The position numbers and the translations under genes are program-made. From Mytilus galloprovincialis (taxonomy: Eukaryota; Mollusca; Bivalvia; Mytilida; Mytilidae): a stretch of 64,000 nt of DNA. The notes below the pieces were generated by a model. That model was not told the DNA's origin, ran no database searches, and worked only from the letters and a program-made list of their open reading frames with translations. Positions 1 through 64,000 of the stretch are shown here, in pieces; positions within the stretch are counted from its first letter, which is position 1, and each line of letters opens with the position of its first letter. Where the stretch lies: positions 12,586,101 through 12,650,100 of the forward strand of contig NC_134845.1 of the NCBI RefSeq assembly GCF_965363235.1, written 5' to 3'.

Positions 1-2378
1 ATTTTTTTACTTCAAAAAAAATTTTGTGTAGAAAATTCAGGGCAGTTGCCTCCCCTGCCTCATAGGTAGTTACGGCCCTGAATAGCTTAACTCAAGATTT
101 TGATCATTATTCGAATTTATTCTAGTACGGCATACGTTTTACCGCTTGCAAAACCTTTATCTTAATAATGTATCAATCATTTATTCAGATCCACTTTCGA
201 CTCGTCGTAAATATGCGTGATATATTTGCCACTGGAACACGGGAGCAATCAATTTATTAGTTGCATAAAGTGATGCATAATCATTAGTTCTCAACTGATA
301 ATTGTCTTAAACAGTTTTCCAGTTTTGGTAAAAAAAAATTATCTATATTTTAATATTTTTAAACGAAAATTTTAGAATTTCTTTCCGCATTTTTCTCTTT
401 GAATTCTTTTTGTTTGAATGATCAATAATAATATAGTTATATAGTAGTCTACATCAGTGGTTACATTGAATGCAGCCAAACTAGGTGGAGTTGATTCTCA
501 AGTTATTGTCTTTCTGATCTGTTTTGTAAATTAAAGGTCAAGTTTTTTAATGACATCTACAACTGCAAATGGCACAACAGATGTGTTAAAATCAGCCATG
601 TGCATGATGTGACTTATTTGAAGATTCATGTAACATTTGTTGTTGTTAAGAGATCTTATTCAAGGTTCGGATATCCCTTGAACCATTTATTTAGATGGTT
701 TTTAAACGTATAGATGCGCGAAACTCTCACTATATACACTATGCATAGGATATATATATTTTTTATTTCGACTAAACGAGGCTGTAAATTTATACATCCG
801 AGCAGCTAAACGGCCGCACCCAATTATAGCAAAGATATGCTGTCAGACGTGAGAAGTCCAGACATGTGAGTATTTCTATATCCTGTCCAATCAATCCTTT
901 TGTTTTTGAAAAAAGATTTTAAATGTATACATTAATACAACAGGAACCGAAAGACACATATAATTCAAAACACTAAGAGTCAACATACATATTTTTGTTA
1001 AAGCTAGAAGCCTATAAAGAATAAAAAGCCCAAAACTGCAACAAGAATAAATAATACAGTCAGTGAGTTTTGAGACAAGTGGTTGGTTGCAAAATTTCAC
1101 TAGCTCTTTATTAATTTCGATATGTGAAATTATAGACAGTTTAATATAAATCAGTGTAAGAAAAACACTTCATTGTAAAACTAACTGAATTTTCATCTCG
1201 TCCATATACTAGTTCATTATAAATAAGAAGATGCGATATGAGATATGAGTGCTACCGAGACAACTATCCAGGCAACAAAGTCACAGTGTATAAATACATT
1301 TTTGTCTGCCGTCGCACTGCCTTTGAAAAATTAGCAAGGAAATATAACGTTATATCCCGAAACGTCTTAATTTTTAGCGCAATTTGTGAGGCTTACGGAA
1401 GGGATTTAGTAAACAATATCATATTGCTCGATTTTTCTCAAAAACAAGTACGGTGACAAATATTTTTCAAAATGTTATGACGTCCCATTTTTTTCAAAGA
1501 ATAACATATCTTACTTTGGCCAAATCGACATGTACACCGTTAGAAATATTTTAATAAATTAAAAATGTGCATTTCAAATGTTCATTTTTTGCCGTTGTAT
1601 GGGTCCATCATAACGTTTTTGGCTTTATTTGAGTAAGAGTTAAATGCTTTAAATGGTAAAGTTATATTTTTCTAACCATCTTGAATTATTTTTTTCTTTT
1701 AGTTGAGCCCATTATATAAGTATATGTTGATTAAAAATCATATTTAATTTTTTTAAATAAAAAACGTTTTTTACTCCAAAATTGCAAAAATGTTCAATTT
1801 TCAGCAGTATTTTTTGAAAAAACGAAATAGACGACTAAAATTTTTTTTTGGCAAAATTTGATTCTTTGTTAATTGAAGAATGAAATATCTTAAAGGGAAA
1901 AAATTCTCACCGTCAAAAATAAACTGTTGGATATGCCCTTAATTCATTTGTAATTTCGTCTTTGTCCGTGCACCCCCCTTTTTGTACGGGAAATTATTAG
2001 AATGTCATGCGATGTTTTATATGACAGCTGAGCAATAAAATTTCATCGAACTAAAATCTAAGAAATGATGACAAAATAGCATAACAAACATATTGTCAGA
2101 AAGGTGAAATATATATTTAGTTTGCTTTTTTTCTGTCTTGAAAGATATTTTTTTTCTTTTTATTCCCGACCGACCGACCCGACTTTTTCATGGGGAAAAT
2201 CCGTAAACCAGCAAATTAAAAAACCCTGGCCTTATTCTTCGGTAATATCATTGTCATTGATGATTCAATTTCCCGCGCTTTTTACGTAAAGATGACGAAA
2301 AGCTCCGAGAGACACAAGAAAATGGAGAGCACGTGGAACTCCACGGCAACACTTCCGGTAATAACAATGTCGGATTCC
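1..2378. other. AT-rich intergenic DNA, no gene seen
   Basis: I find no convincing coding region. Open frames here are under 75 codons and show no domain, signal peptide or splice-consistent neighbour. The stretch at about 1-80 looks like the end of a dispersed repeat. The rest is AT-rich single-copy-looking sequence with poly-A and poly-T runs. Confidence 0.5.
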
Positions 2379-2383
2379 ACCAT

Positions 2384-3156
2384 CAGTCAGGGGATTTACT
2401 GAAATAAGTGATTTTTAAATCACTTATTTGAGTAGCAAATTCGAGGTTTTGTCACAAATTGGGATTTTGTAGTTTTTTCAAAATTTTAAACACATAGGTT
2501 TAAATAACATCTTTTAATTAGTAAGATTAAAAAATATGAACTTTTTGCTTCTTTTAAGTAGCAAGTTTTATGCCTTTGATGCTTTCATTTACCTGAAAAT
2601 TTTATTTTAGTTGAAAAAATGCTATAATAATGGCTTTACATAATGAACTGATACTTTCTTCAAAGATTTTTCACAGCAGTGGGAGTATTTTTCCTGTGAA
2701 GTTCAAGGTTTCATCTTTCAGATTATGTAATAAAATTCTACTGTTCGTGATAAAAAATTCACTGTTCGGGGGTGTTGAAATTAGTGGGGGTTATTAAAAG
2801 AATGATACTTAAAGAAGTGATTTTTGGGAAGGAAATTGAGGTCTGATACTTAAACAAGTGATTTTTATGTCATTATCCTAGATTCAGTACAAGGTCATCA
2901 CCTGAAATGACCTGGTCATCCTAGACAACACAGATGTTGGTTCTGATAAGTTTAGAAACATTATTAGTCCCTGGATCATCAGTATTCTATATTTAAAGCT
3001 ACACTAATATTAAATCACTTCTTCTAGTGATTAATTTGTACTACTTAAATAGGTGATTATTAAAGAAAGACAACTCTAACTTCCAACCGTTATGGAAATA
3101 ATGTTACTTGAATCAGTGATTTAGAAAATCACTTGTTTAAGTAAGTCCCCTGACTG
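2384..3156. mobile_element. 773-bp non-autonomous DNA transposon with ~50-bp terminal inverted repeats
   Basis: Both ends begin CAGTCAGGGGA when read inward. The left arm and the reverse complement of the right arm match over about 50 bp with a few differences. The element is flanked by ACCAT on each side (2379-2383 and 3157-3161), which looks like a 5-bp target duplication. The motif ACTTAAACAAGTGATTTT or its complement recurs at both ends and at several internal places, so the tips can fold back on themselves. There is no transposase frame, so it must have been moved in trans. CAG-starting ends recall hAT elements, but those usually duplicate 8 bp, so the superfamily is uncertain. Confidence 0.75.
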
Positions 3157-3689
3157 ACCATACAAAATAATCTTGGATCATGTGAAGGTCAGGATTATAC
3201 AGTGCAAACACAATAAAAGGTAGGACAGTAGTTGATTTTTGGAATGATATTTGATTCTGCTAATTGAAAAACATGATCTTTAGAAAAGGCAGTCGATATT
3301 TATGAAAATTTTGACGAAAAACATAGTACCAATTTTAAGTGACGGCGACTATAAGGAAGGTCGTGACGTCTTATGCAACCAACAAGACTGTCAAGGAACA
3401 TGCACGATAAAAGTTTCCAAATTCCAGCATCCAGAAGTGATTTCAGGAAATACTCATTTTTCCGGAGAACGATCAGGGATTGAAATGCTCTCCCTCCTGG
3501 GGTAGCATCAGCACCTTCAGTCGAGGCCTTTAAAGCCTCGCTGACAAAGCTGAACTAAATTATCAAATTGGGGGGTGGGGGAGGGGGTCTGTATGCGCAC
3601 CAAAGTCATGGCATAATAATCAGCTTGTTGATTGTGGCCATTATCAGGCAGAAGCAGAAGCACAAGCCTATTGCCTTTGTAACAAGAAT

Positions 3690-4120
3690 GTGTCCATAGT
3701 ACACGGATGCCCCACTCGCACTATCATTTTCTATGTTCAGTGGACCGTGAAAATTGGGGTTAAACCTTTAATTTGGAATTAAAATTAGAAAAATCATATC
3801 ATAGGGAACATGTGTACTAAGTTTCAAGTTGATGTAACTTTAACTTCATCAAAAACTTTAACCTGAACTTCGCACTATCATTTTCTATGTTCAGTGGACC
3901 ACGAAATTGGGGTAAAAACTATAATTTGGCATTAAAATTAGAAAGATCATATCATGGGGAACATGTGTACTAAGTTTCAAGTTGATTGGACTTCAACTTC
4001 TTCAAAAACTACCTTGACCAAAAACTTTAACCTGAAGCGAACAGACGCACAGACGGACGAACGAACAGAGGCACAGACCAGAAAACATAATGCCCTCTAC
4101 TATCATAGGTGGGGCATAAA
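3690..4120 (-). repeat. Dispersed mussel-type repeat, two partial copies in tandem
   Basis: Two adjacent partial copies (about 3690-3865 and 3870-4115) share the same block: CACTATCATTTTCTATGTTC, a GGGGTAAAAACT-like stretch, and CATGTGTACTAAGTTTCAAG. The same family is present in the opposite orientation at 13290-13570 and 38550-38870, where it ends in runs of GTCCGTTCGT. No coding capacity is visible. Confidence 0.7.
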
Positions 4121-4389
4121 AATCATTGTTTTGATTAAAATTGTGGACAAAATTGCTCTTTTAAAATTTCAATTTAGCCATTTAGGAGCCTCCTTCTTCT
4201 TCTTCTTTAGGTTTCTAGCGATCCTTCAATTATTGAAGATTATTCGCCGGGCGTCGACTATAAAATTTATAATTTACACTAATTTAGCAACAAAAAATCA
4301 AAAATAACAAAATCAAAAAATCAACATAACGTATGTACATTTGAAAAAAAATAAATTGTGATAAAACTATATACATTTGATAACAGAAT

Positions 4390-4815
4390 AGTTAGGGATA
4401 GAATATGGGGATGAGAGCAGATTCTGAGATCATACTCTTGAATCCCTCTACTGTACTGCATGATACTATTTGTTGTGGCAGATGATTCCAATTTATAACT
4501 GTTCGTGGATAAAATGAATATTTATAACTGTCTTTAGATGTTTGTATTTGCCTAAATGAGTGTGGATTGCTATGTCTGGTTCTATTGTCAAGTGGGATCA
4601 AAAGATTATGTGTAGGAACTGCAACAATTTCATGAATAATTTTGTAAAAGAAAACAAGTCTGTATCGTAAACGCCTAATTTCGAGTGGGTACCAATTTAG
4701 GTCTGTCATCATTTCAGTAACTGAGCTGGTGTTATGGAAGCGGTTGCATGAGAAGCGTGCATGGGGGAAATCCCCCACAAATAGTGACAGTTGGCAGGTA
4801 TGCTGGTGCACTAGT
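4390..4815 (-). mobile_element. LINE ORF2 C-terminal fragment
   Basis: A 139-codon frame on the - strand gives a protein with the familiar end of CR1/Jockey-like LINE polymerases. An NRFHNTSSVTEM block is followed by a L-x-W-x-P-L-E-x-R-R motif, FYKIIHEIV, then YSFYPRTVINWNHLP and a closing VEGFKSMI segment. Only the region after the catalytic palm is present, so this is a 5'-truncated dead copy. The frame is uninterrupted here, but no catalytic residues remain. The exact LINE clade cannot be fixed by eye. Confidence 0.8.
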
Positions 4816-5560
4816 TTCAGATTGAATTTTGTGGTGTAAACACAGCCATTTTTAGTCTTACTTTACTTATAGTTATACATTTTTTTGTAGTTCAGGTATA
4901 ATTTGAGGAACTGATGAATTTATTTTTAAACTATTAGATATTACGCATTGAGTGTCTTCTTCAAAAGTAAACTGAAAAAGAAAAACAAAATTCTTTCTAG
5001 TGAAGAAAAATACCTGTTCATCATCAGCTTTACATCAGATTAATTTTAAAAGTAAACAACTATCAAATAAGTTCTTCTGTTTTTCAAAGGGATGTAACTC
5101 AGTAAAATAAATACATAAAATTAAGTATCACTGATCCCGAACATATTTGCGATAGTCTAAAACATGGAAGTTGCCAAAGTGTAAAATTGACATATTTACA
5201 GTCATTTCCTTTCAACGACTGAGTCTACCAAAATTGATATTTGAATCCATATAGAATCTTATCAGCATATAAAAACTGATTTTATTTTGAAACAGTATTT
5301 ACACAGAAAAGTTGTATGAAATCCTTGAGCGTCCGGCGACAATGCTTAATGATACTTTGCCACTGTCTTGAACTCAAATTCCGCAATACTGTTATATAAA
5401 TATAGATAAATTACCTTATCTCCAATCAATTCCATCTTCATGCCTATATCATTTACTGTGTTAAAACCCTAGATTCTACTGACGAGGAAAACCGGTTAAC
5501 AGTTGTAGTTACATATACCCTAGCCTATAGATACAGATACACTATGCCAGCGAAAGCCGT
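4816..5560. other. Non-coding stretch, nothing recognised
   Basis: AT-rich sequence between the LINE fragment and the SINE at 5.57 kb. No frame, repeat boundary or structured motif stands out. Confidence 0.4.
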
Positions 5561-5567
5561 ATTTTAA

Positions 5568-5712
5568 GTTCAGTCTAGGTGACCGAGTGATCTAGTTTGC
5601 TGGACAAAGTGCAGACGTGGTTGTCTCGATATCTTGATAGCATGAGTGCCAATCCCGGCGAAGGAAGAGCAAAAATTTGCTTCCGCAAATTTGCAACTAG
5701 CGGCTTCCGAAG
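5568..5712 (+). mobile_element. tRNA-Leu-derived SINE (partial)
   Basis: The head resembles a leucine-type tRNA. There is an A-box-like GGTGACCGAGTGATCTAG, a long variable arm, and a decayed B-box region around GTGCCAATCCCGGCGAAGG. It is followed by GGAAGAGCAAAAATTTGC, a body sequence I associate with mussel SINEs. The anticodon arm is too altered for a working tRNA. The short frame across it (5597-5779) is not a gene. Confidence 0.6.
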
Positions 5713-6160
5713 TTCGAAGTACAACACAAAGAAATTATATCGAAGAATGCTTCAGATGAAATCCGACCCTAGTTATTGAGTGATTTAAGAGGACATTTTT
5801 TCTAGGTCTACTACAGAAGCCAAGTATATGCATCTTGCATGCAACTTGCATCGCTACTTTAGTGTCAACTGTATCTAACTTGAGAGGAAATTACAGATGA
5901 TGTTTTTTTAGTTGTTATTGGCTTTGAACAACTTAAGCTTTCAGACAAATGCGACATCTCTCAGATCTATACTTAATTTTTTTATGTTTAAACTTAGGTG
6001 CCTATTATCAATCTGATGAATTCAGCCCATTTCAACTTAATGTCATAGTTTGTTCTTGGCGTACTGTTACACCGCTGTCCTAGGTAAAGCCTAAGGTGGG
6101 TTTGGCGCAATCAAAAATGTTCAACCCCGCCACACAATATGAACTTATGTGAGCCAAAAC

Positions 6161-7260
6161 TGTTCCTGTGAAAAAAGTTCCAGTGGAACTAATATCACAG
6201 GAAATATGTTCTGGGAGAACTTTTTTCACAAACAATTTCTATATAATTTGTTCCATCTCTATGAAATAAGTTCCACACTTTACCTGGTGAAATAAGTTCT
6301 GGATTTGTGACATTTGTTCCTCACCTGGTGAAATAAGTTCCTTTTCTATGAAATATGTTCCACTGGTTTTAAACGAGTTATCTTATATACTTCAAGCACT
6401 TGTCATCAGTGAGTTTAAAGTCATTATAAAAAAAACATGTATTATATTGATAATGTAATAAATAATAAGTGTAAACATTCAATTTGGATCCTGTGGAGTA
6501 AATCAAAAGTTTAATAACATTCTCAATTAATAATACTAAAAATGACACTTATGAACCAGGAAAGAGTAGAATAGGAAATAATAATAAAAGTCATTTCAAA
6601 AAAAGTATTATAGTTAAAGATGAACATTTGTACTAATTAAGTAATTTGAAAAGGACAATGTAACTGATCAATTATATTAAAAGACATAAAGAAACAAAAG
6701 ACACACTCTTTTAAAACTGTGCAATGACCATAGCTAAGTACATGTATGAACACCCATGACTGCAGATCAACAGAAAATAAGGAGGTTGAATACCACATAA
6801 ATGATAAAACATACATTGTAGATACAAATTATGATACATTATCATCGCTTTTATTTCTTATCTTCATCCTACAGTCATGCCTTCAATTGCAAATGTAACC
6901 CATGCAAGCATAGTTCAACTATTAAGTGTAACAAGAAAATGTTTTGCTGCGCAATATATGTTATGGTACTTATTTTCTGTGAAATAAATTCAAGCAGAAC
7001 ATTTTCATTGATTCCTGTAAAATACTTTCGTTCAAAACTAATATCACAGGAACTTATTTCACTTTTTTTTCCCCAAATGTTTTTTCCCCCCAAACTCATG
7101 GAGCTGTGATTTTTGTTCCGGAACTTATTTCATATTTGGTTAAAAAATTAGTTCCGGAACAAATTTTATAGTGCTGGAACAAATTTTCTGTGATATAAGT
7201 TCCGATGGAACATATTTCCTATGATATTTGTTCCGACGGAACAAATGTCACGTCGGAACA
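6161..7260. mobile_element. 1.1-kb inverted-repeat element studded with GTTCC/GGAAC motifs
   Basis: The two ends read TGTTCC inward. A stretch of about 55 bp near the left end (from about 6175) matches the reverse complement of the right end closely, including the shared core ATATCAnAGGAAATATGTTC. GTTCC or GGAAC, often as the palindrome TTCCnnnGGAA, occurs more than fifteen times in the first 200 bp and last 240 bp. The roughly 650-bp middle is AT-rich and has no such motifs. No transposase is encoded. I read it as a non-autonomous DNA transposon; no target duplication is clear. Confidence 0.65.
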
Positions 7261-7269
7261 TTTTTTTTT

Positions 7270-7610
7270 TTGTTATACATGCATGTACTTACACTGGGCT
7301 CTATGGTAGCTGCAGAACCGTAGCTCTTAGGTTCTTATGTTATTTTATGACTTTTTGCGGACTGCGGACAAAATAGATATGCCACTATTGTAATAAATAT
7401 GTGACAAAAGCCCTTAAATTAAAGGACATAAGAGATACGGTTCCGCAGCTACCATAGAACTCAGCAGTGTAAGTCTCTCGGCTACAATAACGTCGCACGT
7501 CAGAATGCATAATGCATTTCGGGAAAAATACAAGATTGACATTTACTGAGTATTCGGATCCTGAGGGTATAAACTGACAGACATACAATACGGTGAGTTT
7601 AGTATTGTAA
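7270..7610. other. Non-coding spacer
   Basis: There is no gene. A weak inverted similarity (GGCTCTATGGTAGCTGCAGA near 7295 against TGCAGCTACCATAGA...CTC near 7445) suggests another small foldback of about 160 bp. Confidence 0.35.
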
Positions 7611-7614
7611 TATA

Positions 7615-8190
7615 AGAAGATGTGCTATGATGAGTGCCAAGTCACACTTTATAAACTGAGTAAACCATTATAGGTCAAAGTACGGTCTTCAACACGTTGC
7701 CTTGGCTTACAACGAACAGCAAGCTATAAACGTAAGGGCTCCAAAAATTACTAATGTAAAACCATTCAAACGGGAAAACCAACGGTCTAATCTATTTTTT
7801 TGCTTGATAACATTTTATCTATAATTGCTTATTCTATTTAGTATTTATATATTCAAAAATACTGACATTTGAGTTCCTTTATTAATTTGACGCTTGTGAT
7901 AATTTTGCAATGCTATCTATTTTGGGATCAACTGGAGTATACGGAACTATTTGTTCCGTATAGTTGTCGTTTCTCGTTTTTTTAATTTTATATAAATTAG
8001 ACCGTTGGTTTTCCCGTTTGAATGGTTTTACACTAGTCATTTTGGGGCCCTTTATAGCTTGTTGTTCGGTGTGAGCCAAGGCTCCGTGTTGAAGGCCGTA
8101 AATTGACCTATAATGGTTTACTTTTTTAAATTATTATTTGGATGAAGAGTTGTCTCATTGGCACTCACACCACATCTTCCTATATCTAAA
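7615..8190. repeat. Two copies of a common mussel repeat in inverted orientation
   Basis: Positions 7615-7800 (+) and 7970-8190 (-) are copies of one family. Key shared strings are CCATTATAGGTCAAAGTACG, CAAGCTATAAA, and CCATTCAAACGGGAAAACC. Facing each other across a spacer of about 170 bp, they would form a long hairpin in RNA. Other family members lie at 37510-37705 (-), 43850-43997 (+), 56285-56570 (+) and 58500-58640 (-). Confidence 0.8.
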
Positions 8191-8820
8191 TAAATGCCAT
8201 CTTTCATCTTTCATCACAACGCCCTGTTAATTAGGGCATTATAAATACATTACAAACTAACTGCTATAAAAATTGTGTGGAAATACAGAAACGACACACA
8301 TATATGAAATCTATAGAAATATTGAGGTATATATTTAACTGTCTATGGATATAGTGCCATAAATTTGGGAGATGTTCTATTCAAATTTGCCTATGAATGA
8401 TTAAAAAAAAACCATTTTAGCTAATCTTATGCAATTTTGTTAGTTTATCAATTCAGGTAAATCCAACTTTAGAATACAAAAACAACCCGCAATGTTGATA
8501 CACATGTAGAAACAACCGGATTAATGATTTAGCGTACATAATTCAGTTTATATAAAATAGTCGGTTAATGTATTCATTGTATTAAATACATAGACCATGG
8601 AATGCTTGTTATCTATTCAAAATGCTCAGTTTAGCTTGAAAGTATTCGTTTGTACTTAATAACTAGTGACACGGAGAACACTTTAATAAGACGCTCTATT
8701 TCTTTATATGTGTATTTCTCTTATATTTTTGTTTCCTTTTTCGGAGTTATAATATTGTTTCATCAACTATGAAGGTAAGATAATGTAACGTACCGGTATA
8801 GTAGAATTATATGAAGATAT

Positions 8821-8960
8821 TGTCCAGAAAACGAGTGATCCTCACAGTGGCGGTCCCCCTTTTTTTTTACGCATAAAGCATTTGAATGGGGACATATAGT
8901 TATAACCACCTTTATCCTTGGTAAGGACCTTTTTTTTTATAAATGGCTAGATCCGCCCCT
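8821..8960 (-). repeat. Dispersed repeat ending GGATC(C)...CCCCTG type
   Basis: The reverse strand reads as the repeat GGGGCGGATCTAGCCATTT followed by AAGGnCC-rich and GGGGGACC tracts. A second copy lies in the opposite orientation at 23915-24010, with GGTGGATCCAGCCATTTT and a run of G. Non-coding. Confidence 0.55.
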
Positions 8961-9550
8961 GCGTCAACTCATTCATATATATTTGCTACTAATGTCTATT
9001 TATATCTCGATCAAGGAAAAAGCTTATCTGCTAATGAAATAGGAATAAGTTTTTACATAAGGATTCTGTAAAAGCCATAGCATCCACTGCTGCTGTTTTT
9101 ATTCAAACTTCTTTCCAAAAACGTTTGCATTGTTCATTACATAAACGTGGGGAATCTACTTGGAATTTACTTGCTTAGTCACCGATCTAAAACTAAACAG
9201 AGAGCACAATTTCGTAAGAAGTAGTTGAAGTACTTTCATATTATATTTGTTTTGTAAAGTAATATTCGATGTTATTTTACTCATAATATCACCTGTCTGT
9301 GATTCAAACCCTAACAATCTGATATAAATTCTATCGACATTAACGTAAAGTGATTCTTTTCACATAAGTTTTTTTTTGTCCTTATATATTCTTAATCATG
9401 CATTTGGTTTTTTTTTCTAATCTTATTCTTTATAAATCAGACTTCAGTTAAGAGATTTGTCATGAAAACCGAATCTCTTAACATAAAGAAAACTAAAAAC
9501 AAGACGCAGAGATGTATATATAGTTACAATTATATTTTGTCTTTCTACAG

Positions 9551-10396
9551 ATGTTCTCGGCTGCTGACGTGTACTTGAAACGATTGAAGCAAAGACCACC
9601 TCCTCCAGGATTTGCACAACTATACAGTACCAAAGACTTTAACAATAGTGCCTTTAAAAATAACGAAAGCACAAATAATGCAAACGGTAAAATTTGGACA
9701 AAAGATGAACAGATTCTTTTACAAGCTATCAAAATGTCTGAAAACTGCCCGCCTGCGTCACGACCGATGTCAGAGGCAACCAAAGGATTTTGGGAGCTAC
9801 TTAATCGAAATTTCTCGGTAACTAGAAACCAACAAGTTAAAAACACATGCAATGATGACAAAAATACAGATAAAGAAACTTTACATCATAATTTATCAAA
9901 TAATTCAATAGACAATGGAAATATGTGTAAAAATACACATGCAGATACTTACAATGTATCGATAAACAATGATGATCGAAGCATGTGTAAACATACACAT
10001 GCGGATGCTAACATTTTTTCTATAAACAATGGAAACATGTGTAAACATATGCCTGCAGAAACTGATAATTTATCGATAAACAGCAAAGCCTCGCAGACAT
10101 ATGTTTCTTCGATCAGTATGGGCATGGAACAGTATGGAAATGTCAAACTGGTACTGCATGCGTACAATGACTTTGTAGGCGGAGAACGTTGTGTTGTAAA
10201 CGTTTTAGAGGATACAGAACTGAATAAGAATTTAGAAGCTAATCTTATATGCTTAGACAATACACATGATATCAGACTTATATTTCGCAACAAACCACGT
10301 AACGTATTATCAACACTGGAATTAGCCAGTTGTCGTTTGGATAATTTATCTATGAATGACTTAGAAGATAAACTATCAAAGATGGCTTATGAATAA
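9551..10396 (+). CDS. Protein of unknown function with three internal 20-residue repeats
   Basis: An uninterrupted 281-codon frame starts directly after a good splice acceptor (TTTCTACAG at 9542-9550). A possible short first exon ends ATGAAG at 8774 before a GTAAGA donor. It would join in frame and add Met-Lys; this is only a candidate. I do not recognise the protein. It opens with a proline-rich RPPPPGF segment, then WTKDEQILLQAI (residues 49-60), which recalls a Myb/SANT helix but is too short to assign. Residues about 118-177 hold three repeats of the form INNxxxMCKHTHADxxxxS. The C-terminal 100 residues look globular and acidic. There is no signal peptide or membrane span. The stop codon overlaps an AATAAA and a second one follows at once, so this is likely a true 3' end. 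Confidence 0.65.
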   Translation: MFSAADVYLKRLKQRPPPPGFAQLYSTKDFNNSAFKNNESTNNANGKIWTKDEQILLQAIKMSENCPPASRPMSEATKGFWELLNRNFSVTRNQQVKNTCNDDKNTDKETLHHNLSNNSIDNGNMCKNTHADTYNVSINNDDRSMCKHTHADANIFSINNGNMCKHMPAETDNLSINSKASQTYVSSISMGMEQYGNVKLVLHAYNDFVGGERCVVNVLEDTELNKNLEANLICLDNTHDIRLIFRNKPRNVLSTLELASCRLDNLSMNDLEDKLSKMAYE

Positions 10397-10399
10397 AAA

Positions 10400-11140
10400 G
10401 AATAAAAACAAAATGTTACTCAAACTTTGTTAATCGATAGCTGTGTACATATCAGTTCTCTTGGAATTTCCTTTGAATTGTTGGATAGCTGTCTCAATGG
10501 CAATCATACCACATCTTATTGTGTCTATATTACATATTTAGTTGGTGTTGCCTGTTTTGTTCTCTCGTAAATTTGGAATTGTGCCTGCCATAGCACTAAA
10601 ATTCCGTACCAGATTTCAATGTAAATTTTTAGGAGATTTTTTTCTTATTTAATTTTCCCCTGGATCGACATATTTCCGACCAACAGCTTTTCAAGTAGAT
10701 TTTTTTTTTATATATATATGTAAAATATGCAATGAATAGTTTTCAATTTTCAAAGGGGGAGGGGGATATACAGTGTTAATTCTCGCTAATACAACTCTAA
10801 CGAAGAGGGATTTATAATGTATGTAATCCCAAGATTTTTTTTGAATTGTGGCTTATAATAACATATCTGCTGTCCTTTTGACAAAATAAACTTACTACAA
10901 ATATACTTGTATAATCATGAACATTTCCCTATCACTTACGATCAACTTTAAGCGTAAGATATTATGTGAAAAGAGTCTCTGGATAATAGGTATACTCTTT
11001 TCATAACTCTAAGCCCAGTTTCGGCTGCTGATTGAATAAACTCTACATAGTGGTTAAAAAGTGATTTCGTGGAGCATGTAAGTTCGATATCAAATATCCA
11101 AAGGAATATAAAAATATACCTATGTTTTTCAATGATTGTC
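10400..11140. other. 3' flank and non-coding spacer
   Basis: It includes a fragment of the TGTCTCAATGGCAATCATAC repeat (about 10485-10535) found at many places in the window, and poly-T tracts. I see no gene. Confidence 0.5.
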
Positions 11141-11144
11141 TTTT

Positions 11145-12385
11145 CAATATAATGACATTGCAGATGATATGATTGGATTAAGTAGAATGTTTGCAGACGA
11201 TACATCTATTGGACATACTGCTCCAGATGAAAATACTCTCCAATCTATGATAAATATCGATCTACAAAATATTAATTCCTGGGCAAATGATTGGCTAGTT
11301 AAATTCAATCCAAATAAAACTAATAGCATGTTATTTAGTAACAAAAATTCAAAAAATAACTTGATTTTTGATTTTGGCGGAGTTCAGGTAGATACAGTTA
11401 CTAGTCATAAACATTTAGGCATATTTTTAGCAGTGACTGTAAGTGGACCAAGCATGTTGATTCTTTAATAGAAAAGCAAAAACAATTACATGTTCTTAGA
11501 CGTTTGAAATTCCGACTAAAAAGGGAATATTTTGAAAGAATATATTCAACTTTTATAAGGCCTGTTCTTGAATATTCTTCTGAAGTTTGGGATAGTTGTG
11601 GACAGTTGAATTCTGAAAGATTAGAAAAATTACAGCTGGAAGCAGCACGTATTGTCACTGGTCTAACAAGCTATGCTAGCACTCAATCACTTTATTTAGA
11701 GACGGGATGGGAAAAATTAAAGATTAGACGGGAAGTTAAGAAATTAACTTTATTTTACAAAATCATGAAAGAGGACGCCCCAGAATACTTATTAGATTTA
11801 ATACCCCCTACAGTTGCAGAAACCAACAATTACAATCTACGAAGCAGTCAAAATATATACCAAACCTCTAGCAGACTGTCTCTTTATCAGGAATCATTCA
11901 TTCCATCTAGTATCAAACTGTGGAATTCGCTCGATTTAAGTATTAGAAATGAACTTTCTTTAAATATGTTTAAATTAAAAATTAAACAGAAATATTATAA
12001 AAACAAATCACCCCCTACATATTTCAATATTGGCGATAGATATTTAAATGTTTTACACGCAAGATTAAGAAACAAATGCAGTGCCCTTAACATGGATCTG
12101 TATCACGCAAATATTAAACCTAACGCAATGTGTCAATGTGGTTATTTATACGAAAATGCTCAACATTATTTCCTCTCGTATAAAAATTATACAGTGCACA
12201 GGAATAAATTATTTTTTGAACTTAGGAAAGAAAATATACCTACCGACTTTGAAAATTTAATGTACGGCAATGCTTTGTTTAATATGAACATAAACACGCT
12301 AATCTTTATAAAAGTGCAGAATTATATTAAAGAGACCAATCGCTTCATAGACATTATGGTTAAATATATACCAATAATAATGTAA
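11145..12385 (+). mobile_element. 5'-truncated LINE: RT palm end, thumb and C-terminal Zn-like region
   Basis: Homology begins inside the conserved YINDIADD...LFADDT block of a Jockey/CR1-like reverse transcriptase. The catalytic FADD is at about 11190. NSWANDWLVKFNPNKT and KHLGIF follow, and after one frame change a 293-codon frame starts at 11504. That part has RPVLEYSSEVWD, a LxxxTGWEKLxxRR motif and LHARLRNKCSALNMDLY. It ends in CQCGYLYENAQHYFLSYKNY, which resembles the C-x-C...H...C end of many LINEs, with Tyr where the last Cys is expected. It is a dead 5'-truncated copy; a 3' untranslated tail probably runs to about 12830. Confidence 0.85.
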
Positions 12386-12895
12386 TTACTTTTTATTGAC
12401 TTCGAATGGAATTGTTCATTTTTTCCTAAGACATGGATCATCAATTTGATTTTGATTATAAAATCCTATCAGTTGACAACAACAATTTGATTTAATTGTT
12501 TAAAATACAATAAAAACTAACCTTTTGAGTGAATATTTATTCCAAGATTATAAAAAAACCTATTAGGTAGGTTTATCATAAAAATTTACGGTCAACTCGA
12601 CTTTTAGGAATCGATGAGCCATGTCGTTTAAATTCTTGTTAATTTCATGTCTTCATATTAATATTGTTTATGATGTTATTACTATGTATTTCATATTTGT
12701 TCGATTATTTATTATTTGTATGTAATGGAGAAGACGTTCTTAGAACTGCAAAACTTGTGTCTAATCCTATTGTCAATGTTTTTGGACAATAGAATATGTT
12801 TAAACTAATATATATGGGTCAAATATATTAAGGTGGAATTTAATTTGTCAAATCCTTATTGTTTTGTGAAGCAAAGGGATTGATGATGGGTGATA

Positions 12896-13157
12896 TGTCT
12901 GTGGGTACAATATCTGTGGGTACATTATCTGTGGGTACATTGTCTGTGGGTACAATGTCTGTGGGTATATTGTCTGTGGGTACAATGTCTGTGGGTACAA
13001 TGTCTGTGGGTACAATGTCTGTGGGTACATTGGGGTACATTGTCTGTGGGTACAATGTCTGTGGGTACAATGTCTGTGGGTACAATGTCTGTGGGTACAA
13101 CTGTGGGTACAATGTCTGTGGGTACATTGTCTGTGGGTACAATGTAATGTGGGTACA
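12896..13157. repeat. 15-bp tandem repeat, about 17 copies
   Basis: The unit is GTCTGTGGGTACAAT, with A/T variation at the twelfth to fourteenth positions and two short irregular units near 13030 and 13100. Because 15 is a multiple of three and the unit lacks stops in most frames, several long overlapping frames appear on both strands. They are by-products of the repeat, not genes. Confidence 0.95.
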
Positions 13158-13289
13158 ATTCAAATTTTATCAGCTAACGTCGCATTAACCAATTCTTAAA
13201 GAGTATTAATGTATCTTTTCAAATTTTGCGTTTTGTCTAACATAATTCTCGACATATTCCTGTATAATTCTACAGCACATTTGTATGCC

Positions 13290-13570
13290 CTATTTATGGG
13301 TATTATGTTTTCTGGTTTGTGCGTCCTTTCGTCCGTCTGTTCGTCCATCCGTTCGTCCTTCTGTCCCGTTTCAGGTTAAAGTTTTTGGTCAAGGTAGATT
13401 TTGATGAAGTTGAAGTCCAATCAACTTGAAACTTAGTACACATGTTCCCTCTAATATGATCTTCGTATTTTAATGCTAAATTATGGTTTTACCCCATTTT
13501 CACGGTCCACTAAACACAGAAAATGATAGTGCGGATGAGGCATCCGTGTATTATAGACACGTTCTTGTTT
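13290..13570 (+). repeat. Dispersed mussel-type repeat with GTCCGTTCGT track
   Basis: Same family as 3690-4120 and 38550-38870: GGGTATTATGTTTTCTGGT, a run of CGTCCGTC-like units, CAGGTTAAAGTTTTTGGTCA, ACTTAGTACACATGTTCCC, and a closing ATCCGTGTATTATAGACACG. Non-coding. Confidence 0.8.
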
Positions 13571-14214
13571 TTTTTTTAAATTCAGACCGAAGCTCACAGG
13601 GGGTACAATTACAAATCAATGCATGCCTTTAGATTCACGCAATCTGATTTGTTTAGAAATGCTGCTTTCAGTGCTAATGCCAGCAAATAAAGGTGAACAA
13701 ATAGATTTTATAAGAAAAGAAATGAACAAAGATACAAACTGAAGATTAAATTAAAATTCGTCAGTGTAAAGACCCCGCAGCACGTGTCTTACTTGAAATA
13801 GGTGTGTGATAGGTATTACAGAAGCCAGGCCTATCGATATGCTTGGGCGTATTGCATTTCCGCTATTTTTTTCAAAGTCACAATACTACGTTTTCGAAAA
13901 TTTAAAGTATACGTTTCCGCAATTTGCATATATATATTACTTTTCCGGAAATTTACCTGGTAAATTATAAATATTTGAATATATATTAGATAAATTATTT
14001 GTTTTATTTTTTTTTTAATAAAGAAAAGATTCTGATCTTATATCTACAACATACTAGTCTATAACCAGTTGACTCTGGCAAGGATTACAAAGACAAAGAT
14101 TCGGATTTTGGTAACTGGCTAACACATTACTCTGGTTTGGCTTACTTGCCAACATATGCTTTGTTGAATTAATAGCCGAAGCTCCATCTGACAATAAATG
14201 CATGAGGTTTTCCG

Positions 14215-14216
<2 letters not shown>

Positions 14217-14304
<88 letters not shown>
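14217..14304. repeat. (TA)n microsatellite
   Basis: About 44 uninterrupted TA units. It abuts the left tip of the 14305-15416 element. A shorter TA run (about 15401-15416) abuts the right tip, so the array may have grown from a TA target site. Confidence 0.95.
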
Positions 14305-14309
<5 letters not shown>

Positions 14310-15402
14310 GTAGGACTCGGAACCCCGATGGTACTCCGAACCGCGATGGTCACGCTGAAGTGCGATGGTGTACGCTGAAGTGCGTTGGTTAACACGCTGA
14401 AGTGCGATGGTAACATTGTGACGTTAACTTGTTGATATCTACGCTGAAGTGCGATGATGGTTACGCTGAAGTGCGATGTAATTTAGTATACGCGATTCGA
14501 GTTGGAGGAAATGTCAAGTGCGCCAAAAAAAAGGTTCAGCGTGTCGGTCTATATAGTGCTACGCAGGGTCCATCTCATTTTATCAAATATAACTTGTTCT
14601 CGTCATATCATAGCCGAGAAATTGCTCATAAGACACTCATTCATCCATTTATATAATATCGTAACAGTTTTTAACAAATAAAAGCCATCAAGTACATGTA
14701 TATATGCTTGACTTATAGCGAAACGTGACGCGAGTTCTGTGAAAACTTTAGAATAAGCTGATTTTCCGCTATTCCGCAGACTAACCTGTTGCAGAAGACT
14801 TATACTGTAAGAACAATACAATTAGACTTATAAGTAGTGCGAATTTTCTTACAAAGCAGAATTCATCTCAATAATAAAGCAAAATTATATCGACTCGATA
14901 AATATGATTGCTTTTAATAAATTTTATTCTATTTAAAAAAAAATCACATATAATTTAGTGAAACATACTTGAACCAAAGACCCAGACATTTTATTGGTCG
15001 TACAAAATGTGTGCGGCATAACATCGAACGCTAGATAACCAATTTGCAGACCAAGATCATCTTTTAGCCGATTTGTTCCTTATGATTTGTAGCATGACTT
15101 AGTTATAAATTATTTTGTAACCTCAACCTCTAATGCTCAAAACTGTTCTGGACTTGAATTGTTCGTTACTTTGTTTTTTTTTTTCGTTTTTTTTTAATTC
15201 CTTTGTTCGCAATAAATCTTAATCTAAATAATCTTATCCACCTGCCTGCGAATCCGTGTTGTTTAGAAAACGTCAAAACAACTGAAAGTCCTGCTAAACC
15301 ATCGCACTTCAGCGAAAGGACCATCGCACTTCGGCGTAGACCATCGCACTTCAGCGTGACCATCGCACTTCAGCGTCCCCATCGCACCTCCGAGTCCTAC
15401 AT
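14305..15402. mobile_element. 1.1-kb inverted-repeat element with ACGCTGAAGTGCGATGG arrays, nested in the MULE-like element
   Basis: The tips read ATGTAGGACTCGGA inward on both sides. Inside each tip is an array of the 17-mer ACGCTGAAGTGCGATGG: five or six units at 14340-14480, four or five reversed at 15298-15392. Both outer edges pass into TA repeats. The interior (14490-15290) is AT-rich with no long frame. This is a non-autonomous DNA element, probably with a TA target site. Its repeat arrays could be binding sites for a transposase supplied elsewhere, though that is inference. Confidence 0.7.
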
Positions 15403-16419
15403 ATATATATATATATTTTATATAGATGGCAATTCGAGATTTCAACCAATCATTTGGACATCTCCTCCTGACCCCTAGGAAAAGAGAACAACGAATGGTG
15501 CCGAGTCCTTTCATGCCCACCTGAACGAGCATTTTTACGCTAGCCATCCTAACATTTTTGTCTTTGTCGATGTGTGATATTGAAACTGCAAACAACATCT
15601 TACATAAAGATGAGAACTGTAAAATCACCCGTTCGGAAATATGAAAAGGAGAAGATGGACTTCCTTCTTGAACAAAATACAAAACTTGTAAACGGTGAAT
15701 GTACTACTGTGGACTTTGTACGACGTGTTGGCTACAAATATTCTGCCAGAACTGACTTACAAGTATGAACTCATAACTCATATCAAGATATATCTGATTA
15801 GCGCTAACTTTTGAACATGCTTGTTCATACATTTTAATGATGAACTTTACTTGCATGTTATGATGACCTTTAACTTTATGAATATTTAATTTTTATTGTG
15901 GCTTTGCTTTCGATCAACAGGTATTCCTTAATTCTTTGCGGAAAAGTAATAATTTATTTTTTCCGGAATAGTTACTTTTTTTCCGGAAAAGTAAGATATT
16001 TATTTGCGGGAACGTAAACTTTTTTCCGGAACCGTCATCTTTTTTTTCCCGGAAAAGTACTTCCCATTTGCGGAAACGTAAAACGCCGATCTGCTTGAAT
16101 TTAGATGAAGGATTTTGTTTAATTTGATGGCATTAAAACCTTTATCGACGAAAAAAATTGAATTAAAACAAAACTTGGTTTTGGAAAATTATCTTCCACA
16201 TTTTTGATGCTACAGTTTATATCTATCTATTCAAATGTTCAAGATAATAACCAAAAACTGAAAAATAATCATTAAAATTTCCAATTCAGGGGTAGTAACC
16301 CAACAACTGGAAATATGATTCGTCTGAAAATTTTTACCCTGTCATATTTGCTCTAAATGCTTTAGTTTCCGAGATATAAACCATAAACTACATTTTACAC
16401 TCCCATGTTCTATTTTAAG

Positions 16420-16640
16420 CCATGGGGGCTATCTTGGTTGGTGGGCGGGGTCTTTTGATACATTTTTTTAACTAGAAACCCTAAGGACGATTGAGGCCAA
16501 GTTTGGCTCAATTTGGCCAAGTGGTTTCAGAGAAGATTTTTGTAAAAGTTAACGGGCGACGACGGACAACGGACGCCAAGTGATGGGGAAAATCATTTGA
16601 CCCTTGGGTCAATTGAGCTAATAAAAACATCAGGTGCCCC
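16420..16640 (+). repeat. Dispersed repeat fragment
   Basis: The block GGCCAAGTGGTTTCAGAGAA, then CGGGCGACGACGGACAACGG and TTGGGTCAATTGAGCTAA, is typical of a repeat scattered through mollusc DNA (recognised from memory). Non-coding. Confidence 0.5.
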
Positions 16641-16687
16641 GGAAAGGTAATCATGATTTGTATATCTATATCTATATATATGTAATT

Positions 16688-16828
16688 TAATCTCGTAGTT
16701 ACGCGATAGTTTTTCATAACTTCGCGATAATTATTTCGAAATTACGCGATAATTATTTCGTATTTACGAGATAAAAAATATTATCTTTCAATTACGCGAT
16801 AGTTTTTTCGTAATTACGAGATCAATGT
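16688..16828. mobile_element. ~140-bp mini inverted-repeat element with TTACGCGATAATT motifs
   Basis: Read inward, the ends are ATCTCGTAGTTACG and ATCTCGTAATTACG. Between them the motif TACGCGATA or its relative TACGAGATA occurs about seven times, separated by TTTTTCG linkers. It is too short to encode anything. Confidence 0.6.
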
Positions 16829-17159
16829 TTTTTTGTGACCCTAATAGGCTTTCGTACTAATGTGTATGTAAACACGTCTATTATTAACATTAGAAATATT
16901 GGAGAGATATTAAGGCTGAGTGAATCCCGAAACACCGAGGGAAACGTGACACGATATAAAAAGAAGGCTCCCACATCATTCTATTCTTCCGACCGTGCAA
17001 GGGCTGTATAGCCAGTCAAGGACGTTAAAAACTTCTATCATAATCCTATGGGATTGTTTTATAAACACAACGACAATCAAAGCTATTAAGCAATGGCCAG
17101 ATATGACAAAAAGAAAAAAAACAATGATATGAAAAAAAGGTAGAACTGTTTTATTTATC

Positions 17160-18280
17160 AAAGCTAATACGTGCCCTTAATCAATTGAAGTCGCTTCAGA
17201 AATCTTAGGATATGCACCCGAGCCATTTTCAGATATTTATTATCTGAGAGGGGCATGACCCGTAAGAGAAAAGTCATGGAAAGTAATACACTATATATAA
17301 TAGTCTAAGCTATATTAATGTTTTGGTCAAAATATGTTCTTAAATAGGTGGGGACACACACAACAATATCCGGAACAAACCCTGTCAGTGGGACATATAT
17401 CAAACTTGTTGACTTGCCTAGACACTAGCACTTTGTTGCTGTTCCTATGATAGATTAGCAATCTAATGGTGTTTATTGAGGTTATATAACTAAAGGATAC
17501 ATTTTTTAATGACTGCATCGGTCACAGAAAACAAAAATTGTTAAATTGAAACCACAGAGTACGCACCTTTGATATGTACATCATTTGTACCTGTTGATTA
17601 CTGTCTTAAGATCAAATAAGATGATACAAGTTATAAACCACCTGGAGACATATATTTTACAATGCAGTAATGGACAAAGTAATTATATTTTATTGCCTGA
17701 ATAATAGATACATATTTGTTTACACATTTATACAGAAATAAAAACAACATCATGGATGGCTATCGATCTCTATTGAAATATATATTCTGTGGCAGTTGGG
17801 TTTCAAACTTATGAATGGACAACATTTTAACACTCTAGTATTACTCGGACATTTGGATTTAGAAAGACATTGATCACCGGGTAATGTTTTTTCCCCTCGT
17901 GCATGGAAAAATGTATCTTAATTGAATGAAAACGGACATTTACGATATATTTGTTTCGATCTTTGATGGATTACATTTATTAAGATTGCTTTAAAATCTT
18001 AAAGGATTTTCGTTTTCTGTTGCTTGGATTTTTTCTTTTTTTTTAAGTAAAGAACAGTTAGCTATTGCTATTAAAAGCAATTAAGTAAGAAAGGTAATTA
18101 ATTGAAACAAGACACGCTTTAACCTAAAGAGAAGGTTCATGTTATGTAACACATCACCTAGGATTACAAGTACATAAGAATATGTATGACATATAATTTC
18201 CGTCTACTTTATAATAAATCAAGTAGCAATACTAACAATCAATACGTTTGATTTCTTTTAAATTAAACTTTTGCCACTAG
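17160..18280. other. Upstream flank of the B-box gene
   Basis: No gene or repeat boundary recognised. A possible acceptor (TTTGCCACTAG, ending near 18281) would place a 5' UTR exon just before the 18376 start codon. Confidence 0.35.
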
Positions 18281-18375
18281 GTACAACTTCTGAGCACATC
18301 ACGATTTAAGGGAGTAAAAGATAACAGCGCTGAAGGATTTCCAAGGACAGGGTGTCTATCGGCTGAATTGCCAAT

Positions 18376-20172
18376 ATGTCTCAAAACGGAGAAATACAAT
18401 TGTCATATGCAAGTAGTGAAGATTTGTTAAACAGTGTCATCAACACTTACAGGGAACTAACTATGGACAAGGTACACGATGAAGACTTATCAGATTTAAC
18501 ACCCAATCAAATCAGAGAGATTACTGAATCTAGTTTGAACTTTACTGATAGTGGAATGCCGAATGAGTATACGTTTAATCGACGTCTACAAAACACAGAA
18601 GCACCTAGAATTACACAGGAAAACATAATGTGCGAATTACATGGACATTGTGAACTAACACATTTTTGCAGGAAGTGTGAAGTGCCTGTTTGTCAATTAT
18701 GTAGATCATCACTGAAACATAAAGGTCACAGAACAAAACGTATAGGAGTGGCAGTAGAAGAAAGGAAACGAGAGCTCAATGACAAGTATATAAAAATGGA
18801 ACAAGATAAGATTAAAGCACTTCGTAGAAATCGGGTGTTTGTTGAAAACGAAAAATCCAATGTCAGAGCGTCTTGCGACGAGGTTGTGGCAAGGATTCGC
18901 CAAAGGTGTGCTTATATGAAAAGTGTCCTGGATACAATTGCAAATAATTTTGTTAAAGAAGTATATTACAAAAAGAAAGACTGTTTACAGCAGTACACAA
19001 ATATTCAGAAAGAAATTGAGAGTGAAATAAAAGAAGGTGATTGTGATCTAAAACGCATGCTTCATCTATCTGAATCACCTAACGATCAACAGTTTTTAAA
19101 AGATTTCAAAGACCTTAAAGAAAAGCCAAGTGTTGTTAGAAAAGTTCATAACATATGGAAGGAATACGTCAAGTTTGATCATGGGCGTCTTTCAGTCGAA
19201 GAGTTAAGCGACAAATTTGGCTCGGTTAGGTTTGTAGTGGCGACTGATGGTGGAGCTTTTACTTATGAAAGCAAACGACAGAATGGACGACTTTCATGTA
19301 GAACTAAAACATCCTTTAGATGTGAAAGGAAGAAGGTTGAAACTGATGATGACGAACAAGGAGGGTCCATCAACTCAATTGTCAAACACGGGAGTAGTCT
19401 TTGGGTAAACTCTGGTCTCAATTCAAAAAGTATATCATTGGTTAATGAAAATGGAAAAACAATTAAGTCACTGCCTTTAAGGTTCAAAATAGAAGACATA
19501 ACGTGTTCTAAAAACGGGGAACTAATCATCTCTTCATTTCGAGACAAAGTGATAAGACAAGTTTCTAATACCGGAGTTACAAGCGATCTATTCAATGTAC
19601 CTTACCATCCAAAAGGTATTACTACAACTAAAGATGGCGGTTATCTCGTGTGTATGTGTGAAAGCTATTCTACGTCTGTTTGTGAAGACAGTCGCCGTCT
19701 TGTTGTTAAATACACGTCCGAAGGCGACGAGGAATGTGTTTATGAATATAACGGAGAAGAAAAGCTGTTTACACGACCATTCAGAGTAACAGAGAATATA
19801 AATAGAGATATATGTGTAATTGATAAAACTGCCATGGGCAGTGGTCAAGTAATAATTTTAGACAGAACAGGACTTGTCAAAACGATATATAGTGCAGATA
19901 GACATCAAACAAACAACGGACATATTAATAAAATTGTATCCAGATTTGCTCCCTCTGACATTGCATGTGACAAGAACGGCCGAATTTTTATTGTTGAATC
20001 TGATAATCATAAAGTGCACCTATTGAATAAGACTGGAAGTTTAATTGGACATTTTTTAACTAATGAAAGTGACTTTTTCTGTCCACTTAGTATAGCTACC
20101 GATGAAAATAACCAGATCTGGATAGGAAACGAATATGGTGAAATAAAAATGTTTACATGTGACTGGCAATGA
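18376..20172 (+). CDS. TRIM2/3-like protein: B-box, coiled coil, beta-propeller, no RING
   Basis: A single uninterrupted exon encodes 598 residues. Residues 86-118 form a B-box type 2 zinc finger with the expected order of ligands: CELH, then CRKC, CQLC and HKGH. Residues about 125-260 are charged and helical with heptad character, as in a TRIM coiled coil. From about 330 to the end there are repeated short blocks (GSINSIVKHGSSLWVN, PKGITTTKDGGYLV, PSDIACDKNGRIFIVESDNH, PLSIATDENNQIWIGNEYGE) that fit an NHL/TolB-type six-bladed propeller. No RING finger precedes the B-box, so ubiquitin ligase activity is not indicated. Such RING-less proteins are heavily expanded in bivalves (family knowledge). 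AATAAA lies just after the stop, with another 15 bp on. Lack of introns suggests a retrocopy or a lineage-specific intronless family. Confidence 0.9.
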   Translation: MSQNGEIQLSYASSEDLLNSVINTYRELTMDKVHDEDLSDLTPNQIREITESSLNFTDSGMPNEYTFNRRLQNTEAPRITQENIMCELHGHCELTHFCRKCEVPVCQLCRSSLKHKGHRTKRIGVAVEERKRELNDKYIKMEQDKIKALRRNRVFVENEKSNVRASCDEVVARIRQRCAYMKSVLDTIANNFVKEVYYKKKDCLQQYTNIQKEIESEIKEGDCDLKRMLHLSESPNDQQFLKDFKDLKEKPSVVRKVHNIWKEYVKFDHGRLSVEELSDKFGSVRFVVATDGGAFTYESKRQNGRLSCRTKTSFRCERKKVETDDDEQGGSINSIVKHGSSLWVNSGLNSKSISLVNENGKTIKSLPLRFKIEDITCSKNGELIISSFRDKVIRQVSNTGVTSDLFNVPYHPKGITTTKDGGYLVCMCESYSTSVCEDSRRLVVKYTSEGDEECVYEYNGEEKLFTRPFRVTENINRDICVIDKTAMGSGQVIILDRTGLVKTIYSADRHQTNNGHINKIVSRFAPSDIACDKNGRIFIVESDNHKVHLLNKTGSLIGHFLTNESDFFCPLSIATDENNQIWIGNEYGEIKMFTCDWQ

Positions 20173-20199
20173 AATAAATGAATGAATAAAAAGATTTAT

Positions 20200-20550
20200 T
20201 GTATACATTATTTGTATACTATAATTGATAGATGATCGTTACACGCATAACAAGTATAACGTGGTTTGATTATAGACTGGACATTTGGTAGTTCGTTTTC
20301 GCTTGTATGTTGATTTATTTGTTTGTTAAGTCAAACTTGTAAAAAAAAATAAAAAATAAAAACTAAATAATTTAATAAAGCGGTTAGTGTTTTTTATTTT
20401 AGTTTTTGTACAGGACACGCATACTTACCATGCTAACAAGATGAAAGATACATTTTCTAATTTGTTTCGTCAAAATACGAGAAATTTATCTGGTTAAAAT
20501 AACGGTACCAGTTTAAGCTAACATCAGATTGCTAGCAACAACATACAACA
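20200..20550. other. Non-coding spacer
   Basis: No gene. AT-rich 3' flank of the B-box gene. Confidence 0.4.
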
Positions 20551-20554
20551 TTAT

Positions 20555-20700
20555 CTGCTTACCCTGCCGGAGCACATGAGATCACTCCCAGTTTTTGATG
20601 GGGTTCGTGTTGCTTAGTCTTTAGTTTTCTATGTTGTGTCTTGTGTACTATTAATTGTCTTTTTATTTTTTGGCCATGGCGTTGTCTATGAGTTATTATA
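20555..20700 (+). mobile_element. Penelope-like element 3' tail, solo fragment
   Basis: It matches the 3' tail of the elements at 27690-27990 and 31026-31322. Shared strings include ATCTGCTTACCCT, CCGGAGCACATGAGATCAC, GGGGTTCGTGTTG, TTAGTTTTCTATGTTGTGTC and GCCATGGCGTTGTC. There is no coding part, so this is an extreme 5' truncation. Confidence 0.8.
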
Positions 20701-20736
20701 AACTAGAATAGTGAATAAACTAGAGCATTATTCGCG

Positions 20737-20887
20737 TTGCCCCGTCTAGACATTGTATAGGCCCGTCTAGACATGGTATAGGATTGCCTCGTCTAGACAT
20801 TGTATAGGATTGCCCCGTCTAGACATTGTATAGGATTGCCCCGTCTAGACATTGTATTGGATTGCCCCGTCTAGACATTGTATAGGC
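20737..20887. repeat. 26-bp minisatellite around a TCTAGA core
   Basis: About six units of GCCCCGTCTAGACATTGTATAGGATT. The first unit is shortened and there are single-base changes between units. Non-coding. Confidence 0.9.
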
Positions 20888-20889
20888 AC

Positions 20890-21850
20890 ACGTTTTTTTA
20901 GAACGCTAAATACATTGTAAACTATATACTTTATCGCCATAATCATTTGTAAACAATTTAAAAGTTTAACTGGTGATGGCAAACACAAATCTTTGTTACG
21001 CTCACCATGGAATGTAAAATACCAAAGGAATTACTAGTACCATATTGAAAACCAGTCACAGAATTCGTGTAGTGAAACGACTTCAAAACATTTCTGAAAT
21101 TCAGTTATGAGCAACATGAACCCAATCAATGACTGAAGGTGATCTCAATTGTTTTGGCAGAAGTTATTGCTCTTATAGAAGATCCAGAAAAGAACTTTGA
21201 TACCAAAGCTTGAGAGATTTACTCAGTCAGTTGAATTATTTATTTCTACAAAACGGAACTTTTGACCCAACAACATATATTTTTTTAACGAAAAATTTGT
21301 AGAAAAATGTAAATTTGATGATTTAAAGACAATTTAAGAACGATTTCGCCAATTTTATGTGCTTTCTACACACATGAACACCTTTTTTTCAATCGATTCA
21401 ATAACTTAATCAATTATATTTCCCAAAAAGAGTTGTTTTTGAAAATCTGTGACATAGCCCATCTACTTTAACTTGACCGTGATATATTATGTCGCAGATA
21501 ATAAACGCAATAAAATATCATCGGTCAAACTGTACAATGAGTTGCACAAGTTAATAGACATTTGCGGAAACTGTCATACACCTATGATTAGGATTGCGAT
21601 TACACTTACAGGTGACATTTAAATGTTGGGCTGTCTCAAAGTGTAAATATAAACCGTCGATCCAAAACAATGTAACTCTTATGATGTTTTTTTTTTTTTT
21701 TTTTTTTTTACAGTTGAACAATGATTTTTTTAAATATATATTTGCAGTAAAGTGTAACCATTAATTATTGTATATGGTGTTTTCCATGTTAAACATGTTG
21801 AAGTTATGATTACACGAGACATAAGAAAAATAATGCAATTGCTATTTCAG
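20890..21850. other. Non-coding spacer
   Basis: No gene recognised. It includes a 25-base poly-T run near 21687-21712. Confidence 0.4.
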
Positions 21851-21860
21851 TAGCTAGATA

Positions 21861-22900
21861 GGAACTATTATTGATGACGATACACAAAAGACCGAGGCAT
21901 TCAATGACTATTTTGCGTCGCAGTCTAATATCGACGATAGCAACAAACTACTGCCTATGGACAACATCCCTCCAGATAGACGATTAAGTAGTATCGTTTT
22001 CGAAACGTACGAAGTTAAAGACATTCTTCAAATTTTAAATGACAACAAGGCTTTGGGGCCTGATGCTATAAGCGGTCGTATTCTCAAGCCGGTTGTCGAT
22101 ATTATAGCAAAACCACTACGCACTATTTTCAACTTAAGTCTTAGAACAAAATTGTTCCCGTCCGCATGGAAGCTAGCTAATTTAATTCCTTGTTTCAAGA
22201 ATGACGATAAAAGCATACTTAGTAATTATCGTCCAATATCTCTTCTATCGGTGATAAGTAAAGTTTTCGAGCGTTGTGTATATAAGCACGTATTTAACTT
22301 CATACGAGTTTTGATTACCGAGCACCAGTCTGGTTTCATGCCTAACGATTCGACCAGAATTCAGCTTTTATACATTTGTAACGTTCTTAACAAAGCCTTA
22401 GACGAAGGCAAAGATATCAGGTTCATATTTTTCGATATAAGTAAAGCCTTCGGCCGTGTGTGGCATAAGGGATTGCTCTATAAGTTGCAAATGATGGGGA
22501 TTGTTGGTGACCTTCTCCTGTGGCTTAAATATTACTTGTCGAACAGAAAACAAAGGGTTGTCATAAACGGAGTAGAATTATTATTATGCAGGCAGTAGAC
22601 TAGGCCAGATATATCATGCCCGAATCCGTACCGAGAGCAGTGGTTTTAGAGATCACTTGTGTCAGAAAAATTTGAATCGGACCCATTTTGTAAATGTAAA
22701 CAGATAGAAACCTCAGAACACTTCCCTCTAAACTGTCTCAATTATCATTGAATTCGTGAAGCCCTTTTTGTTAACCTAGTTGGTACACTTAACATAGATA
22801 TGTTACTTTATGGTGATCCAAACATTACCGATATAGACAATAAAAACAACTTTCTTATTGTCCTAGACTATATATTGAAAACTAAGAGATTCACATAATT
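21861..22900 (+). mobile_element. LINE reverse transcriptase with an internal deletion
   Basis: The frame at 21861-22598 contains the first half of a LINE reverse transcriptase. It has the ALGPDAISGRIL block, W-K-L-A-N-L-I-P-C-F-K, NYRPISLLSVISKVFERCVY, HQSGFMPNDST, and motif A as FFDISKAFGRVWHKGLL (Gly for the usual Asp in FDRVW). The FADD palm motif and thumb are missing. Right after 22598 the sequence resumes at the LINE C-terminus, with the FCKCKQIETSEHFPLNCLNY finger, to an end near 22897. It is related to the 11.1-12.4 kb LINE. It is dead. Confidence 0.85.
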
Positions 22901-23190
22901 ATTCTTGTTGGCCCAACAACATGCCACCCAATATTAAAAAATACTATCTGCATTATATGTTAATTTCCTTAAAAGGAAGTGACTTGTCACTTGTTTTCCA
23001 ATCCATTGTATTGTATTTATGTTCGCATTTATTTATCTGTTTCTGAATAAATATTGTTTACACTAGATAGGAACAACTATTGCTGAAAAAAAAAAATCAG
23101 CAAGACTTTGTGTTTAATAGGAAAGTTGTTATCAACCATGGAGTATTTTGGCATATTTATGCTAAGACATACAATATCCCTTTTATTTTG

Positions 23191-23460
23191 TTTACAGCCG
23201 ACTTCAATGAGTATGTAGCTAAAGGTTATATCTTGGTTATCTTGCCGGTTAGCTAAACCGTGAAGTCATTGTAAGGTAAGGTATTCTCCTCTCCTCTCGA
23301 AGTAGCCTAGTCCTACAGACAGATATATTGGTTATCCGTCGGACTAGTCGACTCTTAAAGAATGGTAGTTTACCTAACCTAACAATGACTTCATGGATCA
23401 GCTAGCAGGCAAGCTAACCAAAGATATTACCTTTAGCTAATGATACTCATCGGCTGTAAA
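23191..23460. mobile_element. 270-bp foldback element (MITE)
   Basis: The left arm begins TTTACAGCCGA and the right arm ends TCGGCTGTAAA. Arms of about 95 bp are complementary with small gaps: GTAGCTAAAGGTTATATCTT on the left, AAGATATTACCTTTAGCTAA on the right, and TGAAGTCATTGTAAGGTAAG against CTAACAATGACTTCATG. The centre is about 60 bp. No coding capacity. Confidence 0.75.
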
Positions 23461-23499
23461 GAGAATGATGGGATACAGCGGACGGGTGTTTTTTTTAGC

Positions 23500-24460
23500 T
23501 ATTTATTCTCAATAGAATTTCACTTGCTGTTCGGTATATTTTTTATATCTTTTATTTATTCCTGATTAGGTCAAACACTTTGGCCTGCGTTTTTTGTTTC
23601 AAAAGAAGGGAAAAAAATCACAACTATTCGGGGGGAAAAAACAGTTATCAAAGAACTTCTTTATGTCGGTAATTAAATTTAGACAATTCGTCATATATGT
23701 ACTCGGTTGAAATATAAGAATAGGTGTAAAAAATAGTTAAAATTTGCTAACTTTTATCTAAGTATGGACGTTTTACATCCGCGGTGTCAATAATTATCCC
23801 CCATAAACATGAGTTGGACTGGTATGCTCGAAATACAAGCTTTAACCCCTGTATCGAGACTAGTACCATTTCATGAAATTGTAGTAAAAAGTGCATTGAC
23901 GAGCCTCCGAGACAAGGGTGGATCCAGCCATTTTTAAAAGGGGGTTCCAACCCAGGATAAAAAAAGTGAGTTCAATATAAGTCCCCATACAAAAGAATGT
24001 TCCATTGCGACGGTTTTTATTTCAACACAAAATCCATACGCAAATATTTTCAATTGATTGATAGGAATTAAAATGCAAAAGTAAGCTAGCGAGAAGAAAT
24101 TATAAAAAAAAATCAAAATCTATTTAAGTCGGCAAGGGAACTAGGAACAGTTGAGGATACAAAATTGTAATCGTGTAAAAGAAAAAAACCCATCAACATT
24201 ACTATTTCAAATGTACATGTACTGCTCTGCAAAGAGTGTTATCGTCATGGTATGTCACTTGAAGTTGCCTCTCGTTTTTACCTAAGATTTTCAAAGGCAC
24301 AGTTTGTAGGGTATCCTCTGAACAATATCATTGCTGTTTTTCGTATACTTACAATAACATAAAAGTAGTCTGTTTCTTGGGAAAGTGTATTGCTACTGCT
24401 AGTATAGATTGAATACCTTCAACGTTTTTAGTCCTTTCGCTCTATCAAATATTCGGCTTT
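23500..24460. other. Non-coding, with one dispersed repeat (23915-24010)
   Basis: The repeat at 23915-24010 (GGTGGATCCAGCCATTTTTA and a run of G) is the counterpart of 8821-8960. I see nothing else. Confidence 0.45.
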
Positions 24461-24468
24461 GAGCATTC

Positions 24469-24506
24469 CTGATGAAGGTAAATCGAGAAAAGCGCCTCGG
24501 ACGCAT
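24469..24506 (+). ncRNA. Hammerhead-like motif (degenerate)
   Basis: CTGATGA is followed by a short AGGTAAATC segment and then GAGAAAAGCGCCTCGGACGC. This mimics the order CUGAUGA, stem II, GAAA, stem III (GCG...CGC) of a hammerhead ribozyme. The uridine expected after stem III (position 16.1) is absent and stem II is weak, so activity is doubtful. Confidence 0.3.
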
Positions 24507-24509
24507 GGA

Positions 24510-25450
24510 ATTTATAATGTGGTATTTTCATTATAGAAGACACCAGATTATTTGAAAACATAATAATATTTACAGTGTAGAAGATTAAATAGATTTATTA
24601 CACAATATAGATGTAGCATAGAAGTTGAACACACCCTAGGAGAATTAAAAAAAAAAACAAAGTTCTAGGGACTTTGTTGCTTCATTTAAGACAGCGATGC
24701 AAATATGTTGTCACCATACATTTGCGCTGAATGAGTATATTTTCAGAAAAGCTTCCTAACATAAACAAAAAAAAAAAAATTTTTTTGCTATCTAATATCT
24801 GTTTCAGTTTTTATTTTGAGATGACCCCTTGTTTTTGTGACCTGTAATCGTAAGTCTAAAGTGTAATCCTAGGTATATACCTAGTTTCCGAAAATGTCTA
24901 ATATCATCTGCAACATATTTCACCTAGATATACGAAATCCCGTTAAAGCAAAGAACCCTAATATTACGTTTTCAAAATACCGTGACTGACTGAAAACTTT
25001 TATAACAAAGCTTACGAAATATCCGGTGACCTAAAGTTGTTAATTTCTGTGTCACTTGGTCTTTTGTGGAGATTTGTCTCATTGGCAGTCATAGCACTTC
25101 TTTTTTCACTTTTATATATATTATAGAATCGACTTTCACTTGCAGGAGTTCACAATTTAAAACATATTTCATATATACAATGTATCTGGGAGATTTAAGA
25201 ATATAGTATTTGCAAGATGTGTTGTTGATATGCTTATAATGTCAAGATAATGATACTGTTTGTAGTATATTGTATTATCTGGCCATGTTAATTCTCTCCT
25301 GACCAAAATATTCGTTATATCGTGCTCTACAAGTAATCTTTGGAGGAAAGCTGAGAATTACAGTTCTCACGATAACCCAAATTAAGATTGTGAGCTAGAG
25401 AACTGCTTTATGTAATAACGGAATTCAAATAAGTGCTTATGTCAGACATC
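24510..25450. other. Non-coding, with the end of a common repeat at 25060-25125
   Basis: TTTGTCTCATTGGCAGTCAT near 25073 is the terminus of the repeat family seen at 7615-8190. No gene. Confidence 0.4.
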
Positions 25451-25452
25451 AT

Positions 25453-26371
25453 AGTGTCCTGTGAAAAAGTGTCCATGTGGACAGTTTTTCATTGAAATTT
25501 GGTATTTAATAATGTCCATTGCCATGGAATGGTGTCCCTCAAAGGGACAGATTTTACTGCCAACAATATGAAATAGGGTCTACTCACAGGACAAATTTTC
25601 ATAGTTGTTGCTATTAAATTGTGTCCTCCAAGGGAAGTAATACAAAGGTCATTACAAAGTTTTATTATACTTGAATTTTAATTAAAATATGAAGGATTGA
25701 TGAGAAATTAATCAATATACAAATGTGAACAAATAAATAAAGGATGGAAGTGAATATAGAGAAATTTAAGTTCTAAGAAATATATTTATTATGTCAGAGA
25801 AGAAGGCAATAGAAAATACACAATGTCCATTGCCATGAAATATTGTCTCCTAAGTGGACAGCATTTTACAGCAACAGTTGTGAAATATGGTCCATCTGCT
25901 GAACAAATTTTCGTACACAATGTTATTAAATTGTGTCCTCCAAGGAAAATAAAACTGAACAGCATCTGTTACTTATTTGAGTTTGAATTATACATGTATG
26001 TAATTATATTAGTAGATATAGATATGAAGATAAGAATGGTATGAGTGCCAATGAGACAATTTTTATGTCAAAGTAACAATTAATTAAGTTTGTAATTAAG
26101 GTTAAAATGCGTCTAGTAATAACAAGGCAATGGATATCATTTAATACTTTAATCATATCAAAAAATGCCCTGGCGGACACACATTCACACAATGTTCTGT
26201 GAAAAAACTGTCCACCTGGACAATATTATGGTAGTAAATAATTTCCATGGTCATGGACACTTTTTTCATACCCGAGGACATGTTTTCATAGGAAATTGTG
26301 TCCAGGACACATTTAAATAAGTAAATATTGTCAAAATGTGTCTGGTGGACATTTTTTCATGGAGGACATTA
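25453..26371. mobile_element. 0.9-kb inverted-repeat element studded with GTCC/GGAC motifs
   Basis: Read inward, the ends are TAGTGTCCTGTGAAAAAGTG and TAATGTCCTCCATGAAAAAA, and both continue into TGTCCA. GTCC...GGAC pairs (TGTCCATGTGGACA, TGTCCACCTGGACA, TGTCCAGGACAC and others) recur through both ends and a middle cluster near 25820-25950. The architecture copies the 6161-7260 element with one base of the palindrome changed. No transposase frame. Confidence 0.6.
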
Positions 26372-26617
26372 TTAAATCCTACACTTAGTGCTATCTATAT
26401 CCATCCATTACAATAGATACTTGAGAATGAGACATAAAGATTAATTCATTTAAGGAGGGGTCTCCAATATGGAAATTTGCTTAACCCTAGTGCATTGTTG
26501 ACTGAGTTTATATGATAAACAATGTTATTTTACTATATATGTGTCATGATGTTCACAATGCACCAAGAACTTCCTTTGATTAGTACATACTTTGTTTCCT
26601 TGTCATTAATATATATC

Positions 26618-26703
26618 ATGGCTCTAAATGGGTTGATTTTAACTTATGTTATACTTTTTTTAATCAATGCAATTGACTCCAGAACTTGTAGCAGAAAAAG
26701 AAG
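26618..26703 (+). CDS. Paralogue 1, exon 1: signal peptide
   Basis: It has 28 codons plus two bases, then a GTAATT donor. The hydrophobic core (LILTYVILFLI) and the terminal C-S-R-K-R match the layout of exon 1 in the 49468 gene (C-S-K-E-K) and the 60065 gene (C-S-R-N-I). An upstream in-frame Met at 26522 is possible, but the paralogues support 26618. Confidence 0.7.
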
Positions 26704-29700
26704 GTAATTGTTGTAATTAGTAGTGTATAATAACTTTCTCAACACTATCTACAAATTTGTAAGCACAGTTAAGTCTATTTAAGGCAAGACATATGCAATT
26801 GGCAGATATATCAAATTTGAAAATCCTCAAATTTTGAAAAGTGTACGCATTAACAACTAGCATTTATTGAAAGAGTTGGTATTACTTTGCTTTATAAAAA
26901 AGAATGGCCAACGTAGATACAAGTATCTTGTCTTAGGCAGGGATAAATCATGATACTTTGTAAAGAATCACTCTGATTCAAACAAAAAATTCTCTGAAAC
27001 CGATATTATCAAGATGCTTGATTTCTTGATTGACAACATATTTGTAACGTTCGGAGGACGTGTTTTTCAACAGACTGTCGGCATCCCAATGGGAACAAAC
27101 TGTGCCCCTCTACTTGCCGACTTGTTTCTTTATTATTATGAGGCTGACTTCATGCAGGAACTTCTTAGGAAGAAAGATAAGAAGTTAGCAATATCCTTTA
27201 ACTCTACTTTCCGCTATATAGATGACGTTCTTTCACTAAACAATTCAAAATTTGGTGACTATGTGGAACGCATCTATCCCATCGAATTGGAGATAAAGGA
27301 TACTACAGATACAGTTAAGTCGGCTTCATATCTTGACTTACATCTAGAAATTGACAATGAGGGTCGGTTGGAAACAAAACTTTACGACAAAAGAGATGAT
27401 TTCAGCTTTCCAATTATGAACTTTCCATTTCTAAGTAGCAACATTCCAGCAGCACCTGTATGCGGGGTATATATCTCCCAATTGATACGATATTCCCGTG
27501 CTTGCATTTCCTATCATGATTTTCTTGATAGAGGGTTACTGCTCACAAGGAAGCTATTAAACCAAGAGTTCCAAATGGTGAAGTTGAAATCATCCCTTCG
27601 TAAATTTTACGGACGCCATCACGAGTTGGTTGACCGTTATGGAATAACCGTTTCACAAATGATATCGGATATGTTCCTTACGTCGTAACTACAATCCCCT
27701 TCCCTTTCATGAATGTGACCTACCGAATTAGACTATTTACCGGATTTGTAATCACATAAGCAACACGACGGGTGCCACATGTGGAGCAGGATCTGCTTAC
27801 CCTTCCGGAGCACATGAGATCACCCCTAGTTTTTGGTGGGGTTCGTGTTGTTTATTCTTTAGTTTTCTATGTTGTGTCATGTGTACTATTGTTTTTCTGT
27901 TTGTCTTTTTCATTTTAGCCATGGCGTTGTCAGTTTGTGTTAGATTTATGAGTTTGACTGTCCCTTTGGTATCTTTCGTCCCTCTTTTATTACCACTGGG
28001 TTGATGTCTCTGCTGGTGGACATTTTGTCCCCGAGGACATCATCCGCCCAGTAGCAAAACTACAATTGCATGAACTTACGAAGATCAAACAGGAAACTTG
28101 CTCGGACGTCGCCCAGTGGAAAAAGGTCCGATACAGACGTCACCATGGACACGGTGTCGTCTGATATGGCAGGTGTCCCCTCATCACCAGACATGACAAA
28201 TATCTCAAACACGACTCATTCAGATCATCGTCCTAGTGACAATAGCAATATTACACATATACAGCCATGTTCAGTTCTCCTTAAAGACATTTTGGTTTTT
28301 GATGACACAGTACAACACCGTCGCATTTCAAAATGTGAGACCAAAGGCTGCAAAACATGTACTATTTTAATTACAGATGCTGAATTCACTAGCAATTTGA
28401 CCAAGAAGTCATATTTTACCAGAAGTTACGATGATCTGAATTGTAAATCGATAAATGTCGTCTTTGCGGATTGGTATACGTCGGTGAAACGAAAGGAAGG
28501 CTAAACAAACGTATGTGCGGTCATAGATCAGACATTAACCTCAATGCTAACGACAATCTATACCAGCAATTCAATCAGCCCGATCATTCCATCGTTTCTA
28601 TGACAGTTCGCATTATCGAAAAGATATACCATAGCTCTAACAATCCTAATCTTTCAACGACTCTCCGTAGACAAAAAGAAGACTACTGGATTAGACAATT
28701 GGGAACTGCAACACCGTATGGCTGCAATGACAAAATTGATGGTATAGGTATTCTATCTAGTCCTTCTTGTAACTCGGTGAATGTGATGAATATTTTCAAC
28801 TCGACTCCTCTACGTACACGCAGTCATGGTCATCGTCATTATACATCACCTTCTCTGCATGATGTCTCTATTAATGACTTGCTGTCATTCATACAAAAGC
28901 CGTTAGGTATTCATCACATTCGCACGAAACTTTATTCATTACCCCTTACAAAACTTCATTCTCTGTTCAATTTATGTTTGGAATCCACTGTTACAAACCC
29001 TCATTCAAACCAATACAAACTTCAAGCTATAATTTCGGATATTGCAAGTCACAGACTTTTCAAGCCAGTTCGCATTGGAAAAGATGAAAAAGAGAAAAGA
29101 TCTTTTCTAAATCTTTCCTTTGCCAACAAAGGTCTCGATGGCGTCAACCTAGGCAATATCCTTCATCATAAATTAGTTCAATCGAAAATACCTCCTTATT
29201 TCAAAGACCAGTCTGTACCAATAATTTCTTATACCTATGCCAAACCTATTGCAACTAAAATTTTCAATTACAAACGCGTTTTGCAGAATCTCGATATTGA
29301 CGACTTCAAGTCTAAACCTCCTGATTGCACTTGTGCTAGTTCTCAATTCATATATAATCCTGCTGGCCACGTTATTACCGGTGACCTTAACATTGTTAAT
29401 AACACTTCTCTACGAAATGTGTTATCGAAAGGTCCGAAATATCGTGAGCCTAAATCCATCAATTGGAAATACAACTTTAAAATTTTGATGGACTCAGTCG
29501 AGGATTATGCCAGGCAATGGGCTAAACGTGAAAAGGAAGACTCGAATGGATTAAGGCAGTGAGGTCGTTAATACAAATCAGAATCAAGAAACTGAATGGG
29601 TCCATCAATGCCCATGCTACGTCAATCTTTAAAGACCCAAATGTTGCTAAACACTTATCCGACCTCCATGATACATATGTTGTTGTCCCCGCAGACAAAG

Positions 29701-32700
29701 CCCCAAATAACATCGTTGTTGTCTGTAAAAGTCACTACATTAATTGCTTGATAAACGAATTAGGTATAAACAATTCACTTGGAAACTCAACATATACCCT
29801 CACGACACTTACCAAAGAGGAAATCCTGGATAATCATAGGTCTGTTCTTTGTTTCTTTGGTATTTCAACCAAAGATGAAGAACTGGATCTTCCATCACTG
29901 TATTGGATACCTAAACTACATAAGTGTCCTTACAAACAACGGTATATTGCTGGGTCTTCCAAGTGCTCCACGAAACCTCTTTCTAAATTATTAACATCTA
30001 TTTTATCAGCAATCAAAGACGGGCTTCAAAGTTATTGTGAAGCTGCCTATTCTAGAGGTGGCGTGAATCAGATGTGGATACTTAAAAATTCCAAAGATCT
30101 TTTAGAGTACATACAATCTAACTCTCTTTCATCTTGTAACAGTATTAAAACATTTGACTTTTCTACTCTTTACACAAGTATTCCACATTCCAAACTAAAA
30201 GACAAATTGAAAGAGTTGGTATTACTTTGCTTCATAAAAAAGAATGGCCAACGTAGATACAAGTATCTTGTCTTAGGCAGGGATAAATCATACTTTGTAA
30301 AGAATCACTCTGATTCAAACAAAAAATTCTCTGAAACCGATATTATCAAGATGCTTGATTTCTTGATTGACAACATATTTGTAACGTTCGGAGGACGTGT
30401 TTTTCAACAGACTGTCGGCATCCCAATGGGAACAAACTGTGCCCCTCTACTTGCCGACTTGTTTCTTTATTATTATGAGGCTGACTTCATGCAGGAACTT
30501 CTTAGGAAGAAAGATAAGAAGTTAGCAATATCCTTTAACTCTACTTTCCGCTATATAGATGACGTTCTTTCACTAAACAATTCAAAATTTGGTGACTATG
30601 TGGAACGCATCTATCCCATCGAATTGGAGATAAAGGATACTACAGATACAGTTAAGTCGGCTTCATATCTTGACTTACATCTAGAAATTGACAATGAGGG
30701 TCGGTTGGAAACAAAACTTTACGACAAAAGAGATGATTTCAGCTTTCCAATTATGAACTTTCCATTTCTAAGTAGCAACATTCCAGCAGCACCTGTATGC
30801 GGGGTATATATCTCCCAATTGATACGATATTCCCGTGCTTGCATTTCCTATCATGATTTTCTTGATAGAGGGTTACTGCTCACAAGGAAGCTATTAAACC
30901 AAGAGTTCCAAATGGTGAAGTTGAAATCATCCCTTCGTAAATTTTACGGACGCCATCACGAGTTGGTTGACCGTTATGGAATAACCGTTTCACAAATGAT
31001 ATCGGATATGTTCCTTACGTCGTAACTACAATCCCCTTCCCTTTCATGAATGTGACCTACCGAATTAGACTAGTTACTGGATTTGTAATCACATAAGCAA
31101 CACGACGGGTGCCACATGTGGAGCAGGATCTGCTTACCCTTCCGGAGCACCTGATATCACCCCTAGTTTTTGGTGGGGTTCGTGTTGTTTATTCTTTAGT
31201 TTTCTATGTTGTGTCATGTGTACTATTGTTTTTCTGTTTGTCTTTTTCATTTTTAGCCATGGCGTTGTCAGTTTGTTTTAGATTTATGAGTTTGACTGTC
31301 CCTTTGGTATCTTTCGTCCCTCTTTTTTATACTTTCAGAGATACAATTAATTATTATTTGTGAAAGTGTGTCTATAAATATATGGAAAGTATATAAAAGT
31401 CTGGAAAAGTAAGAATTTTTCGTGTTAAACTGTGATTTCTCGAAAACCGTCAATAGAATTTTGTTTAAATATGGTGCATTTCCAGTTGACTACACCAAAT
31501 TACGTTTTGATTGTAAAGTATACTTAGTAGATTTTTAAATTATATTTTGCTATACAGTTTTCTTTTCTATGGCATCGGTGGCCGAGTGATTGAAGTAGTG
31601 TAGCACTAACCAGTCAACACTGATTTTGTGAGTTTTCATTCGGCACTTGGCAATATTAATTTACTCAAATTATGATTGACTAGCATTATCAGTTTTCTGG
31701 TGGAAGGTCGGTGGTTATTTCTGGGTTTTCCGTCTGCCACAACAACAATTAATGTCAGCCACCAAATAGCCCAGTAAGACTAAAAACGACGTTACACACT
31801 AATCAATAAATAAATCATTAAATTCCTAATACTTGTTTTAAATATATTTATTCACGTCATATTTTATTTTATATCAATTAGTTTTGTGTCAGGAGGAGCA
31901 ACCATTTATAGAGTGGAATATTATTGTTGCGCAAATTCCTATTCCAAGAATGGAGCATGTGAAATTATGTATATAAAAAGATATAATTGTCAAACATTTG
32001 AAAACTGTGGTAAACATGTATAAGACTGAGGTTTATTATAGTTTGTGAATCCATGTTCAAAATGTATCTTTGAAGTTCGGACATGCATATATAATCAATT
32101 TAATTAAATTCTAAATTCTCACACATGACGATGTTCCAATTGTCGTAGCTTCAATCCCGCCCCCTTTCCCCTGAACGTGACATACCTAATAAGGTTTTCA
32201 TCGGGTTCTGTACTGCCATGAGCAACACCACGACGGCTACCACATGTGGAGTAGGTAGGACCCGCTTACTCTTTCGTACCACTTGATATCATCCCTCATT
32301 TTTGTGTGTGGTTTGTGTAGCTCAGTCTTTAATTTTTAATTTTGTGTGTTTTTGTTAATTGTTAAAAGTTGATTGTACCAAACATGTCAAAATTCGTTAA
32401 AACAGTTTTATTAGACGAAAAAATGATATTATTGGTAAAATATTAAATCAACAGTTACATATACACAATCTTTTCAACATATTTTAAGTATGTCCAGTTG
32501 GTTATACTACAAACCAAGAAGGAACAGATTGTGACCCATGTCCAGATGGCCATTACGGTTCGAGATGTGCGTATGAATGTTTCTGTAAACAAGATGAACG
32601 GTAATTATGAATGCCCATTTTACGGCTTGAAATAGAAAATAAAAAAAAGTATCGAATCGTCAGAATAGATTTTTTTCTCCAAAATTTAAACTAGAAGTAC

Positions 32701-34235
32701 AAACAGAGTATGAGTTAGCGAAGGAAAGACAACACAATGGCAAATAGAAAAATATATATATAGAGAGAAAAAAACGAAAGACAACATTTGCACAAACAAT
32801 TACTTATTAATAAACTATATTGTATATATCGTACTACATCAAATCTGGTACATGATGATGATGATGATAATATGACTATATTCGTGTACTATAACTAATC
32901 AAGTAAAACCTCATTATGTTAGTCTGCTGTAATTGGATAGATACAAGTAGTACATACTTTATATGAAATAAGATTTTTATATTCTTCATTGGCCAATCGT
33001 GAATAGCCAAAAAGAGTGATTTCCTTTTAACTTTCATTTCAAACTAAAAAAGACAAGTTCTGTGGACAATGCTATTGCAAGGTTGTAAAGGTCCGTTGTA
33101 AACATAATTGAAACTCTTATTAAAGCACTGGAGTCATTCAATTTAAGAAGCTTTATAATTCATATGTTTTATTGATCATTCAGATGTAATAAGATTTATG
33201 GGTGTGTATCAGAGGACACAAACAATATGACGGTTAATCTGACAGGTAATGTATTTCTCGATATTTAACATATTTTGTGTTTTGAGATGTTTATTGCTTT
33301 TCTTAGAAAAATATATCAAAGCAATGATTTTACAAACTTTATTCTCATATAAAGCAACTTATTGAAGATGAATATCGAACTTTCCGAGTAGTAGGCCATT
33401 TAAACAACAATAAAACAAGAAACTTTATTTATATTTATATTAGATTTAATTGTGGAAACGAGACATTTCCTCAATATTGCCCCCTATCGCAACTTTGAAC
33501 AGGAAAAAACAATGGTTTTATTAATATTAGATGTTTATAACACATTTACAGGACAGGAACGAATTTTTCTAATGATAATTTATACCCTATTTAATTTTAA
33601 CATGACTAACATTTCGAGGCGAATAGTCGCTGATTTTATATAAAGTTTCACATGCTAATCGGAGAATTCGCAATAGAATTATAAAATATAAGCTTGTTCA
33701 TTTTTCAGATCACAGAATATTGTTAGGATTTTCAAGGAAAGACTTCCGAATCGCCGTCAACGAAGGATGTTCCGGACTTGTGTTGGTTATTTTCTGTGTT
33801 TTGGTAGGATATGTGAGTTATATCAAAGGTAATCAACATGCTGCCAATGTATGTGTATTTACTTTGGCTGATAACAACGTTGGCAGAATACAACTACCTT
33901 TACACCACTCTTCTCATGACGCAGAGGAAAATAGAAAAACCCATGATGAAATCAAGGAGATAACTTTCTATACAGAGGAACCTGCATTGATGATAGAAGA
34001 TAATGAAAACGAAAGAAATGAATATTGGAACAAGGACAATGAGGAGGGTGGTAGTGATAGTTACCTTACCCCTCATGAAACGACAGAAACATATGGTGAT
34101 GAATTTATCTGTTTTCGTAATGAGTATGAACAACAAACAGTTTTTAGAGATGAACCCTTTGATCCTATCTATCTCAACCTTTATCAACCACTAAATCATC
34201 AACCTGTACGTCATTATTATACTGAATTACAATAG
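26618..34235 (+). CDS. EGF-like single-pass receptor, paralogue 1 (five exons)
   Basis: Exons: 26618-26703, 31882 to about 31988, 32489-32600, 33184-33245, 33709-34235. The total is about 297 residues. Exon 1 is a signal peptide (MALNGLILTYVILFLINA) ending TCSRKR. Exon 2 carries a YYCC pair. Exon 3 is an EGF-like block (CPVGYTTNQEGTDCDPC, then YGSRCAYECFC). Exon 4 has CNKIYGC. Exon 5 has the span GCSGLVLVIFCVLVGYVSYI and an acidic cytoplasmic tail with tyrosine motifs (SYLTPHE, IYLNLYQPL, YYTEL). YLNL fits the pY-x-N class bound by Grb2-type SH2 domains. Phases agree with the paralogue at 49468. The weak point is the exon 2 donor: no GT lies where the paralogue has one, and the in-frame choice (near 31988) is poor. 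Intron 1 holds tandem Penelope-like elements. MEGF-like surface receptor is the best reading; the ligand is unknown. Confidence 0.7.
26867..27990 (+). mobile_element. Penelope-like element, 5'-truncated upstream copy of a tandem pair
   Basis: The copy begins inside the reverse transcriptase (LKELVLLCF) and includes the catalytic YIDD, the GIPMGTNCAPLLADL motif and the 300-bp 3' tail. It matches 30208-31322 almost perfectly; I counted about eight differences by eye in 1.1 kb. Tail-to-head junction with the next copy is the usual arrangement for Penelope-like elements, where a truncated leading copy acts as a pseudo-LTR. Confidence 0.9.
27993..28055 (+). ncRNA. Predicted folded leader at the Penelope-like element 5' boundary
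   Basis: Nested complements are visible: ACTGGG with CCCAGT (outer), GATGTC with GACATC (middle), GGAC with GTCC around ATTTT (inner). A further GCTGGTG could pair in part with CATCCGC, which would cross the middle helix and make a pseudoknot. It lies exactly at the copy-to-copy junction and is absent from the 3' end of the second copy, so it belongs to the 5' end of the unit. It does not contain the hammerhead core. Confidence 0.45.
28070..28504 (+). CDS. Penelope-like element, N-terminal region
   Basis: 144 codons: a basic start (RRSNRKLARTSPSGKR), a low-complexity Ser/Asp stretch, then FDDTVQHRRISKCETKGCKTC, whose three cysteines resemble the Zn-binding part before GIY-YIG in Naiad-type elements. 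YFTRSYDDLNCKSINVV leads into the endonuclease, which continues in another frame from 28471. Confidence 0.8.
   Translation: MNLRRSNRKLARTSPSGKRSDTDVTMDTVSSDMAGVPSSPDMTNISNTTHSDHRPSDNSNITHIQPCSVLLKDILVFDDTVQHRRISKCETKGCKTCTILITDAEFTSNLTKKSYFTRSYDDLNCKSINVVFADWYTSVKRKEG
28471..29562 (+). CDS. Penelope-like element, GIY-YIG endonuclease and linker
   Basis: 363 codons. VYVGETKGRLNKRMCGHRSD carries the YVG part of the GIY-YIG signature and the catalytic arginine of R-x3-GHR. KEDYWIRQLGT supplies the downstream glutamate region. The remaining 250 residues (SPSLHDVSINDLLSF..., ...KPPDCTCASSQFIYNPAGHVITGDL) form the conserved linker with a C-x-C pair before the polymerase. The enzyme nicks target DNA for primed reverse transcription (family knowledge). 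Confidence 0.85.
   Translation: MVYVGETKGRLNKRMCGHRSDINLNANDNLYQQFNQPDHSIVSMTVRIIEKIYHSSNNPNLSTTLRRQKEDYWIRQLGTATPYGCNDKIDGIGILSSPSCNSVNVMNIFNSTPLRTRSHGHRHYTSPSLHDVSINDLLSFIQKPLGIHHIRTKLYSLPLTKLHSLFNLCLESTVTNPHSNQYKLQAIISDIASHRLFKPVRIGKDEKEKRSFLNLSFANKGLDGVNLGNILHHKLVQSKIPPYFKDQSVPIISYTYAKPIATKIFNYKRVLQNLDIDDFKSKPPDCTCASSQFIYNPAGHVITGDLNIVNNTSLRNVLSKGPKYREPKSINWKYNFKILMDSVEDYARQWAKREKEDSNGLRQ
29559..31025 (+). CDS. Penelope-like element, reverse transcriptase
   Basis: 488 codons starting in an alternative frame that overlaps the end of the endonuclease part. Key blocks are VVVPADKAPNNIVVV, LYWIPKLHKCPYKQRYIAG, TFDFSTLYTSIPH (motif A Asp), QTVGIPMGTNCAPLLADLF (motif B), FRYIDDVL (motif C, YIDD at 30552-30563) and FLSSNIPAAPVCGVYISQ. 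All catalytic aspartates are present. Related to telomerase-type polymerases. Confidence 0.93.
   Translation: MRSLIQIRIKKLNGSINAHATSIFKDPNVAKHLSDLHDTYVVVPADKAPNNIVVVCKSHYINCLINELGINNSLGNSTYTLTTLTKEEILDNHRSVLCFFGISTKDEELDLPSLYWIPKLHKCPYKQRYIAGSSKCSTKPLSKLLTSILSAIKDGLQSYCEAAYSRGGVNQMWILKNSKDLLEYIQSNSLSSCNSIKTFDFSTLYTSIPHSKLKDKLKELVLLCFIKKNGQRRYKYLVLGRDKSYFVKNHSDSNKKFSETDIIKMLDFLIDNIFVTFGGRVFQQTVGIPMGTNCAPLLADLFLYYYEADFMQELLRKKDKKLAISFNSTFRYIDDVLSLNNSKFGDYVERIYPIELEIKDTTDTVKSASYLDLHLEIDNEGRLETKLYDKRDDFSFPIMNFPFLSSNIPAAPVCGVYISQLIRYSRACISYHDFLDRGLLLTRKLLNQEFQMVKLKSSLRKFYGRHHELVDRYGITVSQMISDMFLTS
31026..31322 (+). repeat. Penelope-like element 3' tail
   Basis: The tail runs CTTCCCTTTCATGAATGTGA through GGTATCTTTCGTCCCTCTTT. 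The same tail occurs in the truncated copy (27690-27990). It also occurs as degraded solo pieces at 20555-20700, 32130-32350, 34255-34440, 39440-39700 and 42330-42560, all five on the same strand, and possibly reversed near 43575. Confidence 0.85.
31569..31815 (+). mobile_element. tRNA-derived SINE (MetaSINE-like)
   Basis: The head GGCATCGGTGGCCGAGTGAT has an A-box of leucine/serine tRNA type. A decayed B-box lies about 60 bp on (GAGTTTTCATTCGGC). The body has GGTGGAAGGTCGGTGGTTAT and GGGTTTTCCGTCTGCCAC, resembling the central domain shared by mollusc MetaSINEs. It ends in AATAAATAAAT. It lies in intron 1 of paralogue 1, in the sense direction. Confidence 0.75.
31882..31988 (+). CDS. Paralogue 1, exon 2 (CC-pair segment)
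   Basis: Acceptor ATCAATTAG, then FVSGGATIYRVEYYCCANSY. It aligns with exon 2 of the 49468 gene (VMVSGQTVIRTLYFCCRHYE) in the same phase. The end is uncertain: the matching position reads GAAATT rather than a GT donor. The in-frame GT at 31989 is weak. Confidence 0.55.
32130..32350 (+). mobile_element. Penelope-like element 3' tail, diverged solo fragment
   Basis: GAACGTGACATACCTAATAA, GAGCAACACCACGACGG, CCACATGTGGAGTAGG and CTTGATATCATCCCT follow the order of the 31026-31322 tail with many changes. It lies in intron 2 of paralogue 1. The ORF part is absent. Confidence 0.75.
33709..34235 (+). CDS. Paralogue 1, last exon: membrane span and cytoplasmic tail
   Basis: Acceptor TTTTTCAG at 33701-33708. 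175 codons follow: a short juxtamembrane, one hydrophobic span (GLVLVIFCVLVGYVSYI), then about 135 mostly acidic residues with six or more tyrosines. The motif YLNLYQPL near the end corresponds to YLHPYQPL in the 49468 gene, so it is likely functional. TAG stop at 34233-34235. Confidence 0.75.
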
Positions 34236-34254
34236 AAAATAGATACCAAAGTTA

Positions 34255-34440
34255 AGCATTGGGAGGCTGAAATCGTCACTTCGTAAATTTTACGGACGCC
34301 ATCACGACGGTTGGTTGACAGTTATGGAAAATCTGTTATATAGATTATATCGGATATGTTCCTTATGTTTTAAATACAATCTCGTTCCCTTTTTACGAAT
34401 GTGACCTACCAAATTAGTCTTTTTACCTTTATTTGTGACA
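34255..34440 (+). mobile_element. Penelope-like element: RT C-terminus plus tail, solo fragment
   Basis: CGTAAATTTTACGGACGCCA, TATATCGGATATGTTCCTTA and GAATGTGACCTACCAAATTA match the last 80 bp of the polymerase and the start of the tail. It sits just 20 bp downstream of the paralogue 1 stop codon and probably forms part of its 3' UTR. Confidence 0.8.
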
Positions 34441-34730
34441 TTTTTACCTATTGTATCTGTTTGTTTTGTTCACGCATCATTATCAATATTATTAAAATAA
34501 ATGCGACTGTCGTACAAGTGAGAGGTTTAGTGCTATAAAACCAGGTTCAATCCACCATTTTCTACATTTAAAAATGCCAGTACCAAGTCAGGAATATGAC
34601 AGTTGTTTTCCATTCGTTTGGTGTGTTTTATCATTTGATTTTGCCATTTGATTATAAACTTTCCGTTTTGCATTTTCCTCGGAATTCATTATATTTGTGA
34701 TTTTACTTCATTCGTATGACCTCTGGTAGA
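34440..34730 (+). repeat. Dispersed mussel-type repeat
   Basis: Key strings are ATGCGACTGTCGTACAAGTG, AAACCAGGTTCAATCCACCA, GTCAGGAATATGACAGTTG and CATTTGATTTTGCCATTTGA. Other copies: 37960-38335 (+), 42840-43200 (-), 53400-53655 (+), and fragments at 57940 and 61210 (+). Confidence 0.8.
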
Positions 34731-34739
34731 TGATGCATG

Positions 34740-35320
34740 TATAGAAAAGAACAAAGATGTGAATCATTTGAGCAAAAGCAACTGTCCATGTGAATATTGA
34801 TTCAAGCAAAACTACCACAACAGGTTCATGTTTAGGTCAATTCAATGTTTACAAACACAAACAGGTAATTTATTTTACAATAGCAGAATAAAAATTCACC
34901 TTGCAAACGATTTCATGTAAAAATAATTACAGAAAGTAATCTTATAACCGAAGAATTAAATTTTGAAAAAAAGGGTTGAATGCCTTAAGATGACCGGTTT
35001 ATGACTATGTGTTGTTGCTATGGTTGATAGGTTCACTTATCTTATCATTCATGATTAATTTATAGAAAGACAACCATGTATTTATTCTTTGAATAACAAA
35101 TGTATCAGTTATCTATGAATATTAACTTTTGACACTAGGTGGTGGTTTGACCTGGCTCGTATGAAAAAAAGTTTTCATTGTTGACATACTTTTTTCTGAT
35201 TTATGTAACCAGTTTAAAATATTGCCTAGATTTTAAAACAGCATAAGTAATGTAATATATATTATGCGACATGTCTGATTTTACCGAGTGTGTCCTATTT
35301 ACGATCGTGACATTTTGACT
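34740..35320. other. Non-coding spacer
   Basis: No gene or clear repeat boundary recognised. Confidence 0.35.
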
Positions 35321-35324
35321 GAGT

Positions 35325-35645
35325 ATGATTAAATTGAGAATGGAAATGGGGAATGTGTCAAAGAGACAACAACCCGACCATAGAACAAACAACATTAGAA
35401 GGTCACCAACAGGTTTTCAATGCAGCGAGAAATTCCCACACCCGGAGGCGTCCTTCAGCTGGCCCCTAAACAAATATATATACTAGTTCAGTGATAATCA
35501 ACGCCATACTAAACTCCAAATTGTACATAAGAAACTAAAATTAAAAATAATACAAGACTAACAAAGGCCAGAGGCTCCTGACTTGGGAAAAAATGCGGCG
35601 GGGTTAAACATGTTGATCCCTAGGCAATGTAGAAAAATAAACGCA
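35325..35645 (+). repeat. Dispersed mussel-type repeat
   Basis: ATGTGTCAAAGAGACAACAA, CCCGGAGGCGTCCTTCAGCT, GGCCAGAGGCTCCTGACTTG and GCGGCGGGGTTAAACATG. Partial copies on the other strand are at about 36740-36830 and 63010-63130. Confidence 0.75.
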
Positions 35646-35929
35646 TAACAATACCCACATTAAAATTCAGTTCAAGAGAAGTCCTAGTCTGATGTCAGAA
35701 GATGTAACCAAAGGAAATAAACAAAATTACAATAAGACATAAATAACAACAGACTACTAGCAGTCAACTGACATGCCAGCTCCAGACTTCAGTTAATCTG
35801 ATTGAAAGATTATGTCTTCATCATATGGATATCAGGCACAATCCTTCCAGTTAGGGGTTTAGTATCATACCATCATATCATATATGAGAAGAACATAACC
35901 CGTGTCATGCCAACAGCTGTTTCAAAAAA

Positions 35930-36720
35930 AATTTGTTTAGTTCCGATGCAAAGACACTATAAGTGAATCAATATTTAAGCCAAAATATGCAATCGTTAAT
36001 GACCTGACAACAGTATCGTAACCATATCCCTTCTCAATAAGTCTATTTAAAGGGTTTGTTAGCTTCTGAGGTGAATACTGACATTTTTGTGCTTTATAAA
36101 GAATATTTCAATAAAAAATTGGATGTGAAATCCTGAACGTATAAGAAGTCTGCATGTTAAGCTATATTTACGAATGATGTCCTTATACCGATGATAACAT
36201 TTAGTAAATGTTTTGACTAGTTTGTGATATCGAAAACCCTGGTGCAATAATTTTTCAGTAATACATAAATTTGTCTCGTTAAAATCTAAAACATTGTTAC
36301 ATACACGAGCGAATCGTACACGTTGAGATATATAAACACCGTAAGATGGCGACAAGGGAACGTCACCTTCGAATTCTCAAAAATGGATAATTAACGATAG
36401 GAAATGAAAAATCATCTCTTTTATTATAAATTTTAGTATTAAGCTTTCCGTTAATGATATAGATATCAAGATCGAGGAAAGGGCAGTGGTCATTGTTAGT
36501 ATTACCTTTATTTAAAGTAAGTTCTACATGATAAATTTCTTCAGTGTTCATACTGAAGTCGTCATTATTGAGAGCCAAAATATCATCCAAACATCTAAAA
36601 GTATTATTAAATTTGTGTATAAGATGCTGTTTCGCTGGGTCTTTGCTGAATTCAAATGAAGTTATGCACCCATAGCAGGAATCGTTTAATCTACCGATGA
36701 AACAGATATCGCTCTTATTG
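35930..36720 (-). mobile_element. Penelope-like element of a second lineage, RT fragment
   Basis: On the - strand: FNNTFRCLDDILALNN (motif C as LDD rather than YIDD), CPFLDLDIYIINGKLNTKIY, NKRDDFSFPIVNYPFL, then SPSYGVYISQRVRFARVC. The C-terminus runs to about 35930. The family differs from the 28-31 kb element in sequence. The N-terminal half is missing and the copy is broken in a few places. Its flanks carry inverted partial copies of the repeat at 35325. Confidence 0.8.
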
Positions 36721-37509
36721 GAGTTCCTACTATTCCCTCAATTTATTTTTTCTCTTTAAAGCAGACAGGCTTCTTCTGGTTTTTACTCTTTGGTCGGGTT
36801 ATTGTCTTCTTGACACATTCACCGTTTTCATTCACTTTTTCATTAGCTAATTTTGCACAACATGTTGTCATTGCTTTTAGAAAGACGCCAAGCCTATTTT
36901 ACTATCTTTTTAACAACTTCCAAAAATCTCTTCCTTTCAGAATTGGAATGTACATAGCATCACTGAAGAGACATGTATTGTCGAAATGCGCATCTGGTGC
37001 AAGAAAATTGATACCGTTAATTTTATTGTTATTGATTCTCATATCAGCGAGGGTAAAGTAGACTTATGTTAACACCGTTTAGTGTACTTAACTCAAAATA
37101 GCGTCAGTACATATCATATGTCATATTCATTGGCAATATGTACAATGTCTCTGATTTATGTACTCAAAATTCAAAGCCGCTACGTGAATAGAGTCTTTGT
37201 GAAATGCACCATAATAGCATCCCCTAAACTCTTCTCTACCCAAGAGACAAACTAATATTTACTTAAAAGTAAAAATATTTTTTTCTCCAATAATGCAGAT
37301 AAACAACAAATTGGTCATAGAAATATTTTATGAAAAAAATAATGTTCTCTTGTCAGTAATAAACTGATCTTGATAATAAAAAAAAAATTATAATATGATA
37401 TGACTTGGCACAAGTTATCAACAGGTTTTAGAACTGCATTCTAGCCTCACTGTGTCTTTTGACGGGGCTCTGTAATTATACATCCCGTCATTGTGCCATT
37501 GATCTTTGA

Positions 37510-38335
37510 GAATTTTTGTATTCTTGTCTTTCATATTTGCTAATATGCTTATAAATATGCCATTTCGGGGCCTTTTATAGCTGACTATGCGATATGGGCT
37601 CTGCTCATTATTGAAGGCCGTACAGTTACCCTTAATTGTTAATTTCTAAGTCATTTTGGTCTTGGTTGGAGATGTCTCATTGGCAATCATACCACATCTT
37701 CTTTTTTATAATTAGTCTTTATGCCTGTTGGTGTTTCTTGTCTTTCATCTGTGCTTATATGCTTTGTCTATATTTCTTTTGTGTTCATTTTTTTTTACAT
37801 AAGACGTGGCTCTGTACTAATACATATCTATATTGTGTTATTTTTCTATTCTATGATAATTTTTGCATTGTTATTTTCATTTTTGCTCATACGTCTATAT
37901 TCCGTTTTGTGTTTCTTTGATACATATGGATCTGTACTTATACATCCCGCCATTGTGTTATGGTGCCAATGTTCGTTTACATATTTGTTTGTTTTGAGAG
38001 TGATTTTAGAAGATAATAACACAATGTTGACTGCTGTTCCACTATTGTTGCCATTTTTACCAGTTGTTTCTGTTTGTATTGTTCACACATCGTTGTCAAT
38101 ATAATGTAATCTTATGGAATTGTCATACAATGGAGAGGTTCAGCTAGCTATAAAGCCAGGTTAAATCCACCATTTCTGTATATACAAAAATGTCTTTACA
38201 AAGTCAGAAATATGACAGTTGTTGTCCTTTAGTTTAAGAGCTTTTGATTTTGCCATTTAATTATGGACTTTCTTTCGTTTTGAACTTTCCTTGGAGTTTA
38301 GTATTTTTTGTGATTTTACCTTTTTGTTAACATAT
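37510..38335. repeat. Two dispersed repeats back to back
   Basis: 37510-37705 (-) is a copy of the 7615-8190 family (TTTCGGGGCCTTTTATAGCT, GATGTCTCATTGGCAATCAT). About 37960-38335 (+) is a copy of the 34440-34730 family (GGTTAAATCCACCATTTCTG, TTTGATTTTGCCATTTAATT). The long frames between are hydrophobic by base composition and are not genes. Confidence 0.75.
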
Positions 38336-38549
38336 GAGTAGTTTCTTAAACATCTGTAAGAGAAATAAGAGAAAAAGTTATATGCAAAGAAAAATCTATA
38401 CCGAATTCTTGCTCAGAGAAAACATTTCCGGTCTCTAAGAATTAACTATCCTCTAAAAAATCTGGACATAATAATAAATTTTGTGTATTGACATGTTTAA
38501 ACTACACACATATTTGTTAGTACTAAACAATTAGGTACTGTTTCATTTT

Positions 38550-38870
38550 TATGCCCCACCTACGATAGTAGAGGGGCATTATGTTTTCTGGTCTGTGCGT
38601 CCGTTCGTCCGTCCGTCTGTTCGTTCGTTCGTTCGTCCGTTCGTTCGTTCGTCCGTCTGTCCCGCTTCAGGTTAAAGTTTTTGGTCAAGGTAGTTTTTGA
38701 TGAAGTTGAAGTCCAATCGACTTCAAACTTAGTATACATGTTCCCTATGATATGATCTTTTTAATTTTAATGCCAAATTAGAGGGTTTACCCCAATTGCA
38801 CGGTCCACTGAACATAGAAAATGATAGTGCGAGTGGGGCATTCGTGTACTGGGGACACATTCTTGTTTTA
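38550..38870 (+). repeat. Dispersed mussel-type repeat with GTTCGTTCGT track
   Basis: The most complete copy of the family: ATGCCCCACCTACGATAGTA at the head, a variable GTCCGTCCGTTCGT microsatellite, CAGGTTAAAGTTTTTGGTCA, and the end CATTCGTGTACTGGGGACAC. Confidence 0.85.
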
Positions 38871-38879
38871 AATCTTTTT

Positions 38880-40320
38880 TTAATCTTGTCTTGACCATTT
38901 CCAGACACACTTTCAATATATTATCAATATGCATACGAGTATATAATTGAGTGAACTCCTCACTAAACTCTACATGAATCCAAAATAAGTTAATATCAAA
39001 ATTTGCTGTAGAAAGCATGCAACTTGTTCTAGATACAAAAAAGTAGACCTATTAACATTAGATGGATCGATGTCAACAACAATCTTGTAGACCTGGATTA
39101 AATTCCCTGTTTTGATTCTAATTAAATTGTGTTACGTCAACCACTTAAGTTTTTATTTCTAATGATGTTCTATGCTTCTTTAATATCAATGTGCAATAAA
39201 CAAAACAAAAAACCACAATCTGTATTATTATACGCCATATCGCTTGTTTACTCACGGAAAATATTGCGGATTTAATGATTTTGGACATTCATTTTTCATT
39301 AAGGTCATAGTTGTATATTGTATAATGCATACAACTTGTAGACGTCAACCAAAATCTTGTATGTGAATCTAGTAACAATTATAACTCGAGTTCAAGGTGG
39401 TGAGATTGGAATTATTCACTGGTTGACTGGTGTCCATACTAAATATTTGGTTCACATATGACGACGATAATGTTAGAATTATAACGGCAATCCAGTCCTC
39501 TTTTCCATGAATGTTACATACCGAATAAAACTTTTTCGGGTTTTAATTACAATAGATTATTTCCGGGTTTTGGAGGGTATCGTGTTGTTATGTTGATTCA
39601 GGTGTGCTGTTGTGTATCTTTTTTGTGGCCATAGACTTGTGAGTTTGTTTTCGACTCATGAGTTTGAATATCCCTTTTGTATATCTTTCATCTCCCTTTT
39701 AAAGATTTTAAACTCTTGCTAAATGTTGTGAGTTTTTTTTCTCTCACCTAGCATCTATATCAGTTTGCCGATGTAAAAAAGTGCTAAACAGCATAAAATT
39801 GTACATTGTAGTACAACACATTACAAGTTATTTAGACTTGTTTTTATATTTTCTGCTTGTTTTTAAAAATGTTTTCTCTTTTATTCCAACTATGGAATTC
39901 TCCAGATTTTGGGTATTTTATATTAAAAAAAACCATAATGAAAATAGTAAAAGCTATATTTATTTCTTTATTAAGCTCCTTGCTACCGAATGACAAATAA
40001 ACTTTCATGTTTTCAAATGCATATTTAACTATTTTAACAACAATTATGTTCACAGGAGCAGTATCTACATATATCCATTTATTTATAAATCAATAATCCA
40101 TATGTGAATTTATAGAACCTAAGCTTTTCAAATAGTTTATTAAATCATCAAAAGTTTGGACCTTTGACAAGAGATATGTATCAATAGATATAGAAACTCC
40201 AACGATTTTCGTCCATTCGTATCAGATACGTTAATTGTTGCACAGTTGTCTAAAAGCAACCTGAGAATATGTTGAGGTCTTGTTATTAACCAATTCTTGG
40301 ACACACATTTTTAGTAAATA
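38880..40320. other. Non-coding, with a decayed Penelope-like tail at 39440-39700
   Basis: TTCCATGAATGTTACATACC, GGGTATCGTGTTGTT and TTGTATATCTTTCATC keep the order of the Penelope-like 3' tail with heavy divergence. I see no gene in the rest. Confidence 0.5.
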
Positions 40321-40324
40321 AATT

Positions 40325-40424
40325 ACATAGAAAAGACGCATATTCTATGTATCCCGCTCCTGTACAATAAATTCCATAGAAAAGACGCAAACTCTATGTA
40401 ACCCGCTCCTGTACACTATAAAGA
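40325..40424. repeat. 50-bp tandem duplication
   Basis: Two units share CATAGAAAAGACGCA, CTCTATGTAxCCCGCTCCTG and TACA. It lies downstream of the - strand receptor gene, possibly within its 3' UTR. Confidence 0.75.
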
Positions 40425-40533
40425 ATAGTCTCGTGATTGCCACATATCGATAGAGATAACTTTAGATTAGTTTTCAAAACTGACACACATTTATCTCTGA
40501 AAGTTTGGCCCCTGAAATAATTTTTTTTAGTTT

Positions 40534-41633
40534 TCACTCCCGTAGACCATTCCGCAATCTGTTGGAGAGCATATCTTTATATTCTTCGGGGACCAAAATA
40601 TCAAACTTAGAACCATTCTCACCAGACGATGAACGTCGAAGCCTCTCTTGTATAAACGAACTTTCGCCATATAGAATAATACTACGTATCATATGTTGAC
40701 TTATACAATGTGAAATCATTAAAAAAATGTTTTTATGAAGAGATTCAAACCAAGTTGTTTTCTCTAAGACGTACAAATCTTGTATTGCAATGAAAGTTGA
40801 TAACAATAATGCGTTTGAAGAATTTCCGTTAAAACCTAATTCCTCCAATAACTCAGGCAGCATTCTTTTATATATGTCGCTGTTTGAGTGGAATAGGTTT
40901 TTATTAACTTTATTTCCACAAATAATAAGAACAGCAAACGCTAGGAAAACAGTATCACCTAATGACCGAAACCACTCTACTTCTTCTGCAATATAACTGA
41001 TAGGGAATGTAAAATATTCAATCATGTCTTCATTGTTGATCTCAGAAAATCTGGCACAAAGGGACGGAAAAAAATTGTATAACATGATAACGTCATCATT
41101 TAGACATTTCATATTTTCTGTGTTAATATAACATTCTCCTATTTCTCGTCTCTCTTGAATTGTTAGGCTCAAGCTTGCAGACAAAAAATCGACGTGGCAA
41201 AATAGTTTTAATGTCTCAATTTTATTTGCTGACCGGTATATGTAAGATCTACAGGTCATAACTAATTTGAGATTTGTGTTCCCTTTTAGGATATTTATCA
41301 AAGAGGAATCCTTTTGATACAACGACTTTGTACTTGACCTATCAACAGAATACCTTCCAAATGCATCATCAAATAAAAATATCATCTTGGATTCTGCTGA
41401 CGAATATTTCAAAATGTCATCTGTATCAAAAATTATCCAAATTTTGAAACCGTCGTTTTTCTCAAGGTTTAGAGCTGCATGGAATGTTGAAGAAGATTTT
41501 CCACAGCCATCGGGTCCAGTAACAATTACAATCTGGCTTTGCTTAATACTTTTTAATATTGCCGTAAATGCATTTGTTTTAATAATGGCATTAAACTTTG
41601 TTTTCCACTCTTCTTTGACTTTGGTATTCAAAT
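40534..41633 (-). CDS. Receptor last exon: P-loop NTPase (nSTAND3-like)
   Basis: Acceptor TGTGTTTTAG just before 41633. The frame opens D-L-N-T-K-V-K-E-E-W, then a helical lead, IVIVTGPDGCGKSS (Walker A), KIWIIFDTDD, KMIFLFDDAFGRYSVD (Walker B with paired Asp), and LKLVMTCRSYIY (sensor-like Arg). About 220 further helical residues with winged-helix-like character follow. The frame closes at LRNGLRE. A potential donor lies inside that end (AATG/GTCTAC), so an extra exon is conceivable. Confidence 0.85.
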
Positions 41634-44600
41634 CTAAAACACATTATATCTTTATGAAGTAGAGTAGAATAGTGTATGTTTTAAGTATTATGTCACTTAG
41701 TAAATTCAACTAAATAATACTGATTGATGTTAGTATTTAAATCGATGACGTAATCCTCAATAATTATAAGATGTTTCCAGTAAAAAAGAAACATGTATAC
41801 ATTTTATTACTTAATGAATTACTACAAGATGTTACGGCTGTTGGATTTGTATTTGACCAATCGGTATCAAAAGAATGGTTTAATTGCCATTAATTATAAA
41901 AAAAAACCCGATTACTTCAATTATAATAAAATAAAATACTCCGTTTCACATTGCATTGATGGTATTGAAACGATAAATTAGTCATTCACCATTAAACGGT
42001 TAATTTGGCAAATGAGTTGTGTTTCTGCTACTATTATTGTTTTTTTTTTCAAAATGTAAGAACATGTTTGAAAGACATCGACATTGACCTTCAAAATAAA
42101 CATATATATTTATAATCGCAGAAATTGATTGCTATAAAAGAAGACACTTAAAATGAAATAAAACATATAATCTGATGGTTTGTTATATACCATGGTCATT
42201 GGAATCTTTAATCAATAGATGTAATTGTAATTGAATTTAATTTAATAAGTTGCTAAGACAGGGCTATGAATCAATCAAATTAAGGTCATCACTCAAGAAA
42301 TTGAACGATATGCCATTATGTCAAAAGTGTGTCAGAAATCATATCTGATATTCTTCCCCAGTCATTACCGAACTGAACAAGGAAATAACACAACGGGTGC
42401 TGTATACGGTACAGGAAATGCTTACCCTTCCGGAGCACCTGATTTCACTCCCGGTTTTTAGTGTTGTTTCTTATTTATTATTTGTAACTGTTGATGTAAA
42501 TGTCTTTTGGTTTTGTGAGTCTTTGTTTACTCCTTGGTTTTGATTGTTATTGTCTTAATGCATTACTTTATAAAAATGTTGTGTAATTTCATGCATTACA
42601 TGGCATTACTTTTTTTTACATACTATATATATTAAACAGATTGTTTGAGAATTAGCTAAAGCAGAATCTAAGATTTCTGGATTGAGTTAGAACATAATCA
42701 TTTTAATATTATTTTTTTTATTTGAAAAGCATTACTGTAAAGTAATTTATTGTTGTCAAAATATCAATGAATACCTTGTCATGATTAAATAACAGAACAC
42801 TGACCATTGACCATTGTCACAAAACACTTATTAGTTTGTTTTACAATCAATCTTTTCACCATTTTGACACATGGTCATGAATTGATAATGAAATGATAAA
42901 ACATATCAAACGAATGGACAAGAACTGTCATATTCCTTACTTGGTACAGGCATTTTCAAAAGCAGAAAATGGCGACTTGAACCTGATTTTATAGCGCTAA
43001 AGCTCTTACTAGTATGACAGTCGCATCACATTCCATTATTTTTACAACAATAAGTGAACAAAACAGACAATAGTCAAAATATGGTTACAGCAGTCATCAC
43101 GTCTGTGTCACAATCTCCAAACAAAAACATATTTAACAAAAACGCACAGAAAACATCTATCAAATTTAAAAAACCACATGCATTGGTTTGCGTGTTTGAC
43201 GTCATAAAATAAAAACGTCACATAAAAGAAATATAAAATAATTTGGCCGTTCAATGTTTTTAGAAAAAAAATATTAGTTCACATGGGGAATGGTGGTGTT
43301 AGAACTTATTTCAGAAACAGACCGTGATTTGAAAATTTCCAGAAGTTCTTTAGTAGTTATAAGAATCCACATATTGTTAATACCAGTAGCGAGTAAAATA
43401 ATGTTGTCGTTCAAAGTATTTGAAACTTTATAAAAGTACCTTTTTTATCCTGTGGAACATGGTTATGTGACTGAAAAATAACTTCCGCACCTGAAGACTG
43501 ACATATGACTCCCATACCTGTAAAAAGAAAAAAATGGTTTGCGCATATAATTTGAATACTAGTACAGCTGTTTTATACAAGAGGGACGAAAGATACCAGA
43601 TGGACAGTCAAACTCATAAATTGAATTAAAAACTTCATGATCAGGACTGTTGCAACATTTCACATTTAGTTTCACAGCATGCATTCAGTTTCATTTGAAT
43701 ATTACATGGCATGAATAATGCCGTGACAAAACTCTAAACTGAATTCAGTTTTTCTTTTCTAAAGAAGATGCATACTTGAATAGGATGTTATAATGCTAAA
43801 ACAAATTGTAAATAAAATCAAACATCAGTATGGTTAGCAATGCAATTAGGGCATTAAGTCAGCAACCACGTATTCAAACGAGGAAACTAATGGCCTACTT
43901 CATGTAAAAATAATGAACAAAAACAACAATTTAACACACCAACAAACGTCAACCACTGAATTTTAGGTTCATGACATGTGACAGGCATGTACAGAGTGTA
44001 CCTTCTACCATCGTCAGTAGGGAGGAATCAGAAATCATAGCCATGGAATTAAACAAGTTACCTATCAGAATGATCAACAAGACAGTGATAAAAATCGTTA
44101 TATTGGCAAGTCCAATGAGTATGCTGAGTATAATGCTTGGCATGGAACTTGACTTCTTAGTACCTGCAAAAACAATAAATATATATATATTTCACAATAT
44201 CGCTTAACAATAGTTTTAGAGTAAAGATGATTTCCATTTCTTTACTAATTTTTCGTCACATTTTAGATGTGCATTTTCAAAGACCTATATATTTATATGA
44301 CTCCATAGTGTTAACTCTAGGAGATGTTGTGAAGACAACAATTCAAAAGAAATTCAATAAGTATGATAAGATATTGACATATCCATGATGTTATTGCCTG
44401 TTACAGATCACCATCGTTTAGATGGATTTACCTATCATTTTTGGTAACTGTTATATATAATTTATTATATATAATTTATTATATGTTTCGGTACTTATAC
44501 ATCTTTGGGTTTCAATATTTTGGCTTGGAGAGTTCCAGATGGAAGAGAACCATGAAAAGTGCTTCCGATCCATACAGTTTATCATTTTCGTTATCTGTGA

Positions 44601-47154
44601 AGTGAAATCAGAATTGGCATAACTATATTAAAGTGAGAAAATTTACGTAATTTATTGTTTACTTTTTTGATAGTTGGTTTCCTTAGATTATAATTTCCGG
44701 TATGATATTATTATTTTCTGTTTCTCCACATGGTCTCTGTTTTTTATGTTTTAATTTCAGTCCTAGATAGTTACATCGAAAAAAGTTAAATCGCAAACGC
44801 AGATAAACTTTGTGAATACGTAAACATTGCTCATTCATATTCTGTGACCGAAATTTTTTTCTAACATTCCAACCACTAAATATAAATATGGTATATTGTC
44901 ATTTTTGTGTGCTCTAATGATGCATGATTTTTTTTATTTGGAACATTCTTGGTATGATTGTAAAGGAATTGCTATAGTTAACGTAGTACTAATTAACAGA
45001 ACGAAACATATATAGGCGATACATGGCATTACTTTACCTTCCTCATCCATTTGTGAGATTTGCGCTAATGGTCTTTCTTTATCTCTACCAAATAGAAGAT
45101 TTTAAGTTAAATGATATTATAGATGCTTCGTTACATTGAGGCTAATATTGATATGCATAAACAAGAAATATCACACTCAAATATTGATGGATTGTTTATG
45201 TTTCAAAATTTATGTAATATAATAATACCGAACGCAACTTATTTTTTGTTTTTGTTGCTAGAATGGAAAAGGGAAAAGGAGGGTCTCATACTAAATGCAT
45301 GTTCTTTGAGTGTTTGAAGTCGATGAAAGAGAGCGTTCTGTTTAAGGGTAGGCGAGTCTGTTCATTCATCAGTCCATGCCATTGAACAATGAGATATGGT
45401 TGTTAGTATCAAATTAAAGTTTCCGGTTGAAGTAGTTAACCATGCAGTTGCTGTCAACGTTATCTTTTAAATTTTGTGAATTTTTCATTTCAATTTCAAC
45501 GTGTAAGTATACGTTTTCGCAGCTCAATGAACATTGAAATATGATATACCGTAGAAGATTAACCTTTTGTTATGTTATTTTACCACAAAATATAAGTCAT
45601 CTCGATTTAACACATGGTACACATGTGCATTATCACATGGACTTAACTATATATATGCCAAATTAGTATTGACTCATTATTTCGTAATTCAAGCACTGAG
45701 CATGAAAATATGACAGCGAGTGCGATGCATTGTTTACTATATATTCATATCCTTTATATGGAGTTATTTACAATTATTGAAAATACTGAACCTACCTTAC
45801 ATTATCCGGTATCATACTGCAAGTTGATGTCATACTCCAATTTGACAGCTTTACACAGTTATAGTCTGAAAGATTTTCTTAGAAGATTGAAATAAACATA
45901 CAAAAAAATCTTAATTTTTTTATTATATCTTAAAATGAATTATTGTAAATTGTTTTTCAATTTGAAAATAAAAAAATTAAAGTCTTAAAACAAATCGTCT
46001 ACTTCTATTTTATAAACTAGCCTCTAGTGTTCCACACAATGATTTATAAACAAACAGAAAACTTTATGACAAACGCATATACCAATACAAAAAGATCAAT
46101 TGTTTTTAATGCAAATTGTGTTTATTTACCTGGAGTCAGTACAAAATCAGATGGACACTCTTTTTTGTAACATGAACAATCTTCCTTTGATGGTTCACAG
46201 TAGCAAGCATACGCTGGCCTTTTGATAAACTTGTAGCCCCTTCGGTAATCACAGCGACATTGTCTATCGGTCTTGGTAGTACCGTTGTCGTAAATAATTT
46301 GTCCTTCTGCATTGCAGGGGGTCTTTTTAAATGCGCAGGTAGAACTACCATTCGTCCAGTATTTGAAGGGTTGGTATACATCATGTTCACAGTCGACGCC
46401 TTGAATACCACCAACAATTACTACTTTATGACCTAAAATTATTTGAAAAAATTTCATTAACTATTTTGTCCAAAAAAAATGTCACTTTTGTTTTGCCTTC
46501 TGTGTGTATTGTCCTCTAGATTTCACTCTTGTCATGACTTAATAATTCTTTTCTGTTATTTGATGTAAATAGTCAGATATAGGTAAACGGAAATACAAAA
46601 TTTGTGTTCTTCATAAGATCTTATCCATATCATAATACACCAACTGGGACATAAGGTGGAGTTTAGTTTGCTATACGTTTAGTTGACGTCCCATGTATCA
46701 AATTCAAACCAGAAAAAAAAAAATCAAAATTGAAATAACGAATTTGAATGCACCTTTGATAAGAATAAAAAATATAGAGATATATATAATGCCATGGTAA
46801 AAATTCAATTAATGTCCGTTTCGAATATGTAAAACAAGAATATATAGTAATACGGCATTAGTTTAAACAATTTTGTAGACAAAACCAGTTAAAGGTTTTT
46901 TTTTCTAGAATTCATTATTTTTATACAATCATCTTATAAATGGTCATACCTGGAGAATCAAATGTAGGGGTTTCCTGGCATATTTCTGTATAATTTCTAT
47001 TGTTGTCATCATGTAAACAGTAATATTGGTCTGCAAAATTACAAGCGGTCTTAGCTCTATAAAACCATTGCGATGTACTTGGACAGAAGAATTCGAGGCA
47101 GTAAGTAAGTGGAAAAGAGGCAAGTCCAAGGTACATAAGCAATAATAAATGCAT
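40534..47154 (-). CDS. Transmembrane receptor with Cys-rich ectodomain and intracellular nSTAND3-like P-loop NTPase
   Basis: Exons (- strand): 47154-46950, 46432-46130, 44163-44062 (or to 44002), 41633-40534. All junctions have GT/AG and the same phase, giving 569 (or 589) residues. Residues 1-19 are a signal peptide (MHLLLLMYLGLASFPLTYC). The ectodomain to about 170 has some 18 cysteines, NGSS and NYT glycosylation sites, and the blocks CPSTSQWFYRAKTACNF and CDYRRGYKF. I recall these as a mollusc-expanded family. One span (IILSILIGLANITIFITVLLIILI) follows. The cytoplasmic part has Walker A GPDGCGKSS (about 243-251), Walker B MIFLFDDAFG (about 288) and TCRS (about 330), as in nSTAND3 NTPases of animal immunity. 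The protein ends soon after the NTPase and its helical extension; a further 3' exon cannot be excluded. A ligand-triggered, ATP-dependent signalling receptor is inferred. Confidence 0.75.
41640..44000. other. Receptor intron 3: three repeat insertions
   Basis: It contains a Penelope-like 3' tail at 42330-42560 (+; CTTACCCTTCCGGAGCACCT), a copy of the 34440-type repeat reversed at 42840-43200, a short reversed Penelope tail end near 43575 (AGAGGGACGAAAGATACCAG), and a copy of the 7615-type repeat at 43850-43997. The last one abuts the alternative end of the membrane-span exon. Confidence 0.7.
44002..44163 (-). CDS. Receptor exon 3: membrane span
   Basis: Acceptor TTTTTGCAG; G-T-K-K-S-S-S juxtamembrane; 25-residue hydrophobic span. 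Two in-phase donors exist: ATAG/GTAACT after 44062 and GAAG/GTACAC after 44002. The longer form adds 20 residues. The shorter is nearer the consensus. Confidence 0.7.
46130..46432 (-). CDS. Receptor exon 2: Cys-rich ectodomain
   Basis: 101 codons between AATTTTAG and CCAG/GTAAAT. Twelve cysteines include CRCDYRRGYKF, ACYCEPSKEDCSCYKKEC. Contains the NGSS and NGTT glycosylation motifs. The GY-x-F / CxC spacing recalls a TNFR- or EGF-like cysteine ladder, but I cannot assign a named fold. Confidence 0.8.
46950..47154 (-). CDS. Receptor exon 1: signal peptide and first Cys segment
   Basis: The ATG at 47154 directly follows an acceptor (TTTTACAG). This implies a 5' UTR exon further upstream, and a perfect donor ACTACAG/GTAAGT at 48049 fits. 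An upstream Met at 47184 is in frame but would be intronic. The signal peptide ends near LTYC; CPSTSQWFYRAKTACNFADQ follows. Donor CCAG/GTATGA. Confidence 0.8.
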
Positions 47155-48048
47155 CTGTAAAACATAAAGTAACAAAATGCACAAGAAAGAACCCCATAAG
47201 CGTCATATTTTTTTTTTCGTAAAACATACTCATCATGATAAACTATGCCGTTAATAGTTTTCTTGTTTGAATATGTCAGACCGAATTGGTGTAACTTATT
47301 TACATCAATATATTATTGTTCTATGCAGAATGATATTATTCATTAATTTACTAGGGGTCTTTCATCAGTTTTATCATATGTACCTTAAAAGCATGATAAA
47401 TGCGTGGTATCCAATTTCTTTTGACGACATGTTGATAAAAATATATTTAAATATTTAAATGAGACCGCGAGTTTTATACACAAGTATCGACAAGTTTTTT
47501 TTTTATTAAGAAGGGAAAAGAAGTATTTCCGATGTTTTCTTCATAATATTTATATTCTTGTATTTTGCTTTTTGTGCATATTTTTTTTTAAACGTGATCT
47601 AAAAATGTTTGACCGATTTTTCAATTGTAAACAGTAGGAGAAATGTTAAATGGTTTCCGGAAAATCATTTGCTTCGAAATTGGGTCATTGATCTTGTAAA
47701 ATGCTGATATATATAAAAAATATATATATATAAAAAAAAGCATAAAATCCAAATTCTGCATAAAATAGTTGAAAATTAAGTGAGGCTTATAAAGGTTTTG
47801 ATATTTATTTTTACTTTGCATCAGTTTAACATGTTTAACCCATACATAATTTATTCTGAATTATAATGAGAAGTATGTTTATGGCTTTGAAAGGAAATGA
47901 TAAAATAGATTCATTAAAGACCGAACAGACTTTTTTTCAAAAAAGTGGTTTTATCTATCTTTTCCGAAAGTGTGTACTATAAATTAAAGAAAGCAAGTAT
48001 ATTTAAAGCTTCGTAGAAGGAATTATAATAAACATTATAAAGACTTAC

Positions 48049-48115
48049 CTGTAGTTTTGTCACGTGATATTCTATTTATTTTTGTAACAAAGACAAGTAT
48101 ATAGGTCACACTAAA
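48049..48115 (-). other. Candidate 5' UTR exon of the receptor gene
   Basis: On the - strand, TATCACGTGACAAAACTACAG meets GTAAGT, the best donor in the area. It contains an E-box (CACGTG). A TATATA lies about 50 bp upstream. No open frame is needed because the next exon starts with ATG. Confidence 0.4.
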
Positions 48116-48162
48116 GGGGTGGGTGTACCTATCAGAACAATACCATAACGTTTGAAATTGTT

Positions 48163-48198
<36 letters not shown>

Positions 48199-49467
48199 CA
48201 CATCTTTTTTATTTTAACAGTATATATACTAAAATAATATATAAAACATGGAAAACGACTGGAAAATATTCTTTTAGGCAAGTTTGTGCCCATTCTTACA
48301 TCGATGATTCAATAGAGAATTGTTTTTACGTAAAGGAGGACGACTGTCGACAACATCTGATTTGTAATGAAAAGTGTTAAATTTTAAGAACTCGTTCTGC
48401 TCTTTATATCATAATCTATGGTGGTTATTATAGATGATGATATAATTGTTGAAATACCTTTTTCTGTTTGATGTGTCCTTTGAACCACAGCAACACCACA
48501 TCTTTTAAATGATCAACAGAAACTAAAGAAAGATGATAGAAGCTTGTGGAACTGCTAGCTTTAAGTCGTTTAGTTTAATGTAGTAGAAATTGCAATTCCT
48601 AATTGACGCAAACGAATTCTATGTAAATAAAATGCAATTTATGAGTGAACTCGTCATAGATACTTGATAAAGTTCGTATGTCAGACACGCGATCGTCTAT
48701 AAAAGACGACGCTCGAATAACAGAAATTAAAAACAAAACAGAATAGTTTTCATAAATCATCCTAAAGTGACCATATACTGAAGACTGCCACAGAAGAAAA
48801 ACAAATCTAAAAAATAACTCTCATAAAATGTTCAATAAAGTCTCATCTAAATAAATCTAGAGGAGATATTTTTACTAAATTAGTAATTATTTCGAGCCTG
48901 AGGTCCTGAAATATATCGAAGTAAAGCACGGAATTGAGGAGCATTCATGTCCCCTCCCCATTGTTTAAAAAAAGCCTAAGTTATCTATTTTCCTGGGTTG
49001 GAAATCCTTAGTATGTTGAAAACTTCGAAGTTTGAATTGAAAATTTATTTTAAAATTATGACCATACCAAAGATAGTTTATGAAAACGTAAAACTTTGAG
49101 GGTATTGTAACTCTTTATTGGGTCACCATATTCTTTTTGCGCAAATTGCTCTTCCCCTCTTCCAAAAACTGTGTAGCCCCTGTTTAGAACAGTGAAAAGA
49201 AGCTTAATCTATAAAAACCAATAAAATATTCATGATTAATAAAACATGAAACACGGAAACTTGTTTTCCATTTTATTCAAATGTAGTTGAATATCAGAAT
49301 ACTTTTCTATTGTTTCCGTTCAAGTATAAAATTCATGTTTTATTGGATGTATGTATTTGGAATTACAATTAAACTATAGTATATCAAGCAGGAAATAACT
49401 TATTGTTTTTGAAATGATAAAAAAATTATTTCCTTATATTCGATTTAGATGAAAGTGATGTTCCAAT
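48116..49467. promoter_or_regulatory. Intergenic region between two divergent receptor genes
   Basis: The - strand NTPase receptor and the + strand EGF-like paralogue 2 point away from each other across about 1.4-2.3 kb. The region holds a 30-base poly-A run (48166-48195) and AT-rich DNA, with no gene. Shared control of the two is possible but only inferred from position. Confidence 0.35.
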
Positions 49468-52400
49468 ATGGATGCTGGCCAAATAATGTTTTATGTTGTT
49501 TTGTTCTATCTGCCCAGTATACAATGTGTTAAATTGGGAGTTTGCAGCAAAGAAAAAAGGTAACATATACATTGATTTGAATTCCAAAGTTCACCTTCCC
49601 CTATTGGTGCAGTGAATGTGTATTATTCCTTATAAAATATAATAAGGGATCGAAATGATATAGGATTAGCATTCATTTCTCGAAAAAAAGATGGTTTACT
49701 ATATAGAAGTCTAGCAATATATCAAGCTTATTAAACCTTTGAACTTTTGTATGGCCGTATCTGTGTTTTTAATTGTCAATTTTGTTTTCTGTTTGTGGTC
49801 TCAAAATCCTATATTCATACCAAAGCGTTTAAATGTATTTTCGTTAATCTCCACATTACTCTTTGGCATGTACATAGTTATATCAAATTTCAGTTTGTTT
49901 CTCCTTCTAGAAACTTGGGTACCTTTACTCGTTTACCACAGACTAAAGTTTCATTTAAATCATAAAAGTTTTGTTATTTCTAAATAATGATATCACCCTT
50001 TAACCTCTATTTTCTCCCAAACCTAAAAACGTCCATATATAAAAATAAGAAGATGCGGAATGATTGTCAATTAGACAGCCTTCCACAAAAGATCAAATGA
50101 CTAAGAATTTAACAACTATATGTCACTGTATGGCTTTCAACAATGAGCTCAACCTTAATCGCATAGTCAGCTCAAACAGTTATTAAATCTATTTAACATA
50201 ATTTCAAAAGGAACACAACGCTTATATAAATTATTTTTACATTTTACAATGCAGTTGGATGCAATATTTCTTAACTTTAGAGAATCACTTAGAGAATTGT
50301 TATTCAATGAGACAACTATCAGCCGGAGTCAAAATGTAGTGGTAGTAAGCAAGCAGGCCACATTATGGCTTTCAACAAGAAAAGGCCCCGCCATGAAAAA
50401 TTAGAAACAACTCAAAAGAGAAAACTAATGGCCTATTCAAATACAACAATTTACAAAAAAAACATATATCAAAGACACGAGCCAACGACAATTTGTACTA
50501 CAAGCTATTAACTTAGAATAGATACATACGTTTTGTTCAAAATTAAAAGATATGAGTATATATATTTGCAGTGTTATGGTCAGTGGACAAACCGTTATAA
50601 GAACATTATACTTTTGTTGTCGTCACTATGAAGAAAGCAGTGGAATATGCGAAGGTAATATATGTATATCTACTTGTTAAATGTAAGTTTAATGTTAGTG
50701 AAATGTCTAATAATTGGAGCCGGGATAGACTGCATAGATAAATGAGACGTTACTATACGAATTAATTATTAGAAAATATGTTATTAATCTCGAATTTTAT
50801 ATAATTCACTGCACGAAATGAATACCAATAACATTTACTGTTTTCGAGTTTTGCTTCTACAGTATTATAGAAGGAACGACAAAGACCAGCATATTTAACC
50901 CAAACCAATATCGAATGTTGATATATTTATTTCCCAGGACGTTTATTTAGCAATAAACCCCATTGACTAGTGGGATGTAGGAATACGCAGTCACTTCTAG
51001 TAAGAATGTCGACGTTATCAAAATGGTAAAACGGAAACACACTTGCCTGCTTAGAAGCGTGTTTGACACAAAGAGAGCAACAAGTCACACTGCAAGGGAC
51101 AGTTCAAGTACTGCTAAAGTAACATCCGGCGTACCCCACTGAACAATTTGAGGACCATTGCTGTTTCTCCTATACATAAACGACATAGGGTACGACATAA
51201 CATCAATGATTCGCCTGTTCGCTGATGATAGCTTACTTTACCTAGCTAACGATATCAACAAAGGATACAATAACCAAAAATAGACAAACCATCAACTTCA
51301 ACTGCAACATCAATGGACATATCTGTGAATCAGTTGCATCAAACCCATACCTAGGAGCTGAATTTACCAACACAATGGCATGGGACAAACATGTTAACGA
51401 AGTTGTCACTAAAATAAAAAGAGCACTAGGCTTCATTCGAAGAAATGTTGGATTCTGTCCTGAGGAAGTCAAGAAACAAGCCTATCTTGCCCTTGTCCGA
51501 CCTCACCTTGAATACGCTTTATTAAAAGCAACTACCCAAGAGAGTCTGGAACAGTTACACGACTTTTAGAAGAATTTAACCTGATACCACTAGAAACCAG
51601 AAGAAAAATAGCAAGTATATCGCTCTTTCATAAAGCCATCCATGAAAAGGTTGCTATACGGCCTATTCCATTGCATATTCTAAAACCAAGAAGAAATTTG
51701 AGACTCCAACAACCGAATATTAAAAGATACGTACAGATCAGGCCAAACAAAGATATTTAAAGTGCAGCTTTTTTCCGCAGACCATAAGAGACTGGAATAA
51801 ACTACCAGACGAACTATATTATAGAGATTGAGAGCAGTGAGCACAATTTGGAACTTTTGTTTATCAAATATTATATACAAATTTTGTGTCATGTTGGAAG
51901 ACGTCAAACTAACATTTATACTTGAGTGATGGGTTAAAGTACCTTTTTCGTAATTGAAAAGCTCAATAGTACTCCCTGCACGTTTAAGAACCCTTCAAAT
52001 AGCTCTAAGAGGTGTCTGTGCATGGCCCGAAAGTGCTCTCGTGGTCTTTATCTATTTCCTTTGCAGAGGTTACCTTAATTACTAGTTTTTTTTTAAAATG
52101 CTTTAGTTCTAGGGCGTATGAGAGATACAAACTCATAAAAGTTTTAATAGGTTTTTGAAGATATATTAAACAGTGGCAATATGGCAAATTTAGTGCCAAG
52201 GTTTTTTTAAGCGTCTCTAGAAAAAAATCCAATTGCTTTGTCTCGGAATAATGAAATGATATAGGAATTAGTTCAATTTTAAAGGACATTGGTATTTGAA
52301 TTTCTAAAATAATCAAAGTAGAGTTGAAAGGAGTTAATAAAAAGCCTTAACCGATAATTCCTAAGTTGCTCTTGAACATCTTGTAAGGAAGTAAAGGTTC

Positions 52401-55400
52401 AATTTGGTAGAACGTTATGGAATATTCATTTCAAATATGCCAACCAAAAACGTTCATCGCACGTGACTTGGCACCAAATTTTAAATGAGTAATTCGACGA
52501 TCAAAAGTGAAGCAGGAATCGGTTACAATTCCACGACTGCTATGTGACTCCCTTTCGGTTTTTTTTGCATAGTACGTAATTACAGGGTAGTATTATAGTT
52601 TTTTTGGTTTACTATTGTTTTGCCTTTTAGCAGTTTTCTATCTGGTAAACTGTCCAGTTTTCTTGGACTGTATTTTTTTGGTTATAATCTATTCTTGACA
52701 TATTACATGTATCCCTCTTTTTGTATACTCTCAATATTTCCTCGACTATCATGAAATTAATACTTATTCCAATGACATAATGCATATGTTAATACAAGGA
52801 CGCATTACAATAGCATAAAGTAAATTGATAAAATATGTTTTTTTTTTTTAAATTTTAGAATGCGATACAGGATATGAATCTAATGGAACAAGATGCGAAC
52901 CTTGCAAGACGGGTCAGTTTGGTATAAAATGTGCAGACACATGTCATTGCAAAACACACGAAAGGTATGGCCTTATATTTTGTACTACACCAAACTTTAC
53001 ATGATAATATAATGTTAATTCGAGAGGATTATTTCTTTTCAATGTAATATGTTAATGACGTTCATTAAAATTACAAAATGGCAGACACAATCCTCTTTCA
53101 GTTTAGAAGGCATGTGAACGCATTCTTTTGTTTTTGTTTCAGATTAAAAGCTGTTTAAATGATTTGCTATTCGAAAATCATGGATATATTATCTACCACA
53201 AAAATACTAAGAATTTTTTAATTGTGCTGTGATGATATTAATCATAATCTGTATTGTAACCAAGTCTTTACTATAATAAAATGAAGGGATTAAGCCATTT
53301 ACTTTTTTATGCAGGTAAACGAAACAGTGAACCAAAACAGTGAATTATAGTTTTCAAGATATATTATGTTATCGACACACTGTCTGAAAACACAGAAACG
53401 AAATAACACTGTATTGTTGTCAATATAATTGATGTTATGCGACTGTTATATAAGTGAGAGGTTTGGCTATCTATATAACCAGATAAATTCAAACTATCAT
53501 TGTCTACATAAGAAGATGCCCGCAACAAGTTAGGAATATGACCGATGTTATCCATTCGTTTGATGTGTTTAAACTTTTGATTTTTACATCTGATTATGGA
53601 CTTTCGGTTTAGAATATTCCTCGGAGTATTTTTGTTATTTTACCATTTATCAATAATTGTTATATTTTTCTTCATTTATTCAGCTGTGATCATATTCGGG
53701 GATGCATACAGTCCACAAATCAGCTTATAACAGGGGAACATATAACTCCTATCACAGGTAAATAATTAGGGTGAAACAATTTAGGCATTTCCTTTTCAAC
53801 TATTTTAAGAGAAATGTATTTTGTCCTATCATTTTTACCGATTTACTACTTGTAATTTTTCTATGATCATTGAGTTTAAATTTCTATTTTGTGACGTGCA
53901 TTGTCCAGCAAGCTGAAGATATGCGTATACGTCCCTGTCTCCTAATGATACAAAACAACCGTCATTGACTGAAGATTGCAAACAGATGTTCCCAAACGCT
54001 TGCTTGCTTTCTTGAATGATTGCTTTTGAAAAAAATAACCCAACTTAATAAGATGACTATTCCACATTTTCATTAAAAATATTTCTATAATATTAGATAT
54101 CTACCGTTCCTAAATTATATAAATTAAAAATGGTAATTACAAATACATGTATCAACACTTCTTTAAAAATAATAGATATTTTTTATACATTAATGGTGCA
54201 ACATGTCAAGCTTTCAAAGTAGAGTATACACATTTGACAAAAACTACCCATGGTCTGACATCAACACTCATTTTGTAGGTGCAAAGGTTGTTTTGTAAAT
54301 ACTTAATCGGTACCTCCTCCTATACCTAGATATATTTATGAATGTAAAAGGAAAAGCCAAACATTAATTTGTCTCATCAAAACCATTATATTTTTTATGA
54401 AATGCCTCAAATGAAAGTAAAACAAAACCATTCTTTAAAATTTCATGATTTTTGTTTGTTATAGAGAAGACAGCAAAGGACTCTGAAAATGAAGGTAAAA
54501 TATTGAAACATGATAATTAGAAAACGTTGTTGTTTATCTTCACACATTTGATTTTGAATAAAGTAACAAAACTAATATGTACTATTATAATAAGACAGCG
54601 ATGACATTAATGGTACATATTATACTACGGTAGAAACCCATTTCAATAGTTAATGTGTCTCCAGGGCTAATCGATTTCAAAATATATATTTGAAATCAAA
54701 ATAATATTAGAACGTTTTTAAGAGATATAATTCTTAGTTTGACATCGTAGTGTGTTATAATTTTCGGTTTATTTCAGTCTTATACAGCATAATTAGTAAT
54801 ATCACTCAAATAAGGAGACCTTGGGGATATTATACATTACAGAGAAAACCTAAAAATTTTCAATTGTAATATTTCTTCACTGTATAGTTTTGGAAAATCT
54901 AATATAAAAAATTATTATTTTTAGGTTTTCTAAACAAGGAGAGTGGTGTATATTTTGGTAGTTTCGGATTACTCGCATTTGTTATATGTATTTTAATGGC
55001 TTATATCTGTTATAAAAAGGGTAAAAGAAAAGCAGGTGCAAATGTGCCTAAACAAAATACAAACGAATTGGCAATGGATATAAAATGTCTTGTTCATGGG
55101 ACCAAAGGTGAGATGATCACAAATGAAAATGATTATGACGAAATTGACGAGAGGTACTTGTCCGATGTTAAATTGGCAGTAAATCAAGAAAAAGATTTCA
55201 AGAAAAAGGAAAAAGTTCAGCCAGGTGGAAGCAAACATTCGAAGAAAGAAAAAAACAACAGTTCTAGCAATCCTTATCAACTAGTTGTTTCTTCTGCAGT
55301 AGATGTTCACGAGTACTCATCCCCTGAGAAGGGAGACAACTCGGAGGATAATTACCGGGATTCGGGGTACCTTCATCCATATCAACCACTGTCACTGGAT

Positions 55401-55610
55401 GCCAAAATTCTTAAACACGACTATACTGAATGTAAAGATTTAGATATTGTCGAATCTAAAGCCACAATAGACAATACAGATCTTAAACATGACTATACTG
55501 AATGTGAAGATTTACAGAGTGTTGAAGCCCTTACCAGAAACACTAAAGAAGACGATGCAGATAAAGAATTCGAAGCAGTGAAAGAAGAAGACACATCTCT
55601 TTCGGTTTAA
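49468..55610 (+). CDS. EGF-like single-pass receptor, paralogue 2 (six exons)
   Basis: Exons: 49468-49559, 50572-50654, 52859-52964, 53684-53757, 54465-54494, 54925-55610. All have GT/AG borders with compatible phases, and the sum is exactly 1071 bp (356 residues). Residues 1-20 are a signal peptide (MDAGQIMFYVVLFYLPSIQC). VCSKEK follows, then YFCCRHYE, an EGF-like unit (CDTGYESNGTRCEPC, FGIKCADTCHC), CDHIRGC, a 10-residue micro-exon, and the span FGLLAFVICILMAYICYKK. The 190-residue cytoplasmic tail is charged and tyrosine-rich: DYDEIDERYLSDV, NPYQLV, GYLHPYQPL, and two copies of KHDYTECxDL, which could be phosphorylated docking sites. Single EGF unit plus tyrosine tail resembles a shortened MEGF10/Draper-type receptor. 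Function in recognition or uptake is inferred. Confidence 0.85.
50040..50530 (+). repeat. Dispersed mussel-type repeats in intron 1 of paralogue 2
   Basis: Two pieces of one family: about 50040-50180 (AAGAAGATGCGGAATGATTG) and 50290-50530 (CAATGAGACAACTATCAGCC, GGCCTATTCAAATACAAC). They end just before exon 2. Confidence 0.65.
51060..51830 (+). mobile_element. LINE reverse transcriptase fragment in intron 2 of paralogue 2
   Basis: In changing frames it reads VTSGVPH, GPLLFLLYINDIGYDI, LFADDSLLYLA (catalytic FADD near 51215), PYLGAEFTNTMAWDKHVNEV, IKRALGFIRRNVGFCPEEVK, ALVRPHLEYA, then LIPLETRRKIASISLFHKAI. It is the palm-to-thumb part of a CR1/Jockey-like element, with a gap after FADD and several frame changes. 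It is dead. Confidence 0.85.
51900..52850. other. Rest of intron 2, nothing recognised
   Basis: No coding segment fits the receptor family between the LINE fragment and exon 3. The open frame at 52005-52316 on the - strand has no recognisable content. Confidence 0.45.
53400..53655 (+). repeat. Dispersed mussel-type repeat in intron 3 of paralogue 2
   Basis: Copy of the 34440-34730 family (TATGCGACTGTTATATAAGT, GGACTTTCGGTTTAGAATAT, CCTCGGAGTATTTTTG). Confidence 0.75.
54925..55610 (+). CDS. Paralogue 2, last exon: membrane span and cytoplasmic tail
   Basis: Acceptor TTATTTTTAG. The span runs through FGLLAFVICILMAYICY, stopped by KKGKRK. The tail is 190 residues with about ten tyrosines. The pair LKHDYTECKDLD / LKHDYTECEDLQ is an internal duplication. 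TAA stop at 55608-55610. Confidence 0.85.
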
Positions 55611-55619
55611 ATATGAAAA

Positions 55620-56280
55620 TGAAACCGACTTTTTTATGAGCAAAACTTCAAACTAGAAATACGATATTTTAGCAGAATCAATGTATCTGAAACAACCTGT
55701 ACATATATTGAAATATTGTTTTGAATACATTACATCGCAATCGCTTCTACTGCGGAACTGTGATACTTATATATCAAAATCCAGAATGATTATTGCTAAA
55801 ATTTAAATCAATTCAACGCTTACGGGATAAATCAATTAATTCACTAAATGTGTTACTTATAGGAAAAAATAGAGAACACAGAGAAATTTTCTTTTAAAAT
55901 TGCACCAGTGCCATGCAATGGAATCAAAGATTTTCTATCTTTATAAAACATTTAAATTTCGGTTGTTTACCGTGTTCACAATGGTATAAACATACACATT
56001 ATGAATTCGTAAAATTAGCTCTCAAACTGAAAATTTCATAGATTTGAGGACTTTTATTTTAGTTTAAAACCAAAACTAAATCGAAATGATACGCTTTACC
56101 AAAAATCTAAAATCGGTTTAAAGTAATTTTAGAAATATTGCTTTTCGGATATAAATTGAAATACTTCGGTTAATGTCGATTTTTTTTTGAAAACACGCAA
56201 CATAAATTTAATACCATACATTATATAAAACAAACTTGAAGTACTTTTTATGTGGTTTTTATTTTCTTTTATGGAAATAT
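55620..56280. other. 3' flank of paralogue 2, no gene
   Basis: Probably UTR and AT-rich spacer. I see no other feature. Confidence 0.4.
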
Positions 56281-56284
56281 TAAA

Positions 56285-56570
56285 ACTTTTGAAAATCTGA
56301 GTGCCAATAAGACAACTCTCCATCTAAGTCACAATATGTAAAAAGTAAACAATTATAGATCAAAGTACGACCTTCAAGACGGAGCCTTGTCAAACATCGA
56401 ACCAACATCTACAAAGAACCCCAAAATAAATAGTGTAACACAATTAAAACAGGAAAATCAACGGTCTAACCTATATATAACAAAAACAAAAACGTGAAAC
56501 ACTTATCAACCATACAAACAAACGACAACCACTGAACTGCAGGTTCCTGACTTTGGACATTTGCTGGACT
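56285..56570 (+). repeat. Dispersed mussel-type repeat, long copy
   Basis: GAGTGCCAATAAGACAACTC, GATCAAAGTACGACCTTCAA, CAGGAAAATCAACGGTCTAA and CAACCACTGAACTGCAGGTT. Same family as 7615-8190. Confidence 0.8.
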
Positions 56571-56579
56571 TTTTTGTTT

Positions 56580-57890
56580 TACAATTCAAAAGCAGTCCTG
56601 TTTGTATTAAAGTTCGTTTGAAGTTTACAACCTTCTTATTTCGACCATTCTAGATTTAATGAAACAAATACAGCGGAATTGATCTGGCCTCCTTTTAAAT
56701 CGGTCTACATTGTAACTACCCCCATTATCAGAATCAAATAACAGTCCGAAGAGCATTTTTATTGGTATATATGCAATGTGCAGATCTTTAACTATCGATG
56801 TTTTTATCAATATGTGGTCTAGATCAGCACAGATCTATGGAGACTTGTGGAGACTTGTGTACACAAATAATAAATTTTATCCTTACTGTATGTACCTGTA
56901 TCCAGTCTGGGGCTATCTCAACCATATGTTGTTCGTTGTTGTGTTATCTTTGTATCTCTTTTTTATGAGAAGAAGTGAATAAAAGAAGATACGATGATTA
57001 CTTTAAATACTGATCTTCAAGGTAAATTCAAAAGGGTGAAGTTCTTAAACTTGAAAAAACATGCTCCTAGATATGGCTTCCTCTGTGTCATTTCGAATCA
57101 TTTATATCGAATTTTACAACATAGGTCTTTGCAGTAGCAAAATCTTTGACAAACGAGAGACGATTTCAATTTTCCTCATTCAAACAGGAGTATAACAACT
57201 TTCCCCGCGCATGAAGTATACATTTCCAAGTCATACGATATTTATGTGCTTACATATGCTACGTATGCTTTGTCAAAAAAACGTCGCGTCCATTGTCTAA
57301 AAAAGTCCATTGGGAAGTACAGATAAATATTCACTGTCTCCTTCACAAATGGCTTTTGTTTATATTTTTATTTCTTTACAGGTCCGCCTTTGTCTTGTCT
57401 TCAAATTAATACTTTCCCTTTGGTCGTATGACTTCTGAAGTAACTCAATATCTCTGCATTCCGCAATTGGTTTATTTTTTGCAATTTTGGACGTCTTAAT
57501 GCAGATCCTGGGGTGCAATATGGACGCAAATGGGTTTTAATGTGTTGATCCAATGTTCCCTGTATTTATATTTTACCTAATTTGTATTTTATTGAGAAAG
57601 AGTATACTATATACAGTATGTTCTATCACCTACAAAACAATTTTCGAAGTCTTCTTTCTGAATTTACTATCAATCATAAACACTGATTTGTTGGCGTCTT
57701 TGTTATATTTACTTAAAAGTTTGTTTGAGTCGGATGTGTTGTATGTCTGTATGTTTGTCTACATAGTTTTACCTGCTAGATTCAAAGTATTGTCATATTA
57801 ACTTGGTATGTCCGTTAGGGTTGCACGTCCAATTTTATTAATGTAACAGAGCTAAAAACAACTGTTATCAAATGTACTTGGCTGATTTAA
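56580..57890. other. Non-coding spacer
   Basis: No gene found on either strand. Hydrophobic frames (57553-57801, for instance) are composition artefacts without splice or family support. Confidence 0.45.
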
Positions 57891-57895
57891 TTTAA

Positions 57896-57945
57896 TACGC
57901 CAAACGTGCGTTTAGTCTACATAAGACTCATCAGTGACAGGCAGG
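57896..57945 (-). ncRNA. Hammerhead ribozyme relic
   Basis: The - strand reads CACTGATGAGTCTTATGTAG then ACTAAACGCACGTTTGGCGTA. The CUGAUGA box, stem II (GUCU...AGAC) and stem III are kept, but the GAAA box reads UAAA (G12 lost), so cleavage is not expected. Confidence 0.6.
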
Positions 57946-58499
57946 ATAATAAGCTAGCTATAAACTCAGGTTTAGCCCACCATTTATCGGTATAAATATT
58001 GATTTCGATGTTATTAAACTAAACGAAGCTAAAAGTATTGCTATACAACCATGATCATCCACCGTTCTACTAACCTATTTTGGAATCGCACGACATCATG
58101 ACTTTATCTGACTTTTGATGACATCTTTACCATAAATTCATTTGAAGTTTGAGATTTTCTGATTGGTATTTTAGTCTTTGATATATGATTGTTTTTCGGT
58201 TGCAAAGGACTTCGAACAATATTTCATTAGCTGGGAGTACTATCACATCTCTACTTTTGTTCTCTGTATCATTAATCTAATAAAGCTGAATCTTATACAT
58301 TGTTTTCTTTTTGTGCTGTTACACCAATGTCCCCGGAGATTTGGCACACGTAAACAAGTTTGTTTCGGCAACATTCTGTATGAGCATATCTCAAGCGGGG
58401 AACCTGTACTCCAGTGGTTATCATATGTTTCTGTCTTTTTTTTGGTTTTCGTTCATCGTCTTGTACACAAATTAAGCCGTTAGTTGTCTCGATTGATTT

Positions 58500-58640
58500 T
58501 TTTTTGGACCTTTTATAGTATGCTATGTGGTATGGTTTTTTCTTTAAGTTAAAAGCCGTGTGGTGACCTATATTTGTGAAATTCTACGTCGTTTGGTCTC
58601 GTGCGAAGCGTTGTTTCATTGCCAACTATAATACATATTA
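58500..58640 (-). repeat. Dispersed mussel-type repeat, diverged copy
   Basis: GGACCTTTTATAGTATGC, AAAGCCGTGTGGTGACCTAT and TGTTTCATTGCC follow the 7615-8190 family reversed. Confidence 0.6.
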
Positions 58641-58644
58641 TTTT

Positions 58645-60060
58645 TTAAAATAATTGGTAGCGTGACAACCTTTATTCTCGTGTTGACGGACATCCTACTG
58701 ATTTTCTATTGTTTTATATAATCCCCAATTAGATTTTGGTCATTGTCATGTTTGGAATAATAATAGTTTTACTTTCCACACATCTTCGTTGAGTATATGA
58801 TATCCAATGTATTAAATTTAGTTACGTTTGCCGCTAGTAAGGTCAAGTATACTAGTTGGATTATAGTTCATTTGGAAAAATCGATGACCATAATCATGAC
58901 GGACTGTATTTAAAATCAAAGATATGACCATTATCAAACATAAAAAAAGAACACGTAAAATATTATTGTAAACCAATTGTTCACAAAACAATTGAAGGTC
59001 TTTCCACTTCTTCCGATTTTTATGATACACTAATAATTTGAAAATGTCATTTCCAGTGTCAATGATAGCTCATTGTTTGCTGATTTAAAAAAATATATGG
59101 TTTCTAAACAATTTTGTTTGAAATAAAGGAGGTAATATGTTACTTCCGGTATGAAAAATGTCACTTATAGTATAATTTGATTATTTATTTGCCACTGCTT
59201 TCAAAAATATATTGTTATGAATACACACAATAAGAAAACAAACAAGGACACGTCCGGTTTGGTTTTTCAAGGTCACAGGGCTTGTTACCTATTGTACAAA
59301 GTCCTTTGACGTTATGATGTATAAATACAAATTTGAAGCAAAGGTAAAAATCTGGAAAGTCAAATTTATCAATGAACTAGACATCAATTTCATGGTTATA
59401 AACCAAGGGCCTCCAATCAAAAGACCCTAGGACTTTGATATGTATGGTTAAAGAGTTATATCACTATAAGCATAACTATAAATATAAGAGGGATGAAAAC
59501 TCCAATTTAATGTCCATGCATCCTTTCAACCAAAATTTATGAGTAACGACATGTCACAAAGGACAATTTCATAAAAATATGTTGTCGATATCTTATATGG
59601 TTTTTGGGAATAAGTCAAAATCTGAATTTAGAATATGACCTTTACCAATGACCTTGACCTAATTTCCATCTTTTTTTACCAAGGTCCTCAAAACAAAAAC
59701 CCCAGGTTTCTATCACGGAAAGGTGGACAGACCTAATTAAAAAATAAAGTTTTCATAATTGGTATTGTATGATTTGAGAGTTAACAAAAATTTAACAATT
59801 TTGATCAGAGCGTCACTGACAGGTCATATGTAGACAAAACGAGCGTCTGTCGCAAAACATTATAAGACTGATACCTTTGATGACTATAACGGCAAGGACG
59901 CGTAGGTGGCAGAACATGAAATTGATCCCCCTACATGTATATATATACTCGAACACAAATTCTGTACTTTTTTTTTGAACAAACATTCATTGTTTATTTT
60001 AATTTGTTTGTTTTAGCATTTCATTCAAAAAATGTTCCCGTTTCATTTATTTCCTCATGA
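58645..60060. other. Upstream flank of paralogue 3, with one hammerhead relic
   Basis: 59250-59800 contains blocks such as GGTCACAGGGCTTGTTACCT and TGACCTTTACCAATGACC that look like a dispersed repeat. 59806-59855 (+) is a decayed hammerhead unit (GAGCGTCACTGACAGGTCAT, then GTAGACAAAACGAGCGTCTG) with a damaged CUGAUGA box. No gene. Confidence 0.45.
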
Positions 60061-60064
60061 AATA

Positions 60065-63000
60065 ATGATGGAGTGGTGTTGTTTTCTGCGTTTCTGTGTG
60101 TCATTGGTATTACTGAATTGTTAATCTGCAAATGTTTGTAGCAGAAACATAATAAGGTACTTCTTATGATATATTAATAGTTAATCCATAGCACAAAATT
60201 ATTGGCATAACTATGTATTGAATGTCTCTTTTCTGAAATAACCTCGAAATACAATTTTAATTTAGCATGCATATAGTGTCAAAATACAAAACGCGAGTTC
60301 ATTCATTTAATCATATTTAATACTGTATCATAGACATCATGTATTGCTATCTAGTTATTAACATTTCTGGCCCAACATCCCCTCAATGATTCGTGCATAT
60401 TTTAAAATTGGAGACAGATCTGCTTTTCGGACTTCTAATTACGTCTTTACAAAAAATTGTTTGATGTGTACTATTTGATTGCTCCTCTGTATACATTGGT
60501 ATACATATTTAATAATAAATTTAGGTTTCTCTAACTGCTAGTCCTCTTTGTTCAATGCTTGTGCTGATTAATCATTGTGTATATATATTGTTATGTCTAT
60601 GCCTATTTCTTACCAGGAGCATTCATTCAAACTGTTGTCTTTCATTGCTGTTTGTAACAATACTTTCGTTTCATATATTGGCAGAAAGCAGACCATTAGT
60701 TATTCTTGAAAAAATGGTTCGTCGACTAATATCTATACTATGAACGTATGTGTATTAATGTAATGTAATGAATAACCGGAATGATGGTATAAATAATTAC
60801 CCTTTATTATACGTTTACATAACACGCATCAATTATGTAACTAATCCAGCAGTTCTCTGTACTTTAACTATCATCATTGAAATTTGTTTATTTTCTGATG
60901 AATATACTTATACTTAGTAAAAAGTGTTTCCTGAGGAAGAACTTTTAATAGATAAACACGGATGAATAAAAAATAATCATCTGAAGTACCTTTCATTATC
61001 CTTAAAATATTATTATAAAATGTTGATACTGTCAGTCGGAGTTTGAAAAACAAAGCATTTGGAGTCAGACAAAGATATGTATTTAGCAAAGCAATGGTTT
61101 AAATAATTCCGATATTGACGACGGAATGTTTTCATGGATTTTCAACTGTTCCGCTTGTGACAAGATCAAACATATTTTATTTGCAATCAAAGTCAAAGGA
61201 TTTAACAACAGATATTAGGGTTTTGCTAGCTGTAAAACAAGGTTAAACCACTGTTTTCTTTAAAAAAATGCATGTACTAAGTTAGGAAAATGAAAGTTGC
61301 TTTTAATTCGTTACAATGATTGGTAAGTTCTGTTAGGTAACTTACATGGGCTATTGTACCCTTCATGACCATTCTACTGATTTTCTCATATTGTATCTCA
61401 TTCCGAAATAACATTGCATAATCTATTAGTTAAGATATTAAATTTTAAGGAAAGGGGCCGTCTTGAAGATCCAATATTACTGCTGTGCAGACTACGTCTT
61501 AAAGGAAGGAACATTCGAAGGTATGTGCCAATTTATAGATGTTTTGTTTTGGTTCTGTGTGACATTTACATAAAATCGTCATGCTTATATATATGTTCCT
61601 GACCATATCAGTATTTGGACCATACGCGTATGGTCATGACCATATGCGTATACTCATATGGTCCGACCGTACGCGTATGGTCGGACCATATGAGTATAAT
61701 ACTCGTTTGGTTATTAACGGGCCGGACCATATGAGTATTTGGACCATATAGGTATTTTTTTTTTAATTACATTATATAAGTTTCAATAATACAAAAACTT
61801 TATCTAAAAAAACAATGATGGTTACATGACAATGTATTATTTTTCCTTTCCAGTGACTTCTTGTGTAACAGTTCAGGCATTACGAAATTTTTGGAATTTA
61901 TTTTTTTAAGTCGACATATTGCCATTCACTCTTAATAACAAATCGCTAATGACCATCGGTACAAAATGTGTTTATTATAGTTTTGACAAGTAAGTAAAAT
62001 TAAATATGTAAAACTGCTAATTTTTATTTAGGTAATCTTTTCATTATAATATAATAATAAAATTACCTATATGATAGCGTCTTTTTAATGAACGGTCATA
62101 CCATATGAAGCGTTTAGAAGTATTAAAAGTAAACGGTTACAGAGTGTCAATTACCCCGACCATACGCGTACGGTCGGACCATACGCATATGGTCGGACCA
62201 TATGAGTATATACCCATATGGTCATGACCATACGCGTATGGTCCAAATACTCATATGGTCCGGAACATATACATGCAAATCTAAAATCTCAAAAAAATAT
62301 ATTCATACGTTCAGACATAAAATCTCTAGATATTAGTATACATTTAACATATTAGTAAATATCTAAAATAAAACATTTATAGACGAAGCGCGCTCTTCAA
62401 CTTCGTACTTTATTTGGCTTTTTTAAAATTTTTATTCGAGCGTCACTGTCTTTTGTAAACGAAACGCGCGTCTGGCGTAAATATAAAATTTCAATTCTGG
62501 TATCTATGATGAGTTTATTTATACATAGATACATATACAATGTACATCTTTACATTCATACATTAAATCTTCCAACTTCCTAAAGGATGTTTGCTTGACA
62601 TGCTTTGGAATTTTTGTCAGATTTTCGGAATCCTCTGGTTTTATCAATTGGAATGCTTTAAATATAATTGCCCACTTACCCCATTTTTCTTTTTATAAAT
62701 CTTTTACATGACTTTTTTTTGTATAGTTAAAAGTCATCTGTAAAAATCCTTGTTATTGTTTAATAGTTTGTGAGAACTTTAAAACTTGTCAATGATTAAT
62801 CTATGAAAAATCAAGATATAATTATTTCCCGTCAAATTTTCAATGGCTTATATCTCGAAAAGAAGGAAGTTGTCCCTTCAGTTCTTTCTGCTTTTTTAGT
62901 TTCTTTATTTGTATGCTATCAATTTATAAAATTCTTAAAAAAACCTTGTTATTTTGAAATAGAGTAGCGAACATCCTTAATACATCCTTTTTTGTTTAGG

Positions 63001-64000
63001 GATTTACTGAAGCCAGCCTCCGGGTGCAGGATTATCTCGCGATGTTAAAGAGCATTTGGTTGCATTAGGCTTGGTGTCTTATCTCTTTGGTCGGATTTTG
63101 GTTCTTTGACACATTCACCGTCTCCTTTTTTTTTCAAATTTATTTTTATATACTGAAATGTTTTCTTTTGATGAGGTTTAAGGGCATATGTTGTCTAAAT
63201 ATTAACATCTTTTTCTACGAAAACATATCAAGTTGTTTTCACATAGTCTGATCAAAGTTCTGCAGTATACCGTAATTAGAAATTTATTGAATCATTGGTT
63301 TTGACAAATTCCTGTCATATCAATAAACTCATCATAGATACCAGGATTACATTTTGTATTTACACCAGACGCGCGTTTCGTCTACAAAAGACTCATCAGT
63401 GACGCTCCACGGCTTCTTACGACAAGAACATATATAACTGCACAAATATCGTTTTCGATCTATCAATTTTCTAAAACAGACAAATGTATGTTTGATACGA
63501 AATCTTTGAAATCTGCATTTGGATGATAACAGTAATGCAAGTATTTACTTAACTGCAAACATGTCGTCACCAGACACACGAACACAATAATATATATTGC
63601 ATATTAACTGTGTTAGTTATTTTAATGCGACGAAACAATACACTATTTTATTCTAAAAATTGTTTTACATACTTATATATCAAGATTGAAGTAACTCATT
63701 GGTTTTTAGACTTTTAAAGTTATGCTTGACTTTTTGTCCGATATTTTATACGTTACACTGACTAAACATATGTATGAACCCACGTTTAGAATGACAAGGA
63801 TGCTTTGGGGTCAGATCACAATTCCACCTCTGTGTTCTCAGTAGAGCTATCTTGCTATATGTAATCATATTAAATCTGATTGTTAAACATTATTGGAAAT
63901 ATGCTTTAAGAAAGACTACTTGTGGTTTGGGTCTAGAATGTCCATTCGGCTTTACCACTGATTCCGAAGACACAGTTTGTGAGCCATGTCCGTCAAATTT
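60065..64000 (+). CDS. EGF-like receptor, paralogue 3, partial; exon 1 carries a stop codon
   Basis: Exons seen: 60065-60156, 61450-61520, and 63937 to the window edge. Exon 1 has the same length (92 bp) and phase as in paralogue 2: a hydrophobic leader (MMEWCCFLRFCVSLVLLNC) and VCSRNI before a GTACTT donor. A TAA interrupts it between leader and VCSRNI. Exon 2 (acceptor TTTTAAG, donor GTATGT) gives KGAVLKIQYYCCADYVLKEG and then TFE where paralogues 1 and 2 have a Cys. Exon 3 starts after GTCTAG and gives ECPFGFTTDSEDTVCEPCPS, an intact EGF-like start in the right phase. So the gene is a clear paralogue but may be a pseudogene or use another first exon. The rest lies beyond the window. Confidence 0.65.
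61450..61520 (+). CDS. Paralogue 3, exon 2 (CC-pair segment)
   Basis: 71 bp between TTTTAAG and GTATGT. The YYCCADY core and both phases equal those of paralogue 1 and 2 exon 2. The last conserved Cys is Phe here. Confidence 0.7.
61592..62268. mobile_element. ~670-bp inverted-repeat element built from GACCATACGCGTATGGTC palindromes
   Basis: Long arms (about 105 bp each, 61592-61700 and 62155-62268) are near-exact inverted copies. Each is made of repeated perfect palindromes ACCATACGCGTATGGT and half-sites GGACCATATGAGTAT. The outermost bases are TATGTTCC / GGAACATA with TA outside, suggesting a TA target. The 450-bp centre is AT-rich with one more half-site near 62100. Non-coding; lies in intron 2 of paralogue 3. 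Confidence 0.75.
62437..62525 (+). ncRNA. Hammerhead repeat, core deleted
   Basis: GAGCGTCACTG runs straight into TCTTTTGTAAACGAAACGCG, so the AUGAG of the CUGAUGAG box is missing. The rest of the unit (GTCTGGCGTA, then CTGGTATCTATGATGAGTTT) is kept and matches the copy at 63313-63410. Confidence 0.6.
63010..63130 (-). repeat. Dispersed mussel-type repeat, partial
   Basis: CTGAAGCCAGCCTCCGGGTG and CTCTTTGGTCGGATTTTGGT, TCTTTGACACATTCACCG: reversed piece of the 35325-35645 family. Confidence 0.65.
63313..63410 (-). ncRNA. Hammerhead ribozyme with intact-looking core
   Basis: The - strand reads CACTGATGAGTCTTTTGTAG, ACGAAACGCGCGTCTGGTGT, A. CUGAUGA (63393-63399), stem II GUCU/AGAC, GAAA (63376-63379), and stem III CGC/GUG closed by A15.1-U16.1 before A17 are all in place. 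Downstream sequence (ATACAAAATGTAATCCTGGT, ATCTATGATGAG) equals that at 62480-62525 and may supply stem I. Such type I hammerheads occur in bivalve retrozymes (family knowledge). Here it is a single unit, not a dimer, in intron 2 of paralogue 3. Confidence 0.7.
63937..64000 (+). CDS. Paralogue 3, exon 3 (EGF-like), cut by window edge
   Basis: After the acceptor GGTCTAG: E-C-P-F-G-F-T-T-D-S-E-D-T-V-C-E-P-C-P-S-N. Cysteine spacing equals CPVGYTTNQEGTDCDPC in paralogue 1. Confidence 0.75.

What the first reader, a model, noticed from the sequence alone, without database searches (positions are those of the whole stretch)
40534..47154. A surface receptor with an intracellular STAND-type NTPase
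Four exons with matching phases join a secreted Cys-rich ectodomain and one membrane span to a P-loop NTPase with clear Walker A, Walker B and sensor residues. STAND NTPases are normally cytosolic immune switches; one tethered behind an ectodomain would couple outside ligand binding directly to NTPase switching. The exon join is seen in sequence; the nSTAND3 label rests on motif resemblance; the signalling role is inference. The architecture may be a mollusc-expanded receptor class.
Basis: partly seen in the sequence, partly recalled or inferred. Interest (0 to 1): 0.85.

Follow-up and report, generated by a model that had tools for sequence, protein, structure and literature searches.

The report
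Membrane receptor with internal NTPase switch
A gene in this animal genome joins a secreted cysteine-rich outer domain and a membrane span to an immune-type NTPase; many sister genes repeat the layout, so it looks like a family of receptors, but this copy lacks the ankyrin-repeat tail of its relatives and seems stitched together from two differently aged halves.

Summary
The receptor-NTPase gene is real. It has seven coding exons, not four (634 aa, no internal stop): signal peptide, Cys-rich ectodomain, TM, short juxtamembrane piece, nSTAND3 NTPase (81.9 bits against a cut-off of 27.2). All seven recur in order in a paralogue 0.4 Mb away, with AG/GT borders and length changes in multiples of three. 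On the same chromosome, 25 of 28 scored nSTAND3 exons have an ectodomain exon upstream on the same strand (rotation null mean 0.4). Elsewhere 33 of 84 scored nSTAND3 exons have a HEPN_DZIP3 exon upstream instead; none of the 112 has both. Two things were missed. Relatives run on from the NTPase into ankyrin repeats; the window copy stops just before them. And it looks mosaic: E1-E5 differ from the nearest paralogue by dS 0.33, the NTPase exon by dS about 1.6. Closest printed precedent: Crassostrea virginica Cys-rich/TM/DED/TRADD-N receptors, some with STAND C-termini (Kaur 2021); this variant shows no DED or TRADD-N. Expression, ligand, NTPase activity and signalling are untested.

The parts
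46950..47154 (-). E1: signal peptide and first Cys-rich segment, phase 1 out
   Evidence: open frame, donor GT, 66% identity to paralogue exon; AG just before the ATG
46130..46432 (-). E2: core of the Cys-rich ectodomain (conserved QP, GQ, CRCDY, GY.F, EDCSC)
   Evidence: 87% identity to paralogue; the ectodomain query has 150 scored matches in the genome, two of them E1 exons
45796..45865 (-). E3: last ectodomain Cys pair (DYNCVKLSNWSMTSTC), phase 1 in, 2 out
   Evidence: 77% identity, splice borders kept, 6-nt length difference; an E3-like match also follows a C12 ectodomain exon (E 6e-4)
45038..45084 (-). E3b: linker exon, phase 2 in, 1 out
   Evidence: 47% identity, splice borders kept, 3-nt length difference
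44062..44163 (-). E4: transmembrane span
   Evidence: a phase 1-1 TM exon lies between E2 and E6 in distant paralogue L071:4513-4581
43440..43517 (-). E5: juxtamembrane exon
   Evidence: 69% identity, same length
41634..43333 (-). Part of intron 5 without detected DNA similarity to the nearest paralogue (inferred junction of young front and old NTPase exon)
40534..41633 (-). E6: nSTAND3 NTPase and helical region; Walker A GPDGCGKS, Walker B IFLFDD, TCR sensor; stop just before the ankyrin array of relatives
40143..40283 (-). Possible remnant of one ankyrin repeat after the stop (weak)
   Evidence: E 0.02 and 0.06 with two relatives; no Pfam match up to E 10

Best explanation
It is one member of an expanded family of type I membrane receptors: signal peptide, Cys-rich ectodomain, one TM, short juxtamembrane piece, cytoplasmic nSTAND3 NTPase and, in the relatives examined, ankyrin repeats. 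SHOWN by sequence: exon order, profile membership, co-linearity over many loci, splice borders shared with a paralogue. INFERRED mechanism: the NTPase is an ATP/ADP-gated oligomerisation switch, as in other STAND proteins (general knowledge); ligand on the ectodomain, or a cytoplasmic ligand on the ankyrin array, releases autoinhibition, receptors cluster at the membrane and recruit a separate effector, most plausibly for immune or self/non-self recognition. The front (ectodomain-TM) takes the N-terminal slot held by a Sir2 effector in Avs5 and by HEPN_DZIP3 at other nSTAND3 loci here. The window copy kept an open NTPase frame but lost the ankyrin array, and its front and NTPase have different ages, so front and switch were recombined, probably through intron 5. 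If made, it would act as a receptor without the inner sensor, or as a modulator of its relatives.
For: Gene model; nSTAND3 81.9 bits; seven exons in order in the paralogue; of 148 E2-type hits, 28 lie within 50 kb of a scored nSTAND3 exon and for 25 of these the nearest is downstream on the same strand; C8 25 of 28, rotation null mean 0.38, maximum 11 in 2000; E2 and E6 identities correlate across 18 of the 25 loci, r 0.71, 0 of 2000 Mantel permutations as high; ectodomain-linked NTPases cluster on a 38-row tree, 2 label changes against a shuffled mean of 12.2, 0 of 500 as low; Ank and nSTAND3 in three of three relatives scanned; HEPN upstream of 33 of 112 scored nSTAND3 exons, E2 upstream of 25, both upstream of none; dS 0.325 for E1-E5 against about 1.6 for E6; nSTAND3 is the NTPase of anti-phage Avs5 (passages).
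Against: No transcript or protein evidence. No effector domain found in this gene; ligand unknown. The window NTPase has the longest end branch of the ectodomain group (0.87; sisters 0.18 and 0.24), which fits relaxed constraint, so this copy may be on its way out. The tree does not give the ectodomain-linked NTPases as one side of a branch: well-supported branches force two changes. E1-E5 against the nearest paralogue have dN/dS 0.43 (E2 0.22, E1 0.62, E5 0.79): no sign of diversifying selection at exon level. Two lysines lie on the outer side of the TM (by eye), so the topology rests on the signal peptide. 120 of 148 ectodomain exons have no scored nSTAND3 exon within 50 kb, and 6 of 28 C8 nSTAND3 exons also have one downstream on the same strand, 1 on the other strand.
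Confidence: 0.6

Rival explanations
1. The window copy is a decaying pseudogene of the family: ankyrin array deleted, NTPase evolving fast, no product of consequence.
For: Stop just before the ankyrin region of relatives; at most one weak repeat remnant; longest end branch of its group; five other short E6 copies examined are frameshifted.
Against: 365 full codons of E6 without a stop, motifs kept; seven exons keep splice borders and phases; E2 dN/dS 0.22, E1-E5 0.43 against the paralogue. Unlike the five frameshifted copies, here the ankyrin DNA was not found in any frame.
Confidence: 0.35
2. Two genes: a secreted or membrane ectodomain protein (E1-E5) and a separate nSTAND3 gene with its own promoter.
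For: No transcript shown; E1-E5 and E6 differ in age; ectodomain-to-NTPase distances run from 4.5 to 45 kb over the 25 loci.
Against: Phases join throughout without a stop; same order and strand at 25 loci; ectodomain and NTPase divergence correlate across 18 loci.
Confidence: 0.05
3. The ectodomain exons belong to a mixed receptor class with several intracellular partners; the C8 nSTAND3 family is one of several fusions.
For: 120 of 148 ectodomain exons have no scored nSTAND3 exon within 50 kb; a C12 copy has E2 and an E3-like match but no NTPase in the roughly 5.7 kb fetched after E2; two loci have a Death-domain exon 57 and 67 kb downstream.
Against: Only 112 of 579 nSTAND3 candidates were scored, so partners may have been missed; no scored Death (104) or HEPN (150) exon lies downstream on the same strand within 50 kb of an ectodomain exon.
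Confidence: 0.4

Closest known systems
Crassostrea virginica receptor-like TRADD-N proteins (Kaur et al. 2021, PMC8195603; section 10 read whole, passages elsewhere)
   Same: Bivalve lineage-specific expansion; Cys-rich ectodomain, one TM, intracellular immune-type module; variable C-termini that can include STAND NTPases and ankyrin repeats.
   Different: Those have DED and TRADD-N after the TM; here the TM leads through a 26-residue exon to nSTAND3, with no DED or TRADD-N match. Homology of the two Cys-rich ectodomains could not be tested.
Bacterial Avs5 (AVAST type 5) anti-phage STAND proteins (PMC12931631; passages only)
   Same: Central NTPase of the same Pfam family, nSTAND3 (PF20720), followed by C-terminal repeats, as in the intact relatives here.
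   Different: Avs5 starts with a Sir2-like effector; here that slot is a secreted ectodomain and TM. Repeats are ankyrin in the relatives and absent in this copy.
Bivalve HEPN_DZIP3-NACHT-repeat proteins (Pinctada fucata, PMC9646362, passages; HEPN survey PMC3710099, passages)
   Same: Tripartite STAND-type layout, clustered and expanded in a bivalve; HEPN exons precede other nSTAND3 exons in this genome.
   Different: N-terminal HEPN instead of an ectodomain and TM; the passages speak of NACHT, not of nSTAND3.

Membership tests
nSTAND3 (PF20720) STAND NTPase | Profile match above curated cut-off | tested here: met
   81.9 bits against 27.2, E 5e-23
nSTAND3 (PF20720) STAND NTPase | Walker A, Walker B and sensor residues intact | tested here: met
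   GPDGCGKS, IFLFDD, TCR aligned with 22 relatives; motif names recalled
STAND tripartite layout | C-terminal superstructure repeats | tested here: not met
   Not found in the window copy; present in three of three relatives scanned
STAND tripartite layout | N-terminal effector domain | tested here: not met
   No domain other than nSTAND3 above its cut-off in the 634-aa model
STAND tripartite layout | Nucleotide-gated oligomerisation | not testable with these tools
   needs purified protein
C. virginica Cys-rich/TM/DED/TRADD-N receptors | Cys-rich ectodomain and TM | tested here: met
   homology to the oyster ectodomain not tested
C. virginica Cys-rich/TM/DED/TRADD-N receptors | DED and TRADD-N after the TM | tested here: not met
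   No such match listed at E up to 10 (HMMER's filters drop most matches above 0.1); only 26 residues in E5
TNF receptor family | TNFR_c6 repeats in the ectodomain | tested here: not met
   None in the window member; 1 of 19 members at E 0.0052
Avs5 | Sir2 effector before nSTAND3 | tested here: not met

The most novel reading that the evidence does not exclude
This genome carries a family of surface receptors in which an Avs5-type nSTAND3 switch, with an ankyrin sensor, hangs directly behind a Cys-rich ectodomain and TM, and front and switch modules are reshuffled between members by recombination in the last long intron. Such a receptor could sense on both sides of the membrane, and the family would be a modular recognition system built on an NTPase shared with bacterial defence.
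Probability: 0.4. Interest if true: 0.8.

Novelty: new variant of a known kind. Interest (0 to 1): 0.62.

Why it matters
STAND switches are usually described as cytosolic (general knowledge). A family in which the switch is built into a surface receptor would link outside recognition to NTPase-driven assembly in one chain, in an animal that relies on innate immunity. The NTPase family is that of the anti-phage Avs5 system, so intact members give a direct test of whether an animal reuses that switch at the membrane. The co-linearity and age data make exchange of ectodomain and switch modules testable. The window copy itself is the odd one out and a weaker subject than its intact relatives.

Tried and rejected
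Viral contigs gave no relative of E6 or E2. Ectodomain profile against solved structures: nothing better than E 0.27; single sequence: none. E6 against solved structures: nothing better than E 0.34. PADLOC: best match of E6 is PDC-S73, E 1e-11; not followed up. TNFR membership rejected. Death domain as a usual partner of the ectodomain: 3 of 148 exons have a scored one within 80 kb, two of them downstream on the same strand. The TIR list was fetched but not put through the co-location script. L072 (8 kb after a C8 ectodomain exon) gave no recognisable TM or NTPase exon. A scan for a phase 1-1 TM exon in L071 found none because its minimum length was 70 nt (one search was also empty); the exon is 69 nt and was found by hydropathy and reading. 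TM/E5 as a genome query finds this gene and its near paralogue plus one hit at E 0.6. Passages of PMC7159879 hold no nSTAND term. Organism: not identified by any search; bivalve (Mytilus-like) is inference; a search for a matching assembly paper listed none.

Full report
What is there. The minus-strand gene at 47154-40534 exists, but with seven coding exons rather than four. E1 starts with ATG at 47154 and a hydrophobic signal-like stretch; E2 carries most of the Cys-rich ectodomain; E3 adds a last Cys pair; E3b is a short linker; E4 is the membrane span; E5 a 26-residue juxtamembrane piece; E6 the NTPase. E3 leaves in phase 2 and E3b returns to phase 1; the other internal joins are phase 1. 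The model is 634 residues without a stop. Models without E3 and E3b, or also without E5, are open too; the paralogue is what argues for all seven. A second, weaker hydrophobic stretch lies inside E6.

The NTPase. E6 matches Pfam nSTAND3 with 81.9 bits against a cut-off of 27.2, E 5e-23; the other families listed stay below their cut-offs. Walker A, Walker B and the TCR sensor align with 22 relatives. The ectodomain has no Pfam family (TNFR_c6 in 1 of 19 members at E 0.0052) and no solved relative by sequence. Its family signature is 16 invariant columns among 19 members, eight of them Cys (19 chosen of the 30 printed).

Is the join real? The genome of the window is held (G000, 1.385 Gb, window at C8:12586101-12650100). 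The paralogue at C8:13.01 Mb has counterparts of all seven exons in order and on one strand. AG and GT fit their borders, and length differences are multiples of three (read). A distant paralogue at C8:54.57 Mb (L071) has E2 (53%), a TM exon of matching phase and E6 (32%) in order; its E1, E3, E3b and E5 were not recognised with the window pieces, and little DNA upstream of its E2 was fetched. Over the genome, the nSTAND3 query gave 112 scored hits of 579 candidates and the ectodomain query 150 of 340. Leaving out two E1 matches, 148 ectodomain hits remain; 28 lie within 50 kb of a scored nSTAND3 exon, and for 25 the nearest one is downstream on the same strand, for 2 upstream on the same strand, for 1 on the other strand. 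Two of the 25 are 44.5 kb apart and less sure. On C8, 25 of 28 nSTAND3 exons have an ectodomain exon upstream; rotating positions gives 0.38 on average and 11 at most in 2000. Six of 28 also have one downstream on the same strand and 1 of 28 on the other strand. For 18 of the 25 loci both exons were fetched (the two 44.5-kb ones included); ectodomain and NTPase identities correlate (r 0.71, 0 of 2000 permutations as high). Ectodomain-linked NTPases (23 rows) cluster on a 38-row tree: 2 label changes, shuffled mean 12.2, 0 of 500 as low; but well-supported branches force two changes, so they are not one side of a branch, and several outsiders sit on long branches.

Two N-terminal solutions. HEPN_DZIP3 exons, 150 scored of 711 candidates, lie within 50 kb upstream of 33 of the 112 scored nSTAND3 exons; ectodomain exons lie upstream of 25, all on C8; none has both; 54 have neither. 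So the genome seems to fit the same NTPase family with either a HEPN front or an ectodomain-TM front. Only the best hits were scored, so counts are lower bounds.

What is odd about this copy. Relatives carry on from the NTPase into an ankyrin array; three of three scanned have Ank and nSTAND3 well over cut-off, about a dozen repeats by eye, and most of the other fetched E6 frames are 630 residues or longer. The window copy stops where the relatives approach that part. A single weak repeat-like stretch remains at 40283-40143 (E 0.02 and 0.06), without a Pfam match. Five other short copies (L015, L020, L035, L036, L037) still have their ankyrin DNA in another frame; here it was not found. The window NTPase also has the longest end branch of the ectodomain group, 0.87.

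Mosaic. Against the C8:13.01 paralogue, synonymous divergence is 0.325 over 243 codons of E1-E5 and about 1.6 over 357 codons of E6. E2 pS is 0.27 (0.16-0.40), E6 pS 0.66 (0.58-0.73). Selection on the protein alone would not split synonymous rates so; two histories, joined by recombination or conversion, would. Detected DNA similarity ends at window 43333, in intron 5. The paralogue's E6 is closer to that of L010 (pS 0.35) than to the window's. The window pair is the strongest case, not the only one: of the 23 pairs of loci with E2 pS under 0.55, 5 have E2 and E6 intervals that do not overlap (window pair; L048/L027 with L050/L028 and with L058/L036; L043/L031 with L058/L036; and, the other way, L042/L014 with L047/L012, a 44.5-kb pair), and 18 overlap. 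One more pair, L049/L023 with L058/L036, has a close NTPase (82%) and a distant ectodomain (47%). E2 is only about 100 codons, so single pairs are noisy.

Mechanism. Shown: architecture and family. Inferred: STAND-type gating and clustering at the membrane, recruitment of an unknown effector, an immune or recognition role. In Avs5 the same NTPase family sits between a Sir2 effector and C-terminal repeats that its authors suggest could recognise phage ligands (passages). In the intact relatives here the repeats are in place and the effector slot is taken by the front. Without ankyrin repeats the window copy could only respond through the ectodomain or act on its relatives; or it is decaying.

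Prior art. The one close precedent found is Kaur et al. 2021: C. virginica receptors with Cys-rich ectodomain, TM, DED, TRADD-N and variable C-termini including STAND NTPases and ankyrins. The version here shows no DED or TRADD-N. The listings of searches for nSTAND3 and for STAND or NACHT with transmembrane, ectodomain, ankyrin and bivalve or mollusc terms show no other title or abstract start that describes ectodomain-TM-nSTAND3; I saw the listed papers only as titles and abstract starts, except PMC8195603, PMC12931631, PMC9646362, PMC3710099 and, fetched by its DOI, PMC7159879 (passages or a section). Open-licence texts only. Whether sequence databases already hold such proteins was not testable here.

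Limits. 

Noticed in passing
C8, C12, C3, C11, C14 and other contigs of G000: 120 of 148 ectodomain exons have no scored nSTAND3 exon within 50 kb; on C12 a copy carries E2 and an E3-like match (L073). Their intracellular partner is unknown.
   Followed up: partly
L015, L020, L035, L036, L037: Five nSTAND3 copies with ankyrin DNA continuing in another frame: pseudogenes or assembly errors.
   Followed up: partly
L049/L023 and L058/L036 (C8:54.58 and 54.66 Mb): Another discordant pair: NTPase 82% identical, ectodomain 47%.
   Followed up: partly
L026 (C8:54.11 Mb): NTPase nested among ectodomain-linked ones on the tree but no scored ectodomain exon within 50 kb.
   Followed up: no
window 28447-31025 and 26954-27688: ORF with a GIY-YIG-like look (recalled motif, no Pfam match) just before a reverse transcriptase ORF (RVT_1 27.1 bits, under its cut-off of 29.6); the end of the latter is repeated at 26954-27688. 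Endonuclease before RT may be an unusual retroelement order.
   Followed up: no
window 18367-20172: TRIM-like ORF in one open frame: B-box, TRIM coiled coil, NHL.
   Followed up: no
window 21858-22598: Reverse transcriptase fragment, RVT_1 58 bits.
   Followed up: no
window 33627-34235 and 54903-55610 (+): Two ORFs with a hydrophobic stretch and long polar tail (by eye), no Pfam match; possibly last exons of other receptors.
   Followed up: no
E6, window 40537-41631: PADLOC model PDC-S73 matches at E 1e-11 over residues 7-160, another link to bacterial defence STAND proteins.
   Followed up: no
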